DNA from: an uncultured Eubacterium sp. | GTDB lineage: Bacteria; Bacillota; Clostridia; Lachnospirales; Lachnospiraceae | NCBI GenBank assembly: GCA_947088865.1 | Contig: CAMUHY010000012.1 | Span: forward strand, 37,347 to 101,346 | Direction of reading: 5' to 3' | Length of the DNA stretch: 64,000 bases | Shown here: in pieces, positions 1 to 64,000 of the stretch | Numbering within the stretch: position 1 is the first letter of the stretch | How the letters are laid out: every line of letters starts with the position of its first letter | Translations under genes and position numbers: made by a program | Notes under the pieces: generated by a model | Seen by the model: the letters and a program-made list of their open reading frames with translations, nothing else | The model's database searches: none | What the model was told of the DNA's origin: nothing

Positions 1-558
1 ATAACGGTGATTATGGTTTTCTCCCCAATATTCATTTTGCCATTTATTTGTAAATTGAGAGTTGCTAATATAGACGTCATAACTTCTATAATAAATCCAG
101 TCTAAAAATGTTCCAAAAAGCTTATAGAATATATTTTTGTTAAGCTCCCATCGATATCTCAATGGCGGAAACATCACCTCATAAATATTCTTTTTTGCCT
201 TTCCCACATGTTTGCTTAAAAACATAAAATTGATAAATACATCATATTCTTTTGTTGCCTTTTCAAGCATGGATTTACTTTTCAAATAGGATTTACGGTC
301 AACCATCTTTGGCAATTTTAAAATACGTATTGACGTGTTGGTTAATTCTAATCCAAACTGATTATTGAGGTCTTGAATGGTAACAAAATCATCAGCATAC
401 ACATCAAAGGCTTCATTGTCACTAACCAAAATATCAATATCGACATTATAATTATAATATTGTTCAATAAACTGACAAAGATACCCCATATGCTTCTCTC
501 CACCACCTCTTGTAGAAACATATGGATTCAATACAGCTACTTTTTTTCTATCAGCCAT
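1..558 (-). CDS. Glycosyltransferase, GT4-like N-terminal part (cut by window edge)
   Basis: The reading frame opens with ATG behind a GGAG ribosome binding site and stays open for 186 codons to base 1, so the C-terminal part lies outside the window. The translated start (MADRKKVAVLNPYVSTRGGG) and the following HMGYL have the form of the GT-B N-terminal Rossmann domain of family 4 glycosyltransferases, where a glycine-rich loop precedes a helix. The nucleotide-sugar binding C-terminal domain is not visible, so the donor cannot be guessed. It is the last visible gene of the leftward polysaccharide operon, 35 bp after the methyltransferase, and probably adds a sugar to the exported glycan. The fold call is fairly safe; the substrate is unknown. 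Confidence 0.75.
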   Translation of the reverse strand, partial: MADRKKVAVLNPYVSTRGGGEKHMGYLCQFIEQYYNYNVDIDILVSDNEAFDVYADDFVTIQDLNNQFGLELTNTSIRILKLPKMVDRKSYLKSKSMLEKATKEYDVFINFMFLSKHVGKAKKNIYEVMFPPLRYRWELNKNIFYKLFGTFLDWIYYRSYDVYISNSQFTNKWQNEYWGENHNHRY

Positions 559-593
559 TATCATTCTCCAATCTGCGGTCGAAATTGCTCAAC

Positions 594-1847
594 CTACTCT
601 CTGTGGTTTTTTTTGCAGTATAATTTATATAATAAATTAATGGGTTTTTTCGATACAAAACAATGATAAAAGAAATTTTCGTCTTTACATTTAGAAAACT
701 CTTGTTCATTTTCTTTTATCATGTTTAATAATTCTTGTTCTCGTTCATATACACTGTGTTTTACATTTTCTAATATATCTAAATCAGACTCTCTGCAAGT
801 CGTAATTTCCATCTCTATCACAAAACTGTCATAAGAGTTCTCTGAAAGTTTATAATGTATCTGGGAATCATCAATATCAAATATATATTTATTATTGCTG
901 ACAAATACAGCATTGCTTGAATCAAATTCCAATGCGCTTACTTTGCCATTTCTTATCCCTTCCACCTTCTTTACATGAACAATACAAGGAAAATTGGCAG
1001 GGTCAATTCTTAGTTTATTGGCATCATGAATATCATTTATTTGAATTTTTATGGTCTTTTCATCAGAATGTATATACCATTTGCTATGCTCAACATACCC
1101 CTCGCCCTTATAGTCCAAAAAGATTTGAACATACTGATAATCGGCATATTCAACAATATAATCTTCATTTTTTGCCTGTGGATTTTTTGATATCACATAT
1201 ACAAGCTGATAAAGTTCTCCATATTTTCTGGATTTTAAATATTCTTTAAACAGCTCTGGCATATTTTCATAGGAATTATCAAATTCATTTAATCCTACCT
1301 GCGTATATGTTCCAAACCTCTTTTCAATATATAAACCACATTCTTTCACAAACAAATCCAGAGAATCTTTTGTGTAAAAATGTACATGCGTATTATCCAT
1401 AATTCCTGTTGCTTTATATTCAAATTTGTTATTTATCATATCGATTATAACAGAATTATGCGCGATATTCGGCACAGAAAGACAAATTTGCCCTGTCGAT
1501 TTTAACAGCTTTGCCGCCTCCCTGACAACATTCGCCGCCTCTGTGAGATGTTCTAAAACATCGGCAAACAATATATAATCAAACTGGATATCCGCAAACT
1601 TTTCAACCCACACATAGTCCTGAATATCCCCAATAACATAATCCTTTGCCGACTGCGCTGCAATTTTGCCCGCTTCCTCATCCAATTCAACAATATACAT
1701 GTCACACTTTTTTTCTTCTTTCAAGTATCTTGTCAAACGTCCGCTTGCCGGTCCAAATTCAAGAATTGTTGAATTTGGCTCAATATTGTCAATAAAAATC
1801 GTCATTGTATTATTAAAATCAAATTTTATCTCTGTTGCATACTTCAT
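594..1847 (-). CDS. SAM-dependent methyltransferase with C-terminal coiled coil; possible glycan chain terminator
   Basis: Residues about 25-170 form a class I SAM methyltransferase: motif I is EFGPASGRL, an acidic residue ends strand 2 (VELD), and DVLEHL is the post-motif typical of Methyltransf_11/23 proteins. Residues about 225-355 are beta-rich and unassigned. The C-terminus from about 365 is strongly charged and helical (coiled coil), followed by a basic tail. The gene start overlaps the end of the Wzt-like ATPase gene by 29 bp, so the two are translationally coupled. In O-antigen systems with Wzm/Wzt export, a methyltransferase with a coiled-coil tail (WbdD) caps the chain and sets its length. 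That role is inferred here from architecture and position, not shown. Confidence 0.8.
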   Translation of the reverse strand: MKYATEIKFDFNNTMTIFIDNIEPNSTILEFGPASGRLTRYLKEEKKCDMYIVELDEEAGKIAAQSAKDYVIGDIQDYVWVEKFADIQFDYILFADVLEHLTEAANVVREAAKLLKSTGQICLSVPNIAHNSVIIDMINNKFEYKATGIMDNTHVHFYTKDSLDLFVKECGLYIEKRFGTYTQVGLNEFDNSYENMPELFKEYLKSRKYGELYQLVYVISKNPQAKNEDYIVEYADYQYVQIFLDYKGEGYVEHSKWYIHSDEKTIKIQINDIHDANKLRIDPANFPCIVHVKKVEGIRNGKVSALEFDSSNAVFVSNNKYIFDIDDSQIHYKLSENSYDSFVIEMEITTCRESDLDILENVKHSVYEREQELLNMIKENEQEFSKCKDENFFYHCFVSKKPINLLYKLYCKKNHRE

Positions 1848-3099
1848 ACGAAACCTTTCCTATTTGCCATTTATGCGGCAGTATCTCTATACCTTCTGCA
1901 ATATAGCCCATCTTCACAAATATTTCTTTATATTTTGTTCGGTAATCGAAAGGAACGGAAGCTGTCTGGTCATATAATGCCACATCAAAATAATATCCGC
2001 CTCCGACAAGATTAAAGTTCTTATACTCTAATGTCACTTCATTATATCCTTTTTTCCATGGCACGTCCACTTTATCAAGCAATGTATTTAATCCACACAC
2101 ATACAAATTATCCAGCCTTAATAGAGCAATACCAACGACTGGCTTTTTTATAGATGTATCATTAACGTAATATTTCAACGTCAGTTTAATATCTTCTCCA
2201 TGCACAATATCGGTTGTTTCTTCTTTCTTGCTGTTTATCACTGTAAGACTGACAATCTCTGCAATATCAACGCTGCTTTCCATATCTCGTACTGCTTCAT
2301 TATTGCCATTGTCTGTGTCATCCATACCTTTATCTGCAACCTTGTCACTTGTATTATCTTGTGAATCCAATGTCTTTAAATAATCAAGGTATTTATCTGT
2401 AATTGTATCCACATCACCATCTGCCTCAAGCTGTCCTTCATTAATCCAGATTGCTCTTGTACAAAACCGCTTAATTGAATTGACATCATGGCTTACATAC
2501 AAAATGGTGATTCCCTTTTCTTTAAACTCAAGAAATTTATCCATACATTTTAACTGAAAACGAATATCGCCAACTGCTAACGCCTCATCTACAATTAAAA
2601 TATCCGGTTCAACATTAATGGCAACCGCAAATGCAAGACGGACAAACATACCGCTTGAATACGTCTTTACCGGCTGATTAATATATTTGCCAATATCCGC
2701 AAAACTTACAATATCATCAATTTTTTTATCCATCTCTTCTCGACTGTACCCCATAATCGTTCCATTGAGATAGATATTTTCCATACCTGTATATTCGCCG
2801 TTAAAACCAGCCCCAAGCTCTAATAGTGCAGAAACTTTACCATTAATTTTAAGACTCCCTGTTGTTGGGGTTAATACTTCCGTTAAAATTTTAAGCAATG
2901 TTGATTTTCCCGAACCATTTTTGCCAACAAAACCAACTGTCTCTCCAGGCTTAATTTTAAAATTTAAATCATGTAGTGCATAAAAATCGGTATGATAACT
3001 CTTTTTTATAGGAGATAACGCCTCTTTTAATCTATCCGAAGGCTTGTTATATAATTTATATACTTTACTAACACCATCTACTTCTATACTATATTCCAT
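1819..3099 (-). CDS. ABC transporter ATPase for polysaccharide export, Wzt/TagH type with C-terminal cargo domain
   Basis: The nucleotide-binding domain fills residues 1-240: Walker A GKNGSGKST at 59-67, signature YSSGM near 145, Walker B ILIVDE near 166 followed by the D-loop, and the switch histidine in YVSHDV. Residues about 280-426 form the extra C-terminal beta domain of Wzt-type ATPases, which in characterised systems binds the modified end of the glycan before export. An acidic, Asn/Asp-rich linker separates the domains. The start follows GAGGAAAGA. The permease gene lies 31 bp upstream and the methyltransferase overlaps downstream, so exporter and putative capping enzyme are made together. 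Confidence 0.92.
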   Translation of the reverse strand: MEYSIEVDGVSKVYKLYNKPSDRLKEALSPIKKSYHTDFYALHDLNFKIKPGETVGFVGKNGSGKSTLLKILTEVLTPTTGSLKINGKVSALLELGAGFNGEYTGMENIYLNGTIMGYSREEMDKKIDDIVSFADIGKYINQPVKTYSSGMFVRLAFAVAINVEPDILIVDEALAVGDIRFQLKCMDKFLEFKEKGITILYVSHDVNSIKRFCTRAIWINEGQLEADGDVDTITDKYLDYLKTLDSQDNTSDKVADKGMDDTDNGNNEAVRDMESSVDIAEIVSLTVINSKKEETTDIVHGEDIKLTLKYYVNDTSIKKPVVGIALLRLDNLYVCGLNTLLDKVDVPWKKGYNEVTLEYKNFNLVGGGYYFDVALYDQTASVPFDYRTKYKEIFVKMGYIAEGIEILPHKWQIGKVSYEVCNRDKI

Positions 3100-3130
3100 T
3101 CTTTCCTCATTTCTGGATATTTCCTTTATT

Positions 3131-3931
3131 TTACATCACATCTGCAAAATGCGGCTTCATTCGTTTAAATATAAATCTGCCTATTAAAAACAACAAAAGG
3201 ATTACAACCCAAAAATACAATGTCATCATTGGATTTTCCCAAAAACCAACTTGTCTGATAAGAGAATCTCTATACCCTTCCACAATATAATACATTGGAT
3301 TAAATTTTAAAAGCGGTCTTAAAAACTCTGGATACTGCGATTCAGCAATCATAACAGGCACTACCCACATACCATATTGAAGAACAATTCCCACAATCTG
3401 AGCCATATCTCTAAAAAATACATTAATTGCAGAAGTAAAATAGACTAACGCCACCGAAAAACAGAATGTTCCAAACGTATAATAGAGCATTTGCAGTGCA
3501 TAAGCTGTTGGCACTTTTCCATACAATATATATACGACAATCACTAAAGCCATAAAGAAAACATGAACAAACGCCGCTGATACAATTTTAATCAGAGGGA
3601 TAATATCAATATTAAATTTCATTTTCTTAACGATATAGCCATATTCTATCAGACAATTGGTGCTGTTATTGACGGCATCATTTAAGAAAAACCAAGGACA
3701 CATGCCTGCTATCAACCATAATAAATATGGAAAATCTGGCATTTCCGGCAAGGGTCTTGAACGAAATCCTTTCTCAAATATCATCCAATATATGGATACA
3801 ATGACAATTGGCTGTGCAAATGCCCAAAATATTCCCAAATAAGAGCCTGCAAATTTATTTTTAAAATCATTAACAGCAAGCCTTCCTATCATTTTTCTAT
3901 TATGAAATATATCTACTATACCTTTCACCAT
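3131..3931 (-). CDS. ABC-2 type polysaccharide export permease (Wzm/TagG type)
   Basis: This 266-residue membrane protein has about six hydrophobic segments (roughly 32-52, 68-85, 110-135, 145-168, 178-198 and 232-253), as usual for ABC-2 permeases that export lipid-linked O-antigen or teichoic acid. The N-terminal amphipathic stretch (NDFKNKFAGSYLG) matches the cytoplasmic interface helix of the family. The ATPase follows immediately. The 118 bp upstream are AT-rich and contain TATAAT on the minus strand at 4008-4013, but the nearest TTGAAA is 21 bp away, so an internal promoter is only possible. Confidence 0.92.
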   Translation of the reverse strand: MVKGIVDIFHNRKMIGRLAVNDFKNKFAGSYLGIFWAFAQPIVIVSIYWMIFEKGFRSRPLPEMPDFPYLLWLIAGMCPWFFLNDAVNNSTNCLIEYGYIVKKMKFNIDIIPLIKIVSAAFVHVFFMALVIVVYILYGKVPTAYALQMLYYTFGTFCFSVALVYFTSAINVFFRDMAQIVGIVLQYGMWVVPVMIAESQYPEFLRPLLKFNPMYYIVEGYRDSLIRQVGFWENPMMTLYFWVVILLLFLIGRFIFKRMKPHFADVM

Positions 3932-4049
3932 CCATCTCCATTCTAATGAAATATAAATTAAAATTCTATCTCTAATATTTTATTAATAATTTGATATTTT
4001 AATTTATATTATACTTAACAGTAGTTTTTTAATTTTTCAAGTTATTCTA

Positions 4050-4970
4050 TCAAAGTTTTCCAGTTAATACAAGAAATTTTACAACTCTATTATCTTTTTT
4101 CGCCTGTCTGTACACCAACTGTTTATGTATCAAGTATATTCTCGCCTTTATATGGTATCTTGACAAAACCAACAACTCTGCAATTTTTCGCTCTCTTTTT
4201 CCTATCTGTCCCCCAAATGCATCTAAAAATTCCTCTGTCTGTTCATATGTCTGCCCTCTTTTACTAAAAAGCTGCTGCACACGATACCGAAATAATTTCC
4301 AGCCAGAATCAATATCCCCGCAAACATTATTACTGTGCTGTCTATATTTAATAAAAGGCTTTTTATCATAATATACGTTTCCCATTCCAACTGCCAAAAG
4401 ATAAAGCCACCAATCGTGCATAATACATTTTTTTGGCGTATACAAAACAGCTTTCTGTCTTAAAGCATGATTAAAGACACAGGTACAGCCAGTACAGATA
4501 TTTTCAACAAGCGCACTCTGCCAAGTGAGCTTTGGATTGGAAATAACACTGATTTCTAAACCCTTTAAATGTTCATCTGCAATTTGCTTTGCCCCACAAT
4601 ATAACAATGGTATACTATTATCACGAAACTTATTTTCAAGACATAAAATGGCACGTTTCAATTTATCTGGATACCAGTAATCGTCTTGGTCGCACAGCGC
4701 ATAATAATCACTGTCAGGCGCGCATTGGATTAATTCAAAAAAATTTCCAATGGTTTTTAGATTAATTGCCTTATTATCTAAAATTGTAATTCGTTCGTCC
4801 TTTTCTTTATATTTTTTTAATATATCCATCGTATTATCCGTAGAACAATCATCTCTTACCAACAGTTTCCAGTTTTTATGCGTCTGTGCAAGAATACTGT
4901 CCAACTGCTGTGAAAGATAGCTGCCGCCATTATAAGTTGCCATTAATATAACAACACATTTATCATCCAT
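4050..4970 (-). CDS. Family 2 glycosyltransferase (rhamnosyltransferase-like)
   Basis: The N-terminal 220 residues are a GT-A domain: VVILMATYNGG at the first strand, LVRDDCSTDNT for the nucleotide-binding aspartates, and CDQDDYWYP for the metal-binding DxD. The TYNG...DQDD..W pattern is common in rhamnosyl- and galactofuranosyltransferases of surface polysaccharide loci (RfbF/RgpB-like), which suggests but does not prove the sugar. No membrane helix is visible, so it should act at the inner face on the lipid-linked chain. RBS GGAGAATT precedes the ATG. It lies between the GT4 gene (40 bp upstream) and the export permease. Confidence 0.88.
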   Translation of the reverse strand: MDDKCVVILMATYNGGSYLSQQLDSILAQTHKNWKLLVRDDCSTDNTMDILKKYKEKDERITILDNKAINLKTIGNFFELIQCAPDSDYYALCDQDDYWYPDKLKRAILCLENKFRDNSIPLLYCGAKQIADEHLKGLEISVISNPKLTWQSALVENICTGCTCVFNHALRQKAVLYTPKKCIMHDWWLYLLAVGMGNVYYDKKPFIKYRQHSNNVCGDIDSGWKLFRYRVQQLFSKRGQTYEQTEEFLDAFGGQIGKRERKIAELLVLSRYHIKARIYLIHKQLVYRQAKKDNRVVKFLVLTGKL

Positions 4971-5010
4971 AATTCTCCTATTCTGATACTTAAATAAATT
5001 ATTCTATATA

Positions 5011-6189
5011 TTAACACTTCATATGATTACTTAATTTTATATAATAATTTTCTAACTTCTTGCTCTGCTCTCGAATATCAAACCCTTTTTTTGCAACTTT
5101 ATCTGCACATAATTTTCTGCTGTCAACATTCTTTTTTTCTCTTATCTTTATTAATGTTTGAACCCAATCGTTTATATCCTTTTGATTCTTTTGATTAGAC
5201 TGTACGGCTGAGCGCAATACAGGACATTTGTTATCTATACCTATAAATTTTACATTTTTCGTAATTTTTATTTCTCTTGTCACTTCCTTTGACACCACAC
5301 AGGTCAACCCTGCTGCCTGTGCCTCAACACATACCACCGGAAGTCCCTCATACATTGAAGGTAGCACAAATACATCCATTGCCTGCATATACTCATGGAC
5401 ATTGTTTTGCACACCCTCAAATAAAACAGCATCGTCTAAATGCAATACATGTACTTTCTGCTTTATCGCCTCCATCAATTCACCGTCACCAATCAGTACT
5501 AATTTACTGTTCTGTACTTTTTGGTGAAACTTCCAAAAAACATCAATTATATATTCGTGATTTTTCTGTGGCGCAAACCTTCCAACATGCCCTACAACAA
5601 ACATATCTTCCACACCCAATTTTTTGCGCATACGATTTCTTACTTCTGGCTGAAATTGAAATTTGTTGATATCAATTGCATTATTGATAATATTGACATG
5701 ATTTGTTGTTCCATATAGATACTTTGCCGCTTTCTTTGAACATGCACAATAGTCTGTAACATATTTTAAGCCATAATGATTTAATATAAAATTGCGTACT
5801 TTTTTCACCATACCATCAGCACCTTTAGCATTATGGCTGTGAATGATTCTATGGTTTATGCCATATTTTTTTGCCAGCTTCATATAAATAAATGCCGTGT
5901 TGGACTCATGTCCATGTATCACATCATATTTTTTTGCATATCGCTTCATCACGCCTTCTACTTTTTTGTAGAGTGTGCCATTTAACACGGTCTTTCCTGA
6001 CAACGGACCAACTTCATATATCCTTGAATGATTGCGTTTACAGTATTCTTTTACATCATCGGACACCGTATTATATACCATAAAATCAAAATTTACCTTA
6101 TCATGGTCTATATATCTGTAATAATTGAGCAGCATAGAGCTAACGCCACTGTTTAACCCCATATCATCTATTACTTGTAGTACACGCAT
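5011..6189 (-). CDS. Family 4 glycosyltransferase
   Basis: This is a full-length GT-B protein of 392 residues. The N-terminal loop (MRVLQVIDDMGLNSGVSSML) and the C-terminal donor domain with VGHVGRFAPQKNHEYII and the EX7E-type motif in PSMYEGLPVVCVEAQAAGL are the standard GT4 signatures (Glycos_transf_1). The helix pattern resembles EpsF/CapM-like capsule transferases. The start is placed at the ATG behind CAGAAATGAGGAAAT, a ribosome site variant that recurs at several genes in this window. It sits between the dehydratase and a GT2 gene, so it most likely extends the repeat unit. Confidence 0.9.
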   Translation of the reverse strand: MRVLQVIDDMGLNSGVSSMLLNYYRYIDHDKVNFDFMVYNTVSDDVKEYCKRNHSRIYEVGPLSGKTVLNGTLYKKVEGVMKRYAKKYDVIHGHESNTAFIYMKLAKKYGINHRIIHSHNAKGADGMVKKVRNFILNHYGLKYVTDYCACSKKAAKYLYGTTNHVNIINNAIDINKFQFQPEVRNRMRKKLGVEDMFVVGHVGRFAPQKNHEYIIDVFWKFHQKVQNSKLVLIGDGELMEAIKQKVHVLHLDDAVLFEGVQNNVHEYMQAMDVFVLPSMYEGLPVVCVEAQAAGLTCVVSKEVTREIKITKNVKFIGIDNKCPVLRSAVQSNQKNQKDINDWVQTLIKIREKKNVDSRKLCADKVAKKGFDIREQSKKLENYYIKLSNHMKC

Positions 6190-6279
6190 ATTTCCTCATT
6201 TCTGCACTTTTATTTATTTGCACATAAATTTATTTATTGTAAATTTACTATATAAAGTTTTTATGGCAACAGTCCTATT

Positions 6280-8145
6280 TTAGCCTCTTCCCTGTGGCTG
6301 ATAGGTTGGCGCCATCTTTTGAATGAACTTTCTAATATCCTGTGTCTCATCATAAGCACATTGTTTTAACTCATTTAGATTATCAATAAAATGTTCTTTG
6401 TCAAACTCTATTGGCTTTCCTATATGAATCAGTTTGTTAGCTGTATCTTGCAGTCCTTCTTCTTTCATAAGCAGTTCTTCATATAATTTTTCACCTGGAC
6501 GCAGTCCTGTGTATCGAATCTCCATATCAACGCCCAATGTATAACCTGATAATCGAATTAAATTCTTTGCTAAATCATCAATTTTAACGGGTTCGCCCAT
6601 ATCCAAAATAAAGATTTCGCCGCCTTTTGCATATGCCCCTGCCTGCAACACCAAAGAAACCGCCTCTGGAATTGTCATAAAATATCGTATAATATCAGGA
6701 TGCGTAACTGTTACCGGACCGCCTGATTCAATCTGTTTTTTAAATAATGGAATCACAGAACCATTACTGCCAAGAACATTGCCAAATCGAACGGCAACAA
6801 AATCTGTTTTTGAACGTTCATTGTATGCCTGAATAATCATCTCACAGATACGCTTTGTCGCTCCCATCACATTGGTTGGATTCACCGCTTTATCGGTTGA
6901 TATCATAACAAACTTTTTCACATGATACTTGTCCGCTACCTGTGCAAGATACCATGTACCGACAACATTATTTTTAACCGCCTCATTTGGACTGTCCTCC
7001 ATCAATGGCACATGCTTATGCGCCGCCGCATGATACACAATATCTGGTCGATATTCTTTAAAAACACCATCAAGACGCGACATATTTCTTACAGAACCAA
7101 TCAGCGTTACAACATTGACCTTTGGAAAATCCCTTTTTAATTCCTGTTGTATATCATAAGCATTATTTTCATATATATCAAATATAATCAAACATCTTGG
7201 CTGATGACTTGCAAGCTGGCGGCACAGCTCTGAACCAATCGAACCACCACCGCCCGTTACCATAATACACTTATTTTTGACGTAGCCCATAATCGACTCA
7301 ATATCGACTTTAACAGGCTCCCTTCCAAGCAAATCTAATACATCAACGTTTCGGATGTCATTGATGCTGACTTCCCCATCCACAAGCTGATATACACCAG
7401 GAAGAATTTTAAGATTGCAAGGTGTCTCCTTACATATATTGAGAATCTTGTGTTTGGTATCTACATCAGAGGAAGGAATCGCATAGATAATCTCATCAAT
7501 ACTGTAATATCTGGCACATTCCTTAATCTTATCACGGTTGCCAATAATTTTAACGCCTCTTATATATTTTCCAATTTTTTGAGGGTCATCATCGATAATA
7601 CATACCACCTTAGAATTGTCAAGATATCTTGAATTGGATATTTCCCGCATTAAAATATTGGTCGCTTCGCCTGCACCGATAATCATAATTTTAGTCTGTT
7701 CTGACGTGTGCCTGTATTCTTGAATAACTGTTCTGAGCATTCGATACATAAATCGGCTTGCACCCATTGCCATAATTAAAAATACACCCGACATAAAATA
7801 GCAAGAACGGGGAAGCATCCAATCCATAAATGCAGTTAATGCAAGATGCATAAGCTCTGCCACAATACATGCCTCTACAATCTTATACAACTCTGCTATG
7901 CTGGCATACTGCCAAAGACTGTGATACATTCTAAAAGACCAAAATATAACCAATGTAATCAGTGTAAATGGTATAACAGCCTTTTCATAGTTTCTAATAT
8001 ATTGTTCTTCAATGCTTGATATCTCAACATTAAATCTCATAATCAATGACAAGTAAACTGCCCCATTAATAAGAAGAATATCTGTAATAATTAAAAATAC
8101 TCTTCTGACAAGCAACTGCAGCTTGTCTTTCCTAGTCTCTTCCAT
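6280..8145 (-). CDS. Membrane-bound UDP-sugar 4,6-dehydratase, CapD/WbpM/PglF long form
   Basis: The protein has four N-terminal membrane helices (about 13-35, 57-72, 87-108, 116-132), a CoA-binding-like Rossmann domain (IIGAGEATN near 155) and a C-terminal extended SDR domain with VTGGGGSIGSE near 296-306. The catalytic region is S416-TDKAVNPTNV-M427-GAT-K431: methionine replaces the usual tyrosine, giving the SMK triad known for the long WbpM/PglF subfamily, so this is not a defect. Such enzymes convert UDP-GlcNAc to the 4-keto-6-deoxy sugar that feeds bacillosamine- or QuiNAc-type residues. Its start overlaps the preceding GT2 gene by 14 bp. Confidence 0.92.
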   Translation of the reverse strand: MEETRKDKLQLLVRRVFLIITDILLINGAVYLSLIMRFNVEISSIEEQYIRNYEKAVIPFTLITLVIFWSFRMYHSLWQYASIAELYKIVEACIVAELMHLALTAFMDWMLPRSCYFMSGVFLIMAMGASRFMYRMLRTVIQEYRHTSEQTKIMIIGAGEATNILMREISNSRYLDNSKVVCIIDDDPQKIGKYIRGVKIIGNRDKIKECARYYSIDEIIYAIPSSDVDTKHKILNICKETPCNLKILPGVYQLVDGEVSINDIRNVDVLDLLGREPVKVDIESIMGYVKNKCIMVTGGGGSIGSELCRQLASHQPRCLIIFDIYENNAYDIQQELKRDFPKVNVVTLIGSVRNMSRLDGVFKEYRPDIVYHAAAHKHVPLMEDSPNEAVKNNVVGTWYLAQVADKYHVKKFVMISTDKAVNPTNVMGATKRICEMIIQAYNERSKTDFVAVRFGNVLGSNGSVIPLFKKQIESGGPVTVTHPDIIRYFMTIPEAVSLVLQAGAYAKGGEIFILDMGEPVKIDDLAKNLIRLSGYTLGVDMEIRYTGLRPGEKLYEELLMKEEGLQDTANKLIHIGKPIEFDKEHFIDNLNELKQCAYDETQDIRKFIQKMAPTYQPQGRG

Positions 8146-9190
8146 TTTTATCTAGTCCTTTCACCCACTTTGGCATTTTCATAAGTCCAGCTATCGTGCC
8201 TATTCCATAACTAAAATGCAATAACAAAAATATGATGGGAAGCAAAAAATTAGTTGCATTTCTTTTCTCTTTTGCTTTATATATAGATGTTACACTCATA
8301 ATAAAAGCCAATGCTCCATATAACCCCCACATAAGTTTTGTAAGCTTAGAAAGCATATTTTTGAACGCTGTTAATTTTGCTTTTCCTGTGATAAAAAGCC
8401 CTATAATTGAAGAAAAAACGGCTGTTACAAACGCAAATGGCACAAAATGATAGATGGACAGACATTTTGGACAGACACCCGACGTAAGACCTATCCAGTA
8501 TCCATTGCTAAACTTTTGTTTCAGCATTTTTCCCAAACGATTACGCACATGCTGATACGAAATAATATCTGGATAAAAAGCAAATTTGTATCCAGCCTGC
8601 CTCATTCGATAATGGATTTCGTTATCTTCTGTTCTTACTAAATTCTCATTATATTTGCCAACTTTATCAAATACTTCTCTTCTATATGCTGCATGAAACA
8701 TAGAATTGACATATCTCTTGCCCGAATTATGCCTATATGGAGCTATGCTTGAGCCAAACATTGAATTTTCGGCAAGAAGCAGCGTTTCTGAAAACGGTGT
8801 AGAATTATCCAAAATACAGGGTCTTTGCCCGCCGACAATAGATTCTCCTTCATTTAATGCCGTCACACATTTACTTACAAAATCATATGGAATACAACCA
8901 TGTGCATCTACTTTGATAAAAACATCACAACTATATGCATCCAATGCAACATTCCAGCCACATGGCTGTGTTTTCTTTGGATTGTCAAGAACTTTAATAT
9001 CAATAAAATTCTCCTTATTATCTTTACGAAATTGATTCATTATTTGTCTTGTACAATCCTTTGATTTGCCGTCCACTAAAATAATTTCCATCTGTTTATG
9101 TGGATAATCTTGATTGATAATGTCTTGCAGCAAATTTCCTATATAATTTTCTTCATTTAATGCAATTACGCCTAAAGATACTGTCAACAT
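8132..9190 (-). CDS. Membrane-anchored family 2 glycosyltransferase (ExoA-like), first gene of the operon
   Basis: Residues 1-230 are a GT-A domain: VSLGVIALNEENYI, EIILVDGKSKDCT, and a DxD-type VDAHGC. They are followed by a conserved HVRNRLGKMLKQKFSNGYW block and three C-terminal hydrophobic segments (about 255-278, 292-312, 325-345). The layout is that of succinoglycan ExoA-type transferases that initiate or extend glycan at the membrane. A clear RBS (AGAAAGGGAAATA) precedes the ATG. It is promoter-proximal: the only convincing promoter for the cluster lies about 200 bp upstream, with a palindrome and a hairpin in the leader. Confidence 0.88.
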   Translation of the reverse strand: MLTVSLGVIALNEENYIGNLLQDIINQDYPHKQMEIILVDGKSKDCTRQIMNQFRKDNKENFIDIKVLDNPKKTQPCGWNVALDAYSCDVFIKVDAHGCIPYDFVSKCVTALNEGESIVGGQRPCILDNSTPFSETLLLAENSMFGSSIAPYRHNSGKRYVNSMFHAAYRREVFDKVGKYNENLVRTEDNEIHYRMRQAGYKFAFYPDIISYQHVRNRLGKMLKQKFSNGYWIGLTSGVCPKCLSIYHFVPFAFVTAVFSSIIGLFITGKAKLTAFKNMLSKLTKLMWGLYGALAFIMSVTSIYKAKEKRNATNFLLPIIFLLLHFSYGIGTIAGLMKMPKWVKGLDKNGRD

Positions 9191-9264
9191 TATTTCCCTT
9201 TCTGTACCTATTATACAAATATCATTTCTTCTCTACTTCAAGGCTTTCTACAAAAACTTTAAAC

Positions 9265-9312
9265 GGGGCTTTCGCACTAAGATAAAATACTTTTGCTTCA
9301 TGCGACAGCCCC
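9265..9312 (-). terminator. Leader hairpin of the polysaccharide operon (attenuator-like)
   Basis: On the transcribed (minus) strand GGGGCTGTCGCA and TGCGAAAGCCCC form a 12-bp stem with one mismatch, and the 24-nt loop contains a further AAG...CTT pairing. Five bases later comes a short T-run (GTTTAAAGTTTTT). Placed about 75 bp before the first gene and 90 bp after the predicted start of transcription, it could work as an intrinsic attenuator needing antitermination to read the long operon. The weak T-run keeps this tentative. Confidence 0.45.
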
Positions 9313-9380
9313 TGTGTGATATTGTTTATATTTATTTTCCAAGCAATCCTCATGTCTCGAACTTACTGCGAAACATTTGA

Positions 9381-9392
9381 TTGAGCGCTCAA
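9381..9392. promoter_or_regulatory. Perfect 12-bp palindrome (operator candidate)
   Basis: TTGAGCGCTCAA is a perfect 12-bp palindrome. It begins 11 bp downstream of the -10 box of the polysaccharide promoter, where a bound repressor would block initiation or early elongation. No regulator gene for it is evident in the window. Confidence 0.4.
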
Positions 9393-9403
9393 CGCTATGG
9401 GCT

Positions 9404-9431
9404 ATTATAACATAAATATTCCCATTTTCAA
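9404..9431 (-). promoter_or_regulatory. Promoter of the polysaccharide operon
   Basis: On the minus strand TTGAAA is followed after 16 bp by TATAAT. Transcription would start near 9397 and give a leader of about 205 nt containing the palindrome and the hairpin before the first ATG at 9190. Confidence 0.55.
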
Positions 9432-9547
9432 GTCCTCTCTATACATGTCTTTATACTTTATCACTGTACTATATCAGTCCACTATAATGTATTCTTACAA
9501 ACAATATAGAATTATGCAGCCACTGAAAATAAGGCAATAAATATACA

Positions 9548-9576
9548 TTGCAAATGACAGTTCAATATTTTATAAT
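9548..9576 (+). promoter_or_regulatory. Promoter for the small + strand gene
   Basis: TTGCAA, a 17-bp spacer and TATAAT form a good vegetative promoter. It is divergent from the polysaccharide promoter and leads after about 140 nt to the ATG at 9726. I see nothing else in the rest of the 535-bp gap beyond AT-rich sequence. Confidence 0.5.
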
Positions 9577-9725
9577 CAGATTACACAAAAATTTTTAGGC
9601 AATTGATTTTATTAAATTTTTATTTGCACAACTGTTAGGTAATGCAAAATTAGGAATTATATGCAGGAATATACAGCGCTACACAATGCCATATTCAAAA
9701 ATATATATTAAAAAAATAAGGAAAA

Positions 9726-10217
9726 ATGATGAGTGTTAAAACCGAACAACAAAAAATACGCTACGAATATCGCAACGAAATAGAAAATATCATAAAAAAA
9801 TATAATATTGACAGAAAATCTTTTCATGAGGTAGATAAATTTTATTATAAGAAAGTTCAGCACCATATCTATTACACATTTTGCAATTATCAAAAATACC
9901 CTGATATTCAATTTGCATATATGTGGACAAGACTGCGCGATAATCTAAAAACCAGCAAACTAATTAGAACCGATTGGAGTGATTGGAACGCATATATTGA
10001 TAAAATCAATCCATTTATCCCTGACAAAAATCCATCTACACAATATTATCTCATTATGGACGGTGGTTGGGTGTATGAGGGTACCATCACCGAAATCAAA
10101 AAAGTGCTATATGAAATGCCTGTTTTTATGGAGGATTTTTACCTGTCTCCAAAAGACTATTCATGGCTTATTATACATTGTGAAGATGGAGCTTGTATGT
10201 TTCAGGTTTTTAAATGA
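9726..10217 (+). CDS. Uncharacterised 163-residue protein
   Basis: I do not recognise this family. The protein is soluble, rich in Tyr, Lys and Trp, with no signal peptide or membrane helix. The N-terminal third is helical and charged; a central W-T-R-L / W-S-D-W region and the block YYLIMDGGWVYEG suggest a compact alpha/beta fold. ATG occurs twice in a row (9726 and 9729) behind AAGGAAAA, so either may be used. It stands alone on the plus strand with its own promoter and ends 8 bp from the convergent DUF2262 gene. Small orphan proteins of this kind often act as toxin immunity or cell-contact proteins, but nothing here proves that. Confidence 0.7.
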   Translation: MMSVKTEQQKIRYEYRNEIENIIKKYNIDRKSFHEVDKFYYKKVQHHIYYTFCNYQKYPDIQFAYMWTRLRDNLKTSKLIRTDWSDWNAYIDKINPFIPDKNPSTQYYLIMDGGWVYEGTITEIKKVLYEMPVFMEDFYLSPKDYSWLIIHCEDGACMFQVFK

Positions 10218-10225
10218 TATAACTT

Positions 10226-11047
10226 TTATCCCTCAATGTAGGATGACTCAAATCCTGTATCAATATTTCCGTCAACGACAACCACATGTCCATAAAACAT
10301 GTCATCGTCATCATAATAAGCCGTATAATCGCCCTCTTCATCTACATGGATGGCTTCTAACACAATACGCTTAGCAAATTGTTCTTGTGTTATTTCTGGT
10401 AAATCTTCACCCAAATTATCCTGCCAGTCATTTGCATTGTTTGTAAGTTCTTCTGCTGCAAACTTCCTCATATTCATATCGAGCTGTTTTGCATTTTGAA
10501 CCAACTTGCGCGCCACATTAATAGGCTCTTTCCAACTATCCTTGTCTTCATCATCAACATCCATTGATATACAGACGTCTTCATTGTCTCCAAACGAAAT
10601 TTCTGTACTCAATTCAAAATATTGTTTATCTAAAGTAAGGGTTCCTAAAATATCATCTTCGATTGTAACTGGTTCATTATACTTTGCTAATATCGTTTCT
10701 AATTGTGGTGATTTCACATTACAGTCAAGAATTTGTGTGACAAGCAAACGATTGCGATATCGGTCTGTTTGTTTTTCTTTTAATTCTCTTGCCTTAATTC
10801 GATAAATCATATTGCCTTCAAATTTATTGCTTTCACGTCCTCTTTCTTCATCATCATTAGAAGCTAACCAACAAAGAACCCCCCTGTTTTCAAAAATTTC
10901 ACCATCACATTCATATGCCAAAAAATCAGCATTCATCGTCCAACAGGTATCACCTGCTGCCTTTCCGCCCGATACGCCGCTTATCATAGCAACGACAAAC
11001 TCTTTTTCCTCCTCAGAAAAAGAAGAATAAAATGTTTTCTCCTTCAT
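10226..11047 (-). CDS. DUF2262-type protein
   Basis: The C-terminal half (about residues 130-273) follows the DUF2262 pattern as I know it: LGTLTLDKQYFEL, alternating hydrophobic strands, a long helix with NANDWQ, then ITQEQFAKRIVLEAIHV and a closing DDMFYGHVVVV block. The N-terminal 120 residues are a separate alpha/beta region with many acidic residues. Function of the family is unknown. A TTG codon one position upstream is possible, but the ATG stands at the right distance (9 nt) from GGAGG. It is the last gene of a leftward group of four small unknown proteins. Confidence 0.75.
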   Translation of the reverse strand: MKEKTFYSSFSEEEKEFVVAMISGVSGGKAAGDTCWTMNADFLAYECDGEIFENRGVLCWLASNDDEERGRESNKFEGNMIYRIKARELKEKQTDRYRNRLLVTQILDCNVKSPQLETILAKYNEPVTIEDDILGTLTLDKQYFELSTEISFGDNEDVCISMDVDDEDKDSWKEPINVARKLVQNAKQLDMNMRKFAAEELTNNANDWQDNLGEDLPEITQEQFAKRIVLEAIHVDEEGDYTAYYDDDDMFYGHVVVVDGNIDTGFESSYIEG

Positions 11048-11079
11048 CAATTCAATCCTCCATTCTATTTTTTATATTT

Positions 11080-11853
11080 TTATAAATGTAAATTTTTTTG
11101 CCAAAAACTGTCTAAACTTTTGTCAATAATTTCTTCGGTTTCTTTTTGATTCAAATTATATTTTTTTATAATCTGTTCCTCTATCACTTGATAAAGCTTA
11201 CTTTTATTTTCTTCTTCTCTAATTTTATGAACAATCCCATAAACCATTTGACTGTCATCCATATAACTATTATCGTTCATATCAAAAGAATAACAAATAG
11301 AATATAAATCGTTCTTATTTTTAATATCAAAATCTCTAAATATTTTAGATAGTTCTCTCAATGCCATATCTTTATTTATCATTCGCTGTATTCCTTCTTT
11401 TGAACCTAAGCAAATCTCGGTTGTCCAATCCAGAGGTTCTTTTTGCGTGACTTCCTCTAATTCATATATCATTGGCGGAATTTCTTGTTCAAACTGTACT
11501 AAACTAAGTCCATGATAACCCGAATCGGCTTGATAAAATGGTTGTACTGGATACTGTGTAAAAAAGCTTAGCACCTTTGAATGGCATTTTAAAACAGAAT
11601 CGGGCTGTATTACGCCATATTTACCCATACGCGCAATCACTTCATATTCTATCCCTGTGGGTATATCACTTTCGGCATATCCATGATAAAGATACAAGCT
11701 ATTTTCTGCAAACTTATTTTTTTGATAATTGTCATAGGCAGCTTGTGAATATATGCCATGTTTTACACAGTAATTTTCAATTTCAGGCATCAATTCATTT
11801 TTCATATAAGACTTGTTAAAACGCTTCCACAAAATCAATATTCCATATATCAT
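11080..11853 (-). CDS. Uncharacterised 257-residue protein
   Basis: No family recognised. The protein begins with a short hydrophobic stretch (MIYGILILWKRF), then is soluble and rich in Glu, Lys and Tyr. It contains the block GLSLVQFEQEIPPMIYELEE in the middle and a charged helical C-terminus ending in WQKNLHL. The start is placed at the ATG that follows TGAGGGCAAAT; a longer in-frame start 33 bp upstream lacks a ribosome site. It lies 32 bp before the DUF2262 gene and 66 bp after the zinc-ribbon gene, probably in one operon. Confidence 0.65.
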   Translation of the reverse strand: MIYGILILWKRFNKSYMKNELMPEIENYCVKHGIYSQAAYDNYQKNKFAENSLYLYHGYAESDIPTGIEYEVIARMGKYGVIQPDSVLKCHSKVLSFFTQYPVQPFYQADSGYHGLSLVQFEQEIPPMIYELEEVTQKEPLDWTTEICLGSKEGIQRMINKDMALRELSKIFRDFDIKNKNDLYSICYSFDMNDNSYMDDSQMVYGIVHKIREEENKSKLYQVIEEQIIKKYNLNQKETEEIIDKSLDSFWQKNLHL

Positions 11854-11919
11854 ATTTGCCCTCATTTCCGCACTGTTTTTGCACATCTATACAGCGATTA
11901 ATTTTTATGCCTATAAATT

Positions 11920-12438
11920 TCACTTCAAAATAAGCAAATGATTTTGCAATAATTTGCCGCACTTTAGACATGGGATTTTCTTAAAAATAGATGGTATTGG
12001 AGGATATTGATTTTTGGTTCCACTATAAAATATGGAGTCAGCTTCATCAATTGGCATAATAATATTAGCACACAATGAATAGCCACACTCTCTGCACAGC
12101 CACGAATTACGATAATGAATAGGATAAAATATGTTTTCATTTTCATAGCAATTGAGTGGCATCCATGCAAATTTATCAATATAACTTTTATGGTAAACAA
12201 ACGCCAGCAATAATTGATTGTCAACCTTTTTTGCTATATTAATAAAATTTTTTATTGAATCCGTCGATGCAAATATGGATGTAGCTAATTTGCCCAACAA
12301 TTCTGTATCTGCCAATATAGCTCCATAATATTTTGGTTCAATAATATACGTATCCAATTCATTTATAGTACATATTTTGATACAGTACTTTGCCAAAAGT
12401 TCTGATATTTCTTTTGCAGTACAAGACATTTTGGACAT
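11920..12438 (-). CDS. Uncharacterised protein with C-terminal zinc-ribbon cysteines
   Basis: This 172-residue soluble protein has two cysteine pairs near its end, CREC (about 115-118) and CLKC (about 159-162), likely a split zinc ribbon. The N-terminal half contains a helix-rich segment (LGKLATSIFASTDSIKNFI) and the middle an FAWMP motif. I do not know the family. The ribosome site GGAG is supplied by the edge of the adjacent palindromic repeat element (TTCGGAATGGAGAAAC). The nearby repeats and unusual content suggest an accessory gene. Confidence 0.65.
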   Translation of the reverse strand: MSKMSCTAKEISELLAKYCIKICTINELDTYIIEPKYYGAILADTELLGKLATSIFASTDSIKNFINIAKKVDNQLLLAFVYHKSYIDKFAWMPLNCYENENIFYPIHYRNSWLCRECGYSLCANIIMPIDEADSIFYSGTKNQYPPIPSIFKKIPCLKCGKLLQNHLLILK

Positions 12439-12661
12439 AAAGTTTCTCCATTCCGAAGCGTAGCATAGGAATTGCGCAATAGAAATTCGCGTAGGCGATT
12501 TCTATTGTCGCATCAAGCCTTATTTGTGACGCTTCGGCACAAATAGGCGTGTGAAAAATAAGCGCATCAGCATTATTTTTCACACTATTTCCCCATTCCG
12601 AAGCGTAGCGGATTGCAAATATCTGCTTAACGAATCTTAATATAAAATAATAAATATTTAT
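12439..12661. repeat. Cluster of dispersed palindromic repeats between two unknown genes
   Basis: Three hairpins stand side by side: CAATAGAAAT/ATTTCTATTG (12477-12507), CTTATTTGTG/CACAAATAG around a TTCG (12519-12546), and GTGTGAAAAATAA/TTATTTTTCACAC (12549-12585). They are flanked by a 17-bp direct repeat, CCATTCCGAAGCGTAGC, at 12448-12464 and 12593-12609. The second and third hairpins recur at 13336-13421, so this is a repeat family and not chance. The left end forms the ribosome site of the gene at 12438. Confidence 0.75.
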
Positions 12662-13075
12662 TCACAAAAGAAACTCACTTTTCCAACTATCCGAATACAC
12701 ATCTACATCTGGTATTGGAATGTTAAATGTCTCACTTACCCAAAGAATAGCAGAACCTGTAAAATCTTCTATTTGAATATCACACTCTGAAAAAAAGATA
12801 CTTCTCATTCCAATAACTAAATAAAAACCTTCTTGTACTTCTTCTGATAAAGATTGACTCATTAATTGAAGACCTGCGCAAAAATATTTTATTTCCTCAT
12901 CTTTTAACCATTCACTTTTAGGATATGGCAGCAGCATTGGTTTAAAATATATTTTTTCTGTTATTTTTATACTTTCATCTGTTGGTCTGTCGGATGCCAT
13001 CTGATATCCTGCTTCAAGCAGTACGCCCATTCGCCCGCCTTTATAATTGCTCTTCTTCCATATGTATTCTGACAT
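12662..13075 (-). CDS. Uncharacterised 137-residue protein
   Basis: The product is soluble, with an N-terminal YIWKKSNYKGGRMGVLLEAG segment, a central helix (EEIKYFCAGLQLMSQSLSEEV) and a C-terminal strand region ending SDSWKSEFLL. I recognise no domain. GAGG stands 8 nt before the ATG. It is the promoter-proximal member of the leftward group of small proteins, separated from the next gene by the palindromic repeat cluster. Size, composition and neighbourhood resemble immunity-type proteins of contact-dependent toxin loci, but no toxin gene is present, so this stays a guess. Confidence 0.65.
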   Translation of the reverse strand: MSEYIWKKSNYKGGRMGVLLEAGYQMASDRPTDESIKITEKIYFKPMLLPYPKSEWLKDEEIKYFCAGLQLMSQSLSEEVQEGFYLVIGMRSIFFSECDIQIEDFTGSAILWVSETFNIPIPDVDVYSDSWKSEFLL

Positions 13076-13256
13076 ATAGACAACCTCGTTCTCTTATAAC
13101 CTATCCATTAAAATAATAATCACTTAAATCCTTTATATTTTAAACTTTTTTAACCATATCTTCAAGTATTTTTGCCTACTTAAAAAATACTATAAAACAA
13201 TAATAAAATAGTGAACAGCCGTTAATTTTTTTAACAAATAATTAAATACAACTCAA

Positions 13257-13285
13257 TTGTAATGCTTTTGGCAAATTGATATGAT
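13257..13285 (+). promoter_or_regulatory. Candidate promoter of the XRE/TPR regulator gene
   Basis: TTGTAA, 17 bp, TATGAT. The predicted leader of about 220 nt runs through a copy of the dispersed repeat. Apart from this and the repeat, the 439-bp gap (13076-13514) shows only AT-rich sequence. Confidence 0.4.
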
Positions 13286-13335
13286 AAGTTTAACAAAAAC
13301 CAATACGCTTATTATTTCACAAACAAGTTTGTTAT

Positions 13336-13422
13336 CTATTTGTGCCGAAACGTCACAAATAAGATTTGCTACGCTACACTTCAGAATGGAGGATTAGTGT
13401 GAAAAATAAATTATTTCACAAG
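13336..13422. repeat. Second copy of the dispersed palindromic repeat
   Basis: CTATTTGTG/CACAAATAAG (13336-13363) and TGTGAAAAATAA/TTATTTCACA (13398-13420) match two of the hairpins at 12519-12585 in sequence and order. Between them lies CTACGCTACACTTCAGAATGG, the diverged reverse complement of the 17-bp flanking repeat. The order of parts shows both copies come from one element. Confidence 0.65.
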
Positions 13423-13514
13423 TTAAATAAAATTTAACTAACAATTCGTGTCTGTGCGTTGCTTGACACAAAGTTGCTTATGCGCAAAAAGCAGCGCAGA
13501 AATGAGGAATTTTT

Positions 13515-14564
13515 ATGAAATTAGGAGAAGTAATCCGAAAATATCGAAAAATTAAAAATATGACGCAGGAGGAAATGGCAAATCGACTTGGTATCACAGC
13601 ACCCGCCGTCAATAAATGGGAAAATGGCAATTCTTTTCCCGACATTACCTTATTATCGCCTATTGCAAGATTGTTAGATATTTCATTAGATACCTTGTTG
13701 TCTTTTCAAGAAGAATTGACATCACAAGATATCCATAAAATAATTCTTAAAGTAGATGCCCTATTAAAAGAAAAATCTTATGAACAAGCTTTTCAATGGG
13801 CTAAGAAAAAATTAGAAGAATATCCAAATTGTGAACAGCTTATATGGCAAATAGCAGTAATATTTGAAGCACAGCTTAGAATACAGGAAATTTCTGATTC
13901 TCAAAAATATGATACCTATTTTCACTCTCTATATATTCAATTGCTTCAAAGCAGCAATGAAACTATCCGCAGCCATGCCGCTGACGCTCTGTTTAACTTT
14001 TATATGCGGAAAAATCAATATGAAAAAGCAGAAGAATGTTTAGATTACTTTTCTAAACAAAATCCAGAAAGAAAAAGAAAACAGGCAGAAGTTTACAGCA
14101 AAACGAATCAAATTAATAAAGCTTATAAAACCTATGAAGAACTTTTATTCTCATACTATGGAATGATAAGTATTACTATTCATGGTATTTACATGTTAGC
14201 AATGAACGAAAACAACCTTAAAAAAGTACATATCCTTGCTGATAAGCAAAAAGAATTTGCCAAATGTTTTGAGATGGGGAAATACTATGAAGTCTCAAGC
14301 CAGCTTGAAATTGCAACCCTTGAAAAAGATGCAGACACTATAATTACTACTATGAAAGAAATGCTTGGTTCTATTGAACAAATACACAGTTTTTGTCAAT
14401 CCCCGCTCTATGAACATATGAAATTTCAAAAAGTGAGAACAGAATTTTTAAAAGAACTTAAACAAAATTTACTAAAATGTTTTTGTGATGAAGAAAGCTA
14501 TGGTTTTTTAAAAGAAGACAAACGCTGGCAAGAATTTAAAAATGCCTCATTGCTCCAATTTTAA
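13515..14564 (+). CDS. XRE-family transcriptional regulator with helical-repeat C-terminus
   Basis: Residues 5-60 are a Cro/C1-type helix-turn-helix (MTQEEMANRLGITAPAVNKW is the core; ENG follows the recognition helix). The remaining 280 residues are all-helical with TPR-like pairs, for example NQYEKAEECLDYF and NQINKAYKTYEELL. This layout is common in Clostridia for cytoplasmic regulators, some sensing peptides (PlcR/Rgg-like), though peptide binding cannot be read from sequence. The ATG follows CAGAAATGAGGAATTTTT. No obvious target gene is adjacent; it ends 14 bp before an inverted repeat and is convergent with the next leftward genes. Confidence 0.88.
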   Translation: MKLGEVIRKYRKIKNMTQEEMANRLGITAPAVNKWENGNSFPDITLLSPIARLLDISLDTLLSFQEELTSQDIHKIILKVDALLKEKSYEQAFQWAKKKLEEYPNCEQLIWQIAVIFEAQLRIQEISDSQKYDTYFHSLYIQLLQSSNETIRSHAADALFNFYMRKNQYEKAEECLDYFSKQNPERKRKQAEVYSKTNQINKAYKTYEELLFSYYGMISITIHGIYMLAMNENNLKKVHILADKQKEFAKCFEMGKYYEVSSQLEIATLEKDADTIITTMKEMLGSIEQIHSFCQSPLYEHMKFQKVRTEFLKELKQNLLKCFCDEESYGFLKEDKRWQEFKNASLLQF

Positions 14565-14577
14565 CCTCTTTATCTTA

Positions 14578-14631
14578 GGACTGTTACATAGCGCAAAACC
14601 ATTATAAAATCCTGCCAAAATGTAACAGTCC
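14578..14631. repeat. Inverted repeat after the regulator gene (possible terminator)
   Basis: GGACTGTTACA and TGTAACAGTCC form an 11-bp perfect stem with a 32-nt loop. There is no T-run on either side, so it may stabilise the transcript end or be another mobile palindrome, not a classical terminator. Confidence 0.5.
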
Positions 14632-14641
14632 CAAAATATTA

Positions 14642-14755
14642 TCATATATATTCTTTTAAATTAACCACATACTGTCCATGTTCTAAATATTGATTTACTA
14701 AGTCAAAGGCAATATCAAGTACAAGTATTTCTTCCAGTCTGAATGTTGATTTCAT
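14642..14755 (-). CDS. Possible 37-residue small ORF
   Basis: ATG to TGA encodes a protein beginning MKSTFRLEEILVLDIAFDL and ending NLKEYI; codon use and the amphipathic pattern look protein-like. There is no good Shine-Dalgarno sequence, so this may be the tail of a lost gene. It lies between the regulator and a leftward pair of unknown genes. Confidence 0.2.
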   Translation of the reverse strand: MKSTFRLEEILVLDIAFDLVNQYLEHGQYVVNLKEYI

Positions 14756-14802
14756 CGAAATAAATTTTATCCCATAGTAAAAATTTTACCCAATTCTTTA
14801 TT

Positions 14803-15297
14803 TTATAAAAATTGTTCTAATTTCATTATAAATGTCTGATAAAATTCCTTTTCTTTTTTAATCTGCTCCTGCACTTCAAGCTTTCGCTGATTTATCGGTG
14901 CTAATGGATTTTCTAAAGCATAAAGCGCCTTTTTTGTCGCCTGCCAAGCAGATTCTACGGAATCTCCCATAATATCTTGTGGATTTGGGATGCCATTATG
15001 GGCATTTATAACTTGCTGCACCAGCATTTGTGAAATGTGACTTAACATTCCATTTTTCTTCATTCCCATTCCATTAACGCCAACTTCTTTAGAAGCTTCC
15101 TTCCATGCTGTTTTTACTTCCTCTGGCGCATTTGGCGCAATACTTTGTAACAATTGTTCCTCATAATCAATTGGATTTTTAGCTGTTTTTTTTGACACTG
15201 CATCTAAAAATTGATTTTCTGACACCTTTTTTTCTTCACTCTTTGTTGAATATCTTGCTGCCAGATAATTCGTTGTTCCTATCCTGCCAATATTCAT
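14803..15297 (-). CDS. Uncharacterised 164-residue protein, paired with the next gene
   Basis: Soluble, hydrophilic, no signal peptide. The N-terminus (MNIGRIGTTNYLAARY) is followed by a linker, then helices around SFxAVSKKTAKN-like sequence and LLQSIAPNAPEEVKTAWKEA. The C-terminal 45 residues form a coiled-coil-like helix. I know similar short proteins with an MNI start from Lachnospiraceae, usually next to a longer partner, but with no known role. GGAGG stands 9 nt before the ATG. It lies 57 bp after the larger gene and probably shares its transcript. Confidence 0.65.
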   Translation of the reverse strand: MNIGRIGTTNYLAARYSTKSEEKKVSENQFLDAVSKKTAKNPIDYEEQLLQSIAPNAPEEVKTAWKEASKEVGVNGMGMKKNGMLSHISQMLVQQVINAHNGIPNPQDIMGDSVESAWQATKKALYALENPLAPINQRKLEVQEQIKKEKEFYQTFIMKLEQFL

Positions 15298-15354
15298 TTT
15301 TAAAATCCTCCATTATATAATCATCTATATAATCATCTTATATAACAATATTAA

Positions 15355-16191
15355 TTAATCTTTTTTATTTTTTACTGGTTCTTCTGTCAGTCCAAACCAT
15401 TTTGCTCCCTTATAATAAGTCCAAGCATTTTTATTTTCGTCCTTGTCAAAAAGATTATTATGATAATATGCCTTATCAGCTTCCTGCTCTTGTAATTTAC
15501 GTTTCAATGCACTTTCTTCATTTAACTGAGCATATTTTTTTCGCCGTTTCTCTTTTTCTTTTTGCTCCTCCTCAAACTGTTTTTGTTCCTCCTCTGTCGG
15601 TCCGACAATATTGCCGCCGCCGCTCGATGCTATACTGCGTGAAGAAATTTCTCCATTTTCATCCAACACAATCAAATGAGAGCATATTCTGCCTGGTACC
15701 ATCGCTTCATCTCTAACAATAAAATTTTCCACCTTTGTCATTATCTTCTGTGCCAATATTGGATTATTTTTCATTTTCTCTTCCAATGCTGGCGGTACGA
15801 TAATAACATTTTTGCCAAGTGTTGAATCAATCCTTGACTGTACAGATGAATCTGTCAATTTGGGCGGCGCACCTTTTGCTTTCCAATCTAATATGGACTC
15901 ATCAACTGTGTCACTAAAAAACTTTTCAAATGGAAAATCATATCTGCCCCAAGCATACTCTGGCGACTTTGAGACGTCCATCACATGATAATATCCTCCT
16001 GGAAATCTTGTCTGCCACATTTCCTTTAAACTGCCATCTGAGGCTTTTTCTTGTTTTGACGCTTTTTCTGCCGCTTTTAAAGCCGCCAGCTCCAAAAAGC
16101 TCATCCCTTGACTTTTGTCTGTTTTAGTACTTTGTTTGCTCAAATTGTCAAAAGAATACGCTATCCATTTACTTGTCACTCCAAAATCCAT
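15355..16191 (-). CDS. Uncharacterised 278-residue protein (DUF6033-like, tentative)
   Basis: The start is the ATG behind AAAGGAGTAGTAAAA; an in-frame ATG 48 bp upstream has no ribosome site. The protein begins MDFGVTSKWIAYSF, has a central domain with GGYYHVMDVSKSPEYAWGRY and IIVPPALEEKMKNNPILAQK, and ends with a long charged helix (EEEQKQFEEEQKEKEKRRKK) and a Trp-rich tail. No signal peptide or membrane segment is visible. I think of DUF6033-type clostridial proteins but am not sure. It is divergent from the ECF sigma factor gene, so the two could be linked in regulation. Confidence 0.6.
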   Translation of the reverse strand: MDFGVTSKWIAYSFDNLSKQSTKTDKSQGMSFLELAALKAAEKASKQEKASDGSLKEMWQTRFPGGYYHVMDVSKSPEYAWGRYDFPFEKFFSDTVDESILDWKAKGAPPKLTDSSVQSRIDSTLGKNVIIVPPALEEKMKNNPILAQKIMTKVENFIVRDEAMVPGRICSHLIVLDENGEISSRSIASSGGGNIVGPTEEEQKQFEEEQKEKEKRRKKYAQLNEESALKRKLQEQEADKAYYHNNLFDKDENKNAWTYYKGAKWFGLTEEPVKNKKD

Positions 16192-16461
16192 TTTTACTAC
16201 TCCTTTCATTTTATTTTTGACAACTTTAATACTTAACATTTATAAAGCGCTGTCTATATATTTTATCGGCAAAATATTTGATTTTTTATCTTATATGGTG
16301 TGAAATTCATATAAAATAAACGTAATCGTTCTTCTTATTTTTATTATTTTTTATGCTTAAAACTTTTTTAAATATATTACAATATTACTGTGAGGTTTTC
16401 AGCCCATTTTTCGTGTAATAAGTGAAAGGACAAAAAAGTTCTTTCAGAAAGGAGAGTGTCA

Positions 16462-17022
16462 ATGGATAACGGTGCAAGTAGCTACCGCCGTTTCCGTGAC
16501 GAGGGCGATGAAAGCGGATTAGTGGAAATTATAAGAGATTATAAAGATGGCTTAATTTTTTATCTTAACAGCTTTGTTGGCAATATTCATACTGCTGAAG
16601 AGCTTACAGAAGACACCTTTGTATTGCTTGGAATAAAGAAACCCAAAAACAAAGAAAAAAGTTCATTTAAAACATGGCTTTACACAATTGGTCGGAATGT
16701 AGCGATTGATTATTTAAGACGAAACTCAAAAACTGCTGAAATTTCTATTGACGAATATGAAGACCTTATCAGCGAGGAAAAAAGTCTTGAATTATCCTAT
16801 ATACAAGAAGAACGCAAAATCATGATTCACCAGTCTTTATCTAAACTAAAACTGGAATATCGACAAGTATTATGGCTTATTTATTTTGAAGGTCTAAGCA
16901 ACAAAGAAGCTGCCATCGTGATGAAAAAAAGTGTACACAATATCGAAACACTTGTTTACCGCGCCCGCAACGCCCTGAAATCACAACTTGAAATGGAGGG
17001 TTTTATTGATGAAAAATTATAA
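16462..17022 (+). CDS. ECF-type RNA polymerase sigma factor
   Basis: Region 2 covers about residues 22-90 (DGLIFYLNSFVGNIHTAEELTEDTF, then SFKTWLYTIGRNVAIDYLRR) and region 4 about 125-180 (LEYRQVLWLIYFEGLSNKEAA and ETLVYRARNALK). The length (186 residues) is normal for an ECF factor. The ATG lies 7 nt after AGAAAGGAG; the upstream in-frame GTG is too close to that site. A hairpin GAAAGGAC/GTTCTTTC (16424-16445) stands just before the ribosome site and could affect translation. The next gene overlaps the end by 14 bp and looks like a membrane partner, so this is probably a sigma/anti-sigma pair. Confidence 0.92.
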   Translation: MDNGASSYRRFRDEGDESGLVEIIRDYKDGLIFYLNSFVGNIHTAEELTEDTFVLLGIKKPKNKEKSSFKTWLYTIGRNVAIDYLRRNSKTAEISIDEYEDLISEEKSLELSYIQEERKIMIHQSLSKLKLEYRQVLWLIYFEGLSNKEAAIVMKKSVHNIETLVYRARNALKSQLEMEGFIDEKL

Positions 17023-17599
17023 AGAAATGGCAAATGATGTCATTCGCCGTATTGATGAATATGAAACCACACATAAGAAAAAACAGGCAAAGACTATTTA
17101 TATTGTCACATCTTTGTGTTGTGTTGCTTTCATTGTTTTACTTGGTTTTGGATTATGGCAAGGCAGGCAATTTAATATCAAACACCCTGAACCTTTAACG
17201 ATTGCAGCGGATGTCAAAGAAAAAAATAATAATTATGAAAACAACGAGAATAGCACAACTATATCCTCTTCTAATCATGCTGTCTCAAAAGAATTACAGG
17301 AACAAATTGATAAATTAGAATCTCAGTCAAGTGATTCACTTGGTTGGATTGTATATGAAGGAAGAATATATTTACAAATTGGTGATATATCAAATATTCA
17401 ACTAAATAAATATTTAGGCTGTGCCAGTGAATTTCAAGGTTGCTATAAAAAACAAGTATTGGAATCGCAAAATCCATCAAACAGAGTAGACGGAGAGTTA
17501 TATAGTGTGTTGGATAATCCAAATTTGATATTTGTAAAACTTGACAATGGAGGCAGTGTCCTTTTAAGTGCTAATTATTCAGAATATTATAGCCAATAA
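17009..17599 (+). CDS. Single-pass membrane protein, putative anti-sigma factor
   Basis: The protein has a 35-residue charged cytoplasmic N-terminus (MKNYKEMANDVIRRIDEYE), one membrane helix at about 29-51 (VTSLCCVAFIVLLGFGLW) and an extracellular domain of about 145 residues with an Asn/Ser-rich linker and the blocks LGWIVYEGRIYLQIGD and SEFQGCYKKQ. It lacks the zinc motif of ZAS anti-sigma factors. The call rests on the overlap with the sigma gene and topology. GGAGG inside the sigma gene precedes the ATG by 9 nt; a TTG start further upstream is unlikely. Confidence 0.7.
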   Translation: MKNYKEMANDVIRRIDEYETTHKKKQAKTIYIVTSLCCVAFIVLLGFGLWQGRQFNIKHPEPLTIAADVKEKNNNYENNENSTTISSSNHAVSKELQEQIDKLESQSSDSLGWIVYEGRIYLQIGDISNIQLNKYLGCASEFQGCYKKQVLESQNPSNRVDGELYSVLDNPNLIFVKLDNGGSVLLSANYSEYYSQ

Positions 17600-17690
17600 A
17601 TAGGATAGTTATGACAAAAAGAAAACATCTTATAATAAAATTTATTTATACTTTTATATTTTAAAACAAGCGATATTTTTCATAATATAT

Positions 17691-17723
17691 AAAAGGCAGA
17701 ATCAAAAAATTGACTCTGCCTTT
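17691..17723 (-). terminator. Terminator of the macrodomain gene (works on both strands by sequence)
   Basis: AAAGGCAGA and TCTGCCTTT form a 9-bp stem with further GTCAA/TTGA-type pairing in the loop. On the minus strand the stem ends in CCTTTTATATATT, and on the plus strand it ends in CCTTTC, so it fits termination of the leftward gene and possibly the convergent sigma operon. Confidence 0.6.
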
Positions 17724-17741
17724 CAAAACCATTTCTCAATC

Positions 17742-18233
17742 TTATATTAATTTTGTACATTCATTAAAAGTATCTTCATCAAATATTACCATATATACAA
17801 ACATATCATTTTCAACTAAAAATGAATTTATAACATCTATTGCAACACAAAAGGCTTGGTCTTTAGGATAACCATATACACCGCTTGATATTAAAGGAAA
17901 AGCAATCGATTGACAATTATTTTGTTTTGCCAATTCTAAAGAAATTTTATAACAACTTTCCAACAATTCTTTTTCACCATTTTTTCCGCCTTTCCACTTC
18001 GGTCCTACGGTATGTATTACATAATGACAAGGAAGTTTATATGCTTTTGTAATCTTTGCTTGACCTACTTTGCAACCTTTAAGCTTTATACACTCCAATA
18101 ATAACTTTTTTCCTGCTGCTTTATGAATTGCTCCATCTACTCCACCCCCACCAAGTAAAGTACTATTAGCCGCATTAACAATAACATCACATTCTACTTT
18201 CGTTATATCTTTTCTTATAATTTCTATTGGCAT
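17742..18233 (-). CDS. Macrodomain protein (O-acetyl-ADP-ribose deacetylase type)
   Basis: The 163-residue protein is one macrodomain: [20 protein letters not shown] with the conserved VNAAN and GGGGVD loops, HTVGPKW, and the phosphate loop [13 protein letters not shown]. This matches the YmdB/MacroD-type enzymes that remove the acetyl group from O-acetyl-ADP-ribose or ADP-ribose from acidic residues. The start at the second ATG is chosen because AAAGGAAATAAT lies directly before it. It has its own terminator and no obvious operon partner; the giant gene upstream is transcribed in the same direction but ends 85 bp away. Confidence 0.92.
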
Positions 18234-18318
18234 ATTATTTCCTTTCATAGTTATTGTAATCTTAATATCTTTTTTAGTAAAAACAAAAAAATATTTCCAT
18301 TATTTACTCCAAAATTCA

Positions 18319-21300
18319 TTATTGCTTACTTTCATTCCTTTTCTTCTTATAAACAATAATAAATACAATGAATCCTGCAAGAAAAATCACACCAGCAATA
18401 GAGCCAAAGAACAATGGCTTATTTGTATAATAACGAACCCAAAGATTTGTAGTTACATAAAACTCTTCAATAACCTGTGCATTTGCAGGCAATTCACTCT
18501 CAGAGATTCTCTCACCATTTCCAGCGGCATCCACTGCATATACAACTAACCTATGAGCATCTGTAGAATCGCCTGAAATGTCAAAAACAAAATCTCCTCC
18601 ATCATTAATAATCTCTTCAAGCTCATCACCACTCCACTCTTTATAATTCTTATTATCCAATTCAGCAATAACCTTTGCAAGTTTCAAATTGTCCTTTACA
18701 GTCATTTTTACAGTCATATTATCCAACGCATATGTCGTTTTACTTTCAAGATTCTTAATATTTATAACAGGAAATATACTATCCACACCAAATCCAATTT
18801 CCATATTTTTTGTATCAAGTATATTTTCAGCGATATTTCCAGCTTTATCTTCTGAATGTAGAGCAACTCTATACACACCGTCATCTGTAAAATTTTTAGC
18901 AAGAACAACATACGTATATTGATACCATTGTTCATTAGAACCAACAACATCTATTTTATAGTCAATACCTTCTTTTAATATAATGGTTTCATTATTTTTA
19001 AAAAGCGTAATTTTAATATTTTTCAATTCATTTGCATTAATTTCAGTAATTACAATATCTTCTAAATTTTTTACATATGAACCATTTAATTTTTCGGTAT
19101 CATCACTGAGTAAATATGTAGAACCAAATCTATTTACAGAAAAAATAATTGTTTCTGTTGTTGAATTTCCTGCCTTATCTGTTAGCGCTGCTATCAAAGT
19201 ATAAATATCATCAACACTCTTTTCTCTTGCAAAATTATTAAAAGTAAAAATTTTGCCATTATGCTGGTCGGTATAAAATCCATTCAATTCAACATTTTTA
19301 CGATTTGCACCATAAAGTGTAATTTGTACTTGTCCGTCGTCATAATTAGTATCCGAATAAGAAATTATTGGAATAATATCACCACTATTTGCAGAAAAAT
19401 TTTCAATACCTGAAATATTTAATGATGGTGCTGTTGTATCAATATAAAAATTCTGCATTTCAAAATCAACAGATTCATTCCCAGCCTTATCCCTCATATC
19501 AATATCAAAAGAATAAAATCCATCATTCCCATAAGTAATAGTTGCCGTATGATTATCGCCATCACTCGTCCAATTACTTAAAACAGGGATATCTATTATT
19601 TCTCCATCATTTTCTGCTGTCATTGTAATGTTTACACGCTCTTCATCAAAATTATGTTCTGTAATAACAATTGTTGCTGTACGTATTTCTTTATAATAAT
19701 TTCCATTCTCTGCAACATTATTGTCATATGATACATCAATTACAGGAATTGTCTTATCAATTGTAAATTCTTTAGCTGCCACAGTACCATCTTCATAATT
19801 TTCACTTATACAGGAATTATCTGCAAGGTCTGTGTATTCAATTGAAAATTCATAATCGCCATCTGTATTATATGTAATTGTAGAAGTCCAAGTTGTATTA
19901 TCAAGATTATTAGTTCCCTCTGCTTTTTCCCAATCTGAAATATTTGGAATTTCACCATCCGTATTTGCAATATTAATCTTAACATCATCTGGACTAAAAT
20001 TACGTTCTGTTATAACAATTATGGCTGTTCGGTCTGCCTTAAAAAAGGTATCACTATCTGCATCATTATTATCATACATAATATCAATGGTTGGTTCTGT
20101 AATATCAATTTTAATTTCACCATTTTTTGTTAATGTAGTACGTGTATTTCCAGCATTATCTGTTGCTGTAATTTCAACAAACACATTATTGCTATTGAAC
20201 TTTGATGAATCAATTATAATTTTTCCATTCCAAGTATTTGCAAGTCCATCTAAATCATATACAGCGCCATCTGTCATGTCATTAACACTAAATAAAACGC
20301 CCGTTTCTTGTATATCTGTATCAGTTGTATAAATTCTATAAAAAATGTTATTAATTCCTGAATAAAATCCATTTTCATTTTCAACATCTTTTATATATTT
20401 AGGGTCAACTACTTTTAAATCTACTATTACATTTCCATTATAAAATCCATTTTCATTTGGAACTTCTGGTAAGATATCTATGTTTGGTGCATTGATTTCA
20501 CCAGCAGGGGCTTTATTATCAACAACAATTCCTGTAGAATTTACAATACTTACATTGCCTGCCCTATCCTGCGCTTTAAAATAAATAATAAATTTTTCGT
20601 TAGGAGTCACAACAATTCCTGTATTTTCATTATAATCCAACCATGTCCCATTTATTTTATACTCCGATACAGCCGATACTTTTTGATATTGCAAAGATTC
20701 TAAACCACTAATATCACAAGCAGCTGAAAGTTTAATATTTACAGACTGTGCATAAAATGTGTCAAATGCAATATTATTTGGTATTCCAAGAACTGATTTA
20801 TCATTAATATTTATCTTAAGGTCTGTAGGAGCAGTTTTATCTAAAGTAAATTTTGTTGGAGCTATGGATTCACCATAATTTACAGTACTATTCTTATTGC
20901 CCGCCATATCAATATAATCAATTTCAAATGTATAATGGGCTTCGTCTGTATATTGTATTTTTGTTGTATGTACATTGCCACTATGAATCCAATTATTATC
21001 ATTTGTAAGATATTCTTTATATCTTTCAACATTTAATCCATTTGCTGTAACATTTGCAACAATATCAGAAGCTTTAAAATTATGCTCTGTGATAACGATG
21101 GTTGCTTCTCTATCTGCTTTAAATTGGTCGCCATTATTACAAATATTATTATCATATGCTACATTGATAATTGGTTTGGTTTTATCAATTGTAAATTCAT
21201 CTTTTTTGTAAGAATCATATACATTGCCAGAACGGTCTGTATATTTAATGTCAAAAGAGTAATCTGCATTTTCAGTAAAATGTATATTTGCTGTATATTC

Positions 21301-24300
21301 ATCTCCATTCTTTTTAAATGTAGGTTTAACTTTATCTTCTGTATAAGTACCATCATCTAACATTTTTCCAACTGTAATTACAAGATGTTCATCTTTTAAA
21401 TCTTCCTCAAAAAAATTAGCTTCTGTTATTGTAATGGTTGCTGTTCTGTCTGCTGCATAATATTTATCATATTTTGCAGCATTATTATCATATACCACAT
21501 GAATATCTGGCGCCACATTATCAACAACTACTACCTTATCATCTTTAATACTGTTAAAATTGCCCGATTTATCTGTGGCTTTAAAAGAAACAAATCCACG
21601 AAATTGTGCAGGAATTTCAAAAAAAGCGCTTGTCTTATTTCCTTTTATATCAAAACTGCTATCCGAACTGTCAATTATAACGTTTGTTTTTCCAACATTT
21701 GTTTTGCTTGAATTGGTTTGAACGGTATAACTATATGTAAAATAATCAATACCTGCATATTCATCTGTGGCTTCAATTACTACCTTTAATGGCTCTGTAT
21801 AAAATCCAAATGTTAAATTTTCAAGAATTGTTCCAATAAAAGATGGCTCATATGTAATTTTAAGATTTTGAGGTTCTTTTTTATCGATACAAAATGTATC
21901 TGTAATAATCTTTTCTTGAGGATTGCCTGCTAAATCCGAATAGGTCATTTCTAGTTCATAATTTCCCTCAATATCAAAATTTAGCTTGGAAATCCATGTA
22001 TCTTTATTCTCTTTATCTGGAGTCCAATTTGCCTGATTTTTTAAATAATTTTCATATTCTTTAGCACTTAAATCAACTTTTTTATCTCCTGTTACATCTT
22101 TTGCAGAGATATTAAAATCAATGTCACTTGCACGAAAGTTATGTTCAACTATGGTAATTATTGCTTCTCGGTCTGTTTGAAAATAAGCCCCATTTGCCTG
22201 TGTTATAGATATTTGAGGTCTTTTTTTATCAATTATAAACTCGTCAACAAAACAAGAAGGATTCCCTGAACGGTCTGTATATTGAATAGTAAACTTATAA
22301 TCTGCATCTTCACTAAATTCTACCTCTGCAAAATAAGTATCTTCTTTATCATCACATTTTGTAAAAGTAGGTTGAATTTCTTTTTTAATAGGCTCTTCAT
22401 TATTATTCAATGTCTTCTCAACAGTAATAACAAGATACCTTTCATTGGTTCCTGGAATAAAATCATAAAAGTCTGCTGCATTCCATTCTTGTGTTCCAAA
22501 AAAATTGGCTTCTTCAATATAAATCGTTGCTTTTCTATCTGCATTATAATAACTTCCATTTTTTACATTATTGTTATCATAAGAAACAGATATACTTGGC
22601 GACGTATCATCAATTACAACCACTTTAGAATCAGAACAAAAAGCAGAATTTCCTGCTTTATCTACTGCAGAAAAGGATACATTTCCACGAAACTGTGCGG
22701 GAATAGGAAATTCTGCATATGCTTTAGAACCATCATATTGAACATTATTGTTGCTTATAATAATATCCTCTGCACCTGCATTAATTTCACTTGCCCCCTC
22801 GCTAACAATATAGCTATATTGAAAATAATCAATACCAGAAGTTATATCATTTGCTTCAATTTTCACTGTTACTGGAGCTTGATAAAATCCAAATGTAATA
22901 TTTTCAATCAATGTTTTTAAAAAATCAGGTGTATATGAAATATATAACTCTTCAGGTCCTTGTTTATCAACAATAAATTTTGTTGGAGCTATGGATTTAC
23001 CGTAATCTACACTATCATTTTCATGTTTTGCCAAATCTACACATTGAATATCAAACGTATAATGGGCATCCTCATTAAAAGTTATAGTCGCAGTATGGTT
23101 ATTTCCATCATGCTCCCACTTTATAGCATCTGGCATTATCTTTCCATTTGCAGTAATAGTTGCCTCTACAAAATCAGCATTAAAATTACGTTCTTCTATT
23201 GTAATAACTGCTGTTCTTTCCTTATTAAAATAATTTCCATTTAAAACATTCTCATTGCTATAAACAACTTTAATAATTGGCTTTATCGTATCAATCGTAA
23301 ATTCATCAACGAAATCAAAACTATTCCCTGAACGGTCTGTATATTGAATATTAAACTTATAATCTGCATCTTCACTAAATTCTACCTCTGCAAAATAAGT
23401 ATCTTCTTTATCATCTTTATCATCACATTTTTTAAAAGTAGGTTTGATTTTTTCTTTGCTATGTGTACCATCGTTCAATGTTTTTTCAACAGTAATAACA
23501 AGATATTCATTCGTTTCTGAAATAAAGTCATAAAGGTCTGCTGCATTCCATTCCTGTGTTCCAAAAAAATTGGCTTCTTTAATATAAATGGTTGCTTTTC
23601 TAGACGCATTGCAATAACTTCCATACATTTGACCATCGGTATCATACTCAACCGTAATATTAGGTGCAATATCATCAACAACGACAACTTTTTCATCCAT
23701 ACATTCTATTTTATTTCCCGCTTTATCAACTGCATAAAAGGATACATTTCCACGAAACTGTGCAGGAATTTTAAAAGTCGTGCTTGCTGCATTGCCATTT
23801 TGTTCAAACTTCTTATCGCCTCTTTTAACAGAAATATTACTTTTTCCCTTATTGGTTGTACTTACATTCTCTTGAACAGTATAAGAATAAACAAATTCTT
23901 CAATACCAGATGTATCATCATCCGCTTTAATCGTTACTTTTAAATTTGCTTTATAAAACCCAAAACTAATATTTTCAAGAACGCCACTCCAAAAACTATC
24001 AGGAGTGTAAGAAATGTCAAGTTTTTTTGGCATTTCACTATCTATAGTAAAATTATAAATATGTTTATCATCTGGTATAGTAACACCTTCGTTAGTCTTC
24101 CCAGCTTTATTTGTATAGGATATAGACCAATTATATTGTGCATCTGTTTGAAATTTATAGGTGCCAATATGAATATTCTCTTGAGAATTATCCCATTTAA
24201 TATCAGACTCTTTAACGTCAATTTTAGAACCATTAGCCTTTATATTCATACCATTAGCAACAGCTTGGGCATCAAAAGTATCATCTCTATCTGTCACTGT

Positions 24301-26334
24301 AATTGTAAGTATTCTTGCATTCTTATAATATCCGTCAAGAGCATCTGGATTATTAATCCCATCCTCCATATCTAATGCAATGCTTGGTGCCGTTGAATTA
24401 ATTTTCAAGTTTTTTTCAACTTCTGTGCGATTTCCTGCTCGGTCAATTACTCGTAATGTTACTTTTACATCTTGACTATTATATAAAGCAGCATCAATAA
24501 TAATATCTTCTGAACTAGAATATACAGATTTAATTTCTTCTCCATCTGTATAACTATAAAGTTCCTTTACATTCTCTTCTTTATTATTGTAAGTAACCCA
24601 ATACTCAATACATTTAATACCAGAATAGTCCCCTGTATCTTCAACCTCAACTTCAAAAATAACATTATCATTATAATAACCATTCTTATTTGGAGCTGTC
24701 ATAGGTATTAAAGATACATCTGCTTTCTCTTCATCAACAACAACTTTCTTAGCTGCTGTTTCTACTGTATGCCATTGCGCATAATATTCATTATCTTCCT
24801 GATAATAAAGTTCAATTTTTGTAATTGTTGTTGTATCATTTACAGATATACTTTCTGTTGTTTCATCGCCGGCAATCAGCTTATCTTTGTCATATATTCT
24901 TATTCCAGACTTCTTCGTAGAAAAATCAATCGATGACCCTAATTTAATAACATAAAGTGTTTTATCATCATTTATTCTAAGAGCTGATTTATCATCAATA
25001 ATTACGTCAGACTCAAAAGCATTTACAATTTTTTTAAATGTTATATCGATTCGTTGATTTTCTGAAATATTTTCAATGATAAAATAAATTTCTTTTTCAT
25101 CTTTTATTATATTAGGAATTATTGTTTCATTTACTTTAACTCTATCAACCATATATCCGTCATCAGGAATAAGAGATACCTTAGTACTTTCGCCATAAGG
25201 AACAAGTTTTTTTTCAATTTCAACCGCTCCATTTACCAGTTCATTTGTACTTATTGTATATGAATTAAGTGCAAACATAATTTCAATATCATATTTACCT
25301 TCAATCTTAAGTTCCTTATCATATCCAGAATCATTGGCGCCAGTAACGGTTGGGTCTTTTTCACCATTTATTATTACTTGTTCTACATGATAATGTTCAC
25401 TCGGCTTTGCTTTAATTTCAATTTTTTCTCCTGACTTAATAGTTACACAGCCGCTTTCATCAACAGCAGGAGTAATATCAACAGTGCCATTCTCATTACT
25501 CTTTATAGTTACAATATATACTTTTATAAATTCGATAGAAACAGTAATATCCTCTGTTATTGTTTCATTGACAGTAAACTTAACAGTATCTTTGGCTCCT
25601 TTATATTCTTTATCTCCCACAACAACAGAAGAAATTAAATAGCCTTCACCTGCTTCTACCAAAATTTCAACACTGCTGCCTTTTTCAACTGTTAAAACAT
25701 CACCCAAACTTCCATTAAGAGTTACTTTACCACCTTCATTTTTATTTACTTCAATTGCAGCAGTTGGCACAGGATAAATCTGTTCTTCACCTTTTTTCAA
25801 AACTATTTTATCACTTGGAACAACAGAAAATTCAATTGTCTGCTCAAATATGCTGTCGTTATCCCAATCAAATTGATAAATCGTAGTAAGGTTTCGCCCC
25901 TGTTGTGCAAATTTATCAAGATTTTCTGCCGAGATAGGAAACCACAAACCTATATAATTATCACCATCTCTATAATCTTTAAAATTCTTTTCATCGGTCC
26001 ATACAGCGCCATTGTAACTTTTATACTTCGCATTGTCGAGCATTTCTAAAGTTGCACTTTCTGGAGCATTAGCACAGATACCAACCCACCAGCCTTCACT
26101 TCTGTCAGCGGCAGCCTCCACCCATTCTAATGTTGTTTCTTCAATAAGCACAGATATATTTTCTGTTCCATTACCAGTAATAGTACCTCCTGTATATGTA
26201 TAAACCGTTCCATAACTACTGTTTTCCTTTTCTTTTGCCATCATCATATCAACTGGAATCAAAGCAGTAATTATTATTAATGACAAAATAAAACTCAACA
26301 TACGATTTATTTTTTTTATCTTAATTGGATTCAT
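18319..26334 (-). CDS. Giant Ig-like-repeat surface protein (about 2,670 residues)
   Basis: The N-terminus has a signal peptide (MLSFILSLIIITALIPVDMM, cut near AKE), then a Trp-rich unit, two or three InlB-B/bacterial-repeat-like units (GGKVTLNGSLGDVLTVEKGS), and a long series of Ig-like modules. A core of the form YDNN-x-NG-YY-x-ADR-x-ATI-x-I-x-E-x-NF occurs eight times, and a longer block with ENITFGFY, FRGNVSF and KVVVVDD occurs three times plus one degenerate copy. The C-terminus is one membrane helix plus KKKRNESKQ; there is no LPXTG. It is therefore a membrane-anchored, probably wall-spanning adhesin. The start behind AGAGAGG is the second ATG; the first is too close to that site. It is the last gene of the Tad/kinase operon. 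Confidence 0.9.
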   Translation of the reverse strand: MNPIKIKKINRMLSFILSLIIITALIPVDMMMAKEKENSSYGTVYTYTGGTITGNGTENISVLIEETTLEWVEAAADRSEGWWVGICANAPESATLEMLDNAKYKSYNGAVWTDEKNFKDYRDGDNYIGLWFPISAENLDKFAQQGRNLTTIYQFDWDNDSIFEQTIEFSVVPSDKIVLKKGEEQIYPVPTAAIEVNKNEGGKVTLNGSLGDVLTVEKGSSVEILVEAGEGYLISSVVVGDKEYKGAKDTVKFTVNETITEDITVSIEFIKVYIVTIKSNENGTVDITPAVDESGCVTIKSGEKIEIKAKPSEHYHVEQVIINGEKDPTVTGANDSGYDKELKIEGKYDIEIMFALNSYTISTNELVNGAVEIEKKLVPYGESTKVSLIPDDGYMVDRVKVNETIIPNIIKDEKEIYFIIENISENQRIDITFKKIVNAFESDVIIDDKSALRINDDKTLYVIKLGSSIDFSTKKSGIRIYDKDKLIAGDETTESISVNDTTTITKIELYYQEDNEYYAQWHTVETAAKKVVVDEEKADVSLIPMTAPNKNGYYNDNVIFEVEVEDTGDYSGIKCIEYWVTYNNKEENVKELYSYTDGEEIKSVYSSSEDIIIDAALYNSQDVKVTLRVIDRAGNRTEVEKNLKINSTAPSIALDMEDGINNPDALDGYYKNARILTITVTDRDDTFDAQAVANGMNIKANGSKIDVKESDIKWDNSQENIHIGTYKFQTDAQYNWSISYTNKAGKTNEGVTIPDDKHIYNFTIDSEMPKKLDISYTPDSFWSGVLENISFGFYKANLKVTIKADDDTSGIEEFVYSYTVQENVSTTNKGKSNISVKRGDKKFEQNGNAASTTFKIPAQFRGNVSFYAVDKAGNKIECMDEKVVVVDDIAPNITVEYDTDGQMYGSYCNASRKATIYIKEANFFGTQEWNAADLYDFISETNEYLVITVEKTLNDGTHSKEKIKPTFKKCDDKDDKEDTYFAEVEFSEDADYKFNIQYTDRSGNSFDFVDEFTIDTIKPIIKVVYSNENVLNGNYFNKERTAVITIEERNFNADFVEATITANGKIMPDAIKWEHDGNNHTATITFNEDAHYTFDIQCVDLAKHENDSVDYGKSIAPTKFIVDKQGPEELYISYTPDFLKTLIENITFGFYQAPVTVKIEANDITSGIDYFQYSYIVSEGASEINAGAEDIIISNNNVQYDGSKAYAEFPIPAQFRGNVSFSAVDKAGNSAFCSDSKVVVIDDTSPSISVSYDNNNVKNGSYYNADRKATIYIEEANFFGTQEWNAADFYDFIPGTNERYLVITVEKTLNNNEEPIKKEIQPTFTKCDDKEDTYFAEVEFSEDADYKFTIQYTDRSGNPSCFVDEFIIDKKRPQISITQANGAYFQTDREAIITIVEHNFRASDIDFNISAKDVTGDKKVDLSAKEYENYLKNQANWTPDKENKDTWISKLNFDIEGNYELEMTYSDLAGNPQEKIITDTFCIDKKEPQNLKITYEPSFIGTILENLTFGFYTEPLKVVIEATDEYAGIDYFTYSYTVQTNSSKTNVGKTNVIIDSSDSSFDIKGNKTSAFFEIPAQFRGFVSFKATDKSGNFNSIKDDKVVVVDNVAPDIHVVYDNNAAKYDKYYAADRTATITITEANFFEEDLKDEHLVITVGKMLDDGTYTEDKVKPTFKKNGDEYTANIHFTENADYSFDIKYTDRSGNVYDSYKKDEFTIDKTKPIINVAYDNNICNNGDQFKADREATIVITEHNFKASDIVANVTANGLNVERYKEYLTNDNNWIHSGNVHTTKIQYTDEAHYTFEIDYIDMAGNKNSTVNYGESIAPTKFTLDKTAPTDLKININDKSVLGIPNNIAFDTFYAQSVNIKLSAACDISGLESLQYQKVSAVSEYKINGTWLDYNENTGIVVTPNEKFIIYFKAQDRAGNVSIVNSTGIVVDNKAPAGEINAPNIDILPEVPNENGFYNGNVIVDLKVVDPKYIKDVENENGFYSGINNIFYRIYTTDTDIQETGVLFSVNDMTDGAVYDLDGLANTWNGKIIIDSSKFNSNNVFVEITATDNAGNTRTTLTKNGEIKIDITEPTIDIMYDNNDADSDTFFKADRTAIIVITERNFSPDDVKINIANTDGEIPNISDWEKAEGTNNLDNTTWTSTITYNTDGDYEFSIEYTDLADNSCISENYEDGTVAAKEFTIDKTIPVIDVSYDNNVAENGNYYKEIRTATIVITEHNFDEERVNITMTAENDGEIIDIPVLSNWTSDGDNHTATITYGNDGFYSFDIDMRDKAGNESVDFEMQNFYIDTTAPSLNISGIENFSANSGDIIPIISYSDTNYDDGQVQITLYGANRKNVELNGFYTDQHNGKIFTFNNFAREKSVDDIYTLIAALTDKAGNSTTETIIFSVNRFGSTYLLSDDTEKLNGSYVKNLEDIVITEINANELKNIKITLFKNNETIILKEGIDYKIDVVGSNEQWYQYTYVVLAKNFTDDGVYRVALHSEDKAGNIAENILDTKNMEIGFGVDSIFPVINIKNLESKTTYALDNMTVKMTVKDNLKLAKVIAELDNKNYKEWSGDELEEIINDGGDFVFDISGDSTDAHRLVVYAVDAAGNGERISESELPANAQVIEEFYVTTNLWVRYYTNKPLFFGSIAGVIFLAGFIVFIIVYKKKRNESKQ

Positions 26335-26815
26335 AATTTTCATTCCTCTCTTCTTGGTAATTGATATATTTATAATTTATCCCATTCAACATACAATGCA
26401 TTCCAAATGAATATAACAAACTCGAACTAAAAATAAATAATACAAATATATTTTTTATCATTATTTTGTCAATAACAATTCCAGCAATTGAAACTAACAA
26501 TAGGATATCCGCAATCATTGCTTTTTTATTTTGAAAAAAATGAAACAAACCACATTGCTTTAATTTTATATTTTGTCCGTTAAAGTGAACATGCACTCTG
26601 CGACAATAATTAATTTTTACCGCCATAAATATTGTTCCAATGATACCTATCCAAAAAGAAGCTCCTGTACAATATAACAAAATATTTATATCTTCTTTTA
26701 CCATACTTGATATGGGCATAAAAGCAATGGACAATGCTAAAACAAATAAAAATATAGAATATACATACAGCATTTTCTTTCGCTGTTTTAAAGATACTAC
26801 TGAATATTTACTCAT
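26321..26815 (-). CDS. Small integral membrane protein with four predicted helices
   Basis: Hydrophobic segments lie at about 16-35, 45-66, 101-117 and 121-142. A short basic loop (CRRVHVHFNGQN) connects helices two and three. The family is not recognised. AGGTGAAATA precedes the ATG, and the gene end overlaps the start of the giant surface protein by 14 bp, which suggests translational coupling. A role in membrane insertion or export of the giant protein is plausible from position only. Confidence 0.7.
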   Translation of the reverse strand: MSKYSVVSLKQRKKMLYVYSIFLFVLALSIAFMPISSMVKEDINILLYCTGASFWIGIIGTIFMAVKINYCRRVHVHFNGQNIKLKQCGLFHFFQNKKAMIADILLLVSIAGIVIDKIMIKNIFVLFIFSSSLLYSFGMHCMLNGINYKYINYQEERNENYESN

Positions 26816-26827
26816 TATTTCACCTAC

Positions 26828-27319
26828 TTACTCAATTAATTCTGAACTTCCAGTAAAACCCATCTCAACTTGAACTGTAACCTTATTTGTTGTTTCAACT
26901 GTTTGGTCACTTTGTGTCAACAATGTTGTTTCTGGTGATAAATCCGTTGTTTCATAACTTGTTGTTTTTTCTAGCATAGTCGTTTCTTCGGAAGGATTTA
27001 GCTTGGTCGTGTCAAATTTTTCTGTCTCTAATGAACTTTCTATATTATCATGTTCTAAAATTAATTTTCCTGAATTTGAAATTTTGTCTGTAAGACGACT
27101 TCTTTCTGTATTGGGAGTGCTAGATTTATATACTTTATTATTATCTGCTTCATTTTGCTGCCGAATACTTTCAATTGCTTTACGTTCTGTTGCGCCAGAT
27201 ACCTCTCCAATCACCTTTTTAATATCCAGCAAAAAAAATAATGCAATAGCAATCAAAAAGAAAATACCTGCAATGATATATGATATTAAGGAAATGGTTT
27301 GTAATAATTCAATTGACAT
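26828..27319 (-). CDS. Single-pass membrane protein with repeated ETT motifs; likely kinase substrate
   Basis: After one membrane helix (about 8-32) the 163-residue protein has a disordered, Thr/Glu/Ser-rich tail. ETT occurs four times near its end: ETTML (112), ETTDL (123), ETTLL (130) and ETTNK (142). Two ETTVL motifs occur in the FHA protein encoded three genes upstream. In GarA/OdhI-type proteins an ETT motif is the threonine phosphorylated by PknB-like kinases and bound by FHA domains, so these repeats look like phosphorylation sites. The start follows GAAGGAGATAATAAAA and overlaps the kinase gene end by 11 bp. The ETT reading is an inference. Confidence 0.75.
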   Translation of the reverse strand: MSIELLQTISLISYIIAGIFFLIAIALFFLLDIKKVIGEVSGATERKAIESIRQQNEADNNKVYKSSTPNTERSRLTDKISNSGKLILEHDNIESSLETEKFDTTKLNPSEETTMLEKTTSYETTDLSPETTLLTQSDQTVETTNKVTVQVEMGFTGSSELIE

Positions 27320-29000
27320 TTTTATTATCTCCTTCCGTACTTGTGCTGTATGCAAGAGTTACTTCACTTTTTGTATCATCAATTAAATTTAAAATTGTAT
27401 CTTTAAGTTCCAAATCTGTATCCATAGATTTTGCAACCATTTCAATATCATTTAACATACCTTGTATATCATTTAGAGCAACTGCATCACGCTTAAATTT
27501 TGTAGCATATTGCTGAGCAGCACTTCTTGATAGTTCAAGCATTTCAAGTCTAACGATTTCTGTTTCTTCCTCATTCTTTCCTACAGTTTCCATTAAATTA
27601 GAAAGATTACTAAAAAATTCCCCATACAAGCCTTTATCTTCACCAGTCTTTTGAAGTTCTGTAATCGATGAATAAAAATCTCCAACCGCAAAGTAAACAT
27701 CGGCAGTTCCTTTATTTTCATAGCCTTCTGGAGCATACTCAATAACTTTGCTAAACCAATTTTTTGCTGCCAATGCAGAAGTCAACTTATTTAAATTTTG
27801 CTGATAATAATACCAATAAAGTTTTCCTGTTTCATAACATACTTCGGCATATGATTCAGGATTTTCCAATAATGCGTCTCTATTATTGGAAATTAGCCTG
27901 TCCAACATATTTGCCTCATCATCCGTAAAATTGTGGTCATTATCTCGAAATGCCCATATAAGTCCTAAATAGGCTTCTTTATTGCCTTGTTGATTTGGAA
28001 TTGCAATACACTCATTATATAATTTAATTTTCTGCGAATAATCAGAAGTATCCTGTGCATCTTGTAATGTCGTTTGATATGTATCTTCTGCTTTTTGAGC
28101 TGCAGTAATATTTAATGTCACCCCACTAAGTGCAAACAGAAAACTTAAAGCAATTGTTATAATAAATCCACCTAGTTTTTTCTTTTGCTTTTTTTTATAT
28201 TCATCATCAATTTTTTTATAAGATTCTAGTGCATACATAAGTTCTGCCGTTGATTGATAACGGTCTGCTGCTTCTTGTTGAGTACATTTAAGAATTATCT
28301 TTTCTAATCCACTGGATAATGCTGGATTAATCTCACGAATAGGTTTCATTTCATATGGACTAGGAATACAGCCTGTAACAAGATGATACAAGGTTGTGCC
28401 AAGACAATATATATCAGTTCTGGCATCTGTTTGCCCCATTCCTCCAAACTGCTCTGGAGCTGCATATCCTATTGTGCCAAGACTAACGGTATCTGCTAAA
28501 TTTTTTTCTTTAAATTCACGAGCTGTACCAAAGTCAATAAGCATAATATTTCCATCTGGTTTTAACATAATATTGGCTGGCTTCATATCTCGATAAATTA
28601 TTGCAGGTTGCCTTGAATGAAGATATCCAAGCACATTGCAAAGCTGTTTTGCCCATTCTATAACATTCTCTTGTGGCTGTGCTCCAAATTCATCCAATGC
28701 TTTATTTAATGAATTACCTTGAATATAATCCATAATAATAATAAATGAATCATCTTTATCAATAACATCTATAATACTAGGAAGATTTGGATGGTCTAAC
28801 TTTTTAAGAATATCTGTTTCTGCAACAAGACCTTGTTTGACTGCCTCAAAATTCAACACGCCATCTTTACGAACTTCTTTTACCGCCCACATCTTATTTG
28901 CTTTTTCATTAATCGCCATATAAACGACGCTCATTCCACCTTTTCCAACTACATTTAATATTTTGTATTTACCATCAACAAGTGAACCTATTTCAAGCAT
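27309..29000 (-). CDS. Membrane Ser/Thr protein kinase with extracytoplasmic TPR-like domain
   Basis: The kinase domain (about 8-265) is complete: glycine loop GKGGMSVVY at 19-27, Lys41, catalytic YRDMKPAN (Asp138), DFG at 156-158 and APE at 181-183. The usual HRD histidine is tyrosine. A basic stretch (KKKQKKKLGG) precedes one membrane helix at about 276-298, and the remaining 265 residues outside are helical with TPR-like pairs. There are no PASTA repeats, so the signal is unlike that of PrkC. It lies between a PP2C phosphatase with an FHA protein and the ETT-repeat protein, making a full writer, eraser, reader and substrate set inside a pilus operon. Confidence 0.92.
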   Translation of the reverse strand: MLEIGSLVDGKYKILNVVGKGGMSVVYMAINEKANKMWAVKEVRKDGVLNFEAVKQGLVAETDILKKLDHPNLPSIIDVIDKDDSFIIIMDYIQGNSLNKALDEFGAQPQENVIEWAKQLCNVLGYLHSRQPAIIYRDMKPANIMLKPDGNIMLIDFGTAREFKEKNLADTVSLGTIGYAAPEQFGGMGQTDARTDIYCLGTTLYHLVTGCIPSPYEMKPIREINPALSSGLEKIILKCTQQEAADRYQSTAELMYALESYKKIDDEYKKKQKKKLGGFIITIALSFLFALSGVTLNITAAQKAEDTYQTTLQDAQDTSDYSQKIKLYNECIAIPNQQGNKEAYLGLIWAFRDNDHNFTDDEANMLDRLISNNRDALLENPESYAEVCYETGKLYWYYYQQNLNKLTSALAAKNWFSKVIEYAPEGYENKGTADVYFAVGDFYSSITELQKTGEDKGLYGEFFSNLSNLMETVGKNEEETEIVRLEMLELSRSAAQQYATKFKRDAVALNDIQGMLNDIEMVAKSMDTDLELKDTILNLIDDTKSEVTLAYSTSTEGDNKNVN

Positions 29001-29015
29001 GTTTGCCCTCCAATT

Positions 29016-29789
29016 CTAAAATGTTCTGACCGTGATTACTGATATATTGTCTTGTTCTTTACGCTGTTTATTGATTTCAATTAATGTCTCTATGTTTTTT
29101 TTCATTCCATCAGCATCAAGCATAACATTTGGATTAAGATAACGATATATTTCTGTGTTCGTTATCTCATGTCGAAACCCATCACTGCACAACATATATA
29201 CTGCATTTTGTTTAATATCACCCGAAAAGAAATCTGGATAAACCTCATCAGAAGCGCCAATACATTGAAGAAGAACATTTCTTCTAACATCATTTTTCGC
29301 TTGTTCTTCTGTTATATATCCAAGTTCAACCTCTTTTGCAACAATTGTCTGGTCTTTTGTCAATAAAGAAACTTTGTCTATAATTTCATATGCTCTGGTA
29401 TCACCCACATTGATAATATAATATCTATTTTCTGTAAGCAGCATAGCTGTTAAAGTTGTGCCTAAACCGTTGACAATTCCACACTTCTTGCCATATATTT
29501 TAATTTTTTTATTATATTCTGTTGCAATATCTATCCATTCAGAAGAAATATTTGAATCTGTAATTTCTGATTCACAAAGAACTGGAAGTCGCATCTCAAC
29601 CCATTTACAAAAAGCATTAACAACAGATGCACTGGCTACTTCTCCTTTTGAAAGACCACCCATACCATCACAGAGAACAGCAAATACCATTTTTCCTTGT
29701 TTTGTTGTAAGTACACGCGCATTAAAACTATCTTGATTTGTATTTTTTTTAATGCCTATATCCGTTACTGCTGAAATTATAAAATTCAT
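29016..29789 (-). CDS. PP2C-family Ser/Thr protein phosphatase (Stp/PrpC type)
   Basis: The 257-residue protein shows the metal-binding motifs of the family in order: D10 with KNTNQD near 15-20, DGMGG at 41-45, GDTRAYEI, LCSDGFRH and the closing EQDNISVI. It is cytosolic, with no membrane segment. It should remove phosphate from the targets of the adjacent kinase. RBS AAGGAAGGAACATAAGAAAA precedes the ATG. The kinase gene follows 15 bp downstream, the usual phosphatase-kinase order in Firmicutes. Confidence 0.93.
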   Translation of the reverse strand: MNFIISAVTDIGIKKNTNQDSFNARVLTTKQGKMVFAVLCDGMGGLSKGEVASASVVNAFCKWVEMRLPVLCESEITDSNISSEWIDIATEYNKKIKIYGKKCGIVNGLGTTLTAMLLTENRYYIINVGDTRAYEIIDKVSLLTKDQTIVAKEVELGYITEEQAKNDVRRNVLLQCIGASDEVYPDFFSGDIKQNAVYMLCSDGFRHEITNTEIYRYLNPNVMLDADGMKKNIETLIEINKQRKEQDNISVITVRTF

Positions 29790-29813
29790 TTTTCTTATGT
29801 TCCTTCCTTAATA

Positions 29814-31232
29814 TCAACATAATTTAAATTCAAAATCCTCATTTCCAAGTCTTATTTTGTCACCATTTGTTATTTGAACTTCAACACTGCTTTGAATCAT
29901 ATTTCCATTAATAAATGTATGATTTGTAGAATTTGTATCCCTAATAAAATATGTATCATCTCTAGTAATAATATCTGCATGACTTCTACTTACAGCAGTA
30001 TTATCACTGACAAAATAATCAACATAACTCTTTTCTTTCCCAATACGAAATATTGGTTTATTTAATACAATTTTTTCATTGTTTTTCATACGAATTAAAC
30101 ATGCTTCTATATTTCGTTTTTGTTGAAAATTTCCATTTAAAACCGTTGTTTCACCAAATTTTTCCTTGCTAAGGACTGTTGTCTCTCCAAAATTTGTTGG
30201 TTGAACGGTTGGCTGAATATTTGGCACAATCTCTATATTAGGCTGTGTCTTTTTATTCGGATTTGCATCTGTTTCAAACTGTTGAACATTCGATTGAGTA
30301 TCCATACCTGTTTGTCCGGGAATCGCAAAATCCTTCTTATTTGATTTTTGTTTTTCAGCAGCAGTTATTGAATTTTTCTTTTTATTTTCTATTTTTTGCT
30401 GTCTTTTTTCATCTTTTTGCTGCTGATATAGTTCTTTATTTTCTTTATTATGATTTCTTAAAAATCCTAACATGCCAATTTTCTTTTTATTTTCATTTAA
30501 TTCCTGTTTTTCATCTTGAAAAATCTTATTTTGTTCCGATTGTTCCGTTTGTACAGATATTTGAGACAGCTCACTATCTTGAACTGCTGATTGAATATTT
30601 GTGTTTTGCAAAGGGGGTTCTGTAGTGTTTTGTACACTATATTGCTCCCTAACAGGATTGGCAGATTCACTTTTAACGGACTCATTTTTAATTTCATCAA
30701 GAATCTTTTTAAAATCAATCAATGAAAGCATCGAAGAACGGTTTAAAAAATTAATAATTTTTGCCACATAATCACAATTTTCGGTCTGGTCAAACTGTGT
30801 TGTAAACATAATATTTTTAAAAAACAACCCCCAATCATTTGATGCCATTTCTGCACTATAAATTGGCAGACAGATAAGAAAAGCTTCACACGTTGAAACA
30901 TCAGCAAAAATATAATCCATATCAAGTAAAATCGTATTCAAATCAATCATATAATCTTCTGCTGAAAGAAGCCCATCAACAATGCTATGAAATATTCCTA
31001 TAAGTCTTTTCTTGTTTACCGTTCCACTAAAAAATTGTTTAACAGAAATTTTTGCCGATATATTATACTTTATAAATTTTTCTGTATCCATTTGTGTAAA
31101 TAAAGCAGTGGCAAACCCTAATATTTTATTATTTGTAAGCATACCTAAACTCATAGAATCAATACTATCATTTTCACTAATTTGATAAACAAGATAAGTA
31201 TTTATACCTTGATTTTCATATGTAAAATTCAT
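29814..31232 (-). CDS. FHA-domain protein with N-terminal DUF6382-like domain and ETTVL motifs
   Basis: Residues 1-190 resemble the N-terminal DUF6382 domain of clostridial FHA proteins. A long Gln/Lys-rich disordered linker follows. Two tandem ETTVL motifs stand at 350-354 and 361-365, and a C-terminal FHA domain at about 377-470 has the phospho-Thr loop SRSHADI and FING. The ETT-FHA arrangement is that of GarA/OdhI-type switches, where the phosphorylated motif folds onto its own FHA domain or others. No membrane helix is present. RBS AAAGGAGGAGACAA gives the ATG. It stands between the pilus genes and the phosphatase, so it may tie kinase signalling to pilus assembly. Confidence 0.88.
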   Translation of the reverse strand: MNFTYENQGINTYLVYQISENDSIDSMSLGMLTNNKILGFATALFTQMDTEKFIKYNISAKISVKQFFSGTVNKKRLIGIFHSIVDGLLSAEDYMIDLNTILLDMDYIFADVSTCEAFLICLPIYSAEMASNDWGLFFKNIMFTTQFDQTENCDYVAKIINFLNRSSMLSLIDFKKILDEIKNESVKSESANPVREQYSVQNTTEPPLQNTNIQSAVQDSELSQISVQTEQSEQNKIFQDEKQELNENKKKIGMLGFLRNHNKENKELYQQQKDEKRQQKIENKKKNSITAAEKQKSNKKDFAIPGQTGMDTQSNVQQFETDANPNKKTQPNIEIVPNIQPTVQPTNFGETTVLSKEKFGETTVLNGNFQQKRNIEACLIRMKNNEKIVLNKPIFRIGKEKSYVDYFVSDNTAVSRSHADIITRDDTYFIRDTNSTNHTFINGNMIQSSVEVQITNGDKIRLGNEDFEFKLC

Positions 31233-31252
31233 TTGTCTCCTCCTTTTATTTA

Positions 31253-31840
31253 TTATTTATCTTCTACCGATTCTTGATATCCGTTATCATCTGCTATTTT
31301 CTTAAAAGCTTTTGTCTTTGCAGACTTTGATAAAGTTACTGTTCTTTCACCAAAAAAAGAAAATGGCAATTTTACTTTATACTGGACATTAATAATAATA
31401 TCTCCACCTGAAACAGAAGAATACGTGAAATCTATCCCATCCAATCCTTTTTCGACTCCTATCTCTTTAAGCAATTCATCTGCCAAATCAAAATTATCAG
31501 CAATAGAATATACAAAAGTTTTTTTCACAATTTTATAAAAATTAGTATCTTTATCACCTAAGCTTGCATATCCATCATCTACTTCAGAATAGCCATCCAC
31601 CCCTAAAAGTTCAGCAAATTTTATTAATTTACTTAATAAATCTGCTGAACCACTTTTTGAAATAGTTTCTCTATAATATGATTCAATAGCTAAAGACTGA
31701 CTGACTTGTAATGTTGCATGTGCTACTATACTCTGTGCCTTATATACTGTCGAAAAACTAAAGATGGTAACAACAATAAACATAAAAGCAGTTAACGCTA
31801 TCGAAGCCTCAATTGTTAATGACCCCTTTTTTGTGTTCAC
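31253..31840 (-). CDS. TadE-like minor pilin, GTG start
   Basis: The N-terminus GSLTIEASIALTAFMFIVVT is the TadE class: a Gly before a 22-residue hydrophobic helix with Glu after about four residues. The remainder is a soluble pilin-like domain of about 155 residues. The start is GTG, six bases after AAGGAGG; an upstream in-frame ATG lies inside the preceding gene and has no ribosome site. It follows the large DUF5702 gene by 11 bp. TadE/TadF-like pseudopilins are processed by the prepilin peptidase and needed for Flp pilus assembly. Confidence 0.85.
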   Translation of the reverse strand: MNTKKGSLTIEASIALTAFMFIVVTIFSFSTVYKAQSIVAHATLQVSQSLAIESYYRETISKSGSADLLSKLIKFAELLGVDGYSEVDDGYASLGDKDTNFYKIVKKTFVYSIADNFDLADELLKEIGVEKGLDGIDFTYSSVSGGDIIINVQYKVKLPFSFFGERTVTLSKSAKTKAFKKIADDNGYQESVEDK

Positions 31841-31851
31841 ATTATACCTCC

Positions 31852-34800
31852 TTAATATCCAACATACTTCACACAATTAACCTTAAAACCTCTTCCATTT
31901 AAAGTATTATTACTTAATGAAAGCACTGGTAAAATTGAGTTAAATGAGCCTTCTGCTTGACATCTTACATATGTGTGAAGATTCTTAAGTTCAAAACTTG
32001 TCCCCTTAGAATACTTTTTGTATCTCATTTCCATTTGGATTAAATCTGCCACTCGTATCGTTTTAGTTTGATTTGGAGTAAAGAATAAGAAAAACCATAG
32101 GTAATTTTCATACTTCATCTTGAACAATCCTTTTACTTCAAGAAGTTGCCCTGTAACATAATCAACTTTCATTGCTGCGTGAGAAAGTTCTTGCTCTTTT
32201 CCTTTCGTTTCATCAATATCATCAAAAGCTACACAAATCTGTTCAATATTATCCATTAATGTTTGCGGAGACAAAATAATTTCCTCCTTAATTAGCGGAA
32301 CCTCCATATTTGATACAAGCATATTCATGTCAATATTGGATTCCAAATAAACCCAAAGTATAAATACAAACGGAGCAACAATATTACATGAACTAATTAA
32401 TTTCATTGCTATTTCATCATTTAGAACGCCGAAAATATTATTTAATGCCCGAATTGCAAAAGTTGACCAGAAACAGTGTTGCTGATTTTCTTTTTCACTA
32501 TAAGATCCACCTATAACATACTCAACCTGTGCTCCCGAAAATGTTTGAACTTGTTTTGAATTATCAGGAAAATATGTTCTTGGCTCGCTTGTGCATCCAC
32601 TAATTTCGTTATTATGTTTATTACCATCTGTATCTGTTGTTCGATTTGGAAATTTCTCCACAATATATTGGTTAAGCAGGAAGTTTTCACCAAGTGAACT
32701 AATCATAATCTGAATTGCTTCTTCAATATGTTGTGCAACAAAAACTAAATCATTTATAATTTCTACTAAAGTAGGTACCAATTCTAACAGTTGAAATACC
32801 GTTGAAATAAAACCCCAGCTTGTACTGCCAATTAATCCGCCTGTTGTTTGGCTTGTGCTTAACTTAGTAAAATTATTTACCAGTTTTGTTATTCTATTTG
32901 AAATCTCTGCTGACAATTCGGCTTCTTCAATTCGAATATTAGGGTCAACAATATTAATATCATTGACATATCCGCTGCCCAACATTTGTTTAGCTTCTTC
33001 TAACATTGCAGAAATATCAGCAATATCATTACCATTAGAACTTTCTGTTGTTCCTGCACCACCATTAATTTTGCTAGGAAGAATATCAGTAGTAGAAGAA
33101 TTAAGATTTACAACACAATCCCAATTATATATACTTGGAAATGGCTGCATAACTTTAATCAGCTTTCCCATTGCCTTGAAAATATCAAGAAGCTCAGACA
33201 TTCCTTCAAGTACATTTACTGCGGCCAATTCTATACAATAATTTGTAACTTTTGATTTAGTCATGTAGTAACTACTATCATGCAACAAATCACCTGTATT
33301 GAATTCACTATCAAAATTATAAGAATCTGTAATGCTGTCTGCACTCAATCCATTCAATTTATTTCGCTGTTCATTTAAAAAAGCAATTCCATTATTAGGT
33401 TTTTGTTCCTCTCCTATAATAAATTGTGCCTTAATCTCAGTAAAAATGTCAGGCTCTGTATCTTTATCTACTGAATGAAAATTTTTGTTCGCTTCGTCAA
33501 TCTTCTTAAGCGCTTCACTTGCTTTATCCAAACAAGATGATACTTTGATTATCGAAGATTTATAACTACTCAGTTCTCCAGCCACAACACCAATTACTTC
33601 GAGTAAAGAAGCCTTTTTATCATCTATTTTAGTATTGTAGGAAGAAATATTATTGTTATATGTAATCCATGCCTGATTTTTTTGGTTCCATGCAGATAAT
33701 TCTGCTTCTGCAGTAGTGTAGGCAACCTTTTTTTGTTGCATACTGCTTTGCAAAGATGTTACTTTAGCAGACAATGATGATATAATTGTTGCCAATTCAC
33801 TGTCTTTGAATGAACTAAACTTATTTTCCAAACCAAGAATAGAAGAGATTTCATCATTTATAACATCAAAAAATTTTTGTCTTGTACTATTTTCAGTAAG
33901 ATTTAACTTTTTAAGTTCATCTTCTGTAATTTCTTTATTAAGAATGTCGGAAATTTTATTGGTCGAATCAACAATCCCATCATTATTACAATAATCCAAT
34001 TCATCAGCAGTCTCTAAAAATCTTAATATTAAATCTGCCATTTCATATGCTGTTTTTGCATTTTGATAAGCAGTATTTAATGCAGTAACATCAGCAGTTG
34101 GCTTAGGACCAGGATTTGGCGGCTGCGAATTTGCTTTCATATAATTAACCTTATTATTAACTGCATCCTTAAAGGCATTATAAGCAACAATATATGAAGG
34201 ATTATGTGCAGGCCAATCTTTATCGCTGAATAATCCTTCCACAGCTTCCCAGCCTTTACCTATCCAATCATTTAGTATCTCACCAATATCTTCTTCGCCA
34301 CCAGAATTAATTGTTAACTGCAACTGTTGAACATCTTTATAAAGACAATACAAAACCTTTATTGCTTCAGCAATATCAGAAATTGAGTCGCATATTGTAA
34401 GCATATTTTTAAGACCTGGTACTGCTTTTTCAATATTTTTCTTAAGTTCCTTAATCATTTTGTCAACATCAAACATATCAGAAGCAATATTCAAAGGAGT
34501 ACGATATTTCTCGTACTCTAATAGTTGCCTTTTTAAAACTTGGTAATTTGCAAGATCATATTTAAGCTCGTACTGACCAGATGTAATAGTATATAGTTGA
34601 GAAATATTATTTGCGCTGTAAACACCAGAATCGGTTGCATCAGAATTAAACAGCAGATAATTTAGAAACACATCTGAAGATATAGTCTCTGAATCTATGC
34701 CATATAATCCAAATCTACTCTCTAAATCAGAATCAAAACATGCTAACAAAGATACTGCTGAATTAATACACGACTCCTCTAACTGCTGCCTTGCTTCTTG

Positions 34801-34923
34801 ATAACGCCCAGATTCAACAAGTAAGGCGCTTAACGATAAAATTCCTGACATTAAAAAAGCTAAGAAAATAGAAACAGAGCCTTTTGCAAGTTTATTGAGT
34901 TTTCCTCTCATTCCCTTTTTCAT
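31852..34923 (-). CDS. DUF5702-type large pseudopilin (TadG-like), 1,023 residues
   Basis: A basic N-terminus and one helix (SVSIFLAFLMSGILSLSALL) are followed by LVESGRYQEARQQLEESC and LACFDSDLESRFGLYGID, the hallmark start of clostridial DUF5702 proteins. The rest is a long, mostly helical extracellular region with coiled-coil stretches (about 270-480), Pro- and Gly-rich loops and a C-terminal beta region (YVRCQAEGSFNSILPVLSL). TadG-like proteins anchor Tad pili in other bacteria, and that role is inferred here from order between the two TadE genes. The ATG follows AAAGGATAATACATT. Confidence 0.85.
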   Translation of the reverse strand: MKKGMRGKLNKLAKGSVSIFLAFLMSGILSLSALLVESGRYQEARQQLEESCINSAVSLLACFDSDLESRFGLYGIDSETISSDVFLNYLLFNSDATDSGVYSANNISQLYTITSGQYELKYDLANYQVLKRQLLEYEKYRTPLNIASDMFDVDKMIKELKKNIEKAVPGLKNMLTICDSISDIAEAIKVLYCLYKDVQQLQLTINSGGEEDIGEILNDWIGKGWEAVEGLFSDKDWPAHNPSYIVAYNAFKDAVNNKVNYMKANSQPPNPGPKPTADVTALNTAYQNAKTAYEMADLILRFLETADELDYCNNDGIVDSTNKISDILNKEITEDELKKLNLTENSTRQKFFDVINDEISSILGLENKFSSFKDSELATIISSLSAKVTSLQSSMQQKKVAYTTAEAELSAWNQKNQAWITYNNNISSYNTKIDDKKASLLEVIGVVAGELSSYKSSIIKVSSCLDKASEALKKIDEANKNFHSVDKDTEPDIFTEIKAQFIIGEEQKPNNGIAFLNEQRNKLNGLSADSITDSYNFDSEFNTGDLLHDSSYYMTKSKVTNYCIELAAVNVLEGMSELLDIFKAMGKLIKVMQPFPSIYNWDCVVNLNSSTTDILPSKINGGAGTTESSNGNDIADISAMLEEAKQMLGSGYVNDINIVDPNIRIEEAELSAEISNRITKLVNNFTKLSTSQTTGGLIGSTSWGFISTVFQLLELVPTLVEIINDLVFVAQHIEEAIQIMISSLGENFLLNQYIVEKFPNRTTDTDGNKHNNEISGCTSEPRTYFPDNSKQVQTFSGAQVEYVIGGSYSEKENQQHCFWSTFAIRALNNIFGVLNDEIAMKLISSCNIVAPFVFILWVYLESNIDMNMLVSNMEVPLIKEEIILSPQTLMDNIEQICVAFDDIDETKGKEQELSHAAMKVDYVTGQLLEVKGLFKMKYENYLWFFLFFTPNQTKTIRVADLIQMEMRYKKYSKGTSFELKNLHTYVRCQAEGSFNSILPVLSLSNNTLNGRGFKVNCVKYVGY

Positions 34924-34929
34924 AATGTA

Positions 34930-35559
34930 TTATCCTTTCAATGAACTTAAATCAAAAATGTTAATAAATTTTATAAAATGATCCAAAAACTTATCCAGTT
35001 TTGATAAAACGGTTTCTTTAACAGTCCCAACAGTATTAAAATAATCTAACAAATCTAAACAATCGGCTCTACCTTCCGCAACATAAGAAGTTTTATTGTC
35101 TCCACCCCAAATTGCAGTTAAAGGCATTTCATATTTGGCTTCAATTCTCACAATTATCTGATGTTGAATAATGGTACCCTGTTTTCGAACTACTTTAACT
35201 TCCACTTTGGGACTTTCAATTTCTGACAAAGACCTTTTCTTCAAACTATATAATGTAAACCATGTTGCCTTTCTCTGTGCAGAATCATCTTGAGAAGAAA
35301 AAACAAAATTGGAAACATATCGGTAAAGTTCTGTTTTATAAAACTCACTATCATCCATATAACCATATAGAGGATCTCTATAGGTAGAAGAATATACATT
35401 TGCTACATTTATAGCAGCCTCCGTAGCAACAGAATCCATAAGATTTCTGTTGTACAACATTATTCCAAGATTGATAAGAACAGCAACCATTACAACCACT
35501 ATAGTCATAACAATTGATGCCTCAATTATCACATTGCCTTTTTCGTTGCAATCTTTCAT
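34930..35559 (-). CDS. TadE-like minor pilin
   Basis: The 209-residue protein begins with a short charged segment and GNVIIEASIVMTIVVVMVAV, a TadE-type prepilin signal with Glu five residues into the helix. The extracellular part contains MDSVATEAAINVANVYSS and a beta-rich section, as in TadE/TadF proteins. It probably forms the minor pilin complex with the other TadE protein and the DUF5702 protein. RBS AGAAGGTAGAGATTT is clear. Six bases separate its end from the next gene. Confidence 0.87.
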   Translation of the reverse strand: MKDCNEKGNVIIEASIVMTIVVVMVAVLINLGIMLYNRNLMDSVATEAAINVANVYSSTYRDPLYGYMDDSEFYKTELYRYVSNFVFSSQDDSAQRKATWFTLYSLKKRSLSEIESPKVEVKVVRKQGTIIQHQIIVRIEAKYEMPLTAIWGGDNKTSYVAEGRADCLDLLDYFNTVGTVKETVLSKLDKFLDHFIKFINIFDLSSLKG

Positions 35560-35600
35560 AAATCTCTACCTTCTCACATTTCTATATTGGCAAAAGGTTA

Positions 35601-36911
35601 TTATCTGTTATAATACCTTGATAAATAAAACCAATAATTATCATTTTTTACAAAGCAATTTCCTTTACTATTAAAATAATTAACATCATTAAATTCACCA
35701 ACAATTACTTTTTCATTATTTGTATTAATAAATGACCAAAATTCACCTTCTTTGATGCCTGCCAAACCATTAGAAAATGACTTTGCACACTCATATTGTG
35801 GTTCAATTACAACTTCACCTGAAGTGTTGATAAATCCCCATTTTCCATCTTTTTCTACGGCAAGCAATTCGTTTTCATTTATAAATGCATCCGAATTATC
35901 AAAACAATAGTCGGAAATCTGTTTTAATTTGCAATCATACAAATTGTACTTGCCGTCCGTTTTAGCAATAATTATGCCACTTTGAGAACAATCATTGGAC
36001 TGACTTATTTTTATATCTTCAAAATAAGTGTCGCCAATCTGTTTTCCTTCAGTGTCAATCAAAAACCAGCCTTTGTCAGTTTTAACTGGAGCAACACCAT
36101 TTGCAAATCTGCCAGCAAATTGATATGAACCAAAAAGTTTTTTACCAGTCAAATCATAATAAGAATATACATCACTAATCTTACATGCAATTTGAGCGTT
36201 GCCAACACCAGTTGCCTCTGTTATTTCATTCGGAAAATAGGCTTGTCTAATTGAATCAAAAGAAATTAAGTATGTATATTCATTATCCTTTACTAAAGCA
36301 TAACCATTAAGCATTGGAGTAGCATAATCGAATTTCTTTCCATTTATAGAACTCATATTTGAATTGTACATGCTATACTTCTCATTTTTAATTAAATAAG
36401 AATCTTCAAAAGTAAGCAATACATTTTCAAAAGTAGAAAAATTTGTTTCACACAAATACCTAATATTATCTCGAATCTTATTGACAGTTTCTGTACTAAT
36501 GTTAAACTTTTCAGCTTGGTATATGGCTAAAACACAATCTTCTATTTTGTTAAAATCATAAAAATACTGAACAACAACATCATATGCTTTAGGTTCTTTA
36601 CGATATTTCTCTAAAATCTCAAATAAGAAATTTGAATATTTATAATAAGAATCAAATTCTCCATTCTCCATTGCTTGTTTATAATTTCTTGCCATTTCAA
36701 GACGCAACTCTAAAGTATCTTTTTCTGTTAATGCTTGGTCATACATCAACATAGCTTTTTGACATAAATTATTTTCATTATATGCTCTTGCTTTATTTAG
36801 CAAATCCTTATATTCATTATCATTATTTAATATTGTTGGAACGACCATAATAACAGCCAATATGGTAAATATTAAAACTAATGCAATGATTAACTGTTTT
36901 TTTAATTTCAT
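35601..36911 (-). CDS. Membrane-anchored WG-repeat protein
   Basis: One N-terminal helix (about 7-29) anchors a 400-residue extracellular protein. Residues 50-180 are helical with TPR-like character (YNENNLCQKAMLMYDQALTE). From about 190 on, WG repeats follow: KWGFINTSGEVVIEPQYE is the clearest, with AKSFSNGLAGIKEGEFWSF and GWFLIDTEGKQIGD as diverged copies. WG repeats form propeller-like binding surfaces. It is not a core Tad component and is an operon-specific extra. The second ATG is chosen because GAGG lies 7 nt before it. Confidence 0.82.
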   Translation of the reverse strand: MKLKKQLIIALVLIFTILAVIMVVPTILNNDNEYKDLLNKARAYNENNLCQKAMLMYDQALTEKDTLELRLEMARNYKQAMENGEFDSYYKYSNFLFEILEKYRKEPKAYDVVVQYFYDFNKIEDCVLAIYQAEKFNISTETVNKIRDNIRYLCETNFSTFENVLLTFEDSYLIKNEKYSMYNSNMSSINGKKFDYATPMLNGYALVKDNEYTYLISFDSIRQAYFPNEITEATGVGNAQIACKISDVYSYYDLTGKKLFGSYQFAGRFANGVAPVKTDKGWFLIDTEGKQIGDTYFEDIKISQSNDCSQSGIIIAKTDGKYNLYDCKLKQISDYCFDNSDAFINENELLAVEKDGKWGFINTSGEVVIEPQYECAKSFSNGLAGIKEGEFWSFINTNNEKVIVGEFNDVNYFNSKGNCFVKNDNYWFYLSRYYNR

Positions 36912-36920
36912 ATTCATACC

Positions 36921-37601
36921 TCAATAACAAGATAAAATAATCGCTATAACATAGCCCCCAAAAATGAAAGGTCCAAATGGAATGGAATCTTTTCTGTTCT
37001 TTTTCTTTATTATTATCAAAATAAACGAGATGATTGTCGAAATAAGCAAACAAAAAATAAGCGTTGAATAAGTACAAATTGCACCAGACATGAATCCAAT
37101 CACACCAAACAGCTTAACATCACCAAAACCAATAGCGCCCCTAAATAAAACAGACGCTATAAATAAAATACCAAATCCAATACCAAATCCAAGAAGATCA
37201 CTGAACAACTGAGGAACAAAAATATCATTATAAAACAACCATTCCATAACATATATTACAACTCTAACAATCAAGCCAATCATTATGAGAAAGTTTGGAA
37301 TTATAGTCTTCTTTAAATCTACTACTGCTGCTGCTGCAAGAATGCCCATTAAAACTATAAGCTTTATCATATTAAGAATATTTGAAACTTGATTTACAAG
37401 CAAAAGTGAACTTCCTAATAACACAACAGACACAATGTTCATAACAATATAAATATAAGTCTTTATATTCAGTTTTATCAAAGAAAATGAGCTACTGTCT
37501 TGTTCTATGTAAACATTACTAAATATATCAAGTTTTTTAAAATACAATATAATAAGAAATATTTCCATCACAGAAAGACTTAAAGCTATTATATAATCCA
37601 T
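36921..37601 (-). CDS. tadV: Prepilin peptidase, A24 family (TadV/CpaA type)
   Basis: This 227-residue membrane protein has about seven hydrophobic segments and both catalytic aspartates of the family: one in VDLKKTIIPN (near residue 95) and one in GFGDVKLFG (near 161). It lacks the N-terminal methylase domain, as TadV/CpaA do. It should cut the Flp pilin and the TadE-like proteins. The ATG is preceded by AGGAGAAATTGATT; a TTG two codons upstream is too close to that site. A strong hairpin separates it from the pilin gene. Confidence 0.92.
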   Translation of the reverse strand: MDYIIALSLSVMEIFLIILYFKKLDIFSNVYIEQDSSSFSLIKLNIKTYIYIVMNIVSVVLLGSSLLLVNQVSNILNMIKLIVLMGILAAAAVVDLKKTIIPNFLIMIGLIVRVVIYVMEWLFYNDIFVPQLFSDLLGFGIGFGILFIASVLFRGAIGFGDVKLFGVIGFMSGAICTYSTLIFCLLISTIISFILIIIKKKNRKDSIPFGPFIFGGYVIAIILSCY

Positions 37602-37625
37602 AATCAATTTCTCCTAACTGCTATG

Positions 37626-37661
37626 ATGTATGTACAGGCTCTTTAGAGCCTGTACATACAT
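37626..37661 (-). terminator. Perfect 16-bp hairpin between pilin and peptidase genes
   Basis: ATGTATGTACAGGCTC and its exact complement surround a 4-nt loop. There is no T-run after it on the transcribed strand, so it is more likely an RNA-stability element or partial terminator that lets the pilin mRNA outlast the rest of the operon than a full stop. Confidence 0.6.
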
Positions 37662-37671
37662 TTGCATCTGC

Positions 37672-37908
37672 TTAACTATACTTACCATTGTAATCCTGAT
37701 TGTTATCCTGCCAAATACTATCCCAAATAGAGTCAAACAACTTGACAATCTGATTCCTAAATACGATTGCCAATGCCAATGCTATTGCAAGAATGACAAT
37801 TATTACAATAATATTGACTTCTCCTTTTTCATCTCTAAAGAACTTTGCAACCTTATTCCTAAATACGATTGCATGAGATTGTGCCATGACATAAAGATTT
37901 GTTAACAT
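37672..37908 (-). CDS. flp: Flp/Flp1-family type IVb pilin (major pilin candidate)
   Basis: The 78-residue protein has the Flp layout: a charged leader ending in FRDEKG, then a helix EVNIIVIIVILAIALALAIV and a short C-terminal tail ending in NGKYS. Cleavage by the prepilin peptidase is expected after Gly29; Glu is at +1 instead of +5. The hexapeptide AIVFRN occurs at 13-18 and 47-52, encoded by an 18-bp exact direct repeat, so the leader seems partly duplicated from the helix end. It lies between tadC and the peptidase, as in Clostridial Tad loci. Confidence 0.88.
   Translation of the reverse strand: MLTNLYVMAQSHAIVFRNKVAKFFRDEKGEVNIIVIIVILAIALALAIVFRNQIVKLFDSIWDSIWQDNNQDYNGKYS
37753..37872 (-). 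repeat. 18-bp direct repeats inside the pilin gene
   Basis: ATTCCTAAATACGATTGC (plus strand) occurs exactly at 37753-37770 and 37855-37872, 102 bp apart and in the same reading frame. Recombination between them would remove 34 codons including the cleavage site and most of the helix. Confidence 0.85.
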
Positions 37909-37936
37909 GACTTTTCATCCTTTCTTTAATATTTTA

Positions 37937-38809
37937 TTAAATACCAATATTAGTCATTATAGGTCCCATTACAATAATAAGAATTCCTATAAATATAACC
38001 ATTATTGGTATTAATAGCTTACTTGTAGCAAGATCACCCTGCTGTAAAACCTTTTGCTTTTTCATTTCCCAAAGTTCATCTGATTGATTTTTTAGTGAAA
38101 AAGCTAAATCCTTACTGCCTTTCTCAAGCCCCTGTACAATAAATGATGTGAATTTCTTGATTTCAGGTGTTGCACAACGTAGAGAAAACGCATACAGTGC
38201 AGCACTTTCTGACATACCATTATCCATATCTTCACTTACTTTTTGCATCTGATCATACAATTCACCAGTAGATGAGTAGGCTACTTCTGTCCATGCTTCC
38301 CGCAACATCATACCTGCATTAACTAACAAAGCAATTGTAGAAACAACATTTGGAAAATCTTTTAAATAAATTGCACTTTTTTTCTTAATCTTTATAGATA
38401 TCATAGTGTTAAAATAATAATACATTATACCTACTATAACTAAACCTAATCCAAAAATAATAAGGCTATCAACCCCTTGCGCAAAGCACGCGAAAATTCC
38501 ACTTGTTACAAGAATAAGCCAACAAATTGAAAATTTTTGAGCGTATAAAACTCGAATATAAAACTCGCTGTATTTTTTGCCATAGACAATAATAACTTGT
38601 TGCCGTAAATCATTAACAAATTTGCTTTTATACTCTAATCTCAATTTGTCCGCTAAAACAAAACCAACACCATAAATCTCTTTTATAGGAAATTCCTTAT
38701 CATCTAATATATTAATATAATCATTGTACTGGCTAGATTTTAAAAGAAAAATAACAAATAATAAATTTGCCAATATTGTTATAACTAAAATAATTATACT
38801 TGAAATCAT
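37937..38809 (-). CDS. tadC: Tad pilus platform protein TadC (T2SSF domain)
   Basis: The 290-residue protein has hydrophobic segments at about 4-24, 95-115, 118-138 and 262-285, with a T2SSF cytoplasmic domain at about 155-260 (FPNVVSTIALLVNAGMMLRE and KKQKVLQQGDLATSKLLIP). It forms the inner-membrane platform together with TadB. The gene follows tadB by 11 bp, with the site AGGAGGTGTAGAG. Length and topology are normal for the family. Confidence 0.92.
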   Translation of the reverse strand: MISSIIILVITILANLLFVIFLLKSSQYNDYINILDDKEFPIKEIYGVGFVLADKLRLEYKSKFVNDLRQQVIIVYGKKYSEFYIRVLYAQKFSICWLILVTSGIFACFAQGVDSLIIFGLGLVIVGIMYYYFNTMISIKIKKKSAIYLKDFPNVVSTIALLVNAGMMLREAWTEVAYSSTGELYDQMQKVSEDMDNGMSESAALYAFSLRCATPEIKKFTSFIVQGLEKGSKDLAFSLKNQSDELWEMKKQKVLQQGDLATSKLLIPIMVIFIGILIIVMGPIMTNIGI

Positions 38810-38820
38810 CTCTACACCTC

Positions 38821-39675
38821 CTAAACATCAATTTTAAGAATATATTGTCCTAAGAAGTATGCAAAAATGAATAAACTTATGCCAATAGTTGTAAACAACA
38901 ATCCTGAAGGAGTAGTAAAATTAGCTGCAAAATCCCCACCCATCATCTTTATCATTCCAACAATAACAATTGGCATAACAAGCATAATATTCTGTTCGTT
39001 TTTATTAGATATAACCTTTGTTTGAATCTCCATTTCCAATTGTGTTTTTGTACTAAGAATTTCATGTGTATTACGAACTATATCCTTAATGTTTCCACCT
39101 TTACGATAAGCTGTTTCAAATACTTTTCCGAAATCAGATACATCCTTGATACCACTTCGCTCTCCAAAACTTGCAAGCATGTCTTCAATTGATATATTAT
39201 TATTAAAACCATCAATAATCTGATTTACTTCATTTACAATAAAGGCATCTTCTGGATATTGAACTAATAAATCAGTTTTTGCTGACAAAAAGGCGGATGG
39301 AACATTTTGACCAGCATCAAGTGATGCAGAAAGAGAGTCTAATAAATCAATAAACTGCTTATGTAACATCTTCTTGCGTTTATTAAGTATCTGATTCTGT
39401 TTTATTGGAAGAAAGAGCTTAATACCAATACTTCCACATATGACCATAATAATTGTATTCATTATATAAGTAATAAGTGTTGGTGAACCATATGAGTCTT
39501 TCCCTATACCACCATAGAAAATATAAGCAACAGCAGTACCCACAATAAAAGCAATAACCCCCCATATAATTTTTTCTCTTTTTTTTAAGTAACAGACTTT
39601 GTAATTTAACACCTCCTGATTTGTTGCAGAATATAAAATTTGTGGTTCTATTAGCTTTTTTTCTTTCTTAGTCAT
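38821..39675 (-). CDS. tadB: Tad pilus platform protein TadB (T2SSF domain)
   Basis: The 284-residue protein has membrane segments at about 35-53, 64-88, 229-250 and 262-280 and the T2SSF core with QFIDLLDSLSASLDAGQNV and FGERSGIKDVSDFGKVFETA. It is the partner of TadC. The ribosome site AAAGGGGAATAATT lies in the tail of a decayed small gene upstream. The N-terminus is a little longer than usual. Confidence 0.92.
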   Translation of the reverse strand: MTKKEKKLIEPQILYSATNQEVLNYKVCYLKKREKIIWGVIAFIVGTAVAYIFYGGIGKDSYGSPTLITYIMNTIIMVICGSIGIKLFLPIKQNQILNKRKKMLHKQFIDLLDSLSASLDAGQNVPSAFLSAKTDLLVQYPEDAFIVNEVNQIIDGFNNNISIEDMLASFGERSGIKDVSDFGKVFETAYRKGGNIKDIVRNTHEILSTKTQLEMEIQTKVISNKNEQNIMLVMPIVIVGMIKMMGGDFAANFTTPSGLLFTTIGISLFIFAYFLGQYILKIDV

Positions 39676-39677
39676 AA

Positions 39678-40103
39678 TTATTCCCCTTTATTTGCCAATA
39701 TCTCTATATATTTCAATACACTATTTTGAAAACTAAACATATTGCCATCTGCTTTTGTATCATAATTAATAACAACATAATTACTATGATATCCTCACTC
39801 ATAGTTCCAGACAGCCTATAATCATCTTCAAATGTTTAAATCACATCATCAATAAACGAACTTAGAGAATAGTATTTTTATCAAATTTGCAAATGTGCAA
39901 GACAAAGCAACGCTTTTTCTATCAATTTTAATATCTCATTTTATTTTTGAAGTATCTATATTTTCTTGTTTCTGTGTTTGCCGATTTCCTAATTCCTTAT
40001 TATCTAACCAAACTTTGTTGTTACTATAAGTAATCAAAATTAAGAACATAAATATTACTAAAATATAAGTAAATATCGTTTTAAAATTAAATTTTTTCGT
40101 TAT
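39678..40103 (-). pseudogene. Decayed small membrane-protein gene between cpaF and tadB
   Basis: Translation in pieces gives one coherent protein: a membrane helix (TIFTYILVIFMFLILITY), a polar stretch (NNKVWLDNKELGNRQTQKQ), then in other frames KYYSLSSFIDDVI-stop-TFEDDYRLSGTMSEDI, and finally HSNYVVINYDTKADGNMFSF to a stop next to the tadB ribosome site. At least two frameshifts and two stops interrupt it. The first frame has no canonical start: AAAGGGG is followed after 7 nt by ATA. I infer a roughly 130-residue single-pass protein that was once part of the Tad operon. Sequencing error could explain single lesions, but hardly all. Confidence 0.55.
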
Positions 40104-40117
40104 TCAATCCCCTTTAA

Positions 40118-41374
40118 TCAAAAAACTTCTTTATAACCTGAAAGAATCAATTTATGTGTATTTTGCATTGGATTAGCCGTTCGATTTAACGACCCTGAAA
40201 CTTTCTCAAGCGTACTCTTTTCATTTTCTTCAAAAACATAAAGAGGATTAAGTATAATACATCCTGATTCATTTTCTTTTCCATATTCATATCCAACCAC
40301 TTCACAAATCTCCATTGTTTTTCTTGACTTATCACGAAGTCTTGAAAGATGAATAATAATATCAACTGCAGAAGCAATCTGTTGTCTTATTGCCTCTAAA
40401 GGAAGTCCTGCTGCACCTTGCAGAACCATTGTTTCCAAACGACTTAACATATCTTGTGTTGAGTTAGCATGACCTGTTGATAGAGAACCATCATGTCCCG
40501 TATTCATTGCTTGAAGCATATCTAATGCCTCTCCGCCACGAACTTCCCCTACTACAATACGCTCTGGTCTCATACGCAAAGAAGATTTTATTAAATCTCG
40601 AATAGTAATCTGACCTACACCCGATGCATTGGCATTTCTTGTTTCCAGTCTAACAAGATTTTCAATCTTTGTAATCTGCAATTCGGCTGAATCTTCAATC
40701 GTAATAACACGTTCATCCTTTGGAATATAATTAGAAAGAGCATTTAAAAAAGTAGTCTTGCCACTTCCTGTTCCGCCGCTGATAAAAATGTTATATTTAG
40801 CTTTGACAAGAATTTCAAGTTTATCTGCAATTTCCTGAGTTATTGAACCATACTCTATAAGTTTTTCAATTGTCATTGGTGTTTTAGAAAATTTACGAAT
40901 TGTAAGTGTTGGCCCACATAATGCAATTGGCGGAAGTACAACATTTACACGTGAATCATCAGGAAGTCTTGTATCACAAATAGGATTTGCCTGATTAACT
41001 TCTCGACCAGCAAGTCCAACAATTCTTTGAATGATATCTTCTAATCGTCTTTGACTTTCAAATTGCTTATCAAGTTTAAATAAACGACCATTTTGTTCAA
41101 TAAAAATATTTTTGTGACCATTAATCATTACCTCTGTAATCGTATCATCACTTATAATGGCATCAAGAAGTCCAAACCCCCGAATAGAACTATATACTTG
41201 CTGAACTATTGAAACTTTTTGTTCAATAGAACAATATTTATCACCTATTTTTTGAAAAACAATCTCCTCAATTTTTCTTTCTAATTCTTCATCTTCCATC
41301 TTACTTAATGGCAAATTTTCTGTTACATATTTTTTTATCTCAACAACAAATTGTTGTTCCTGCTGAAAATCCAT
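40118..41374 (-). CDS. cpaF: Tad pilus assembly ATPase CpaF/TadA
   Basis: This 418-residue VirB11/GspE-type ATPase has an N-terminal domain ending near 150, Walker A GGTGSGKTT at 200-208, an aspartate box (VITIEDSAEL), Walker B-like IVVGEVRGGEA near 273-283 and the histidine box TGHDGSLSTGHANS. All catalytic motifs are intact. It powers pilin polymerisation. RBS GGAGGATTAATAA precedes the ATG; tadZ lies 16 bp upstream. Confidence 0.95.
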   Translation of the reverse strand: MDFQQEQQFVVEIKKYVTENLPLSKMEDEELERKIEEIVFQKIGDKYCSIEQKVSIVQQVYSSIRGFGLLDAIISDDTITEVMINGHKNIFIEQNGRLFKLDKQFESQRRLEDIIQRIVGLAGREVNQANPICDTRLPDDSRVNVVLPPIALCGPTLTIRKFSKTPMTIEKLIEYGSITQEIADKLEILVKAKYNIFISGGTGSGKTTFLNALSNYIPKDERVITIEDSAELQITKIENLVRLETRNANASGVGQITIRDLIKSSLRMRPERIVVGEVRGGEALDMLQAMNTGHDGSLSTGHANSTQDMLSRLETMVLQGAAGLPLEAIRQQIASAVDIIIHLSRLRDKSRKTMEICEVVGYEYGKENESGCIILNPLYVFEENEKSTLEKVSGSLNRTANPMQNTHKLILSGYKEVF

Positions 41375-41390
41375 TTATTAATCCTCCAAT

Positions 41391-42452
41391 TTAATTCAAC
41401 TTATCAAATATAGGCATTTGACTTAATTGTTCAAGAACCTGACTTGTTGTCGCATGTTCATATCGTGGTATACCGCCAATAATATTTATTCCAATATCTG
41501 ATAAAACTTTTCCAGTTTTACTGCTGAACTTATTATACATTAAATATAACCTGTTAATTAATGGTGAATCTTCATTTTGCTCTACAGTTGCAAGTGCTTC
41601 ATAGGTACGAATAATTTTATTATTTGATGTCTCAGAACCATCTCCAAGCCAAACAACAGCATGTGTTTTATGAAGAATTTTTAAAAATTCTTTATCTATT
41701 TTAAAATCCATATCTAATATAATATAAGAATATAATCCTGAATGTTTTAATTCTGAAATTAAACAAATAATATCATCTGCACTAAGCTCTAACATATCAA
41801 GAGCAATTTTAGATTGAGAATAAAAATATACCCCTCGTGAATCCTGTTTTACACAGCTTGCAAGTTTTATTGAAAGATTTGTCTTTTTACTCTTTACTGC
41901 AAAAATAATGTCACTCATATCAAATTGACCTTCTGCAAAAAAAAATGTATCTGAGGAACCAAATCTTTCTAAATTAAGATATAATGTTTTTTTTCCTTGA
42001 GTTGCATAATGCAAAGAACATGCTGCTGCAACAGAGGAATTTCCAGTTCCGCCGCTTGGTGAAGTAAATACAATTATCTTACAGGAATCATCTCCAAATT
42101 TAAGACCTGATACATTTCCTGCAACTTCAGAATACAAACTAAGAATCTGTTTATATATAAGGTCAACTTTTTGAAATTTACAAATAACTCTTTGCCCATT
42201 ATATGTATCTACATCTATAGAATCTACAAAATAGGCAAATCCACATTTTGAAGGTAATATATCTATATCTATATCAAAAACAGTACTTGCAATAAAAACA
42301 TCTACTCTTATATTATTTAATGAGGAAAGTGCCACTTCAATATTTGTAAAAGAATATATCTCTAACTTATCAGCATATTTCATACTAAATGCAGCTACAA
42401 TTCGATTTAAATAATTCTTATCTTTTTCTAATAATGCTAGCTTGATTTTCAT
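41391..42452 (-). CDS. tadZ: TadZ/CpaE-like localisation ATPase with altered Walker A
   Basis: The N-terminal 110 residues form a receiver-like atypical domain, and the rest is a ParA/MinD-type fold (IIVFTSPSGGTGNSSVAAAC). The deviant Walker A reads SGGTGNSS: the lysine that contacts phosphate is replaced by Asn138, and the signature lysine of ParA proteins is absent too. Some TadZ proteins have atypical P-loops and still bind nucleotide, so this is unusual but not necessarily dead. It is the first gene of the long operon. GAGGATTTGAT precedes its ATG. Confidence 0.87.
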   Translation of the reverse strand: MKIKLALLEKDKNYLNRIVAAFSMKYADKLEIYSFTNIEVALSSLNNIRVDVFIASTVFDIDIDILPSKCGFAYFVDSIDVDTYNGQRVICKFQKVDLIYKQILSLYSEVAGNVSGLKFGDDSCKIIVFTSPSGGTGNSSVAAACSLHYATQGKKTLYLNLERFGSSDTFFFAEGQFDMSDIIFAVKSKKTNLSIKLASCVKQDSRGVYFYSQSKIALDMLELSADDIICLISELKHSGLYSYIILDMDFKIDKEFLKILHKTHAVVWLGDGSETSNNKIIRTYEALATVEQNEDSPLINRLYLMYNKFSSKTGKVLSDIGINIIGGIPRYEHATTSQVLEQLSQMPIFDKLN

Positions 42453-42816
42453 ATCAAATCCTCATTTACCTTATTTTTCGTATATTATTTACTTTATATA
42501 TTATAATAAAACTTCATATTTTATTTATAATTAAATTTAAATATATTAAAAATTTTATTGAATAAATTTTATTTTTTAGGTTAATCTATTTAACAAATTA
42601 ACTATTTTATAAATACTACAAAATAGTTATAAGGGATATTTTTTAAATTTTTTTAAATTGAACATTATATTTAGAAAAATGACTATAGATTTTATTAAAT
42701 TAAAGAACATTCTAATATTAATTTCGTATGTATTATTTTACTTAAATTTTTAAGAAATATATTCTCATATGTATTTTTCCAAACATTTGTTTAATTTACT
42801 ATAAAAATAACTTTTT
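42453..42816 (-). promoter_or_regulatory. Leader region of the Tad operon
   Basis: This 364-bp AT-rich stretch has no ORF. It holds a weak hairpin (AACTATTTT/AAAATAGTT, 42600-42628) and several TA-rich tracts, but no promoter with a convincing -35 toward tadZ. The present sequence therefore gives no strong start of its own for the 24-kb operon. Confidence 0.4.
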
Positions 42817-42843
42817 TTGCGTAGAACTATTAATTCTACACAA
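42817..42843 (+). repeat. Left recombination site
   Basis: TTGCGTAGAA-CTATTAA-TTCTACACAA: two nearly symmetric 10-bp arms (one mismatch) around a 7-bp spacer, the layout of tyrosine recombinase core sites. The first 20 bases recur inverted at the right end. Confidence 0.75.
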
Positions 42844-42847
42844 AATT

Positions 42848-42880
42848 AAAGGAAATCCTTATAATATAAGAATTTCCTTT
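42848..42880 (-). terminator. Hairpin after the integrase gene
   Basis: AAAGGAAAT and ATTTCCTTT, with CTTATA/TATAAG pairing further in, form a long AT-rich stem 36 bp after the integrase stop, followed by AATTTTG. It should stop integrase transcripts before the Tad operon. Confidence 0.6.
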
Positions 42881-42915
42881 GGCTTTATGACCATTTATTT
42901 GACCACTATTAAAAT

Positions 42916-44052
42916 TTATGACAAAATAAAAGAAAGCTTTTCTAATTGTGTTCTTTTTAATTCTATAGACGAATGAACATATGTGTTTAATGTTATTGAT
43001 ACATTAGAATGTCCTAATATTTCACTTAATGATTTTACATCTACTCCCGCCTCTATACATCTTGTAGCAAATGTATGCCGTAAAATATGATAATTAATAG
43101 AAGATATCCCACATAAATCAAGAATACGGTGAAATCTATATTCATACGTACGAGGACTCATAAATTTATTTGTATTTGAAACAACATAAATAGATTGAAT
43201 AGATGGCTGCATGGAAACAAGTATAGGCATTAAATTTGATGAAATTGGAATATCCCTTAATGATGATTTTGTTTTAGGTTTATCAACAACAAGCATTGTA
43301 ACAAAAGAACCTTCCACATTTCTATTTCTAACTCTTACAATAGTTGACCGAACATGAATGACTTTTTTATCAAGGTCAATATCATTCCACTTTAAGGCAC
43401 ATACTTCTCCAATACGAAGACCTGTATATAATGATAATAAAATTCCTAATCGAGTACTATCCATTTTTCTAATTAATTCAATTTCTAATTTATGTTGTTC
43501 TAATTCTTCCAAAACCTTTAATTCTTTTTTTTGTATTGTTGGTTTATGAATTGGATTTCTTATAGGTTTGCACATCTGTTCACTTGCCGCATAATCTAAT
43601 ACTTCTGTAATTATTAACATTATACTGCGAACATAGGAAGGAGATAATCCTCCCTGTTTATCAATTCTTCCATTTGTAAGTTTTTTATCCATATAATTAT
43701 TTAAAACAACTGGCGTTATACTCGATAATTTCATTTTTCCAAGTTCTGGAAGAATATGTTTTTCTATTAAACTTTCATATTTTAATTCTGTTGAACCTTT
43801 ATGTTTAATTTTATTTGCTTCATGCCAAAGTAAAATGGCTTCTTTTAATGTCCATTCTTTGATAATATCATTATTGGTAATTTCATTAATGTCTTTTAAT
43901 TTACATGCAGATAATTTTGATTTCACCTCTGTATATGTTTTTCCATATACAGAGGTGTATATAGTTTTACCATAATTATTTACTCCATTTTTATATCTAC
44001 CTTCCCAACGACCATCTTTTCGTTTATGAATATGCTCGCCTCTTCTTGGCAT
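42916..44052 (-). CDS. Tyrosine recombinase/integrase, intact
   Basis: The 378-residue protein has an N-terminal arm-binding domain (MPRRGEHIHKRKDGRWEGRY), a SAM-like core-binding domain at about 68-165 and a catalytic domain with all residues: Arg213 in TGLRIGE, Lys near 260, H322-ILR325-H, His348 in LGHSNV and Tyr358 in NTYVH. It resembles integrases of Tn916/phage type, but no xis or other mobile genes are near. AGAAAGGAGATATT precedes the ATG. Together with the flanking inverted sites it most likely acts as a DNA invertase for its own segment. Confidence 0.92.
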   Translation of the reverse strand: MPRRGEHIHKRKDGRWEGRYKNGVNNYGKTIYTSVYGKTYTEVKSKLSACKLKDINEITNNDIIKEWTLKEAILLWHEANKIKHKGSTELKYESLIEKHILPELGKMKLSSITPVVLNNYMDKKLTNGRIDKQGGLSPSYVRSIMLIITEVLDYAASEQMCKPIRNPIHKPTIQKKELKVLEELEQHKLEIELIRKMDSTRLGILLSLYTGLRIGEVCALKWNDIDLDKKVIHVRSTIVRVRNRNVEGSFVTMLVVDKPKTKSSLRDIPISSNLMPILVSMQPSIQSIYVVSNTNKFMSPRTYEYRFHRILDLCGISSINYHILRHTFATRCIEAGVDVKSLSEILGHSNVSITLNTYVHSSIELKRTQLEKLSFILS

Positions 44053-44120
44053 ATAATATCTCCTTTCTTGTCAAATAAAAATTTATTATGACCCTATTTT
44101 GACACCAATAAATTAAAAAT

Positions 44121-44148
44121 GTTTATATTTTTAAACAAAAATATAAAC
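44121..44148. repeat. Perfect hairpin upstream of the integrase gene
   Basis: GTTTATATTTTT and AAAAATATAAAC (12-bp arms, 4-nt loop AAAC) stand about 70 bp before the integrase start, between it and the outward promoter. It could be a regulator site or insulate the two divergent transcripts. Confidence 0.5.
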
Positions 44149-44198
44149 CATATTGAATAAAATATTTCTTTTATTCCCTTAATAAACAATTTACATTG

Positions 44199-44226
44199 TT
44201 GACTTTTAAAGAAAAAATGATATAAT
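44199..44226 (+). promoter_or_regulatory. Strong promoter inside the invertible segment, pointing right
   Basis: TTGACT, 16-bp spacer, TATAAT; transcription would start near 44233 and cross the right site. In this orientation there is no gene downstream, only a terminator. After inversion the -10 box would lie at about 42869-42874 facing tadZ, with a leader near 410 nt. Confidence 0.65.
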
Positions 44227-44258
44227 GAATGAAATTATTAAACTTAATTCTGTGTTAT

Positions 44259-44278
44259 GAATTAATAGTTCTACGCAA
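44259..44278 (-). repeat. Right recombination site
   Basis: Exact 20-bp inverted copy of the left site including the CTATTAA spacer; its inner arm (TTCATAACACA on the minus strand) is diverged. Similarity to the left end extends about 12 bp further inward as TTAATT(C/T)TGTGT. Confidence 0.75.
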
Positions 44279-44671
44279 TATTGATCTATTTTTATATAAA
44301 ATAAATTTACTCATCATTTAATTTTTCCATCTTATTAATAAAATAATTTACATTTAATATTAATATAATATTCAAATTGATTTTACGCAAAAAATGACAA
44401 GTAAGCTTATAAACTCTACTCGTCATTTTTACAACCAAAATATTTTACATAATCATTGAATTATTTTTATAAATTCAATAACATATATATTAATTTATTA
44501 TATACCACTTATTTATATTATGCAACAATATCCATTTACACTTAATCAGTTTATTTTTTATTTTTGCTATCAAATTATTTTTAAACAAATAAATCATAGA
44601 AATCATTTATAATAAATTATCTTATAGTTAAGTGGATAGGATATTCGCAATTCCCTACGCTGCTTGCTCAT
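44279..44671. other. Gene-free AT-rich region right of the invertible segment
   Basis: No ORF, RNA gene or promoter is evident apart from the terminator at 44390-44430. It looks like buffer sequence that absorbs transcription from the outward promoter. Confidence 0.5.
44390..44430 (+). terminator. Bidirectional terminator facing the outward promoter
   Basis: AAAAATGACAAGTA and TACTCGTCATTTTT form a 14-bp stem with one mismatch; T-runs follow on either strand. It would end transcripts from the promoter at 44199 after about 200 nt. Confidence 0.7.
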
Positions 44672-44743
44672 AACCTCATCAAGGAAGTTTCCACTTATAC
44701 CTTTACAATATTGAAGTGGAGGGGGGACTTCCTTGATGAGGTT
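44672..44743. repeat. 17-bp inverted repeat at the end of the MBL gene
   Basis: AACCTCATCAAGGAAGT and its exact complement are 38 bp apart, with a second pair CCACTT/AAGTGG inside and a C6 run. The right arm overlaps the stop codon of the MBL gene. The left flank (TTCGCAATTCCCTACGCTGC) resembles the repeats near 12.5 kb. Confidence 0.7.
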
Positions 44744-45620
44744 AAACTGCTTTCCAAATCAACTTATTATTTTCAAAGCAGGCATCTACTTTTTTTGTAT
44801 CTTTCAGCCATGCAAGATAGGAACGAACCGTACTTCCCACTAAAACATACTGTTCAAAATTCATTTTCAACCCAAAATCATCAAACAATTTTTGCAAAAT
44901 TGTTTCAAAGCAAATAGATTCTTTGCAAAGTCCTATTATATGGTTTGCAATCTCATTTACCTTACAAATATTATATTCCGCAAGTTCTGCAATATTGTCT
45001 GTTACAGGAGCATGAGCAGGTATAAATATCTTTGCTTTTAAAGTCTTTATTCTCTCAAGTGTGCTTAAATATTTTTCGACATCATAAAGAAACACAATTT
45101 TATATTTATCAAGCGTTTCCTTGCTTGACAGACAATCCGCCAAATAGACAACATTATCTGGTATACGAAAACCTACCATATCAAAAAAATGTCCTTGCAA
45201 TGGTATAATTTCTATCTCTTTTGGAAAACTGTCGTCTAAAAAACTTTCAATTTTACTTTCAGCCGCAAGCAAAAACTTATGACGCAGTTCTTTGCAAGGA
45301 TACCCGCCATATAAAAAAGAAGGTTCCAAAATCGGATGCGCTGTAAAACATTTTTCAATGCCGCTTGAATACACTTTACAGCCTGTCTGCTGCTGCAAAT
45401 AATGATTTCCTCCAATATGGTCTGCATGAGAATGCGTATTAAGAATACCCAAAAGCTGCCAGTGATGTTCATCTAATATTTTACGAATTTTGCGTCCCGC
45501 ATCTTTATCACTTCCACTATCTATTAAATAAACAGCATTTTCAGTTGCCTGATAGACTCCAATTTTTGCAGGACAATCTATGTAATAACTTTTTTCACCA
45601 ACCTGATATAATTCATACAT
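44742..45620 (-). CDS. Metallo-beta-lactamase-fold hydrolase
   Basis: The 292-residue protein carries the metal motif NTHSHADHIGG near residue 65, further ligands in PLQGHFFDM and VVYLADC, and a closing PAHAP. It resembles the glyoxalase II/CdnR-like branch with a C-terminal helical domain (about 210-290). Substrate unknown. The start is the ATG after AAGGTGATAGCT; a GTG three codons upstream overlaps that site. It is separated from the histidine kinase by a terminator and forms its own unit. Confidence 0.85.
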   Translation of the reverse strand: MYELYQVGEKSYYIDCPAKIGVYQATENAVYLIDSGSDKDAGRKIRKILDEHHWQLLGILNTHSHADHIGGNHYLQQQTGCKVYSSGIEKCFTAHPILEPSFLYGGYPCKELRHKFLLAAESKIESFLDDSFPKEIEIIPLQGHFFDMVGFRIPDNVVYLADCLSSKETLDKYKIVFLYDVEKYLSTLERIKTLKAKIFIPAHAPVTDNIAELAEYNICKVNEIANHIIGLCKESICFETILQKLFDDFGLKMNFEQYVLVGSTVRSYLAWLKDTKKVDACFENNKLIWKAV

Positions 45621-45724
45621 AGCTATCACCTTCTTTAACTATAAAATATTTTTTATCACTATTTTTCATAGTCTATCCTTTTACTTGTTATAAATCAAAA
45701 AAGCTATCCTATTAAGAAAATCCA

Positions 45725-45764
45725 ATACATCATATTTTGTAAAGTATAATACAATATGATGTAT
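45725..45764 (-). terminator. Terminator of the histidine kinase operon
   Basis: ATACATCATATT and AATATGATGTAT form a perfect 12-bp stem with 16-nt loop, followed on the minus strand by TGGATTTTCTT. It lies 45 bp after the kinase stop. Confidence 0.6.
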
Positions 45765-45808
45765 ATTTAATCTTTTATACGATAGCCCTGTTGACTAATT
45801 CTATATGC

Positions 45809-48800
45809 TTATTTCAATATTTCCCTCAACAACTCCATCAACTTTGGTATATTGATTGGTTTTGCTATATGTCCATTCATACCTGCTGCAAATGCAGCTT
45901 TTCTATCTTCATCAAAAGCATTCGCTGTCATTGCAATAATAGGAATATTGGTAAATTCACAATCTTTTAATGCCCTTATTTGTCTTGTAGCCTCATAGCC
46001 ATCCATAATTGGCATCTGGATATCCATCAAAACTAAATCATACTGACCAGACTTTGCCGCCTTTATCTTCTCCACTGCAACAGAGCCGTCGTCAGCCAGA
46101 TCCATAATAAAACCTGCCTCCTGCAAAATCTCTATGGCAATTTCTTGATTAATCTCATTATCCTCCACAAGAAGAATTTTCTTTCCCTCAAAAGAGGTAT
46201 TTTCTTCTGCATTGCCAGCTTCTGCACTTTGGACAATAAATGGCGACTCCAGTAATTCCCGAAGTTCAGATAAGAAAATTGGTTTTGAACAAAAGCCTGT
46301 AACTCCCGCATTTCTTGCTTCCTCTTCAATATCTGCCCAATCATAAGCTGTTAAAATAATAATTGGTTTATCTTCTCCAATAATTCCACGAATGCGTCTG
46401 ACAACTTCAATACCATTCATGTCTGGCATCAGCCAATCAATAATATATGCTGCATACTCGTCATTTTGCTCTTCTGCAAGCTTTGCACGAAGCACTGCCT
46501 CCTTACCTGAAGTCGTCCAGTCTGGTCGCATTCCAATCACAGAAAGCATTTGAGTAACGCTAGAACATGTATTAAAATCATCATCTGCAACCAGCGCTCG
46601 GAGTCCTTTTAATTCTGGGACAATTTCTTGTACGACAGGACTTGAACAAGTCCTAAACTGTAATGACACAGTAAAGGTTGTTCCTTTTCCCTCTTTACTG
46701 ACAACAGAAATCTTGCCGCCCATCATATCAACAATATTTTTAGTAATTGCCATTCCAAGCCCTGTGCCTTGTATTCCGCTAACAGTACTTGTTCGTTCTC
46801 GCTCAAACGGTTCAAACACATGCTCTAAAAATTCCTTGCTCATTCCAATTCCAGTGTCTTTTACCTGAAATTCATAAGAAGCCCAGCCTTCTGGCGCATT
46901 TCCTTTTTGCAAAATACGCACACCTACAATGCCGCCTGGCTTTGTAAACTTCATTGCATTGCTCAATAAATTCAATAAAACTTGATTTAATCGAAGTTTA
47001 TCACATAAAACATGTTCATTTACCACATCTGCCGTATCAATATAAAATTCCAACTGCTTTGATGTAATATCTGCCTGCACAATCGTCTTTAAATCGTGCA
47101 TAACTTCTGGAAGAGACGTTTCTTTTTCCTCAATCTTAACCTTTCCGCTTTCAATACGGCTCATATCTAAGACATCATTAATCAAACTAAGCAAATGATT
47201 GCTCGATGTCGTAATTTTTGAAAGATAATCTTGAACTTGCTCTATATTATCAATATGTGCCGCTGCAAGTGACGTAAATCCTATAATTGCATTCATCGGC
47301 GTTCTGATATCATGGGACATATTGTTAAGAAATGTCGTCTTTGCTTTATTGGCATGTTGTGCTGCTGCAAGTGCGTCCTCAAGGTCAAACTTATGTCTTT
47401 CGAGCTGCTCTTCCATTTTTTTCTCATCATCTATATCAACAAAAAGTCCAACAAAAGTAATCGGCGAGCCATCCTCACGTCTGGACAGCCTGCCAGCCGC
47501 ATGAAACCATCTCCAACCAGCATGTTTTGTCAAAAGGCGATATTCTACATTATACGTTTTCTCACCACTATAATCATTTACTGTATCCCAATATTCTTTT
47601 GTAACCCAATCTTTGTCCTTTTCATGCAGCAAATCAATCCAAGATTCCAGCTTATTTGGAAAATCCTCTTCACTCTCATATCCTATCATTTCCCTAAAAA
47701 CGGGCGTCCATGTACAAGATATCATCTGTGCCTTTTCATTAAAATCCATGCTCCAAAGACCTGAACCCATCGCCGCATGTATATTTTCCATAGCGGACTG
47801 CTCTTTCTCAATCTGTGCCAAAGCAGTTCTTATCTTATCTCCATCTGCTTTTGCCTGCTCCAAAAGAATTTTTGAATTTTTCTTAGATTGATGGATTAAT
47901 TGTAAAAACACGACAATGATAACAAGCACTATAATAATAAGCTGAATAATACCACGACGCATCATATCTGAACTAATAGAACTAATATGATTGCTAATAA
48001 CATTATCTCGAATTAAAATTGTCATCATCCAATTGGTATCTTCTATTGGAATATAACAAAGCGTCTGCGGCGAACCCTGATAACTAAATGATATCTGTCC
48101 TAACCTGCCATTTGTAAAATCATCTTCCACCTGTTCATAACTAAATTCATTATCAATATTTGCCTCCCTAAGTGCAAATAGAAGATTATTTCCTGCTTTA
48201 AAATTCCCAAAATCACCCCCAGTTAAATCCTCACCATTACGGTGATATAAACTGCAGTATGTCTCATTATAATTTGTCTGCAACGTTAAAGAACTTAACA
48301 TTTCATCAATATTAATCTGAATAAAACATACCTTTATCTGCGAACCTTGAAATGCAATGCCCTTTACTGGAACAGCAAGAATCACTTGCTTCTTTGCTCC
48401 ATAAAGATTGGCTGTACTGACAATAGGCTCGACCAATTCCTCAGAAAGAAAAGGATATCGACTAAGCCCTGATGATGTACTGTGTTCTGTGTAGACAATC
48501 CCATTTTCATCCACCAATGCAAATTTATCCACACCATAAAGTTTTTTAACTCTGCCAAGAAATGTGCGTAATGTCTCTTGAGACTCTAAATTTAAGTCTC
48601 TCAATACTTCAAGTGCATTTTTTATGTAAGCAAAATTGTTTTTTAATTCCTCAGAAACGACTTGAGCTCTTCGTCCAGCCAGCTCCTCTAAATAAAATTC
48701 ACTAACTTTGTTTACTGCTTGGTTTGTGCCAACTCTTGCACTATTTGACACCCAGATTGTTGTAATGAGAAGAATCGCTGCAATTATAATTCCGCCTACT

Positions 48801-48865
48801 ATACCATAAGTAATGGTCTGCTTTTTTTGTTTTTTATTCATATTATTTTGCTGTGATTGATTCAT
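45809..48865 (-). CDS. Hybrid sensor histidine kinase with two receiver domains
   Basis: Order: membrane helix at about 19-40, extracellular Cache-like sensor (about 41-305), second helix near 308-328, PAS domain (about 355-490; [19 protein letters not shown]), HisKA with [16 protein letters not shown], HATPase with [10 protein letters not shown] and VKDTGIGMS, then two receiver domains (ALVADDDFN...[11 protein letters not shown] and [10 protein letters not shown]...[12 protein letters not shown]). All phosphorylation residues are present. No HPt domain or output regulator is nearby, so the phosphate probably passes to an unlinked partner. The gene follows the sugar-binding lipoprotein by 18 bp, which suggests ligand-bound protein as the signal. 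Confidence 0.94.
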
Positions 48866-48883
48866 TTTCTGTTACCGCCATTC

Positions 48884-50056
48884 TTAATCAATTTCACCAT
48901 ATAGTGTCCGAAGCATCTCTTTGGCACCATCTTGGTAAATAATCGTTGTTATTTCTTCGGTCTTTTCCGGATAAGCCTCACCTGGTAAAAGTCCATCTGC
49001 AATCTTAATCGCTACTTGAACTGTATCAAAACCAATAGAATAGCAATCTTGAACTCCTAAAGCATAAATAACACCATCTCTAAGATAACGAAGCGCCTCC
49101 TGGTCATGGTCCATTCCAACAATTATAATATCATTTTGTCGTCCTGCTTCAATAACAGCTCTAGCAGCACCAACGGGATTACTCATATTACAACAGACAA
49201 TTCCCGCAATATCTTTATAACGCGTTAAAAATTCCTTTGTAAAATCGTAAGCCTTTTCTACAATATCGTCATCATATGCCATTTCTATAATTTCCATATT
49301 AGGATATTTTGCAATGACATCTTTTGCGCCTAGCGCCCTATCTTCATGGCAAGGTGCGCCCTTTGTTCCTACCAGAACAACCACCTTTCCAGAATATCCA
49401 AGTTTTTCACACAAAGCCTCTGTAAGCTCAACACCATCTTCATAATTATGCGTATTCCCCACATACGCAATTCGTTTGCACCCATCTTCCTTTGCCGCAT
49501 CAGAGCTTGAAAAAGTCATCACTTTTTGCCCATCTTCTATCAACTCATTAATCACAGGAGTAACAACATCAACATCTGCCACATCCACTCCTATAACATC
49601 GAAATCTTGCAAGGATGCCTCCGACAAACGTTTGATTTGATTCTGAGCAGAGGCTGCATTTGGCGCAAGATATTCATAATCTATAATGATTCCTTGCTCC
49701 TCATATTGTTTTGCCGCATCCTCTATACCAAGCGCAACCGCATCCCACCAAGGATGTACCACCTTATATGTAAAATAAAAATTATATTTTTTCTTTAAAG
49801 GTTTATATTCCTCCAGCTTATGGTTAAAATCTACTATATTGGCAATTCCTTCACTGGTTTCATTACTTTCATCACTTGGAACTCTCAAATTCGATTTTCC
49901 GTCGGGTTCTTGCAAGACTTGATTATCTATTTTGCCATCACAACCTGTTAATTCAAAACTACCTATACAAAATGCAATAACATATATCACAAAAATAAAA
50001 TCCTTAATTTTTAGTTTCTTTTTTCCTGTCTTATCTTTAAACATTTTCTTAAGCAT
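48884..50056 (-). CDS. Sugar-binding-type lipoprotein (Peripla_BP_4), probable sensor partner
   Basis: After a basic N-terminus and a helix (FIFVIYVIAFCIGSFELTGC) a lipobox cysteine near residue 38 anchors the protein. The rest is a two-lobed periplasmic binding fold of the RbsB/LacI type (FYFTYKVVHPWWDAVALGIE, IDYEYLAPNAASAQNQ, VVVLVGTKGAPCHEDRALGA and IIVGMDHDQEALRYL). No ABC permease or ATPase is encoded nearby, so it more likely serves the adjacent sensor kinase than transport. The start at the ATG after GGGAGATTGTGCAGCT is chosen because it gives a normal lipoprotein signal; longer in-frame starts do not. Confidence 0.87.
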   Translation of the reverse strand: MLKKMFKDKTGKKKLKIKDFIFVIYVIAFCIGSFELTGCDGKIDNQVLQEPDGKSNLRVPSDESNETSEGIANIVDFNHKLEEYKPLKKKYNFYFTYKVVHPWWDAVALGIEDAAKQYEEQGIIIDYEYLAPNAASAQNQIKRLSEASLQDFDVIGVDVADVDVVTPVINELIEDGQKVMTFSSSDAAKEDGCKRIAYVGNTHNYEDGVELTEALCEKLGYSGKVVVLVGTKGAPCHEDRALGAKDVIAKYPNMEIIEMAYDDDIVEKAYDFTKEFLTRYKDIAGIVCCNMSNPVGAARAVIEAGRQNDIIIVGMDHDQEALRYLRDGVIYALGVQDCYSIGFDTVQVAIKIADGLLPGEAYPEKTEEITTIIYQDGAKEMLRTLYGEID

Positions 50057-50437
50057 AGCTGCACAATCTCCCTTCTTATTGATGCTTTTTTGTTGCTTAT
50101 ACCTGTTTAAAACGTACACAAGCATTTTCACTTCACATGCTCCAATGTGCCTATTTGCGCTAATATACGCTATCTTTTGCACATTAGCACCACATTTTGT
50201 AATATTATATCATAATTTCTACATCGTAAAATACCAAAAATTTACAAAGTAAATTTTTATAACTTAGCTTTTACAGAGATTATTATACCACAATTTAGTG
50301 CATCTTTTTGCACATAAGCAAGTTTGCAGAGCAAACTTGCATGGCTCGACTTCGCCGAGACTATTATATCATAAAGTTTCTATAAAATTATAGTCCATTA
50401 CAAACAAAAATCGCCCCAATAAATTTGCAATAAAAGA
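50057..50437. repeat. Gene-free region with dispersed hairpins and TATAAT repeats
   Basis: A perfect hairpin GCAAGTTTGC-AGA-GCAAACTTGC (50318-50340) is preceded by CTTTTTGCACATAAGCAA, which matches the complement of 13458-13490 (CTTTTTGCGCATAAGCAA), so this is a dispersed element. A small CTCG/CGAG hairpin follows at 50345-50359. On the minus strand TATAAT occurs three times in similar context (near 50205, 50280 and 50365), which could give the promoter of the lipoprotein-kinase operon, but -35 boxes are weak. Confidence 0.5.
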
Positions 50438-50440
50438 ATA

Positions 50441-50486
50441 GTAGGTAAATTAACTTATAACCATTCTTACAAACTAATCTACCTAC
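50441..50486 (-). terminator. Terminator of the zinc-ribbon/MORN gene
   Basis: GTAGGTA(A)ATTA and TAAT(C)TACCTAC form the stem; on the minus strand ATTCTTTTATT follows. It lies 10 bp after the stop codon. Confidence 0.6.
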
Positions 50487-50495
50487 CCTTTATTT

Positions 50496-52139
50496 TTATT
50501 CATCTAAATAATCTAAACAACTAGAAGTCATCTTTGCATAATCCATATCACCATACTTTGAACTAGAAACTTGTCCATCTTTTGTCACACTTCCTGTATC
50601 ATTTACACTTTCATCTGAATAGTATCTAGTATAGTGACCAACAACATTTCCTTCTTTAAATATCCCTACTAAATATTTCTTTTCTAGATAATCTTCATTA
50701 TATAATACTCCACCTCCATCATACTGACCATTTTTAAATTCTCCTTTATATAATACTATATCATAATCCAACCTATGCTTATATAAAACACCTTCTCCTG
50801 TAATTGTTCCATTTTCTATATCAGAATACTTACCTACATATTTACACCTAAGATTATACCAACCATTCATGGTCCCACCCCAACTTGGAGACAAAAACTC
50901 CACAATAACATTATCTAAATCAGGAATATCATTTTTATACACAACACTTACGACAGCATCAACATCTTTTGTTAGTGTACGACCAACGGAATATATCAAT
51001 GTAGTGTTTAAACAACACCCTACTGTAAGAGTTATATTTTCTTCTTCCACTCTATAAATATGCTTATAAACTTCTTCTTGTTGTGCCTTACTATCCTTAT
51101 AATCAATATCAACTAACGGTGAATAAAAATCATAAGAAATTTGATATTGACCTCTTTCTGCTGCTAAAATTGCCTGATTATATAAATATTCCAAATGTTT
51201 TTCACGCGCTTCTATTGCTCTATCAAATGAATCCTTATATGTCCCTAATTTTAAAAAGGCACTTTGAGCATCTTTGTACCGTTGTGCATTCATAAGTGCT
51301 TCAGCTTTATTGTAATCCACAGCTGGTCTTATAACATATGGATATACATATTGTACAAACACTAAACCTAATACAATTATAACAGCTATACTGATTATTA
51401 TACTTGTCTTTTTAATATTCTTTTTTTTAACTTTATCAGGAAAATAACAAATCGGATTGCAAATATTCTCTTGATTTATAATTTTTTGTTTACTCATATT
51501 TTCTTGTTTATTAATATATATATTATCAAATTCAACAGGAGTCATTAAAGAAACTTGAACTTGTATATCAAGACCACATCTTCTGCATTTACCTTTATCA
51601 CAATTAAACCTTCCACAAGAACATAACCACCCATTATCAAATATTTTAGGGTAATATATCTTTTTCTGTGTTGTTACTAAATTATTATATTTACTTTCAA
51701 ATTCTTTTATTTTGATTTCTGGCAAAACTATACATTCTTTTAAATGATTTCCATAATCTAAAATGTTATTTTCAGTCATCTCAATTACTTCATTGTCTAA
51801 TGTATACTTAATAATATATATCTTAATTTTTCTTGTTTGCTTATTATTAAGTAAAATAAATGTATTATCACCAAACGTATGATTTTTTTCCATATTTAAA
51901 TTTAAATACACAAACTTTACTCTTTCACCCTCGTTTAATATTGTTCCCTTTTCATCATATTGTTCAATTTCAATATATAATGACTTCAAAAATTTAGTTG
52001 ATAAATTATTAAATAATAATTGTGCTACAATATCTCCATTATTTGAATTTATCAATAAATCTCCTTTAATAATCTCAATATCACAATTTAAAAATATATA
52101 ATCTGTATAAAGTGATATTAATTGTTTAAAATGTGCCAT
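50496..52139 (-). CDS. Membrane protein with zinc ribbon and C-terminal MORN-like repeats
   Basis: Residues 1-165 are a beta-rich domain. A zinc ribbon follows (CSCGRFNC...CRRCG, about 174-190), then one membrane helix at about 245-266 (SIIISIAVIIVLGLVFVQYV). The outside part has TPR-like helices of the type YNKAEALMNAQRYKDAQSAF, and MORN-like repeats near the end (YKGEFKNGQYDGGGVLY, GEGVLYKHRL). Function unknown; similar zinc ribbon-TM-TPR proteins are common in Clostridia. The start is the ATG five bases after GGGAGG, 42 bp inside the longest frame. Confidence 0.78.
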   Translation of the reverse strand: MAHFKQLISLYTDYIFLNCDIEIIKGDLLINSNNGDIVAQLLFNNLSTKFLKSLYIEIEQYDEKGTILNEGERVKFVYLNLNMEKNHTFGDNTFILLNNKQTRKIKIYIIKYTLDNEVIEMTENNILDYGNHLKECIVLPEIKIKEFESKYNNLVTTQKKIYYPKIFDNGWLCSCGRFNCDKGKCRRCGLDIQVQVSLMTPVEFDNIYINKQENMSKQKIINQENICNPICYFPDKVKKKNIKKTSIIISIAVIIVLGLVFVQYVYPYVIRPAVDYNKAEALMNAQRYKDAQSAFLKLGTYKDSFDRAIEAREKHLEYLYNQAILAAERGQYQISYDFYSPLVDIDYKDSKAQQEEVYKHIYRVEEENITLTVGCCLNTTLIYSVGRTLTKDVDAVVSVVYKNDIPDLDNVIVEFLSPSWGGTMNGWYNLRCKYVGKYSDIENGTITGEGVLYKHRLDYDIVLYKGEFKNGQYDGGGVLYNEDYLEKKYLVGIFKEGNVVGHYTRYYSDESVNDTGSVTKDGQVSSSKYGDMDYAKMTSSCLDYLDE

Positions 52140-52385
52140 ATACACCTCCCTATACTTTTGTATCAAATTAAAATCGTACATATCTATATTAAATATTTTA
52201 TAATAAAATAATACAAATTTAAAGCGACTAAATCTTAATATTAAATATTATTAAAATAAAATTTGGTAAACAAATCAGCGTCTTATCTTTGACCACTAAT
52301 CTGCTTACCAATTGCATCATCTTAATTTTCGTTTAATTATTATTTTAATTTTTATAATTATGTATATGATATAATTTGACTTTAT

Positions 52386-52643
52386 TTACAAGTTTGTCAA
52401 AAAATTGGCTACTATACTTGCTAAAACTCCTTGTGAAAAATTACTTACATGTTCTTTAACACATTTAATAAATTTTTTCTCATTCCATTGTTTCTCTTGT
52501 AATATATCTTGAATTTTATAATATTCATCAGAATTTTTATCCATTCTTTGCACACTTGCATTTAATTCTTCTAATATTGAATTTATCTTCAAATCATCAA
52601 ATACTACTGCCTTACCATTCACTTCTAAATTATTTAATTTCAT
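52386..52643 (-). CDS. Uncharacterised 85-residue protein
   Basis: A small soluble protein: beta start (LEVNGKAVVFDDLKI), two charged helices (SILEELNASVQRMDK, YYKIQDILQEKQW) and an amphipathic C-terminal helix (GVLASIVANFLTNL). AAGGTAAGAA precedes the ATG. No family recognised; the end helix could bind membrane. It is divergent from the broken LytTR gene, 180 bp away. Confidence 0.55.
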   Translation of the reverse strand: MKLNNLEVNGKAVVFDDLKINSILEELNASVQRMDKNSDEYYKIQDILQEKQWNEKKFIKCVKEHVSNFSQGVLASIVANFLTNL

Positions 52644-52822
52644 TTCTTACCTTGCTAAATATAGCAAATACGTATATAATAAATATATAAAAAATAGTTA
52701 TATAATTATTTTTGTACATGTTTTTAAGGAAAAACTGTATTATTTTACACCATTAAAAAATAACCCCATTTTTTATCAAAAATATATAACATTCTTTTTA
52801 AAAACACTAAAAGGACATAAAA

Positions 52823-53262
52823 ATGAACAAGTTACAAGAATTTATATTAGACAAAAAAAACAAGTTAATCTAATTAGTTTTTTAAAGCAATATGGAATAC
52901 AAGGCTTAGAACAAGCTTTAGAAGCTTATATTAATTGTCAACAGGAATACATATGTAAAAACAAAACATCAATATCAAAAATTAACATTTGTGATATTTA
53001 CTATTTAGAAATACAAAAACACAATATTACTATCTATACAACTAATGGTACATATAAAAAATATGGCTCTTTAAATAATGAATTAAAATTTTTATCTCAT
53101 TATAATTTCATTAAATGTAATCAAAGTTGTATTGTTTCTGTAAAAAAAATTAAAACAATTTGTAATAATTATATTATTCTTACCAATAATACAAAAATAC
53201 ATATGAGTCGAAACTATGCTTCAAAAATAATCTTCTCTTTTTTCGGCATTAATTCTTTATAA
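52823..53262 (+). pseudogene. LytTR DNA-binding regulator interrupted at an A8 tract (phase-off or slippage candidate)
   Basis: AAAAGGACATAAAA and ATG start a frame (MNKLQEFILDKK) that runs through eight adenines at 52853-52860 and stops after 16 codons. With nine adenines the frame continues for 146 residues: QVNLISFLKQYGIQGLEQ, then a complete LytTR domain (INICDIYYLEIQKHNITIY, NFIKCNQSCIVSVKKI, IHMSRNYASKI). The rest of the frame is open and well conserved in pattern, so the lesion is either recent, a reversible homopolymer switch, or bypassed by slippage. LytTR proteins bind direct repeats at promoters; a target is not evident. Confidence 0.75.
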
Positions 53263-53410
53263 AAAATTTTTAAAAGAGAGCCTTTCAATGTTTAATATAT
53301 AATAAATAGTATATCTATTTTACTATTATGATTCAATTCTGTTATATTAAAATAGAATAACAACTTTTCTTAATATTATAAGAATGTTACAAAATATAAA
53401 TACAAAAACT

Positions 53411-53540
53411 GGGGGTTGAAACAAAAGTGACTGTCCTAAAGGACAGTCTCCACAAAGTTCAATGTGTTCAACCTCTTTTCTTTATTTCAACGCAAAATCA
53501 AATTCAATAGTGGCAAACGGGTGGAAAAACCACCTTTTTT
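53411..53540 (+). ncRNA. Structured RNA candidate with intrinsic terminator
   Basis: The stem GGGGTTGAA (53412-53420) pairs with TTCAACCTC (53467-53475). It encloses GACTGTCC-TAAA-GGACAGTC (53429-53448) and CACA/TGTG (53451-53466), a three-way junction. After a 40-nt unpaired stretch comes GGTGG-AAAAA-CCACC-TTTTTT (53520-53540). No gene follows on this strand, so it is more likely a small RNA than a riboswitch. I do not recognise the family. A start near 53405 fits an AATATAAATAC -10-like box, but no clear -35 is seen. Confidence 0.5.
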
Positions 53541-53705
53541 ATTTTATATAAACCTTTAAAATCCTTATTTTATGAGGGATAAAAGGCAACAAGTTTCAAC
53601 ATGGAACGAGAGGACGGAATGAATGTCAATTACTTTTGCATATGTGGGAACATATCAACCGCTTTATATATTTGTAACTTTTTTATGGAAACAAATCTAT
53701 ATAAT

Positions 53706-53734
53706 AATAGTACAATCCTAAAATAAGTACTATT
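53706..53734 (-). terminator. Terminator of the nucleotide cassette
   Basis: AATAGTAC and GTACTATT (8-bp perfect stem) are followed on the minus strand by ATTATATAG. It lies 13 bp after the last stop codon. Confidence 0.45.
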
Positions 53735-53746
53735 GAAGTCACACAA

Positions 53747-54298
53747 TTACTTTTCATAAAAATCATATTTTTTATAAAAGTCAATGACTTCTTTCGGAAG
53801 AGATTCTCTTAATATTTCATAATCTTTATTTTTTAATCTAATTCGAATATCTGTTCCATTTACAGTTTTTTCAATAGGAACTAAAATAATATCCTCATTC
53901 ATAGAAACATAAAAATTTCTTTTCAATTCTTCCCATGAATCTGGTTGCTGTTGATTATCTGTAAATACCCATATTCGATTGCAATCAAACAAAGATTCAA
54001 TAACTTTCCAAGATTCGGAAGAAGCACGTGGCATTAATGTCACAACTGTATTTTTATATCCTCTATTTTGTAAGATATTTGTAATAATATGTAATGTTTT
54101 TTCTGCGTCAAGTGCATCTGACTTTTTCGACAACTCAATATCTACTCTTTTATCAAAATCACTTTTTTCTCCTAAAAAAGGATAATCCTTAATTATTGCC
54201 ACACATATAATTTCATTTAGGTATTTTTTGCTTAAGTACTCAATAATACTTAAATGCCCATTATGAAATGGTTGAAAACGACCTGTAAAAATAAACAT
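53747..54298 (-). CDS. Nucleotidyltransferase of the NMN adenylyltransferase type (NadM-like)
   Basis: The 183-residue protein is a single HxGH nucleotidyltransferase: GRFQPFHNGHLSIIEYL at 6-22, and a C-terminal GTDIRIRLKN-like motif replacing the usual ISSTxIR. This form is typical of archaeal-type NadM/NadR enzymes that join NMN and ATP to NAD, or of related cytidylyltransferases. RBS AAGGAG stands 6 nt before the ATG. It is the last gene of the cassette, 12 bp after the phosphorylase. A second HxGH protein is encoded three genes upstream. Confidence 0.85.
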   Translation of the reverse strand: MFIFTGRFQPFHNGHLSIIEYLSKKYLNEIICVAIIKDYPFLGEKSDFDKRVDIELSKKSDALDAEKTLHIITNILQNRGYKNTVVTLMPRASSESWKVIESLFDCNRIWVFTDNQQQPDSWEELKRNFYVSMNEDIILVPIEKTVNGTDIRIRLKNKDYEILRESLPKEVIDFYKKYDFYEK

Positions 54299-54310
54299 AG
54301 CAACTCCTTA

Positions 54311-55084
54311 TTAACAAATCATACCACATAAATCCATTGTAAGTTTTAATAAATATTTTCGAATGTCAGTCTTGCTTTTCCAATTTCTGCTATCCCATTG
54401 ATTTCCGCTTAAATCATCACCAGCATATAGCAATTGCCCCAACATAACATCTTTATATTGAGCTACTGCAAGATAAGATGCACACTCCATTTCTACCACT
54501 TGACATCCCTCTTTAATTCGTAAATCTATCATATTTCTAGTTTCACGATACATAGCATCCGTAGTCCATGTTTTTACGCATTTAAAGGAAATCCCTTTAT
54601 TTTCTAAAAAAGTACTTATTTGTTCTTTAACTTTTATATTCATTTCTATTTCTCGTGAAGGTTCAATATAATGATAGGATGTCCCCTCATCTCTAACAGC
54701 AGATATTGGAATAAAAATTTCACCAGTCTTAGAATCTTTTTCTAACACACCGCATCCTCCACATACCATAAAATATCTGCTCCCAAGACTAATAAGTTTT
54801 TCCATTTGTCCAGCAGCATATGGTCCACTTCCAAGTCCGTGAAGCACTACAACATCATGTCCATTTTCACTTTCATAAACATAAAGTGGAATCTCAAAAG
54901 ATTCCATCACGAGTTTTCCTATATATCGACCACTCTTTTCTTTTATCAATGCTTTTACTGCATCACCAAAAAAAGAAATAACACACCGTTCTGGCAATAT
55001 TATCGACAAATCAACATTAGCAGTTGCACTAATTACATTATCAGATACAGCATCAAACTCTATTATTGGGAAATCTCTTTTCAT
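54311..55084 (-). CDS. Nucleoside phosphorylase (uridine/purine phosphorylase superfamily)
   Basis: The 257-residue protein shows the family's phosphate loop region (VVVLHGLGSGPYAAGQ), FMVCGGCGVL, TTDAMYRET and the substrate motif VVEMECASYLAVAQ. The form is closest to the COG2820 uridine phosphorylase group. It would release base and ribose-1-phosphate, and could supply or recycle a nucleoside for the nucleotidyltransferases next to it. The membrane protein gene ends 3 bp upstream. Confidence 0.88.
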   Translation of the reverse strand: MKRDFPIIEFDAVSDNVISATANVDLSIILPERCVISFFGDAVKALIKEKSGRYIGKLVMESFEIPLYVYESENGHDVVVLHGLGSGPYAAGQMEKLISLGSRYFMVCGGCGVLEKDSKTGEIFIPISAVRDEGTSYHYIEPSREIEMNIKVKEQISTFLENKGISFKCVKTWTTDAMYRETRNMIDLRIKEGCQVVEMECASYLAVAQYKDVMLGQLLYAGDDLSGNQWDSRNWKSKTDIRKYLLKLTMDLCGMIC

Positions 55085-55087
55085 TAT

Positions 55088-55552
55088 CTACACCACCTTT
55101 GACATAATAAGTAAAACTAACCCAAAAACAAAAGAAAAACAACCAATTATTAAAAACATAATAAGTTTGCAATATATTTTATCTGCTTTTTTCTTTACTA
55201 AATCATCAAGATTATCAGACATAAAAGTCGAATTGTTATCTACTATCTTATTTTCTGCAATAGCCCTAATTGAACGAAACCACAATTCATCAATATCCTT
55301 TTTCAAATTCTTCATTTCATTAAATTTAGCTTCAATACTTCCTAGAGTCGAGGCTAACCACAATAAACAAGCACAGGAGATACACATTATTATCCCAGAA
55401 CTCCATTCAAATATATATGCCAAAACTGAAACTTCCATATTACTTATTTGATCTATCGCCCCATATATAATTGTGCATGCAAAGGAAGCAATAGTGCCAC
55501 CTAAAAAAGAATAAAATGTTTCTTTAAAACGAAACCGTCTTCTCATAGTCAT
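55088..55552 (-). CDS. Small membrane protein with three predicted helices
   Basis: Hydrophobic segments lie at about 14-33, 43-68 and 127-150, with a charged helical loop of about 55 residues between the second and third (MKNLKKDIDELWFRSIRAI). No family known. The start ATG overlaps the stop of the preceding gene as TGATG; the alternative ATG two codons on stands 9 nt from GGGAG. It may tether the cassette's enzymes to the membrane. Confidence 0.65.
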   Translation of the reverse strand: MTMRRRFRFKETFYSFLGGTIASFACTIIYGAIDQISNMEVSVLAYIFEWSSGIIMCISCACLLWLASTLGSIEAKFNEMKNLKKDIDELWFRSIRAIAENKIVDNNSTFMSDNLDDLVKKKADKIYCKLIMFLIIGCFSFVFGLVLLIMSKVV

Positions 55553-56952
55553 CAACTCCCTACAGATTCGAGTGCATTTTGTAATTGGTTTTCTAACTCG
55601 TTAATTTTTTGTCTCAGTACATATGCATTAGTTTCCGAATTATACATATTAAAATCAAGATTAAGGATATTGAGCATTGTTAAATAGTCAACTTTGATTT
55701 TTGGATATGTGACATTAATTAGATTCATCAAATGTCCTTTTTCTGTGCTTGTCAATCCTCCATTCTCAATATCCTGACGAGCTTTATTAATCAAATTTTC
55801 AACTCGTCCCTTAATTTCTTCTCTTGCATTTTCTATAAGCACATCCCTTATAACTGCATACGTTTTATCGCTATTTATATCAACAACATAATCAGTGTAC
55901 ATATGAGAAAAAAACTCTTTAATTTTTTTGTCTATTTCTATATCTAAAGATGTATACACTATATTATCGCTTAAGTCAATATTATCTAACCAAGAAAGAA
56001 AGTTATATCTATAAAAATCGCCTTCCATAATAGATTTGTTTATTATAACTTTAGTATTATTAACAGAAGGCAAAAAGGCATTATTATATTTACTCAAAAT
56101 ATCTATATCTTCACCCATAATGAATATAGGAGTAATTAAATACTTTGTTATCTTCAAATTCTCCATTAATTCAGATATTAATTTGGCCTTTTTATAGAAT
56201 GTTTTCCCTCCATTTGGATGTCTTGCCGGCTTAAACCACCAAGGCAGTTTATTTTCATCCTTCCACTCCATTTCCCCATCTGAAACATGTACTGTAATTG
56301 TAAATAATATATAACTATCCCTTTCCAATTGATTAACAGCTTCTATAGCACTTTGAATAGAATAAATGTCCATCTTATTGTCAATAAAAGGAACCATAAA
56401 ATATCTATTTTTATCAACTCCACAAAAAAGATCTTCTGTAAGCGTCCATATACATTTTGGTACATATTCCCTATATATAACATTCCCTTGGTTAATATTC
56501 TGTCGAATCATTGTTGCATTTATTCTTGCATATTCGTCATTTTCTTTTTCAAAATCTGCACTATGAATTTTTTCACCTTTACTTCTCAAATCATTTGCTT
56601 TATCTTCTTCCGCATCATCTTGTGTGATTGGAATAATCCAATACCTTGTATCTTGTATAGGCAGAAAATCATTTTCAAGCTCTATCTTATACCTCGCATG
56701 CCAACATGGAACAATTATAATTTGAATCCCCTCATAATCCGCAATCTTTTTCCATAATAACATACGCTGAAAATAAGTAAATGGATTTCGATTGTCATTA
56801 AAACGAGCAAAGTTACTACATGCAGGATTGCTTGGATTTGGGTTTACTATAGCCACCATTTTCTGCTCAAATTTAGGTAACTCATTTTTAAAAATATAGT
56901 AATGTCCATTATGGATGTACTGAAATCTACCTTGCCATATTCCAGTTGCCAT
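55552..56952 (-). CDS. HxGH nucleotidyltransferase with large unknown C-terminal domain
   Basis: Residues 1-190 are a nucleotidyltransferase domain (GIWQGRFQYIHNGHYYIF, then VAIVNPNPSNPACSNFAR and RINATMIRQNINQG), close to NadM/NadR-like enzymes. Residues 190-360 contain a second region (YFMVPFIDNKMDIYSIQSAI and GEMEWKDENKLPWWFKP) that I cannot assign. The end is a long helix or coiled coil (NELENQLQNALES). Total length, 466 residues, is more than twice that of NadM. AGGGAGGTGAAACT marks the start; the longer frame upstream lacks a site. Confidence 0.8.
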   Translation of the reverse strand: MATGIWQGRFQYIHNGHYYIFKNELPKFEQKMVAIVNPNPSNPACSNFARFNDNRNPFTYFQRMLLWKKIADYEGIQIIIVPCWHARYKIELENDFLPIQDTRYWIIPITQDDAEEDKANDLRSKGEKIHSADFEKENDEYARINATMIRQNINQGNVIYREYVPKCIWTLTEDLFCGVDKNRYFMVPFIDNKMDIYSIQSAIEAVNQLERDSYILFTITVHVSDGEMEWKDENKLPWWFKPARHPNGGKTFYKKAKLISELMENLKITKYLITPIFIMGEDIDILSKYNNAFLPSVNNTKVIINKSIMEGDFYRYNFLSWLDNIDLSDNIVYTSLDIEIDKKIKEFFSHMYTDYVVDINSDKTYAVIRDVLIENAREEIKGRVENLINKARQDIENGGLTSTEKGHLMNLINVTYPKIKVDYLTMLNILNLDFNMYNSETNAYVLRQKINELENQLQNALESVGS

Positions 56953-57004
56953 AGTTTCACCTCCCTGTATATTTACCATTTAAAAAGTTATGCATACTTT
57001 TTGT

Positions 57005-57065
57005 CAAAAAATGCTGGTTAATTTCTATATGAGTAGGTTCTGCCCACTAGAATCTAACCAGCATT
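57005..57065 (-). terminator. Terminator inside the cassette, overlapping a TTGACA
   Basis: AATGCTGGTTA and TAACCAGCATT (11-bp perfect stem, inner TTCTA/TAGAA pairing) are followed by TTTTTTG on the minus strand. The T-run runs into TTGACA, so a promoter for the downstream genes may start right at the terminator; a matching -10 is weak. Confidence 0.75.
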
Positions 57066-57107
57066 TCCATATTTACAAATCCAGTTATATCAATAATTTT
57101 CTAATAA

Positions 57108-57878
57108 TTAAATCCTATAAACGGATCCGTCATATGGAATTGATATAGCACCTTGGTAATTTAAGGATGCCTCGTCAATCAAAACATTTTCCTGTCCAAG
57201 TAAACTTGGAGCAATATGAACCATAAGCAGCTGTTTTACTTTTGCATCATTTGCAAATTTTCCTGCTGAAAAAGCGGTGGAATGCTTGACCTTATTTGCA
57301 AGAGCATCCATTGATTTTGGCATCATACCTTCATGCACTAAGACATCAGCATTTTGAGCTTTATCTACAAGCTGTTCATTATATAAAGTATCAGAAGTAT
57401 ATACCAGTTTCCTATCCTCACCTTTAATCACAGCAGAAATACAAGGAACTGCATGATTAGCACATATTGTTTCAATATTCAGAATACCACTGTTGAAAGA
57501 ATCTCCTGCTTTTATTTCATGATATATCACTTTAAAAGGGAAAGCTAATTCCGGATAACAGTGTTCTATCATATACTTGGCTAAACGCAAAGTTTCATTT
57601 TCTCCATAAACATGTAAATCTTCTGGCGGCGTGTTTCCCATACATTCAAAATTTCTATTCCACACAAAATATGGAAAACCTGCCATGTGGTCTGCATGTA
57701 CATGTGTAAGAAGAACATTGTTTATCTCACTTGTTTTTCTACAACAACGTCCAAAAGCTGCAACAATTCCAGGGCCACAATCAATAAGAAGATTATCATG
57801 TCCACTTTCAATAAGCAACGAAACACCCTCACGATTAGAAATTTGATTTGCACAAGATCCAATTACTGTTAAAATCAT
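57108..57878 (-). CDS. Metallo-beta-lactamase-fold hydrolase, RNase Z-like form
   Basis: The 256-residue protein has LLIDCGPG, the metal motif LTHVHADHMAG near 58-68, VHEGMM, and late histidines in VKHSTAF and VHIAPS, matching the RNase Z/arylsulfatase-like MBL group. No tRNA-binding arm is visible, so a phosphodiesterase or lactonase acting on a small nucleotide seems more likely than tRNA processing. The ATG overlaps the stop of the upstream gene as ATGA, within GGAGGTAAAAAG, so translation is coupled. Confidence 0.85.
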   Translation of the reverse strand: MILTVIGSCANQISNREGVSLLIESGHDNLLIDCGPGIVAAFGRCCRKTSEINNVLLTHVHADHMAGFPYFVWNRNFECMGNTPPEDLHVYGENETLRLAKYMIEHCYPELAFPFKVIYHEIKAGDSFNSGILNIETICANHAVPCISAVIKGEDRKLVYTSDTLYNEQLVDKAQNADVLVHEGMMPKSMDALANKVKHSTAFSAGKFANDAKVKQLLMVHIAPSLLGQENVLIDEASLNYQGAISIPYDGSVYRI

Positions 57879-58945
57879 CTTTTTACCTCCATTTCTTCAT
57901 TCCAATGAACTCTAGGATCATTTAACTCAAAGAGCATTTTTTTGATTTCTTGTTCATCATATGTGTTTTCAATTTTCAAATTAGCATTTACAATAGGTCT
58001 ATTTATATGTTCAAACGCTTTTATATCAAGTGGATACAAAATTGGCCTCCAGTCTTTTCCACATACATCAGTATATGGTTTCATTGCATAATATTCACAC
58101 AATATTTTAATCCACAATCTATCCAGCAAACTCATCTTTTTATAGTTATTAAATAATAAAGGAATTATATATTCAAAATATTGTATAACTTCATCAATAG
58201 CGTCACATGAATCCACCATAGTAACTTCATCATCAATATTAACAATTTCTATATAAAATCCGCACATATATTTTGAGATATTTATTTCTGTTAATAAATT
58301 TCCAACAATATCTGTACATGGCGGCTTATCAATATTTTTATATTTTATATATATATTAATTGCCTTATATGGACAGCCGACTAATTCGTCCCTCAGTTCT
58401 TTTGCGTTTAACCAACGATATTTTCTAGCTATCACAACACCATCTTGCACAATAATAGGAGAGTATATTTCTCCAGCAATTGTATGTTCATCACAATACA
58501 AAGTCTCGCTATAACTACGTAGAGCAGCACTTAAAAGAGCTATTTTTTTAGCTTCTTTATTATCCACAATATCAGCAAATGCATGCTCTCGAACAAATTG
58601 CTCTACTTGTTCAAAATAATAGTTATATACGCGAACCGCATAATTTGACAAATAAAAATAACACTCTGTAAGTTTATCCACACTATATTCTAAGGACTTT
58701 GATGCAAGTTGAAATTTATATATTATTTTGTAATATTGGCTTGGATTAATTCCTGCCAAAAAATCTTTTGTATTAGACAAATAATTATACAATCCAAATA
58801 CTCTTTCAACAAATTGCTCATTATGAGCATATTCTGTAAGCTTATCAATTCCTGTCCATCCCATAGGAACCTTTCCAAAATGATTAAAAACTAATTCAGA
58901 TAATTCTCCTATAGGTTCCGAAACATCAACATATAATTGCTTCAT
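57875..58945 (-). CDS. Uncharacterised 356-residue protein coupled to a PEP-swivel domain
   Basis: I do not recognise this protein. It begins MKQLYVDVSEPIGELSELVF, has a long helical N-terminal half (YFYLSNYAVRVYNYYFEQVE) and an alpha/beta C-terminal half with EIVNIDDEVTMVDSCD and a PILYPLDIKAF segment. It is soluble. Its start lies inside the PEP-utilising domain gene (20-nt overlap), and its stop overlaps the MBL start, so the three products are probably made in fixed ratio. By analogy with PEP synthase-type enzymes it might be the nucleotide or substrate domain that works with the swivel histidine; this is a guess. Confidence 0.65.
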   Translation of the reverse strand: MKQLYVDVSEPIGELSELVFNHFGKVPMGWTGIDKLTEYAHNEQFVERVFGLYNYLSNTKDFLAGINPSQYYKIIYKFQLASKSLEYSVDKLTECYFYLSNYAVRVYNYYFEQVEQFVREHAFADIVDNKEAKKIALLSAALRSYSETLYCDEHTIAGEIYSPIIVQDGVVIARKYRWLNAKELRDELVGCPYKAINIYIKYKNIDKPPCTDIVGNLLTEINISKYMCGFYIEIVNIDDEVTMVDSCDAIDEVIQYFEYIIPLLFNNYKKMSLLDRLWIKILCEYYAMKPYTDVCGKDWRPILYPLDIKAFEHINRPIVNANLKIENTYDEQEIKKMLFELNDPRVHWNEEMEVKR

Positions 58946-59267
58946 ATGCAATACCTATTCCATTCTTACCTTCTAAACCAATCGTCATCCCATTTTTAAC
59001 ACTTTGCATTGCTCCTGCTGCTCCCACAATTATTGGACAACCCATCTCCATTGCCAAAACAGCAGCATGGCAGAGAACACCGCCTGTTTCCGTGACTATT
59101 GCCAATGCCTGATGCATATACAAAAAAATATCCGGTGATGGTGAGTGTGCAATAATTATTCGATTTGCATACGTTTCTATAGGTAATGATATCTCGTCAT
59201 CAAAAACAACCACCTCACCCCTAACAGAAAAATCCCATAAGCACCTACCCGAAAGAACTTGTCTCAT
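58926..59267 (-). CDS. Stand-alone PEP-utilising mobile (swivel) domain
   Basis: The 113-residue protein is a single phosphohistidine domain: IIIAHSPSPDIFLYM, then AIVTETGGVLCHAAVLAMEM with the catalytic histidine in CHA, then IVGAAGAM and a closing GKNGIGIAYEA. In PEP synthase, PPDK and rifampicin phosphotransferase this domain carries phosphate between active sites of one chain; here it is separate. GGAGGTGA stands about 10 nt before the ATG. It is the first gene of the cassette. Confidence 0.9.
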   Translation of the reverse strand: MRQVLSGRCLWDFSVRGEVVVFDDEISLPIETYANRIIIAHSPSPDIFLYMHQALAIVTETGGVLCHAAVLAMEMGCPIIVGAAGAMQSVKNGMTIGLEGKNGIGIAYEAIIC

Positions 59268-59365
59268 TTAAAACACTCACCTCCACTCAACTCAAACATA
59301 TCATAAATTTAAGTTTTTGCGCTTACTCAGCAAGAAAACTGTACTACTGACATTTTCCTATATTT

Positions 59366-59393
59366 ATTATAAACTTTCTAATTGAAACTGCAA
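59366..59393 (-). promoter_or_regulatory. Promoter of the nucleotide cassette
   Basis: TTGCAG, 16-bp spacer, TATAAT on the minus strand; start of transcription near 59358 and a leader of about 90 nt. The upstream DNA (59405-59460) has TTGTCGAACT twice, at the border to the mobile element, which could be a junction. Confidence 0.55.
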
Positions 59394-59477
59394 TATGGCT
59401 ACACCATACTTTGTCGAACTATAAAGAACCTTGCAATTCATTGTCGAACTGCAAGGCATTTAGTCATTTCCTATATT

Positions 59478-61054
59478 TTATCTCTCCACATCTATTTCCA
59501 ATCCCGATTTAAACTCCACCGTCAGCCTATTCCCATACACCGTAATTTTCTCAACCAACCTCCGCACCAACTGCTCATCATATGCCAGTGACTCGTTCGC
59601 CTGCTTCTCTAAAAATCCCCTCATTTCCTCAATCCTCTGCCGCCTAGCATCCCTTTCGGCATCCTGCGTCAGAACATCCTGCCGCTGCTCCCGCAGCTTA
59701 TGAATCTCATCTGCAACATCTCCATATTCCTTTTTACCATTTACCAGCTGCAAAAGCTCCTGCTGCAGTCCTTTTAGTTTACGGTCAATCTCCGCAATCT
59801 GCTCCCCGCTTTCACTCTCTAGCACCTCTCTGATATTCTTCTCTAAAACAGGCAGGAATACATCCTTTCCGCCAAATATTTCCTAAATCGCCTTTACAAC
59901 CGCATCTTTCAAATCCGATTCCTGAATGGTCGGTGCATCACATTTCTTCGGTCCATGCTCCACACGGGTGCAGCACCGCCAGACCGTAGAATGTTTTCCT
60001 CTATTATTCCAAGCAATCCTGCGGTAAATATCCCCGCATTTCGAGCAGTAAACAATGCTTGATAAAGCATACTTGCTACTATAGACTCGTTTCTTCCTCT
60101 TTGCCCCGCTATGAAGATTTGCCCTCCGCACCATCTCCTCCTACACCTGCATATAAAGGTCACAGGGAATGATAGGTTCATGGCTGTTCTCCACATAATA
60201 CTGCGGTACAATGCCATTGTTCTTGACCCGCTTCTTGGAAAGGAAATCCACTGTATAGGTTTTCTGCAGGAGGGCATCCCCGATATACTTCTCGTTCTGC
60301 AATATTTTCTTCAACGTCTCGGCCGCCATTTTGCCTTTTCTGCCGCTGTTAGGATGCCATCTGCCTCCAGGCTTTTCCCAATCTGTGCAAGACTCGCCCC
60401 TTCCAGGTATTCCCAGTAAATCCATTTTACAACCTCTGCCTCTTCCGGCTCAATAACCAGCCGCCCTTCCCCATTCTTCGTATATCCAAGGAATCGGTTA
60501 TGGTTGACCTGCACAAGCTCCTGCTGGTAGCGGTACTGCAGACCAAGCTTCACATTCTGGCTTAAGGACTGGCTTTCCTGCTGCGCCAGCGATGCCATGA
60601 TGATCAGCAGCACCTCCCCTTTGGAATTCATAGTATTGATATTCTCTTTCTCGAAAAACACGGGGATATTCCTGTCCCTTAACTGACGGATGTATTTCAG
60701 GCAGTCCAATGTGTTCCTCGCAAAACGGCTGATGGATTTGGTAATGACCATATTGATTTTCCCTGCCATGCATTCCTCGATCATGCGGTTAAATTCCCCA
60801 CGCTTACGGGTGTCAGTGCCAAATAGTCCTTCATCCGCAAATATTCCGGCCAGTTCCCATTCGGGATTCTTGTTTATATATTCCGTATAATGTTCAATCT
60901 GTGCCTCATAACTTGTTGCCTGCTCCTCACTATCCGTGGAAACACGACAGTAAGCGGCAACCCGTAGCTTTGGCCTATCCTCATTCTTTTCCTGTCTTGC
61001 GGCATGGTATCTTGCCGGGATGACTGTCACATTTGGATTATTGTTCGTCACCAT
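59478..61054 (-). pseudogene. Large serine recombinase, broken by one frameshift and two TAG stops
   Basis: The N-terminal resolvase domain is complete ([34 protein letters not shown]), then the recombinase domain runs to TAAEKAKW. One base is missing near 60321. After it the frame continues to the C-terminus with zinc ribbon (YCSKCGDIYRR...CDAPTIQE) and coiled coil, broken only by TAG after CDLYMQV and after DAVVKAI. In both places glutamine fits, so each looks like CAG to TAG. The family moves Tn4451/ICE-type elements. With three lesions it should be inactive, though not old. The gene starts inside the preceding recombinase (ATGGTGA overlap). Confidence 0.88.
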
Positions 61055-61302
61055 TGTTTTCCCTCGCTTTCTATCAGGCTGTAGGCATATTCCGCCTGCA
61101 GGAACGGGTCATCAAACGTCTGCTCCATCGGCTTTGCATGGAACACTGTTGGAATCAGAATCCCCTCCTGCTCCGCAGGCTCTTTTATTCTGCCGAGGGC
61201 TGCCGCCCGTCTCATCCGTTCCTGTTCCGCCCTGTCAAATGTCTCCCTGTCTATGATTGCCGGATAATATTCATCTCCAAGATAATGCTTGTTTTTAAGC
61301 AT
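61048..61302 (-). pseudogene. C-terminal remnant of a second serine recombinase
   Basis: The product (NKHYLGDEYYPAIIDRETFD, then ERMRRAAALGR) is the recombinase domain of a short serine recombinase of the kind found next to large ones in integrative elements. Its N-terminal part is missing as an open frame; stops and shifts fill the upstream DNA. It therefore is a truncated or decayed gene. Confidence 0.7.
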
Positions 61303-61620
61303 CCGGCTGATCCCTTAAATCTGTTTCCATAGCTTTGTTCCTTTCACAAAATCTCTGACTGTGTATCCCACAATGCTGTTTCATCCATCCGAATGCCCGC
61401 CATGCAGTAGGCGAACGACACCTGACCCTTTTATCCATAACAAAAAGCAGGGAAAAGACACTCCAGCAGATGGAACTGCTTCTGTGTCTTTTCCCTGTAT
61501 ACGGATTTCCTCTATGAGAGTATGGTACAGCCATACCATTGATGGTGCAGATACCTGCGGATGTCACCTGGATTTTTTTGACCGCATCACTGCTCCCCTG
61601 TCCATCATAAAACACTCCTT
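61303..61620 (-). other. Decayed upstream part of the second recombinase gene
   Basis: Coding-like pieces in several frames (ICTINGMAVPYSH, then CMAGIRMDETALWDTQSEIL followed by a stop and KEQSYGNRFKG) lead into the remnant at 61302. An in-frame 106-codon ORF crosses the region but does not match the pieces, so it is not called a gene. GAAGGAGTGTTTT at the right end could be the old start. Confidence 0.45.
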
Positions 61621-61646
61621 CTCTTTAACAAGTATGGCTGCACCGT

Positions 61647-61709
61647 CCTAAAATAGTATTGCCACGCCATTTTTACATTTGCAGGGTGTGGCACTATCCT
61701 ACTTTTAGG
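61647..61709. promoter_or_regulatory. Imperfect inverted repeat upstream of the XRE gene (operator candidate)
   Basis: CCTAAAA-TAGTATTGCCACGCC and, reversed, CCTAAAA-GTAGGATAGTGCCACACC frame a 15-bp centre. The right arm ends at the ribosome site of the XRE gene, so binding would give autoregulation or control the divergent recombinase promoter. Confidence 0.45.
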
Positions 61710-61719
61710 AGGTGAAACT

Positions 61720-62064
61720 ATGGCTCTTCATCCAAAACAGTTTGGCATGGTGCTGAAAAATGCACGCATGGACAAAAAGCTTACACAGGCTGAATTAGCT
61801 GAAAAACTGGATATTTCCCTTTCATACCTGAAAGACCTTGAACGTTTCCGCAACAGCCCAAGCTACGAGGTCTTTGAAAAGGTCATCCGTTACTTCAACC
61901 TGTCAGCAGACACCGTGATCTACCCCAACCAGAACCAGGCTGACGATACATACCAGAAGATCGGACGTCTGCTGACCCGCTGTGACGAAGGACAGCTTAA
62001 AGTCATCCTTGCCACCACAGAGGCGCTGCTGTCCGTAAATGAAAAACCCTCAGAACCAGAGTAA
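61720..62064 (+). CDS. XRE-family regulator of the mobile element
   Basis: The 114-residue protein has a helix-turn-helix at about 12-65 (LTQAELAEKLDISLSYLKDL) and a short C-terminal helix region (IGRLLTRCDEGQLKVILATT) as in regulators of Tn/ICE elements in Firmicutes. AGGAGGTGAAACT precedes the ATG. The base composition is more GC-rich than that of chromosomal genes in this window. It is divergent from the recombinase remnants. Confidence 0.88.
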   Translation: MALHPKQFGMVLKNARMDKKLTQAELAEKLDISLSYLKDLERFRNSPSYEVFEKVIRYFNLSADTVIYPNQNQADDTYQKIGRLLTRCDEGQLKVILATTEALLSVNEKPSEPE

Positions 62065-62163
62065 CAGATGAATGCGGTGTTCAGGCGGTGTTTCTGTCAC
62101 TTTTTCTCTGCATTTTAAAGGCTCATTCCTGCAGCGGGATTCCCGTGCAAAAATGAGCCTCTT

Positions 62164-62502
62164 TTACTGTCTGATCCGTTTCATAAATTCTTCCGTGGAC
62201 AAATCCTGCCGCAAAAGCCCCATACCGCTTAACAGGAGGATGCAGTCCACATATCCCTGGCAGTATGCTTTCTGTCCTTCCAGCGAATTCATATCTTCCA
62301 GCTTTGCCATCCACTCTAAGAGTAACTGCCGCTGTTCCTGTGGGAGTCGCTGCATCGCTGCTTCGCACTTTTCACGAAGCCTTTCCATTTCCTCCTGGGT
62401 TTCATTATATCCTGGCACCTCTACTGCAGTATCCCTTGCTGTATTCTCACAACGCAGCCGGTTTAAAAACTGCCCAACCTGTTCCCATATTTTATTCTGC
62501 AT
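62164..62502 (-). CDS. Conserved hypothetical protein of integrative elements (DUF6809-like)
   Basis: A 112-residue helical, soluble protein: MQNKIWEQVGQFLNRLRCEN, a coiled-coil-like middle (EEMERLREKCEAAMQRL) and LLLEWMAKLEDMNSLEGQKA with YCQGYVDCILLLSGMG. The pattern of an acidic helix followed by a G/Y-rich helix resembles DUF6809 proteins found beside element regulators; I am not certain. The ATG 8 nt after AAGGAGG is chosen over two nearer ones. Confidence 0.65.
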   Translation of the reverse strand: MQNKIWEQVGQFLNRLRCENTARDTAVEVPGYNETQEEMERLREKCEAAMQRLPQEQRQLLLEWMAKLEDMNSLEGQKAYCQGYVDCILLLSGMGLLRQDLSTEEFMKRIRQ

Positions 62503-62593
62503 ATCCATGCCCTCCTTCAAATCTTATTATAATTATTAACATATCCGCAGATATTACTCCATCCCAAATTAAACCGTTTCTTAAAAAGGAAAC

Positions 62594-62630
62594 AGGCAGC
62601 GTTCCAAGCCTTTTGCTTAGAACACTGCCT
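62594..62630 (-). terminator. Terminator of the winged-helix gene
   Basis: AGGCAG-GTTC-AAGC pairs with GCTT-GAAC-CTGCCT around a 5-nt loop; on the minus strand GTTTCCTTTTT follows. The stem overlaps the frame-corrected stop codon. Confidence 0.7.
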
Positions 62631-63053
62631 ATTTCTTATTTATCTGGTTCATTTTATATCCAACCCCACGTACCGTCTGAATATATTCTGGCTGGGATTA
62701 TCTTCAATTTTCTTTCGGAGACGGCGGACATGGGAAGTAATATTGCTGTCATCCTGGAGATATTCACCATTCCAGACATAATTGTAAATCTTTTGTTTGG
62801 AAAGCGTTATGCCCTGATGAAGTGCCAGAACATAAAGAATACGGAATTCTATATTGGTCAAATTGATTTCTTTACCTTGCTTTATTACTTTATATTGCCT
62901 TGGCATAATGCTCAATCTGCCGATTTGTATGTTACTTTGACTCTCATCTAATTTTCTGTCTATGCTGATATCAGCTTCATTTACGATTTCTAATATTTTA
63001 TCATATAATCCTTTTTCTGATTCGTCCAATGACAGGACTATTAGCTTTCCCAC
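62629..63053 (-). pseudogene. Winged-helix (OmpR-type) regulator with late frameshift
   Basis: The N-terminus (LIVLSLDESEKGLYDKIL) replaces a receiver domain. The DNA-binding domain follows: INLTNIEFRILYVLALHQG, SKQKIYNYVWNGEYLQDD, ITSHVRRLRKKIEDNP. In the current frame it ends SQNIFRRYVGLDIK, but one frame over reads QPEYIQTVRGVGYKM to a TAG, the true family ending. So one base is missing or added near 62690. The GTG start after GAGGAGG fits best. The winged helix may be partly functional; sequencing error is possible. Confidence 0.75.
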
Positions 63054-63110
63054 AGCACTCACCTCCTCTGTCAAATTTTTTGAAACAAAACAATTTTGCC
63101 GATTATTTAT

Positions 63111-64000
63111 TTAATTCTGAGTATATAGAATTTTACAGAATGCTTCTTCTTCGCAGCCTCTCAATACTTGAAATAGCGGAATATATTTCTCTGGCTGTCC
63201 GAAAGAACAATTCGTTACATCCTCTATAAAACCATCTACGATTTTTTCAATAATTTCCCCACCCTTCTGAAAATGATGAGCCGCCTCTTCCCAGTCTTCT
63301 TCCCCAAAGAAATTCTTATACTTCACAAGTGTCTGCGCAAATTTATCTCTGGATGCCCTATGAGGATTAATAATTCCCGATCTTCGCCCACTGATTTCAT
63401 AGGGCAGCTCTGGAAGAATGCTTCCTGTGTATTCAATAAAGTGGGAATATATTTTCTGTAATTCTTCTTCAGAAAATATGTTTTTCCATTCTGAAAATTC
63501 CCCGATGAATCTGTCAAACCCTTTCTGTCCTATAAAACTTAACGGTGAAGACAAATAGGTTTCTGCATTTTTCCCTATCCCCTTTCGTACAATCCACGCC
63601 ATATCTGTTTCTGGGGACTTCATATCAATCCCCAAATATGCATTTTTCTTGCTTATCCCTATATAGTCTTCTGCCCATGCCAGTTCCAGTTCTGCAATCG
63701 GAATGGTCTGCACTTCTGCTTTGGAATTATCATGAACATATACATTTGCTTCATCATAGCCTGTCATGAGAACAACATGCCCCGGAATATGCTGCCTATG
63801 GTAAAACTTCCTTTGATAAGGCAAATGAAACATATCCAAGCCAAACAATATGACTGGTATTTCTTTGTCCAATAACTCCCTGACGTTTTTCATAGTTGTC
63901 CGAAAACATTTTCCTTCACTTGCTATCACTTCATATCCGATAATTCCTTTCCAGAATTCATATTCCCGCTTTCCAATGCTTCCCTGCCCCATAAAAATCA
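63111..64000 (-). CDS. BtrH N-terminal/DUF4872-like protein, 5' end outside window
   Basis: The frame is open to the right edge, and the first visible methionine (MGQGSIGKREYEFW) aligns with the middle of the usual N-terminal domain, so about 35-40 residues are missing. Features: LLDKEIPVILFGLDMFHLPY, HIPGHVVLMTGYDEANVYVHDN (cysteine-peptidase-like C39 pattern with His and Asp), and a helical DUF4872-type C-terminus. BtrH transfers an acyl group in butirosin synthesis; homologues occur in peptide biosynthesis loci. The visible DNA is GC-richer, as in the adjacent element, so it may be cargo. Confidence 0.7.
   Translation of the reverse strand, partial: IFMGQGSIGKREYEFWKGIIGYEVIASEGKCFRTTMKNVRELLDKEIPVILFGLDMFHLPYQRKFYHRQHIPGHVVLMTGYDEANVYVHDNSKAEVQTIPIAELELAWAEDYIGISKKNAYLGIDMKSPETDMAWIVRKGIGKNAETYLSSPLSFIGQKGFDRFIGEFSEWKNIFSEEELQKIYSHFIEYTGSILPELPYEISGRRSGIINPHRASRDKFAQTLVKYKNFFGEEDWEEAAHHFQKGGEIIEKIVDGFIEDVTNCSFGQPEKYIPLFQVLRGCEEEAFCKILYTQN

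Follow-up and report, generated by a model that had tools for sequence, protein, structure and literature searches.

A probable self-contained invertible promoter in front of a Tad pilus gene cluster, and related cassettes in other Clostridia

Analysis of a 64,000-nucleotide stretch of DNA from an uncultured Eubacterium sp. (Lachnospiraceae), referred to here as the window, revealed a 1.46-kb cassette that in all likelihood constitutes a self-contained promoter inverton preceding tadZ, with the assembly showing its OFF state. It is very probable that this cassette inverts and so switches the tad gene cluster. Judging from sequence comparisons, related switches precede many other genes in other Clostridia, often surface genes, and face either way. 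The elements of the window cassette, in order of position, are as follows.

42817..42836, plus strand: left recombination site, TTGCGTAGAA-CTATTAA-TTC; the full palindrome is GTAGAA-CTATTAA-TTCTAC
42848..42880, minus strand: terminator-like hairpin behind the recombinase gene, from hairpin scan and folding
42916..44052, minus strand: tyrosine recombinase of 378 aa (PF00589, E 6.9e-26), with a Tn1549-integrase-like fold and an N-terminal three-strand-one-helix domain
44199..44226, plus strand: predicted outward promoter, TTGACT-16-TATAAT with an extended TG before the -10, conserved in relatives
44259..44278, minus strand: right recombination site, an exact inverted copy with the same spacer as the left site
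44390..44430, plus strand: terminator-like hairpin (-11.1 kcal/mol, z -5.1) that would stop the promoter in its present orientation

Inspection of the window bore out the first-pass annotation in that the two 20-bp sites, reading TTGCGTAGAACTATTAATTC, are identical and inverted and share the asymmetric 7-bp spacer CTATTAA. The exact 20-mer occurs at these two places only in the whole 3.29-Mb assembly, and none was found in IMG/VR. When up to three mismatches were allowed, five places were found in the assembly compared with none for the reversed control, and two of the three additional places are the sites of a second cassette copy described below. A search for the palindrome pattern across the same genome returned six matches per strand as opposed to ten for its control, which argues that the genome has no sites beyond those of the two cassettes.

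The recombinase is the only ORF of at least 80 aa between the two sites, ORFs of this length being those listed. Two alignments of relatives, with 14 and 28 rows, show no variation at R213, K260, H322, R325, H348, and Y358, residues to which we assign catalytic roles on the basis of what is known about this enzyme family. The gene is thus predicted to encode a site-specific recombinase with its catalytic residues intact, as had been claimed. A structure model (mean pLDDT 87, pTM 0.67) comprises three strands and a helix at the N terminus followed by helical and catalytic parts; its best fold match is the Tn1549 integrase (E 3.8e-15, 23% identity), and sequence comparison agrees. Such an N-terminal domain is described for the IntTn916 subgroup and tied to mobility in an excerpt of PMC8138268.

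The predicted promoter lies within the segment and faces out through the right site, with 32 bases from its -10 to the 20-bp site (26 bases to the 25-mer site used in the analysis of relatives). It is the best of 22 promoter matches in 42300-44760. Given that this number is not above that in shuffles (mean 24.7) in such AT-rich DNA, the weight of the window promoter comes from its relatives, in which it is conserved. The terminator-like hairpin beyond the right site, which is omitted by a simple hairpin scan with a loop limit of 8, was recovered by folding. Overlooked in the first pass was a stronger hairpin behind the recombinase gene, which reaches -29.1 kcal/mol (z -9.1) when folded together with the palindromic left site. 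On the minus strand of 42453-42816, toward tadZ, there is no sigma-70-type match, in keeping with the earlier remark that tadZ lacks a good promoter of its own.

The presumed target operon and its surroundings comprise the following genes.

44742..45629, minus strand: metallo-beta-lactamase-fold hydrolase flanking the cassette opposite tadZ and transcribed toward it; falls short of the curated threshold for every NCBIfam family listed (25 of 27)
41391..42452, minus strand: tadZ, first gene of the presumed operon (Pfam TadZ receiver)
40118..41374, minus strand: tadA-type ATPase (T2SSE; the best NCBIfam model is TadA-family, below its cut-off)
38821..39675, minus strand: tadB-like (T2SSF)
37937..38809, minus strand: tadC-like (T2SSF)
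37672..37908, minus strand: Flp-pilin-like ORF of 78 aa, recognized by visual inspection from a charged stretch followed by GEV and a hydrophobic segment
36921..37607, minus strand: A24 prepilin peptidase (Pfam)
35601..36917, minus strand: WG-repeat protein (Pfam)
34930..35559, minus strand: TadE (Pfam)
31852..34923, minus strand: DUF5702 protein (Pfam)
31253..31876, minus strand: TadE-like (E 4.8e-4, below the Pfam cut-off)
29814..31232, minus strand: FHA/DUF6382 protein (Pfam)
29016..29789, minus strand: PP2C phosphatase (Pfam)
27309..29000, minus strand: Ser/Thr protein kinase (Pfam)
18319..26343, minus strand: 2674-aa protein, presumed surface protein (weak Ig-like matches)

In the minus-strand gene run from 42452 to 18319, the only long internal gap is that between tadA and tadB (442 nt), and it contains nothing resembling a terminator, while promoter-like sites in it score 9/12 at most.

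We propose that the recombinase would bind the two palindromic sites and exchange strands within the 7-bp spacer; since the spacers are identical and inverted, such an exchange would invert the 1.46-kb segment. As assembled (OFF), the promoter would read through the right site into the terminator-like hairpin, and the hairpin behind the recombinase would keep the recombinase transcript out of tadZ. In the ON orientation, the promoter would fire through the left site and, after a leader of about 410 nt, into tadZ, with transcription covering the Tad/FHA/kinase/giant-protein gene cluster. The outcome would be a mixed population of piliated and bare cells. Catalysis, flipping within a strain, transcription, termination, and piliation are inferred steps.

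The arrangement recurs widely among relatives. Homologues of the recombinase at E<=1e-60 were detected in 51 of 299 family genomes, from 298 genera. With a pair score cut-off of 17, which was set after a first look, an inverted site pair surrounds the gene at 40 of 61 family-genome loci, compared with 3 of 610 in a mismatched-flank null; the 61 comprise 59 of 60 family-scan matches (one from G299 is absent), one same-genus locus, and the window. In a collection of named genomes, the pair was found at 58 of the best 80 loci listed (null, 3 of 480) and at 55 of the 72 among them with complete flanks; these 80 head a longer list, and more relatives exist. Named records with a pair include Butyricicoccus, Blautia, Agathobaculum, Eisenbergiella, Ruminococcus, and Candidatus Soleaferrea. 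The pair threshold was missed by 21 of the 61 and 22 of the 80 homologues. At least four of the 22 named failures (L154, L177, L179, L195) have a diverged or more distant pair, and of the other failing loci some are cut by contig ends and others appear to be without a pair. Among viral relatives, the pair was present in 8 of 80, and the recombinases of five of these eight are under 33% identical.

For site statistics, nine of the 106 loci with a pair were removed, namely the identical copies L137, L149, L151, and L153 and the doubtful viral pairs L239, L256, L259, L263, and L267; of the remaining 97, 95 passed. These include three from IMG/VR (L208, L209, L218), and at least three rows (L134, L171, L183) look mis-centred; L064 and L188 stand outside the 95, the former having been added by hand for the orientation count. 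The resulting site logo is TTCG(T/C)AGA(G/A)-N7-(C/T)TCT(A/G)CGAA. Spacers are private to their loci, with 87 distinct among 95 pairs. Within pairs, mismatches number 4 in 665 spacer positions, 59 in 855 outer-arm positions, and 147 in 855 inner-arm positions, counts that are biased low over the whole site because pairs were found by similarity, so that the informative part is the contrast between spacer and arms. Private yet paired spacers would be expected of a tyrosine recombinase that requires homology in the overlap, with exchange keeping the two spacers alike.

A matrix scan that gave the spacer zero weight showed that identical-spacer inverted pairs span the gene in 87 of 137 loci, while such pairs lie downstream of the gene in two (L190 and L093) and identical-spacer direct pairs occur in three. 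At L190, the two sites are 390 bp apart, both outside the recombinase gene. In a FastTree phylogeny of 149 relatives, of which 101 have the pair, 37 lack it, and 11 are cut, the pair shows clustering with a patchy distribution; the four loci with diverged or more distant pairs were set by hand as "with pair". With 25 changes on this tree, we rejected the idea that the pair cleanly marks a clade. Nor does a terminator follow the recombinase gene universally: the hairpin there has z<-3 in 17 of 82 relatives (control, 2 of 95). With this hairpin a minority feature, the recombinase transcript might elsewhere reach the target in the OFF orientation.

Conservation of the outward promoter was assessed at 94 loci in the stretch from the 5' site to the recombinase, cut at 260 bases, by a rule fixed after the window had been seen and with a control that shuffles dinucleotide blocks. 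An outward promoter of at least 11/12 is present in 50 loci, as against a shuffle expectation of 0.55, and one of at least 10/12 in 73; inward promoters reach these levels in 0 and 13 loci, respectively. Among the 73, the -10 lies a median of 28 bases from the site, and 59 have a promoter spacer of 17. An initial analysis of 40 loci had given an agreeing result.

Neighbouring ORFs, called as longest ORFs with no gene finder, were used to assign orientation at 96 loci. OFF-like loci, in which only the far-side neighbour reads away, number 41, and ON-like loci, in which only the promoter-side neighbour does, number 11; of the remainder, both neighbours read away in 28 and toward in 6, and a side is missing in 10. 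The predominance of loci with both neighbours reading away over those with both reading toward counts in favour of a switch, and the lean to OFF-like, 41 to 11, where exactly one of two neighbours reads away counts against it.

Both orientations were found at the same target, in comparisons between species. Among orthologous tad operons, the cassette is OFF-like in four (the window, L074, L127, and L131) and ON-like in two (L064 and L138); among FHA/adhesin operons, it is OFF-like in two (L065 and L124) and ON-like in six (L083, L128, L129, L130, L132, and L133, the last being counted although its pair scored 16). At L064 and L138, whose TadA is 86% identical, the cassette is reversed relative to that in the window, and the order is TTGACA promoter, site, GGAGAG stretch, and tadZ start codon. 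The search of relatives for the other orientation, suggested in the first pass, thus succeeded between species, and these reversed cassettes support the proposal of an OFF-state promoter inverton in front of tadZ. The L074 tad operon is diverged (TadZ 24%, TadA 75%), and at L065, L128, L129, and L131 a gene also reads away on the other side. In one genome, the paralogues L112 and L116, with cassettes 87% identical, face homologous genes in opposite senses. No strain showed both orientations, one genome per species being compared, and the identical cassettes of L072, L149, L151, and L153 all share one orientation.

Another cassette lies in the same genome as the window, at C1:283176-284023; its largest piece is 80% identical. 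Its recombinase is broken by deletions and stops, and 209 of 574 bases in the first half of the gene still align. The promoter end is the best-kept part, with 85 of 85 bases aligned and 77 identical, and both sites have one same C-to-T change and the same spacer. This copy faces another gene in ON-like fashion, a gene whose presumably secreted product contains Big_2, Bsp-like, and dockerin domains. Homology of the two copies falls to background at both sites: identities per 10 nt are 9, 10, 9 and 9, 9, 6 inside the sites and 4, 6, 4 and 4, 2, 4 outside.

A copy with such clean borders could also be expected of a minimal mobile element, that is, a Tn916/Tn1549-type integrase with terminal inverted repeats that transposes, the two orientations representing separate insertions. 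The Tn1549 integrase is the closest solved structure, one genome (G158) holds four copies, and related cassettes precede unrelated genes; because the orthologous comparison is between species, it leaves some room for separate insertions. We nevertheless regard this explanation as improbable. The cassette encodes one gene of at least 80 aa, and no excisionase or transfer gene was seen in it. The coupling sequences of Tn916 ends usually differ, whereas the spacers at the two ends of the cassette are identical and inverted, favouring inversion. The outward promoter at a fixed distance from the site would be needless for transposition, and orthologous operons carry the cassette upstream of their first gene in both orientations. 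Moreover, in 4 of 14 compared pairs (L114/L118, L114/L116, L079/L167, and L140/L147), similarity extends beyond one or both sites, which shows that some copies did not arise as clean units. Identical inverted spacers, the conserved outward promoter, and orthologous targets faced both ways led us to set a transposon-only reading lower; mobility over evolutionary time and inversion are compatible.

It is less probable still that inversion controls the recombinase or an antisense transcript, giving a short terminated RNA, with tad transcribed from an unseen promoter of its own. The roughly 364 nt between the left site and tadZ would provide room for one. In the window's genus, tadZ (E<=1e-30) was detected in 4 of 22 genomes and the recombinase (E<=1e-40) in 2 of 22, both together in the window's genome only; in G012, G014, and G015, tadZ was detected but the recombinase was not, which makes the switch an optional component, and tadZ in these genomes must use another promoter, the best match in the 420 nt upstream being 10/12. 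Against this stand the lack of a sigma-70-type match toward tadZ noted above and the promoter directly upstream of tadZ in the ON-like L064 and L138. An old arrangement that has lost flipping is equally hard to credit: the second copy's broken recombinase and the single orientation per genome would fit, but the window recombinase is intact with invariant catalytic residues, its sites are identical, and promoter and hairpins are present.

Having weighed these explanations, we retain the promoter inverton as the preferred reading of the window cassette. To survey the genes faced by its relatives, we took the 58 relatives in which a single neighbour reads outward, and ran Pfam on the first co-directional ORF in 49 of them and on the second copy's target. 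The matches include TadZ and FHA, LRR and GLUG proteins, sortase-type pilin domains (FctA, SpaA), and signal peptidase S26, and polysaccharide genes are represented by epimerase, sugar transferase, Wzz, and PglD-type. Other targets are a NusG-type factor, LytTR response regulators, TetR, PP2C, and Ser/Thr kinase, as well as TnpB-type zinc-ribbon proteins and helicases. Off the surface theme are an AMP-binding enzyme, PqqD, and a replication-relaxation protein, and 3 of the 49 ORFs matched no Pfam family. Surface genes and regulators are common among the targets; these are counts, with no claim of enrichment.

Tentatively, and with some doubt, we suggest that the cassettes are dispersing plug-in phase switches derived from integrases of the Tn916/Tn1549 kind and equipped with private spacers. 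Invertases carrying their own promoter would then spread among surface, regulatory, and polysaccharide operons that are otherwise unrelated, with spacer divergence insulating the cassettes from one another, as with the four spacers of the four copies in G158. Because the second copy in the window's genome keeps its promoter end and both sites with the same spacer, the intact window recombinase could flip it in trans, which would link Tad pili with the presumably secreted Ig/dockerin protein.

If the preferred reading holds, many orphan Clostridia "integrases", easily read as mobile-element relics (PMC8138268 links the arm-binding domain with mobility), become testable phase switches next to Tad pili, FHA/kinase-linked adhesin operons, sortase-type pilins, polysaccharide genes, and LytTR regulators. 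Each locus can be checked in existing read sets by means of the site logo, the promoter position, and its private spacer. Cassettes of 1.4 kb would be missed by inverton searches that, as in common settings, consider short segments only. Among the matches listed in our literature search, judged by titles and abstract starts, we found no inverting Tad switch, no self-contained tyrosine recombinase cassette in Clostridia, and no invertible promoter with a tyrosine recombinase in Lachnospiraceae.

Of the systems compared, the Tn916/Tn1549 integrases share fold, sequence family, and the N-terminal three-strand-one-helix domain (for IntTn916, in the excerpt of PMC8138268). The window cassette differs from those elements in lacking mobile-element cargo, with a single ORF of 80 aa or more across the 1.46 kb where excisionase and transfer genes would lie, and in ends that form an inversion pair with the same inverted spacer instead of unlike coupling sequences. 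The recombinase thus appears to be of the Tn916/Tn1549 kind, in an element without the other transposon marks tested.

In E. coli, the fim recombinase genes lie outside fimS. The fim switch (FimB/FimE) resembles the window cassette in its tyrosine recombinase, promoter inversion, and pilus target, but the window enzyme lies inside the switch and has an extra N-terminal domain, and the cassette measures 1.46 kb, compared with 314 bp given for fimS in an excerpt of PMC9993118. RecV of C. difficile (cwpV, flagellar) likewise acts on clostridial surface and motility genes through inversion by a tyrosine recombinase, according to partial texts of PMC5903667 and PMC2784873. RecV differs in that one recombinase serves several switches and in that the cwpV segment has no promoter. 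PsrA of the pneumococcal cod locus is a tyrosine recombinase encoded within the inverting locus (excerpt of PMC7096588), but it shuffles hsdS coding sequence and no promoter.

Among the matches listed, the nearest report is inverton group 139 with invertase group 35 (Jin 2025, PMC11892184), which describes 33 invertons, 32 of them from Clostridia, with a tyrosine-type recombinase near by and orientation changes in reads. The two examples compared, by their printed coordinates, span about 255 bp, which places the recombinase outside them; the layout of L190 is of this sort.

The layout itself is that of Hin/hix of Salmonella, in which a promoter-bearing invertible segment encodes its own recombinase (excerpts of PMC5903667 and PMC2784873). 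The first-pass annotation had considered a recombinase inside its own invertible segment next to a Tad locus to be undescribed; the arrangement is present, but given the large family in Clostridia and the same layout in Hin, this locus is not alone in having it. Hin itself belongs to the serine recombinases (excerpt of PMC11868660) and is regulated by a Fis-bound enhancer (excerpt of PMC3798978), whereas the window cassette has a PF00589 tyrosine recombinase, an assignment with which the Tn1549-integrase-like fold agrees, a 7-bp private spacer, and a Tad target. The cassette would work like Hin with an unrelated enzyme and is no member of the Hin family.

At a recombinase homologue of Drancourtella massiliensis (L190), both inverted sites lie outside the recombinase gene, approximately 61 and 451 bases downstream of it and 390 bp apart, and the two sites share an identical spacer. 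This layout would be that of a short inverton with the recombinase beside rather than within it. A similar arrangement, with same-spacer inverted sites both outside the gene, was detected at L093, where the contig is cut upstream. At two other homologue loci (L165 and L174), duplicated sites precede the recombinase gene as direct repeats with the same spacer.

One genome (G158) carries four paralogous cassettes (L112, L114, L116, and L118), each with a different spacer; those at L112 and L116 are 87% identical. The cassettes at L072, L149, L151, and L153 are identical across four records, three of which are named Butyricicoccus, Blautia, and Agathobaculum, and their flanks are near-identical. 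Either recent transfer or shared contamination would account for this identity.

Two further features were recorded in the window:
43924-43957, perfect inverted repeat (14-bp arms, 6-base loop) in the early part of the recombinase gene
45809-50182, hybrid histidine kinase (1018 aa) and adjoining periplasmic-binding-type protein
The repeat is terminator-like on the plus strand. The kinase and its neighbour are situated beyond the metallo-beta-lactamase-fold hydrolase that flanks the cassette on the side away from tadZ.

Downstream of the cassettes at L082 and L101 are helicase genes with ResIII domains, accompanied at L082 by HA domains; these genes are possibly defence systems under phase control. 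At L080, L092, L108, and L113, the first ORF adjacent to the cassette encodes 450-480 aa with a Cas12f1-like/TnpB zinc-ribbon domain, and may specify a phase-variable TnpB-like effector or regulator.
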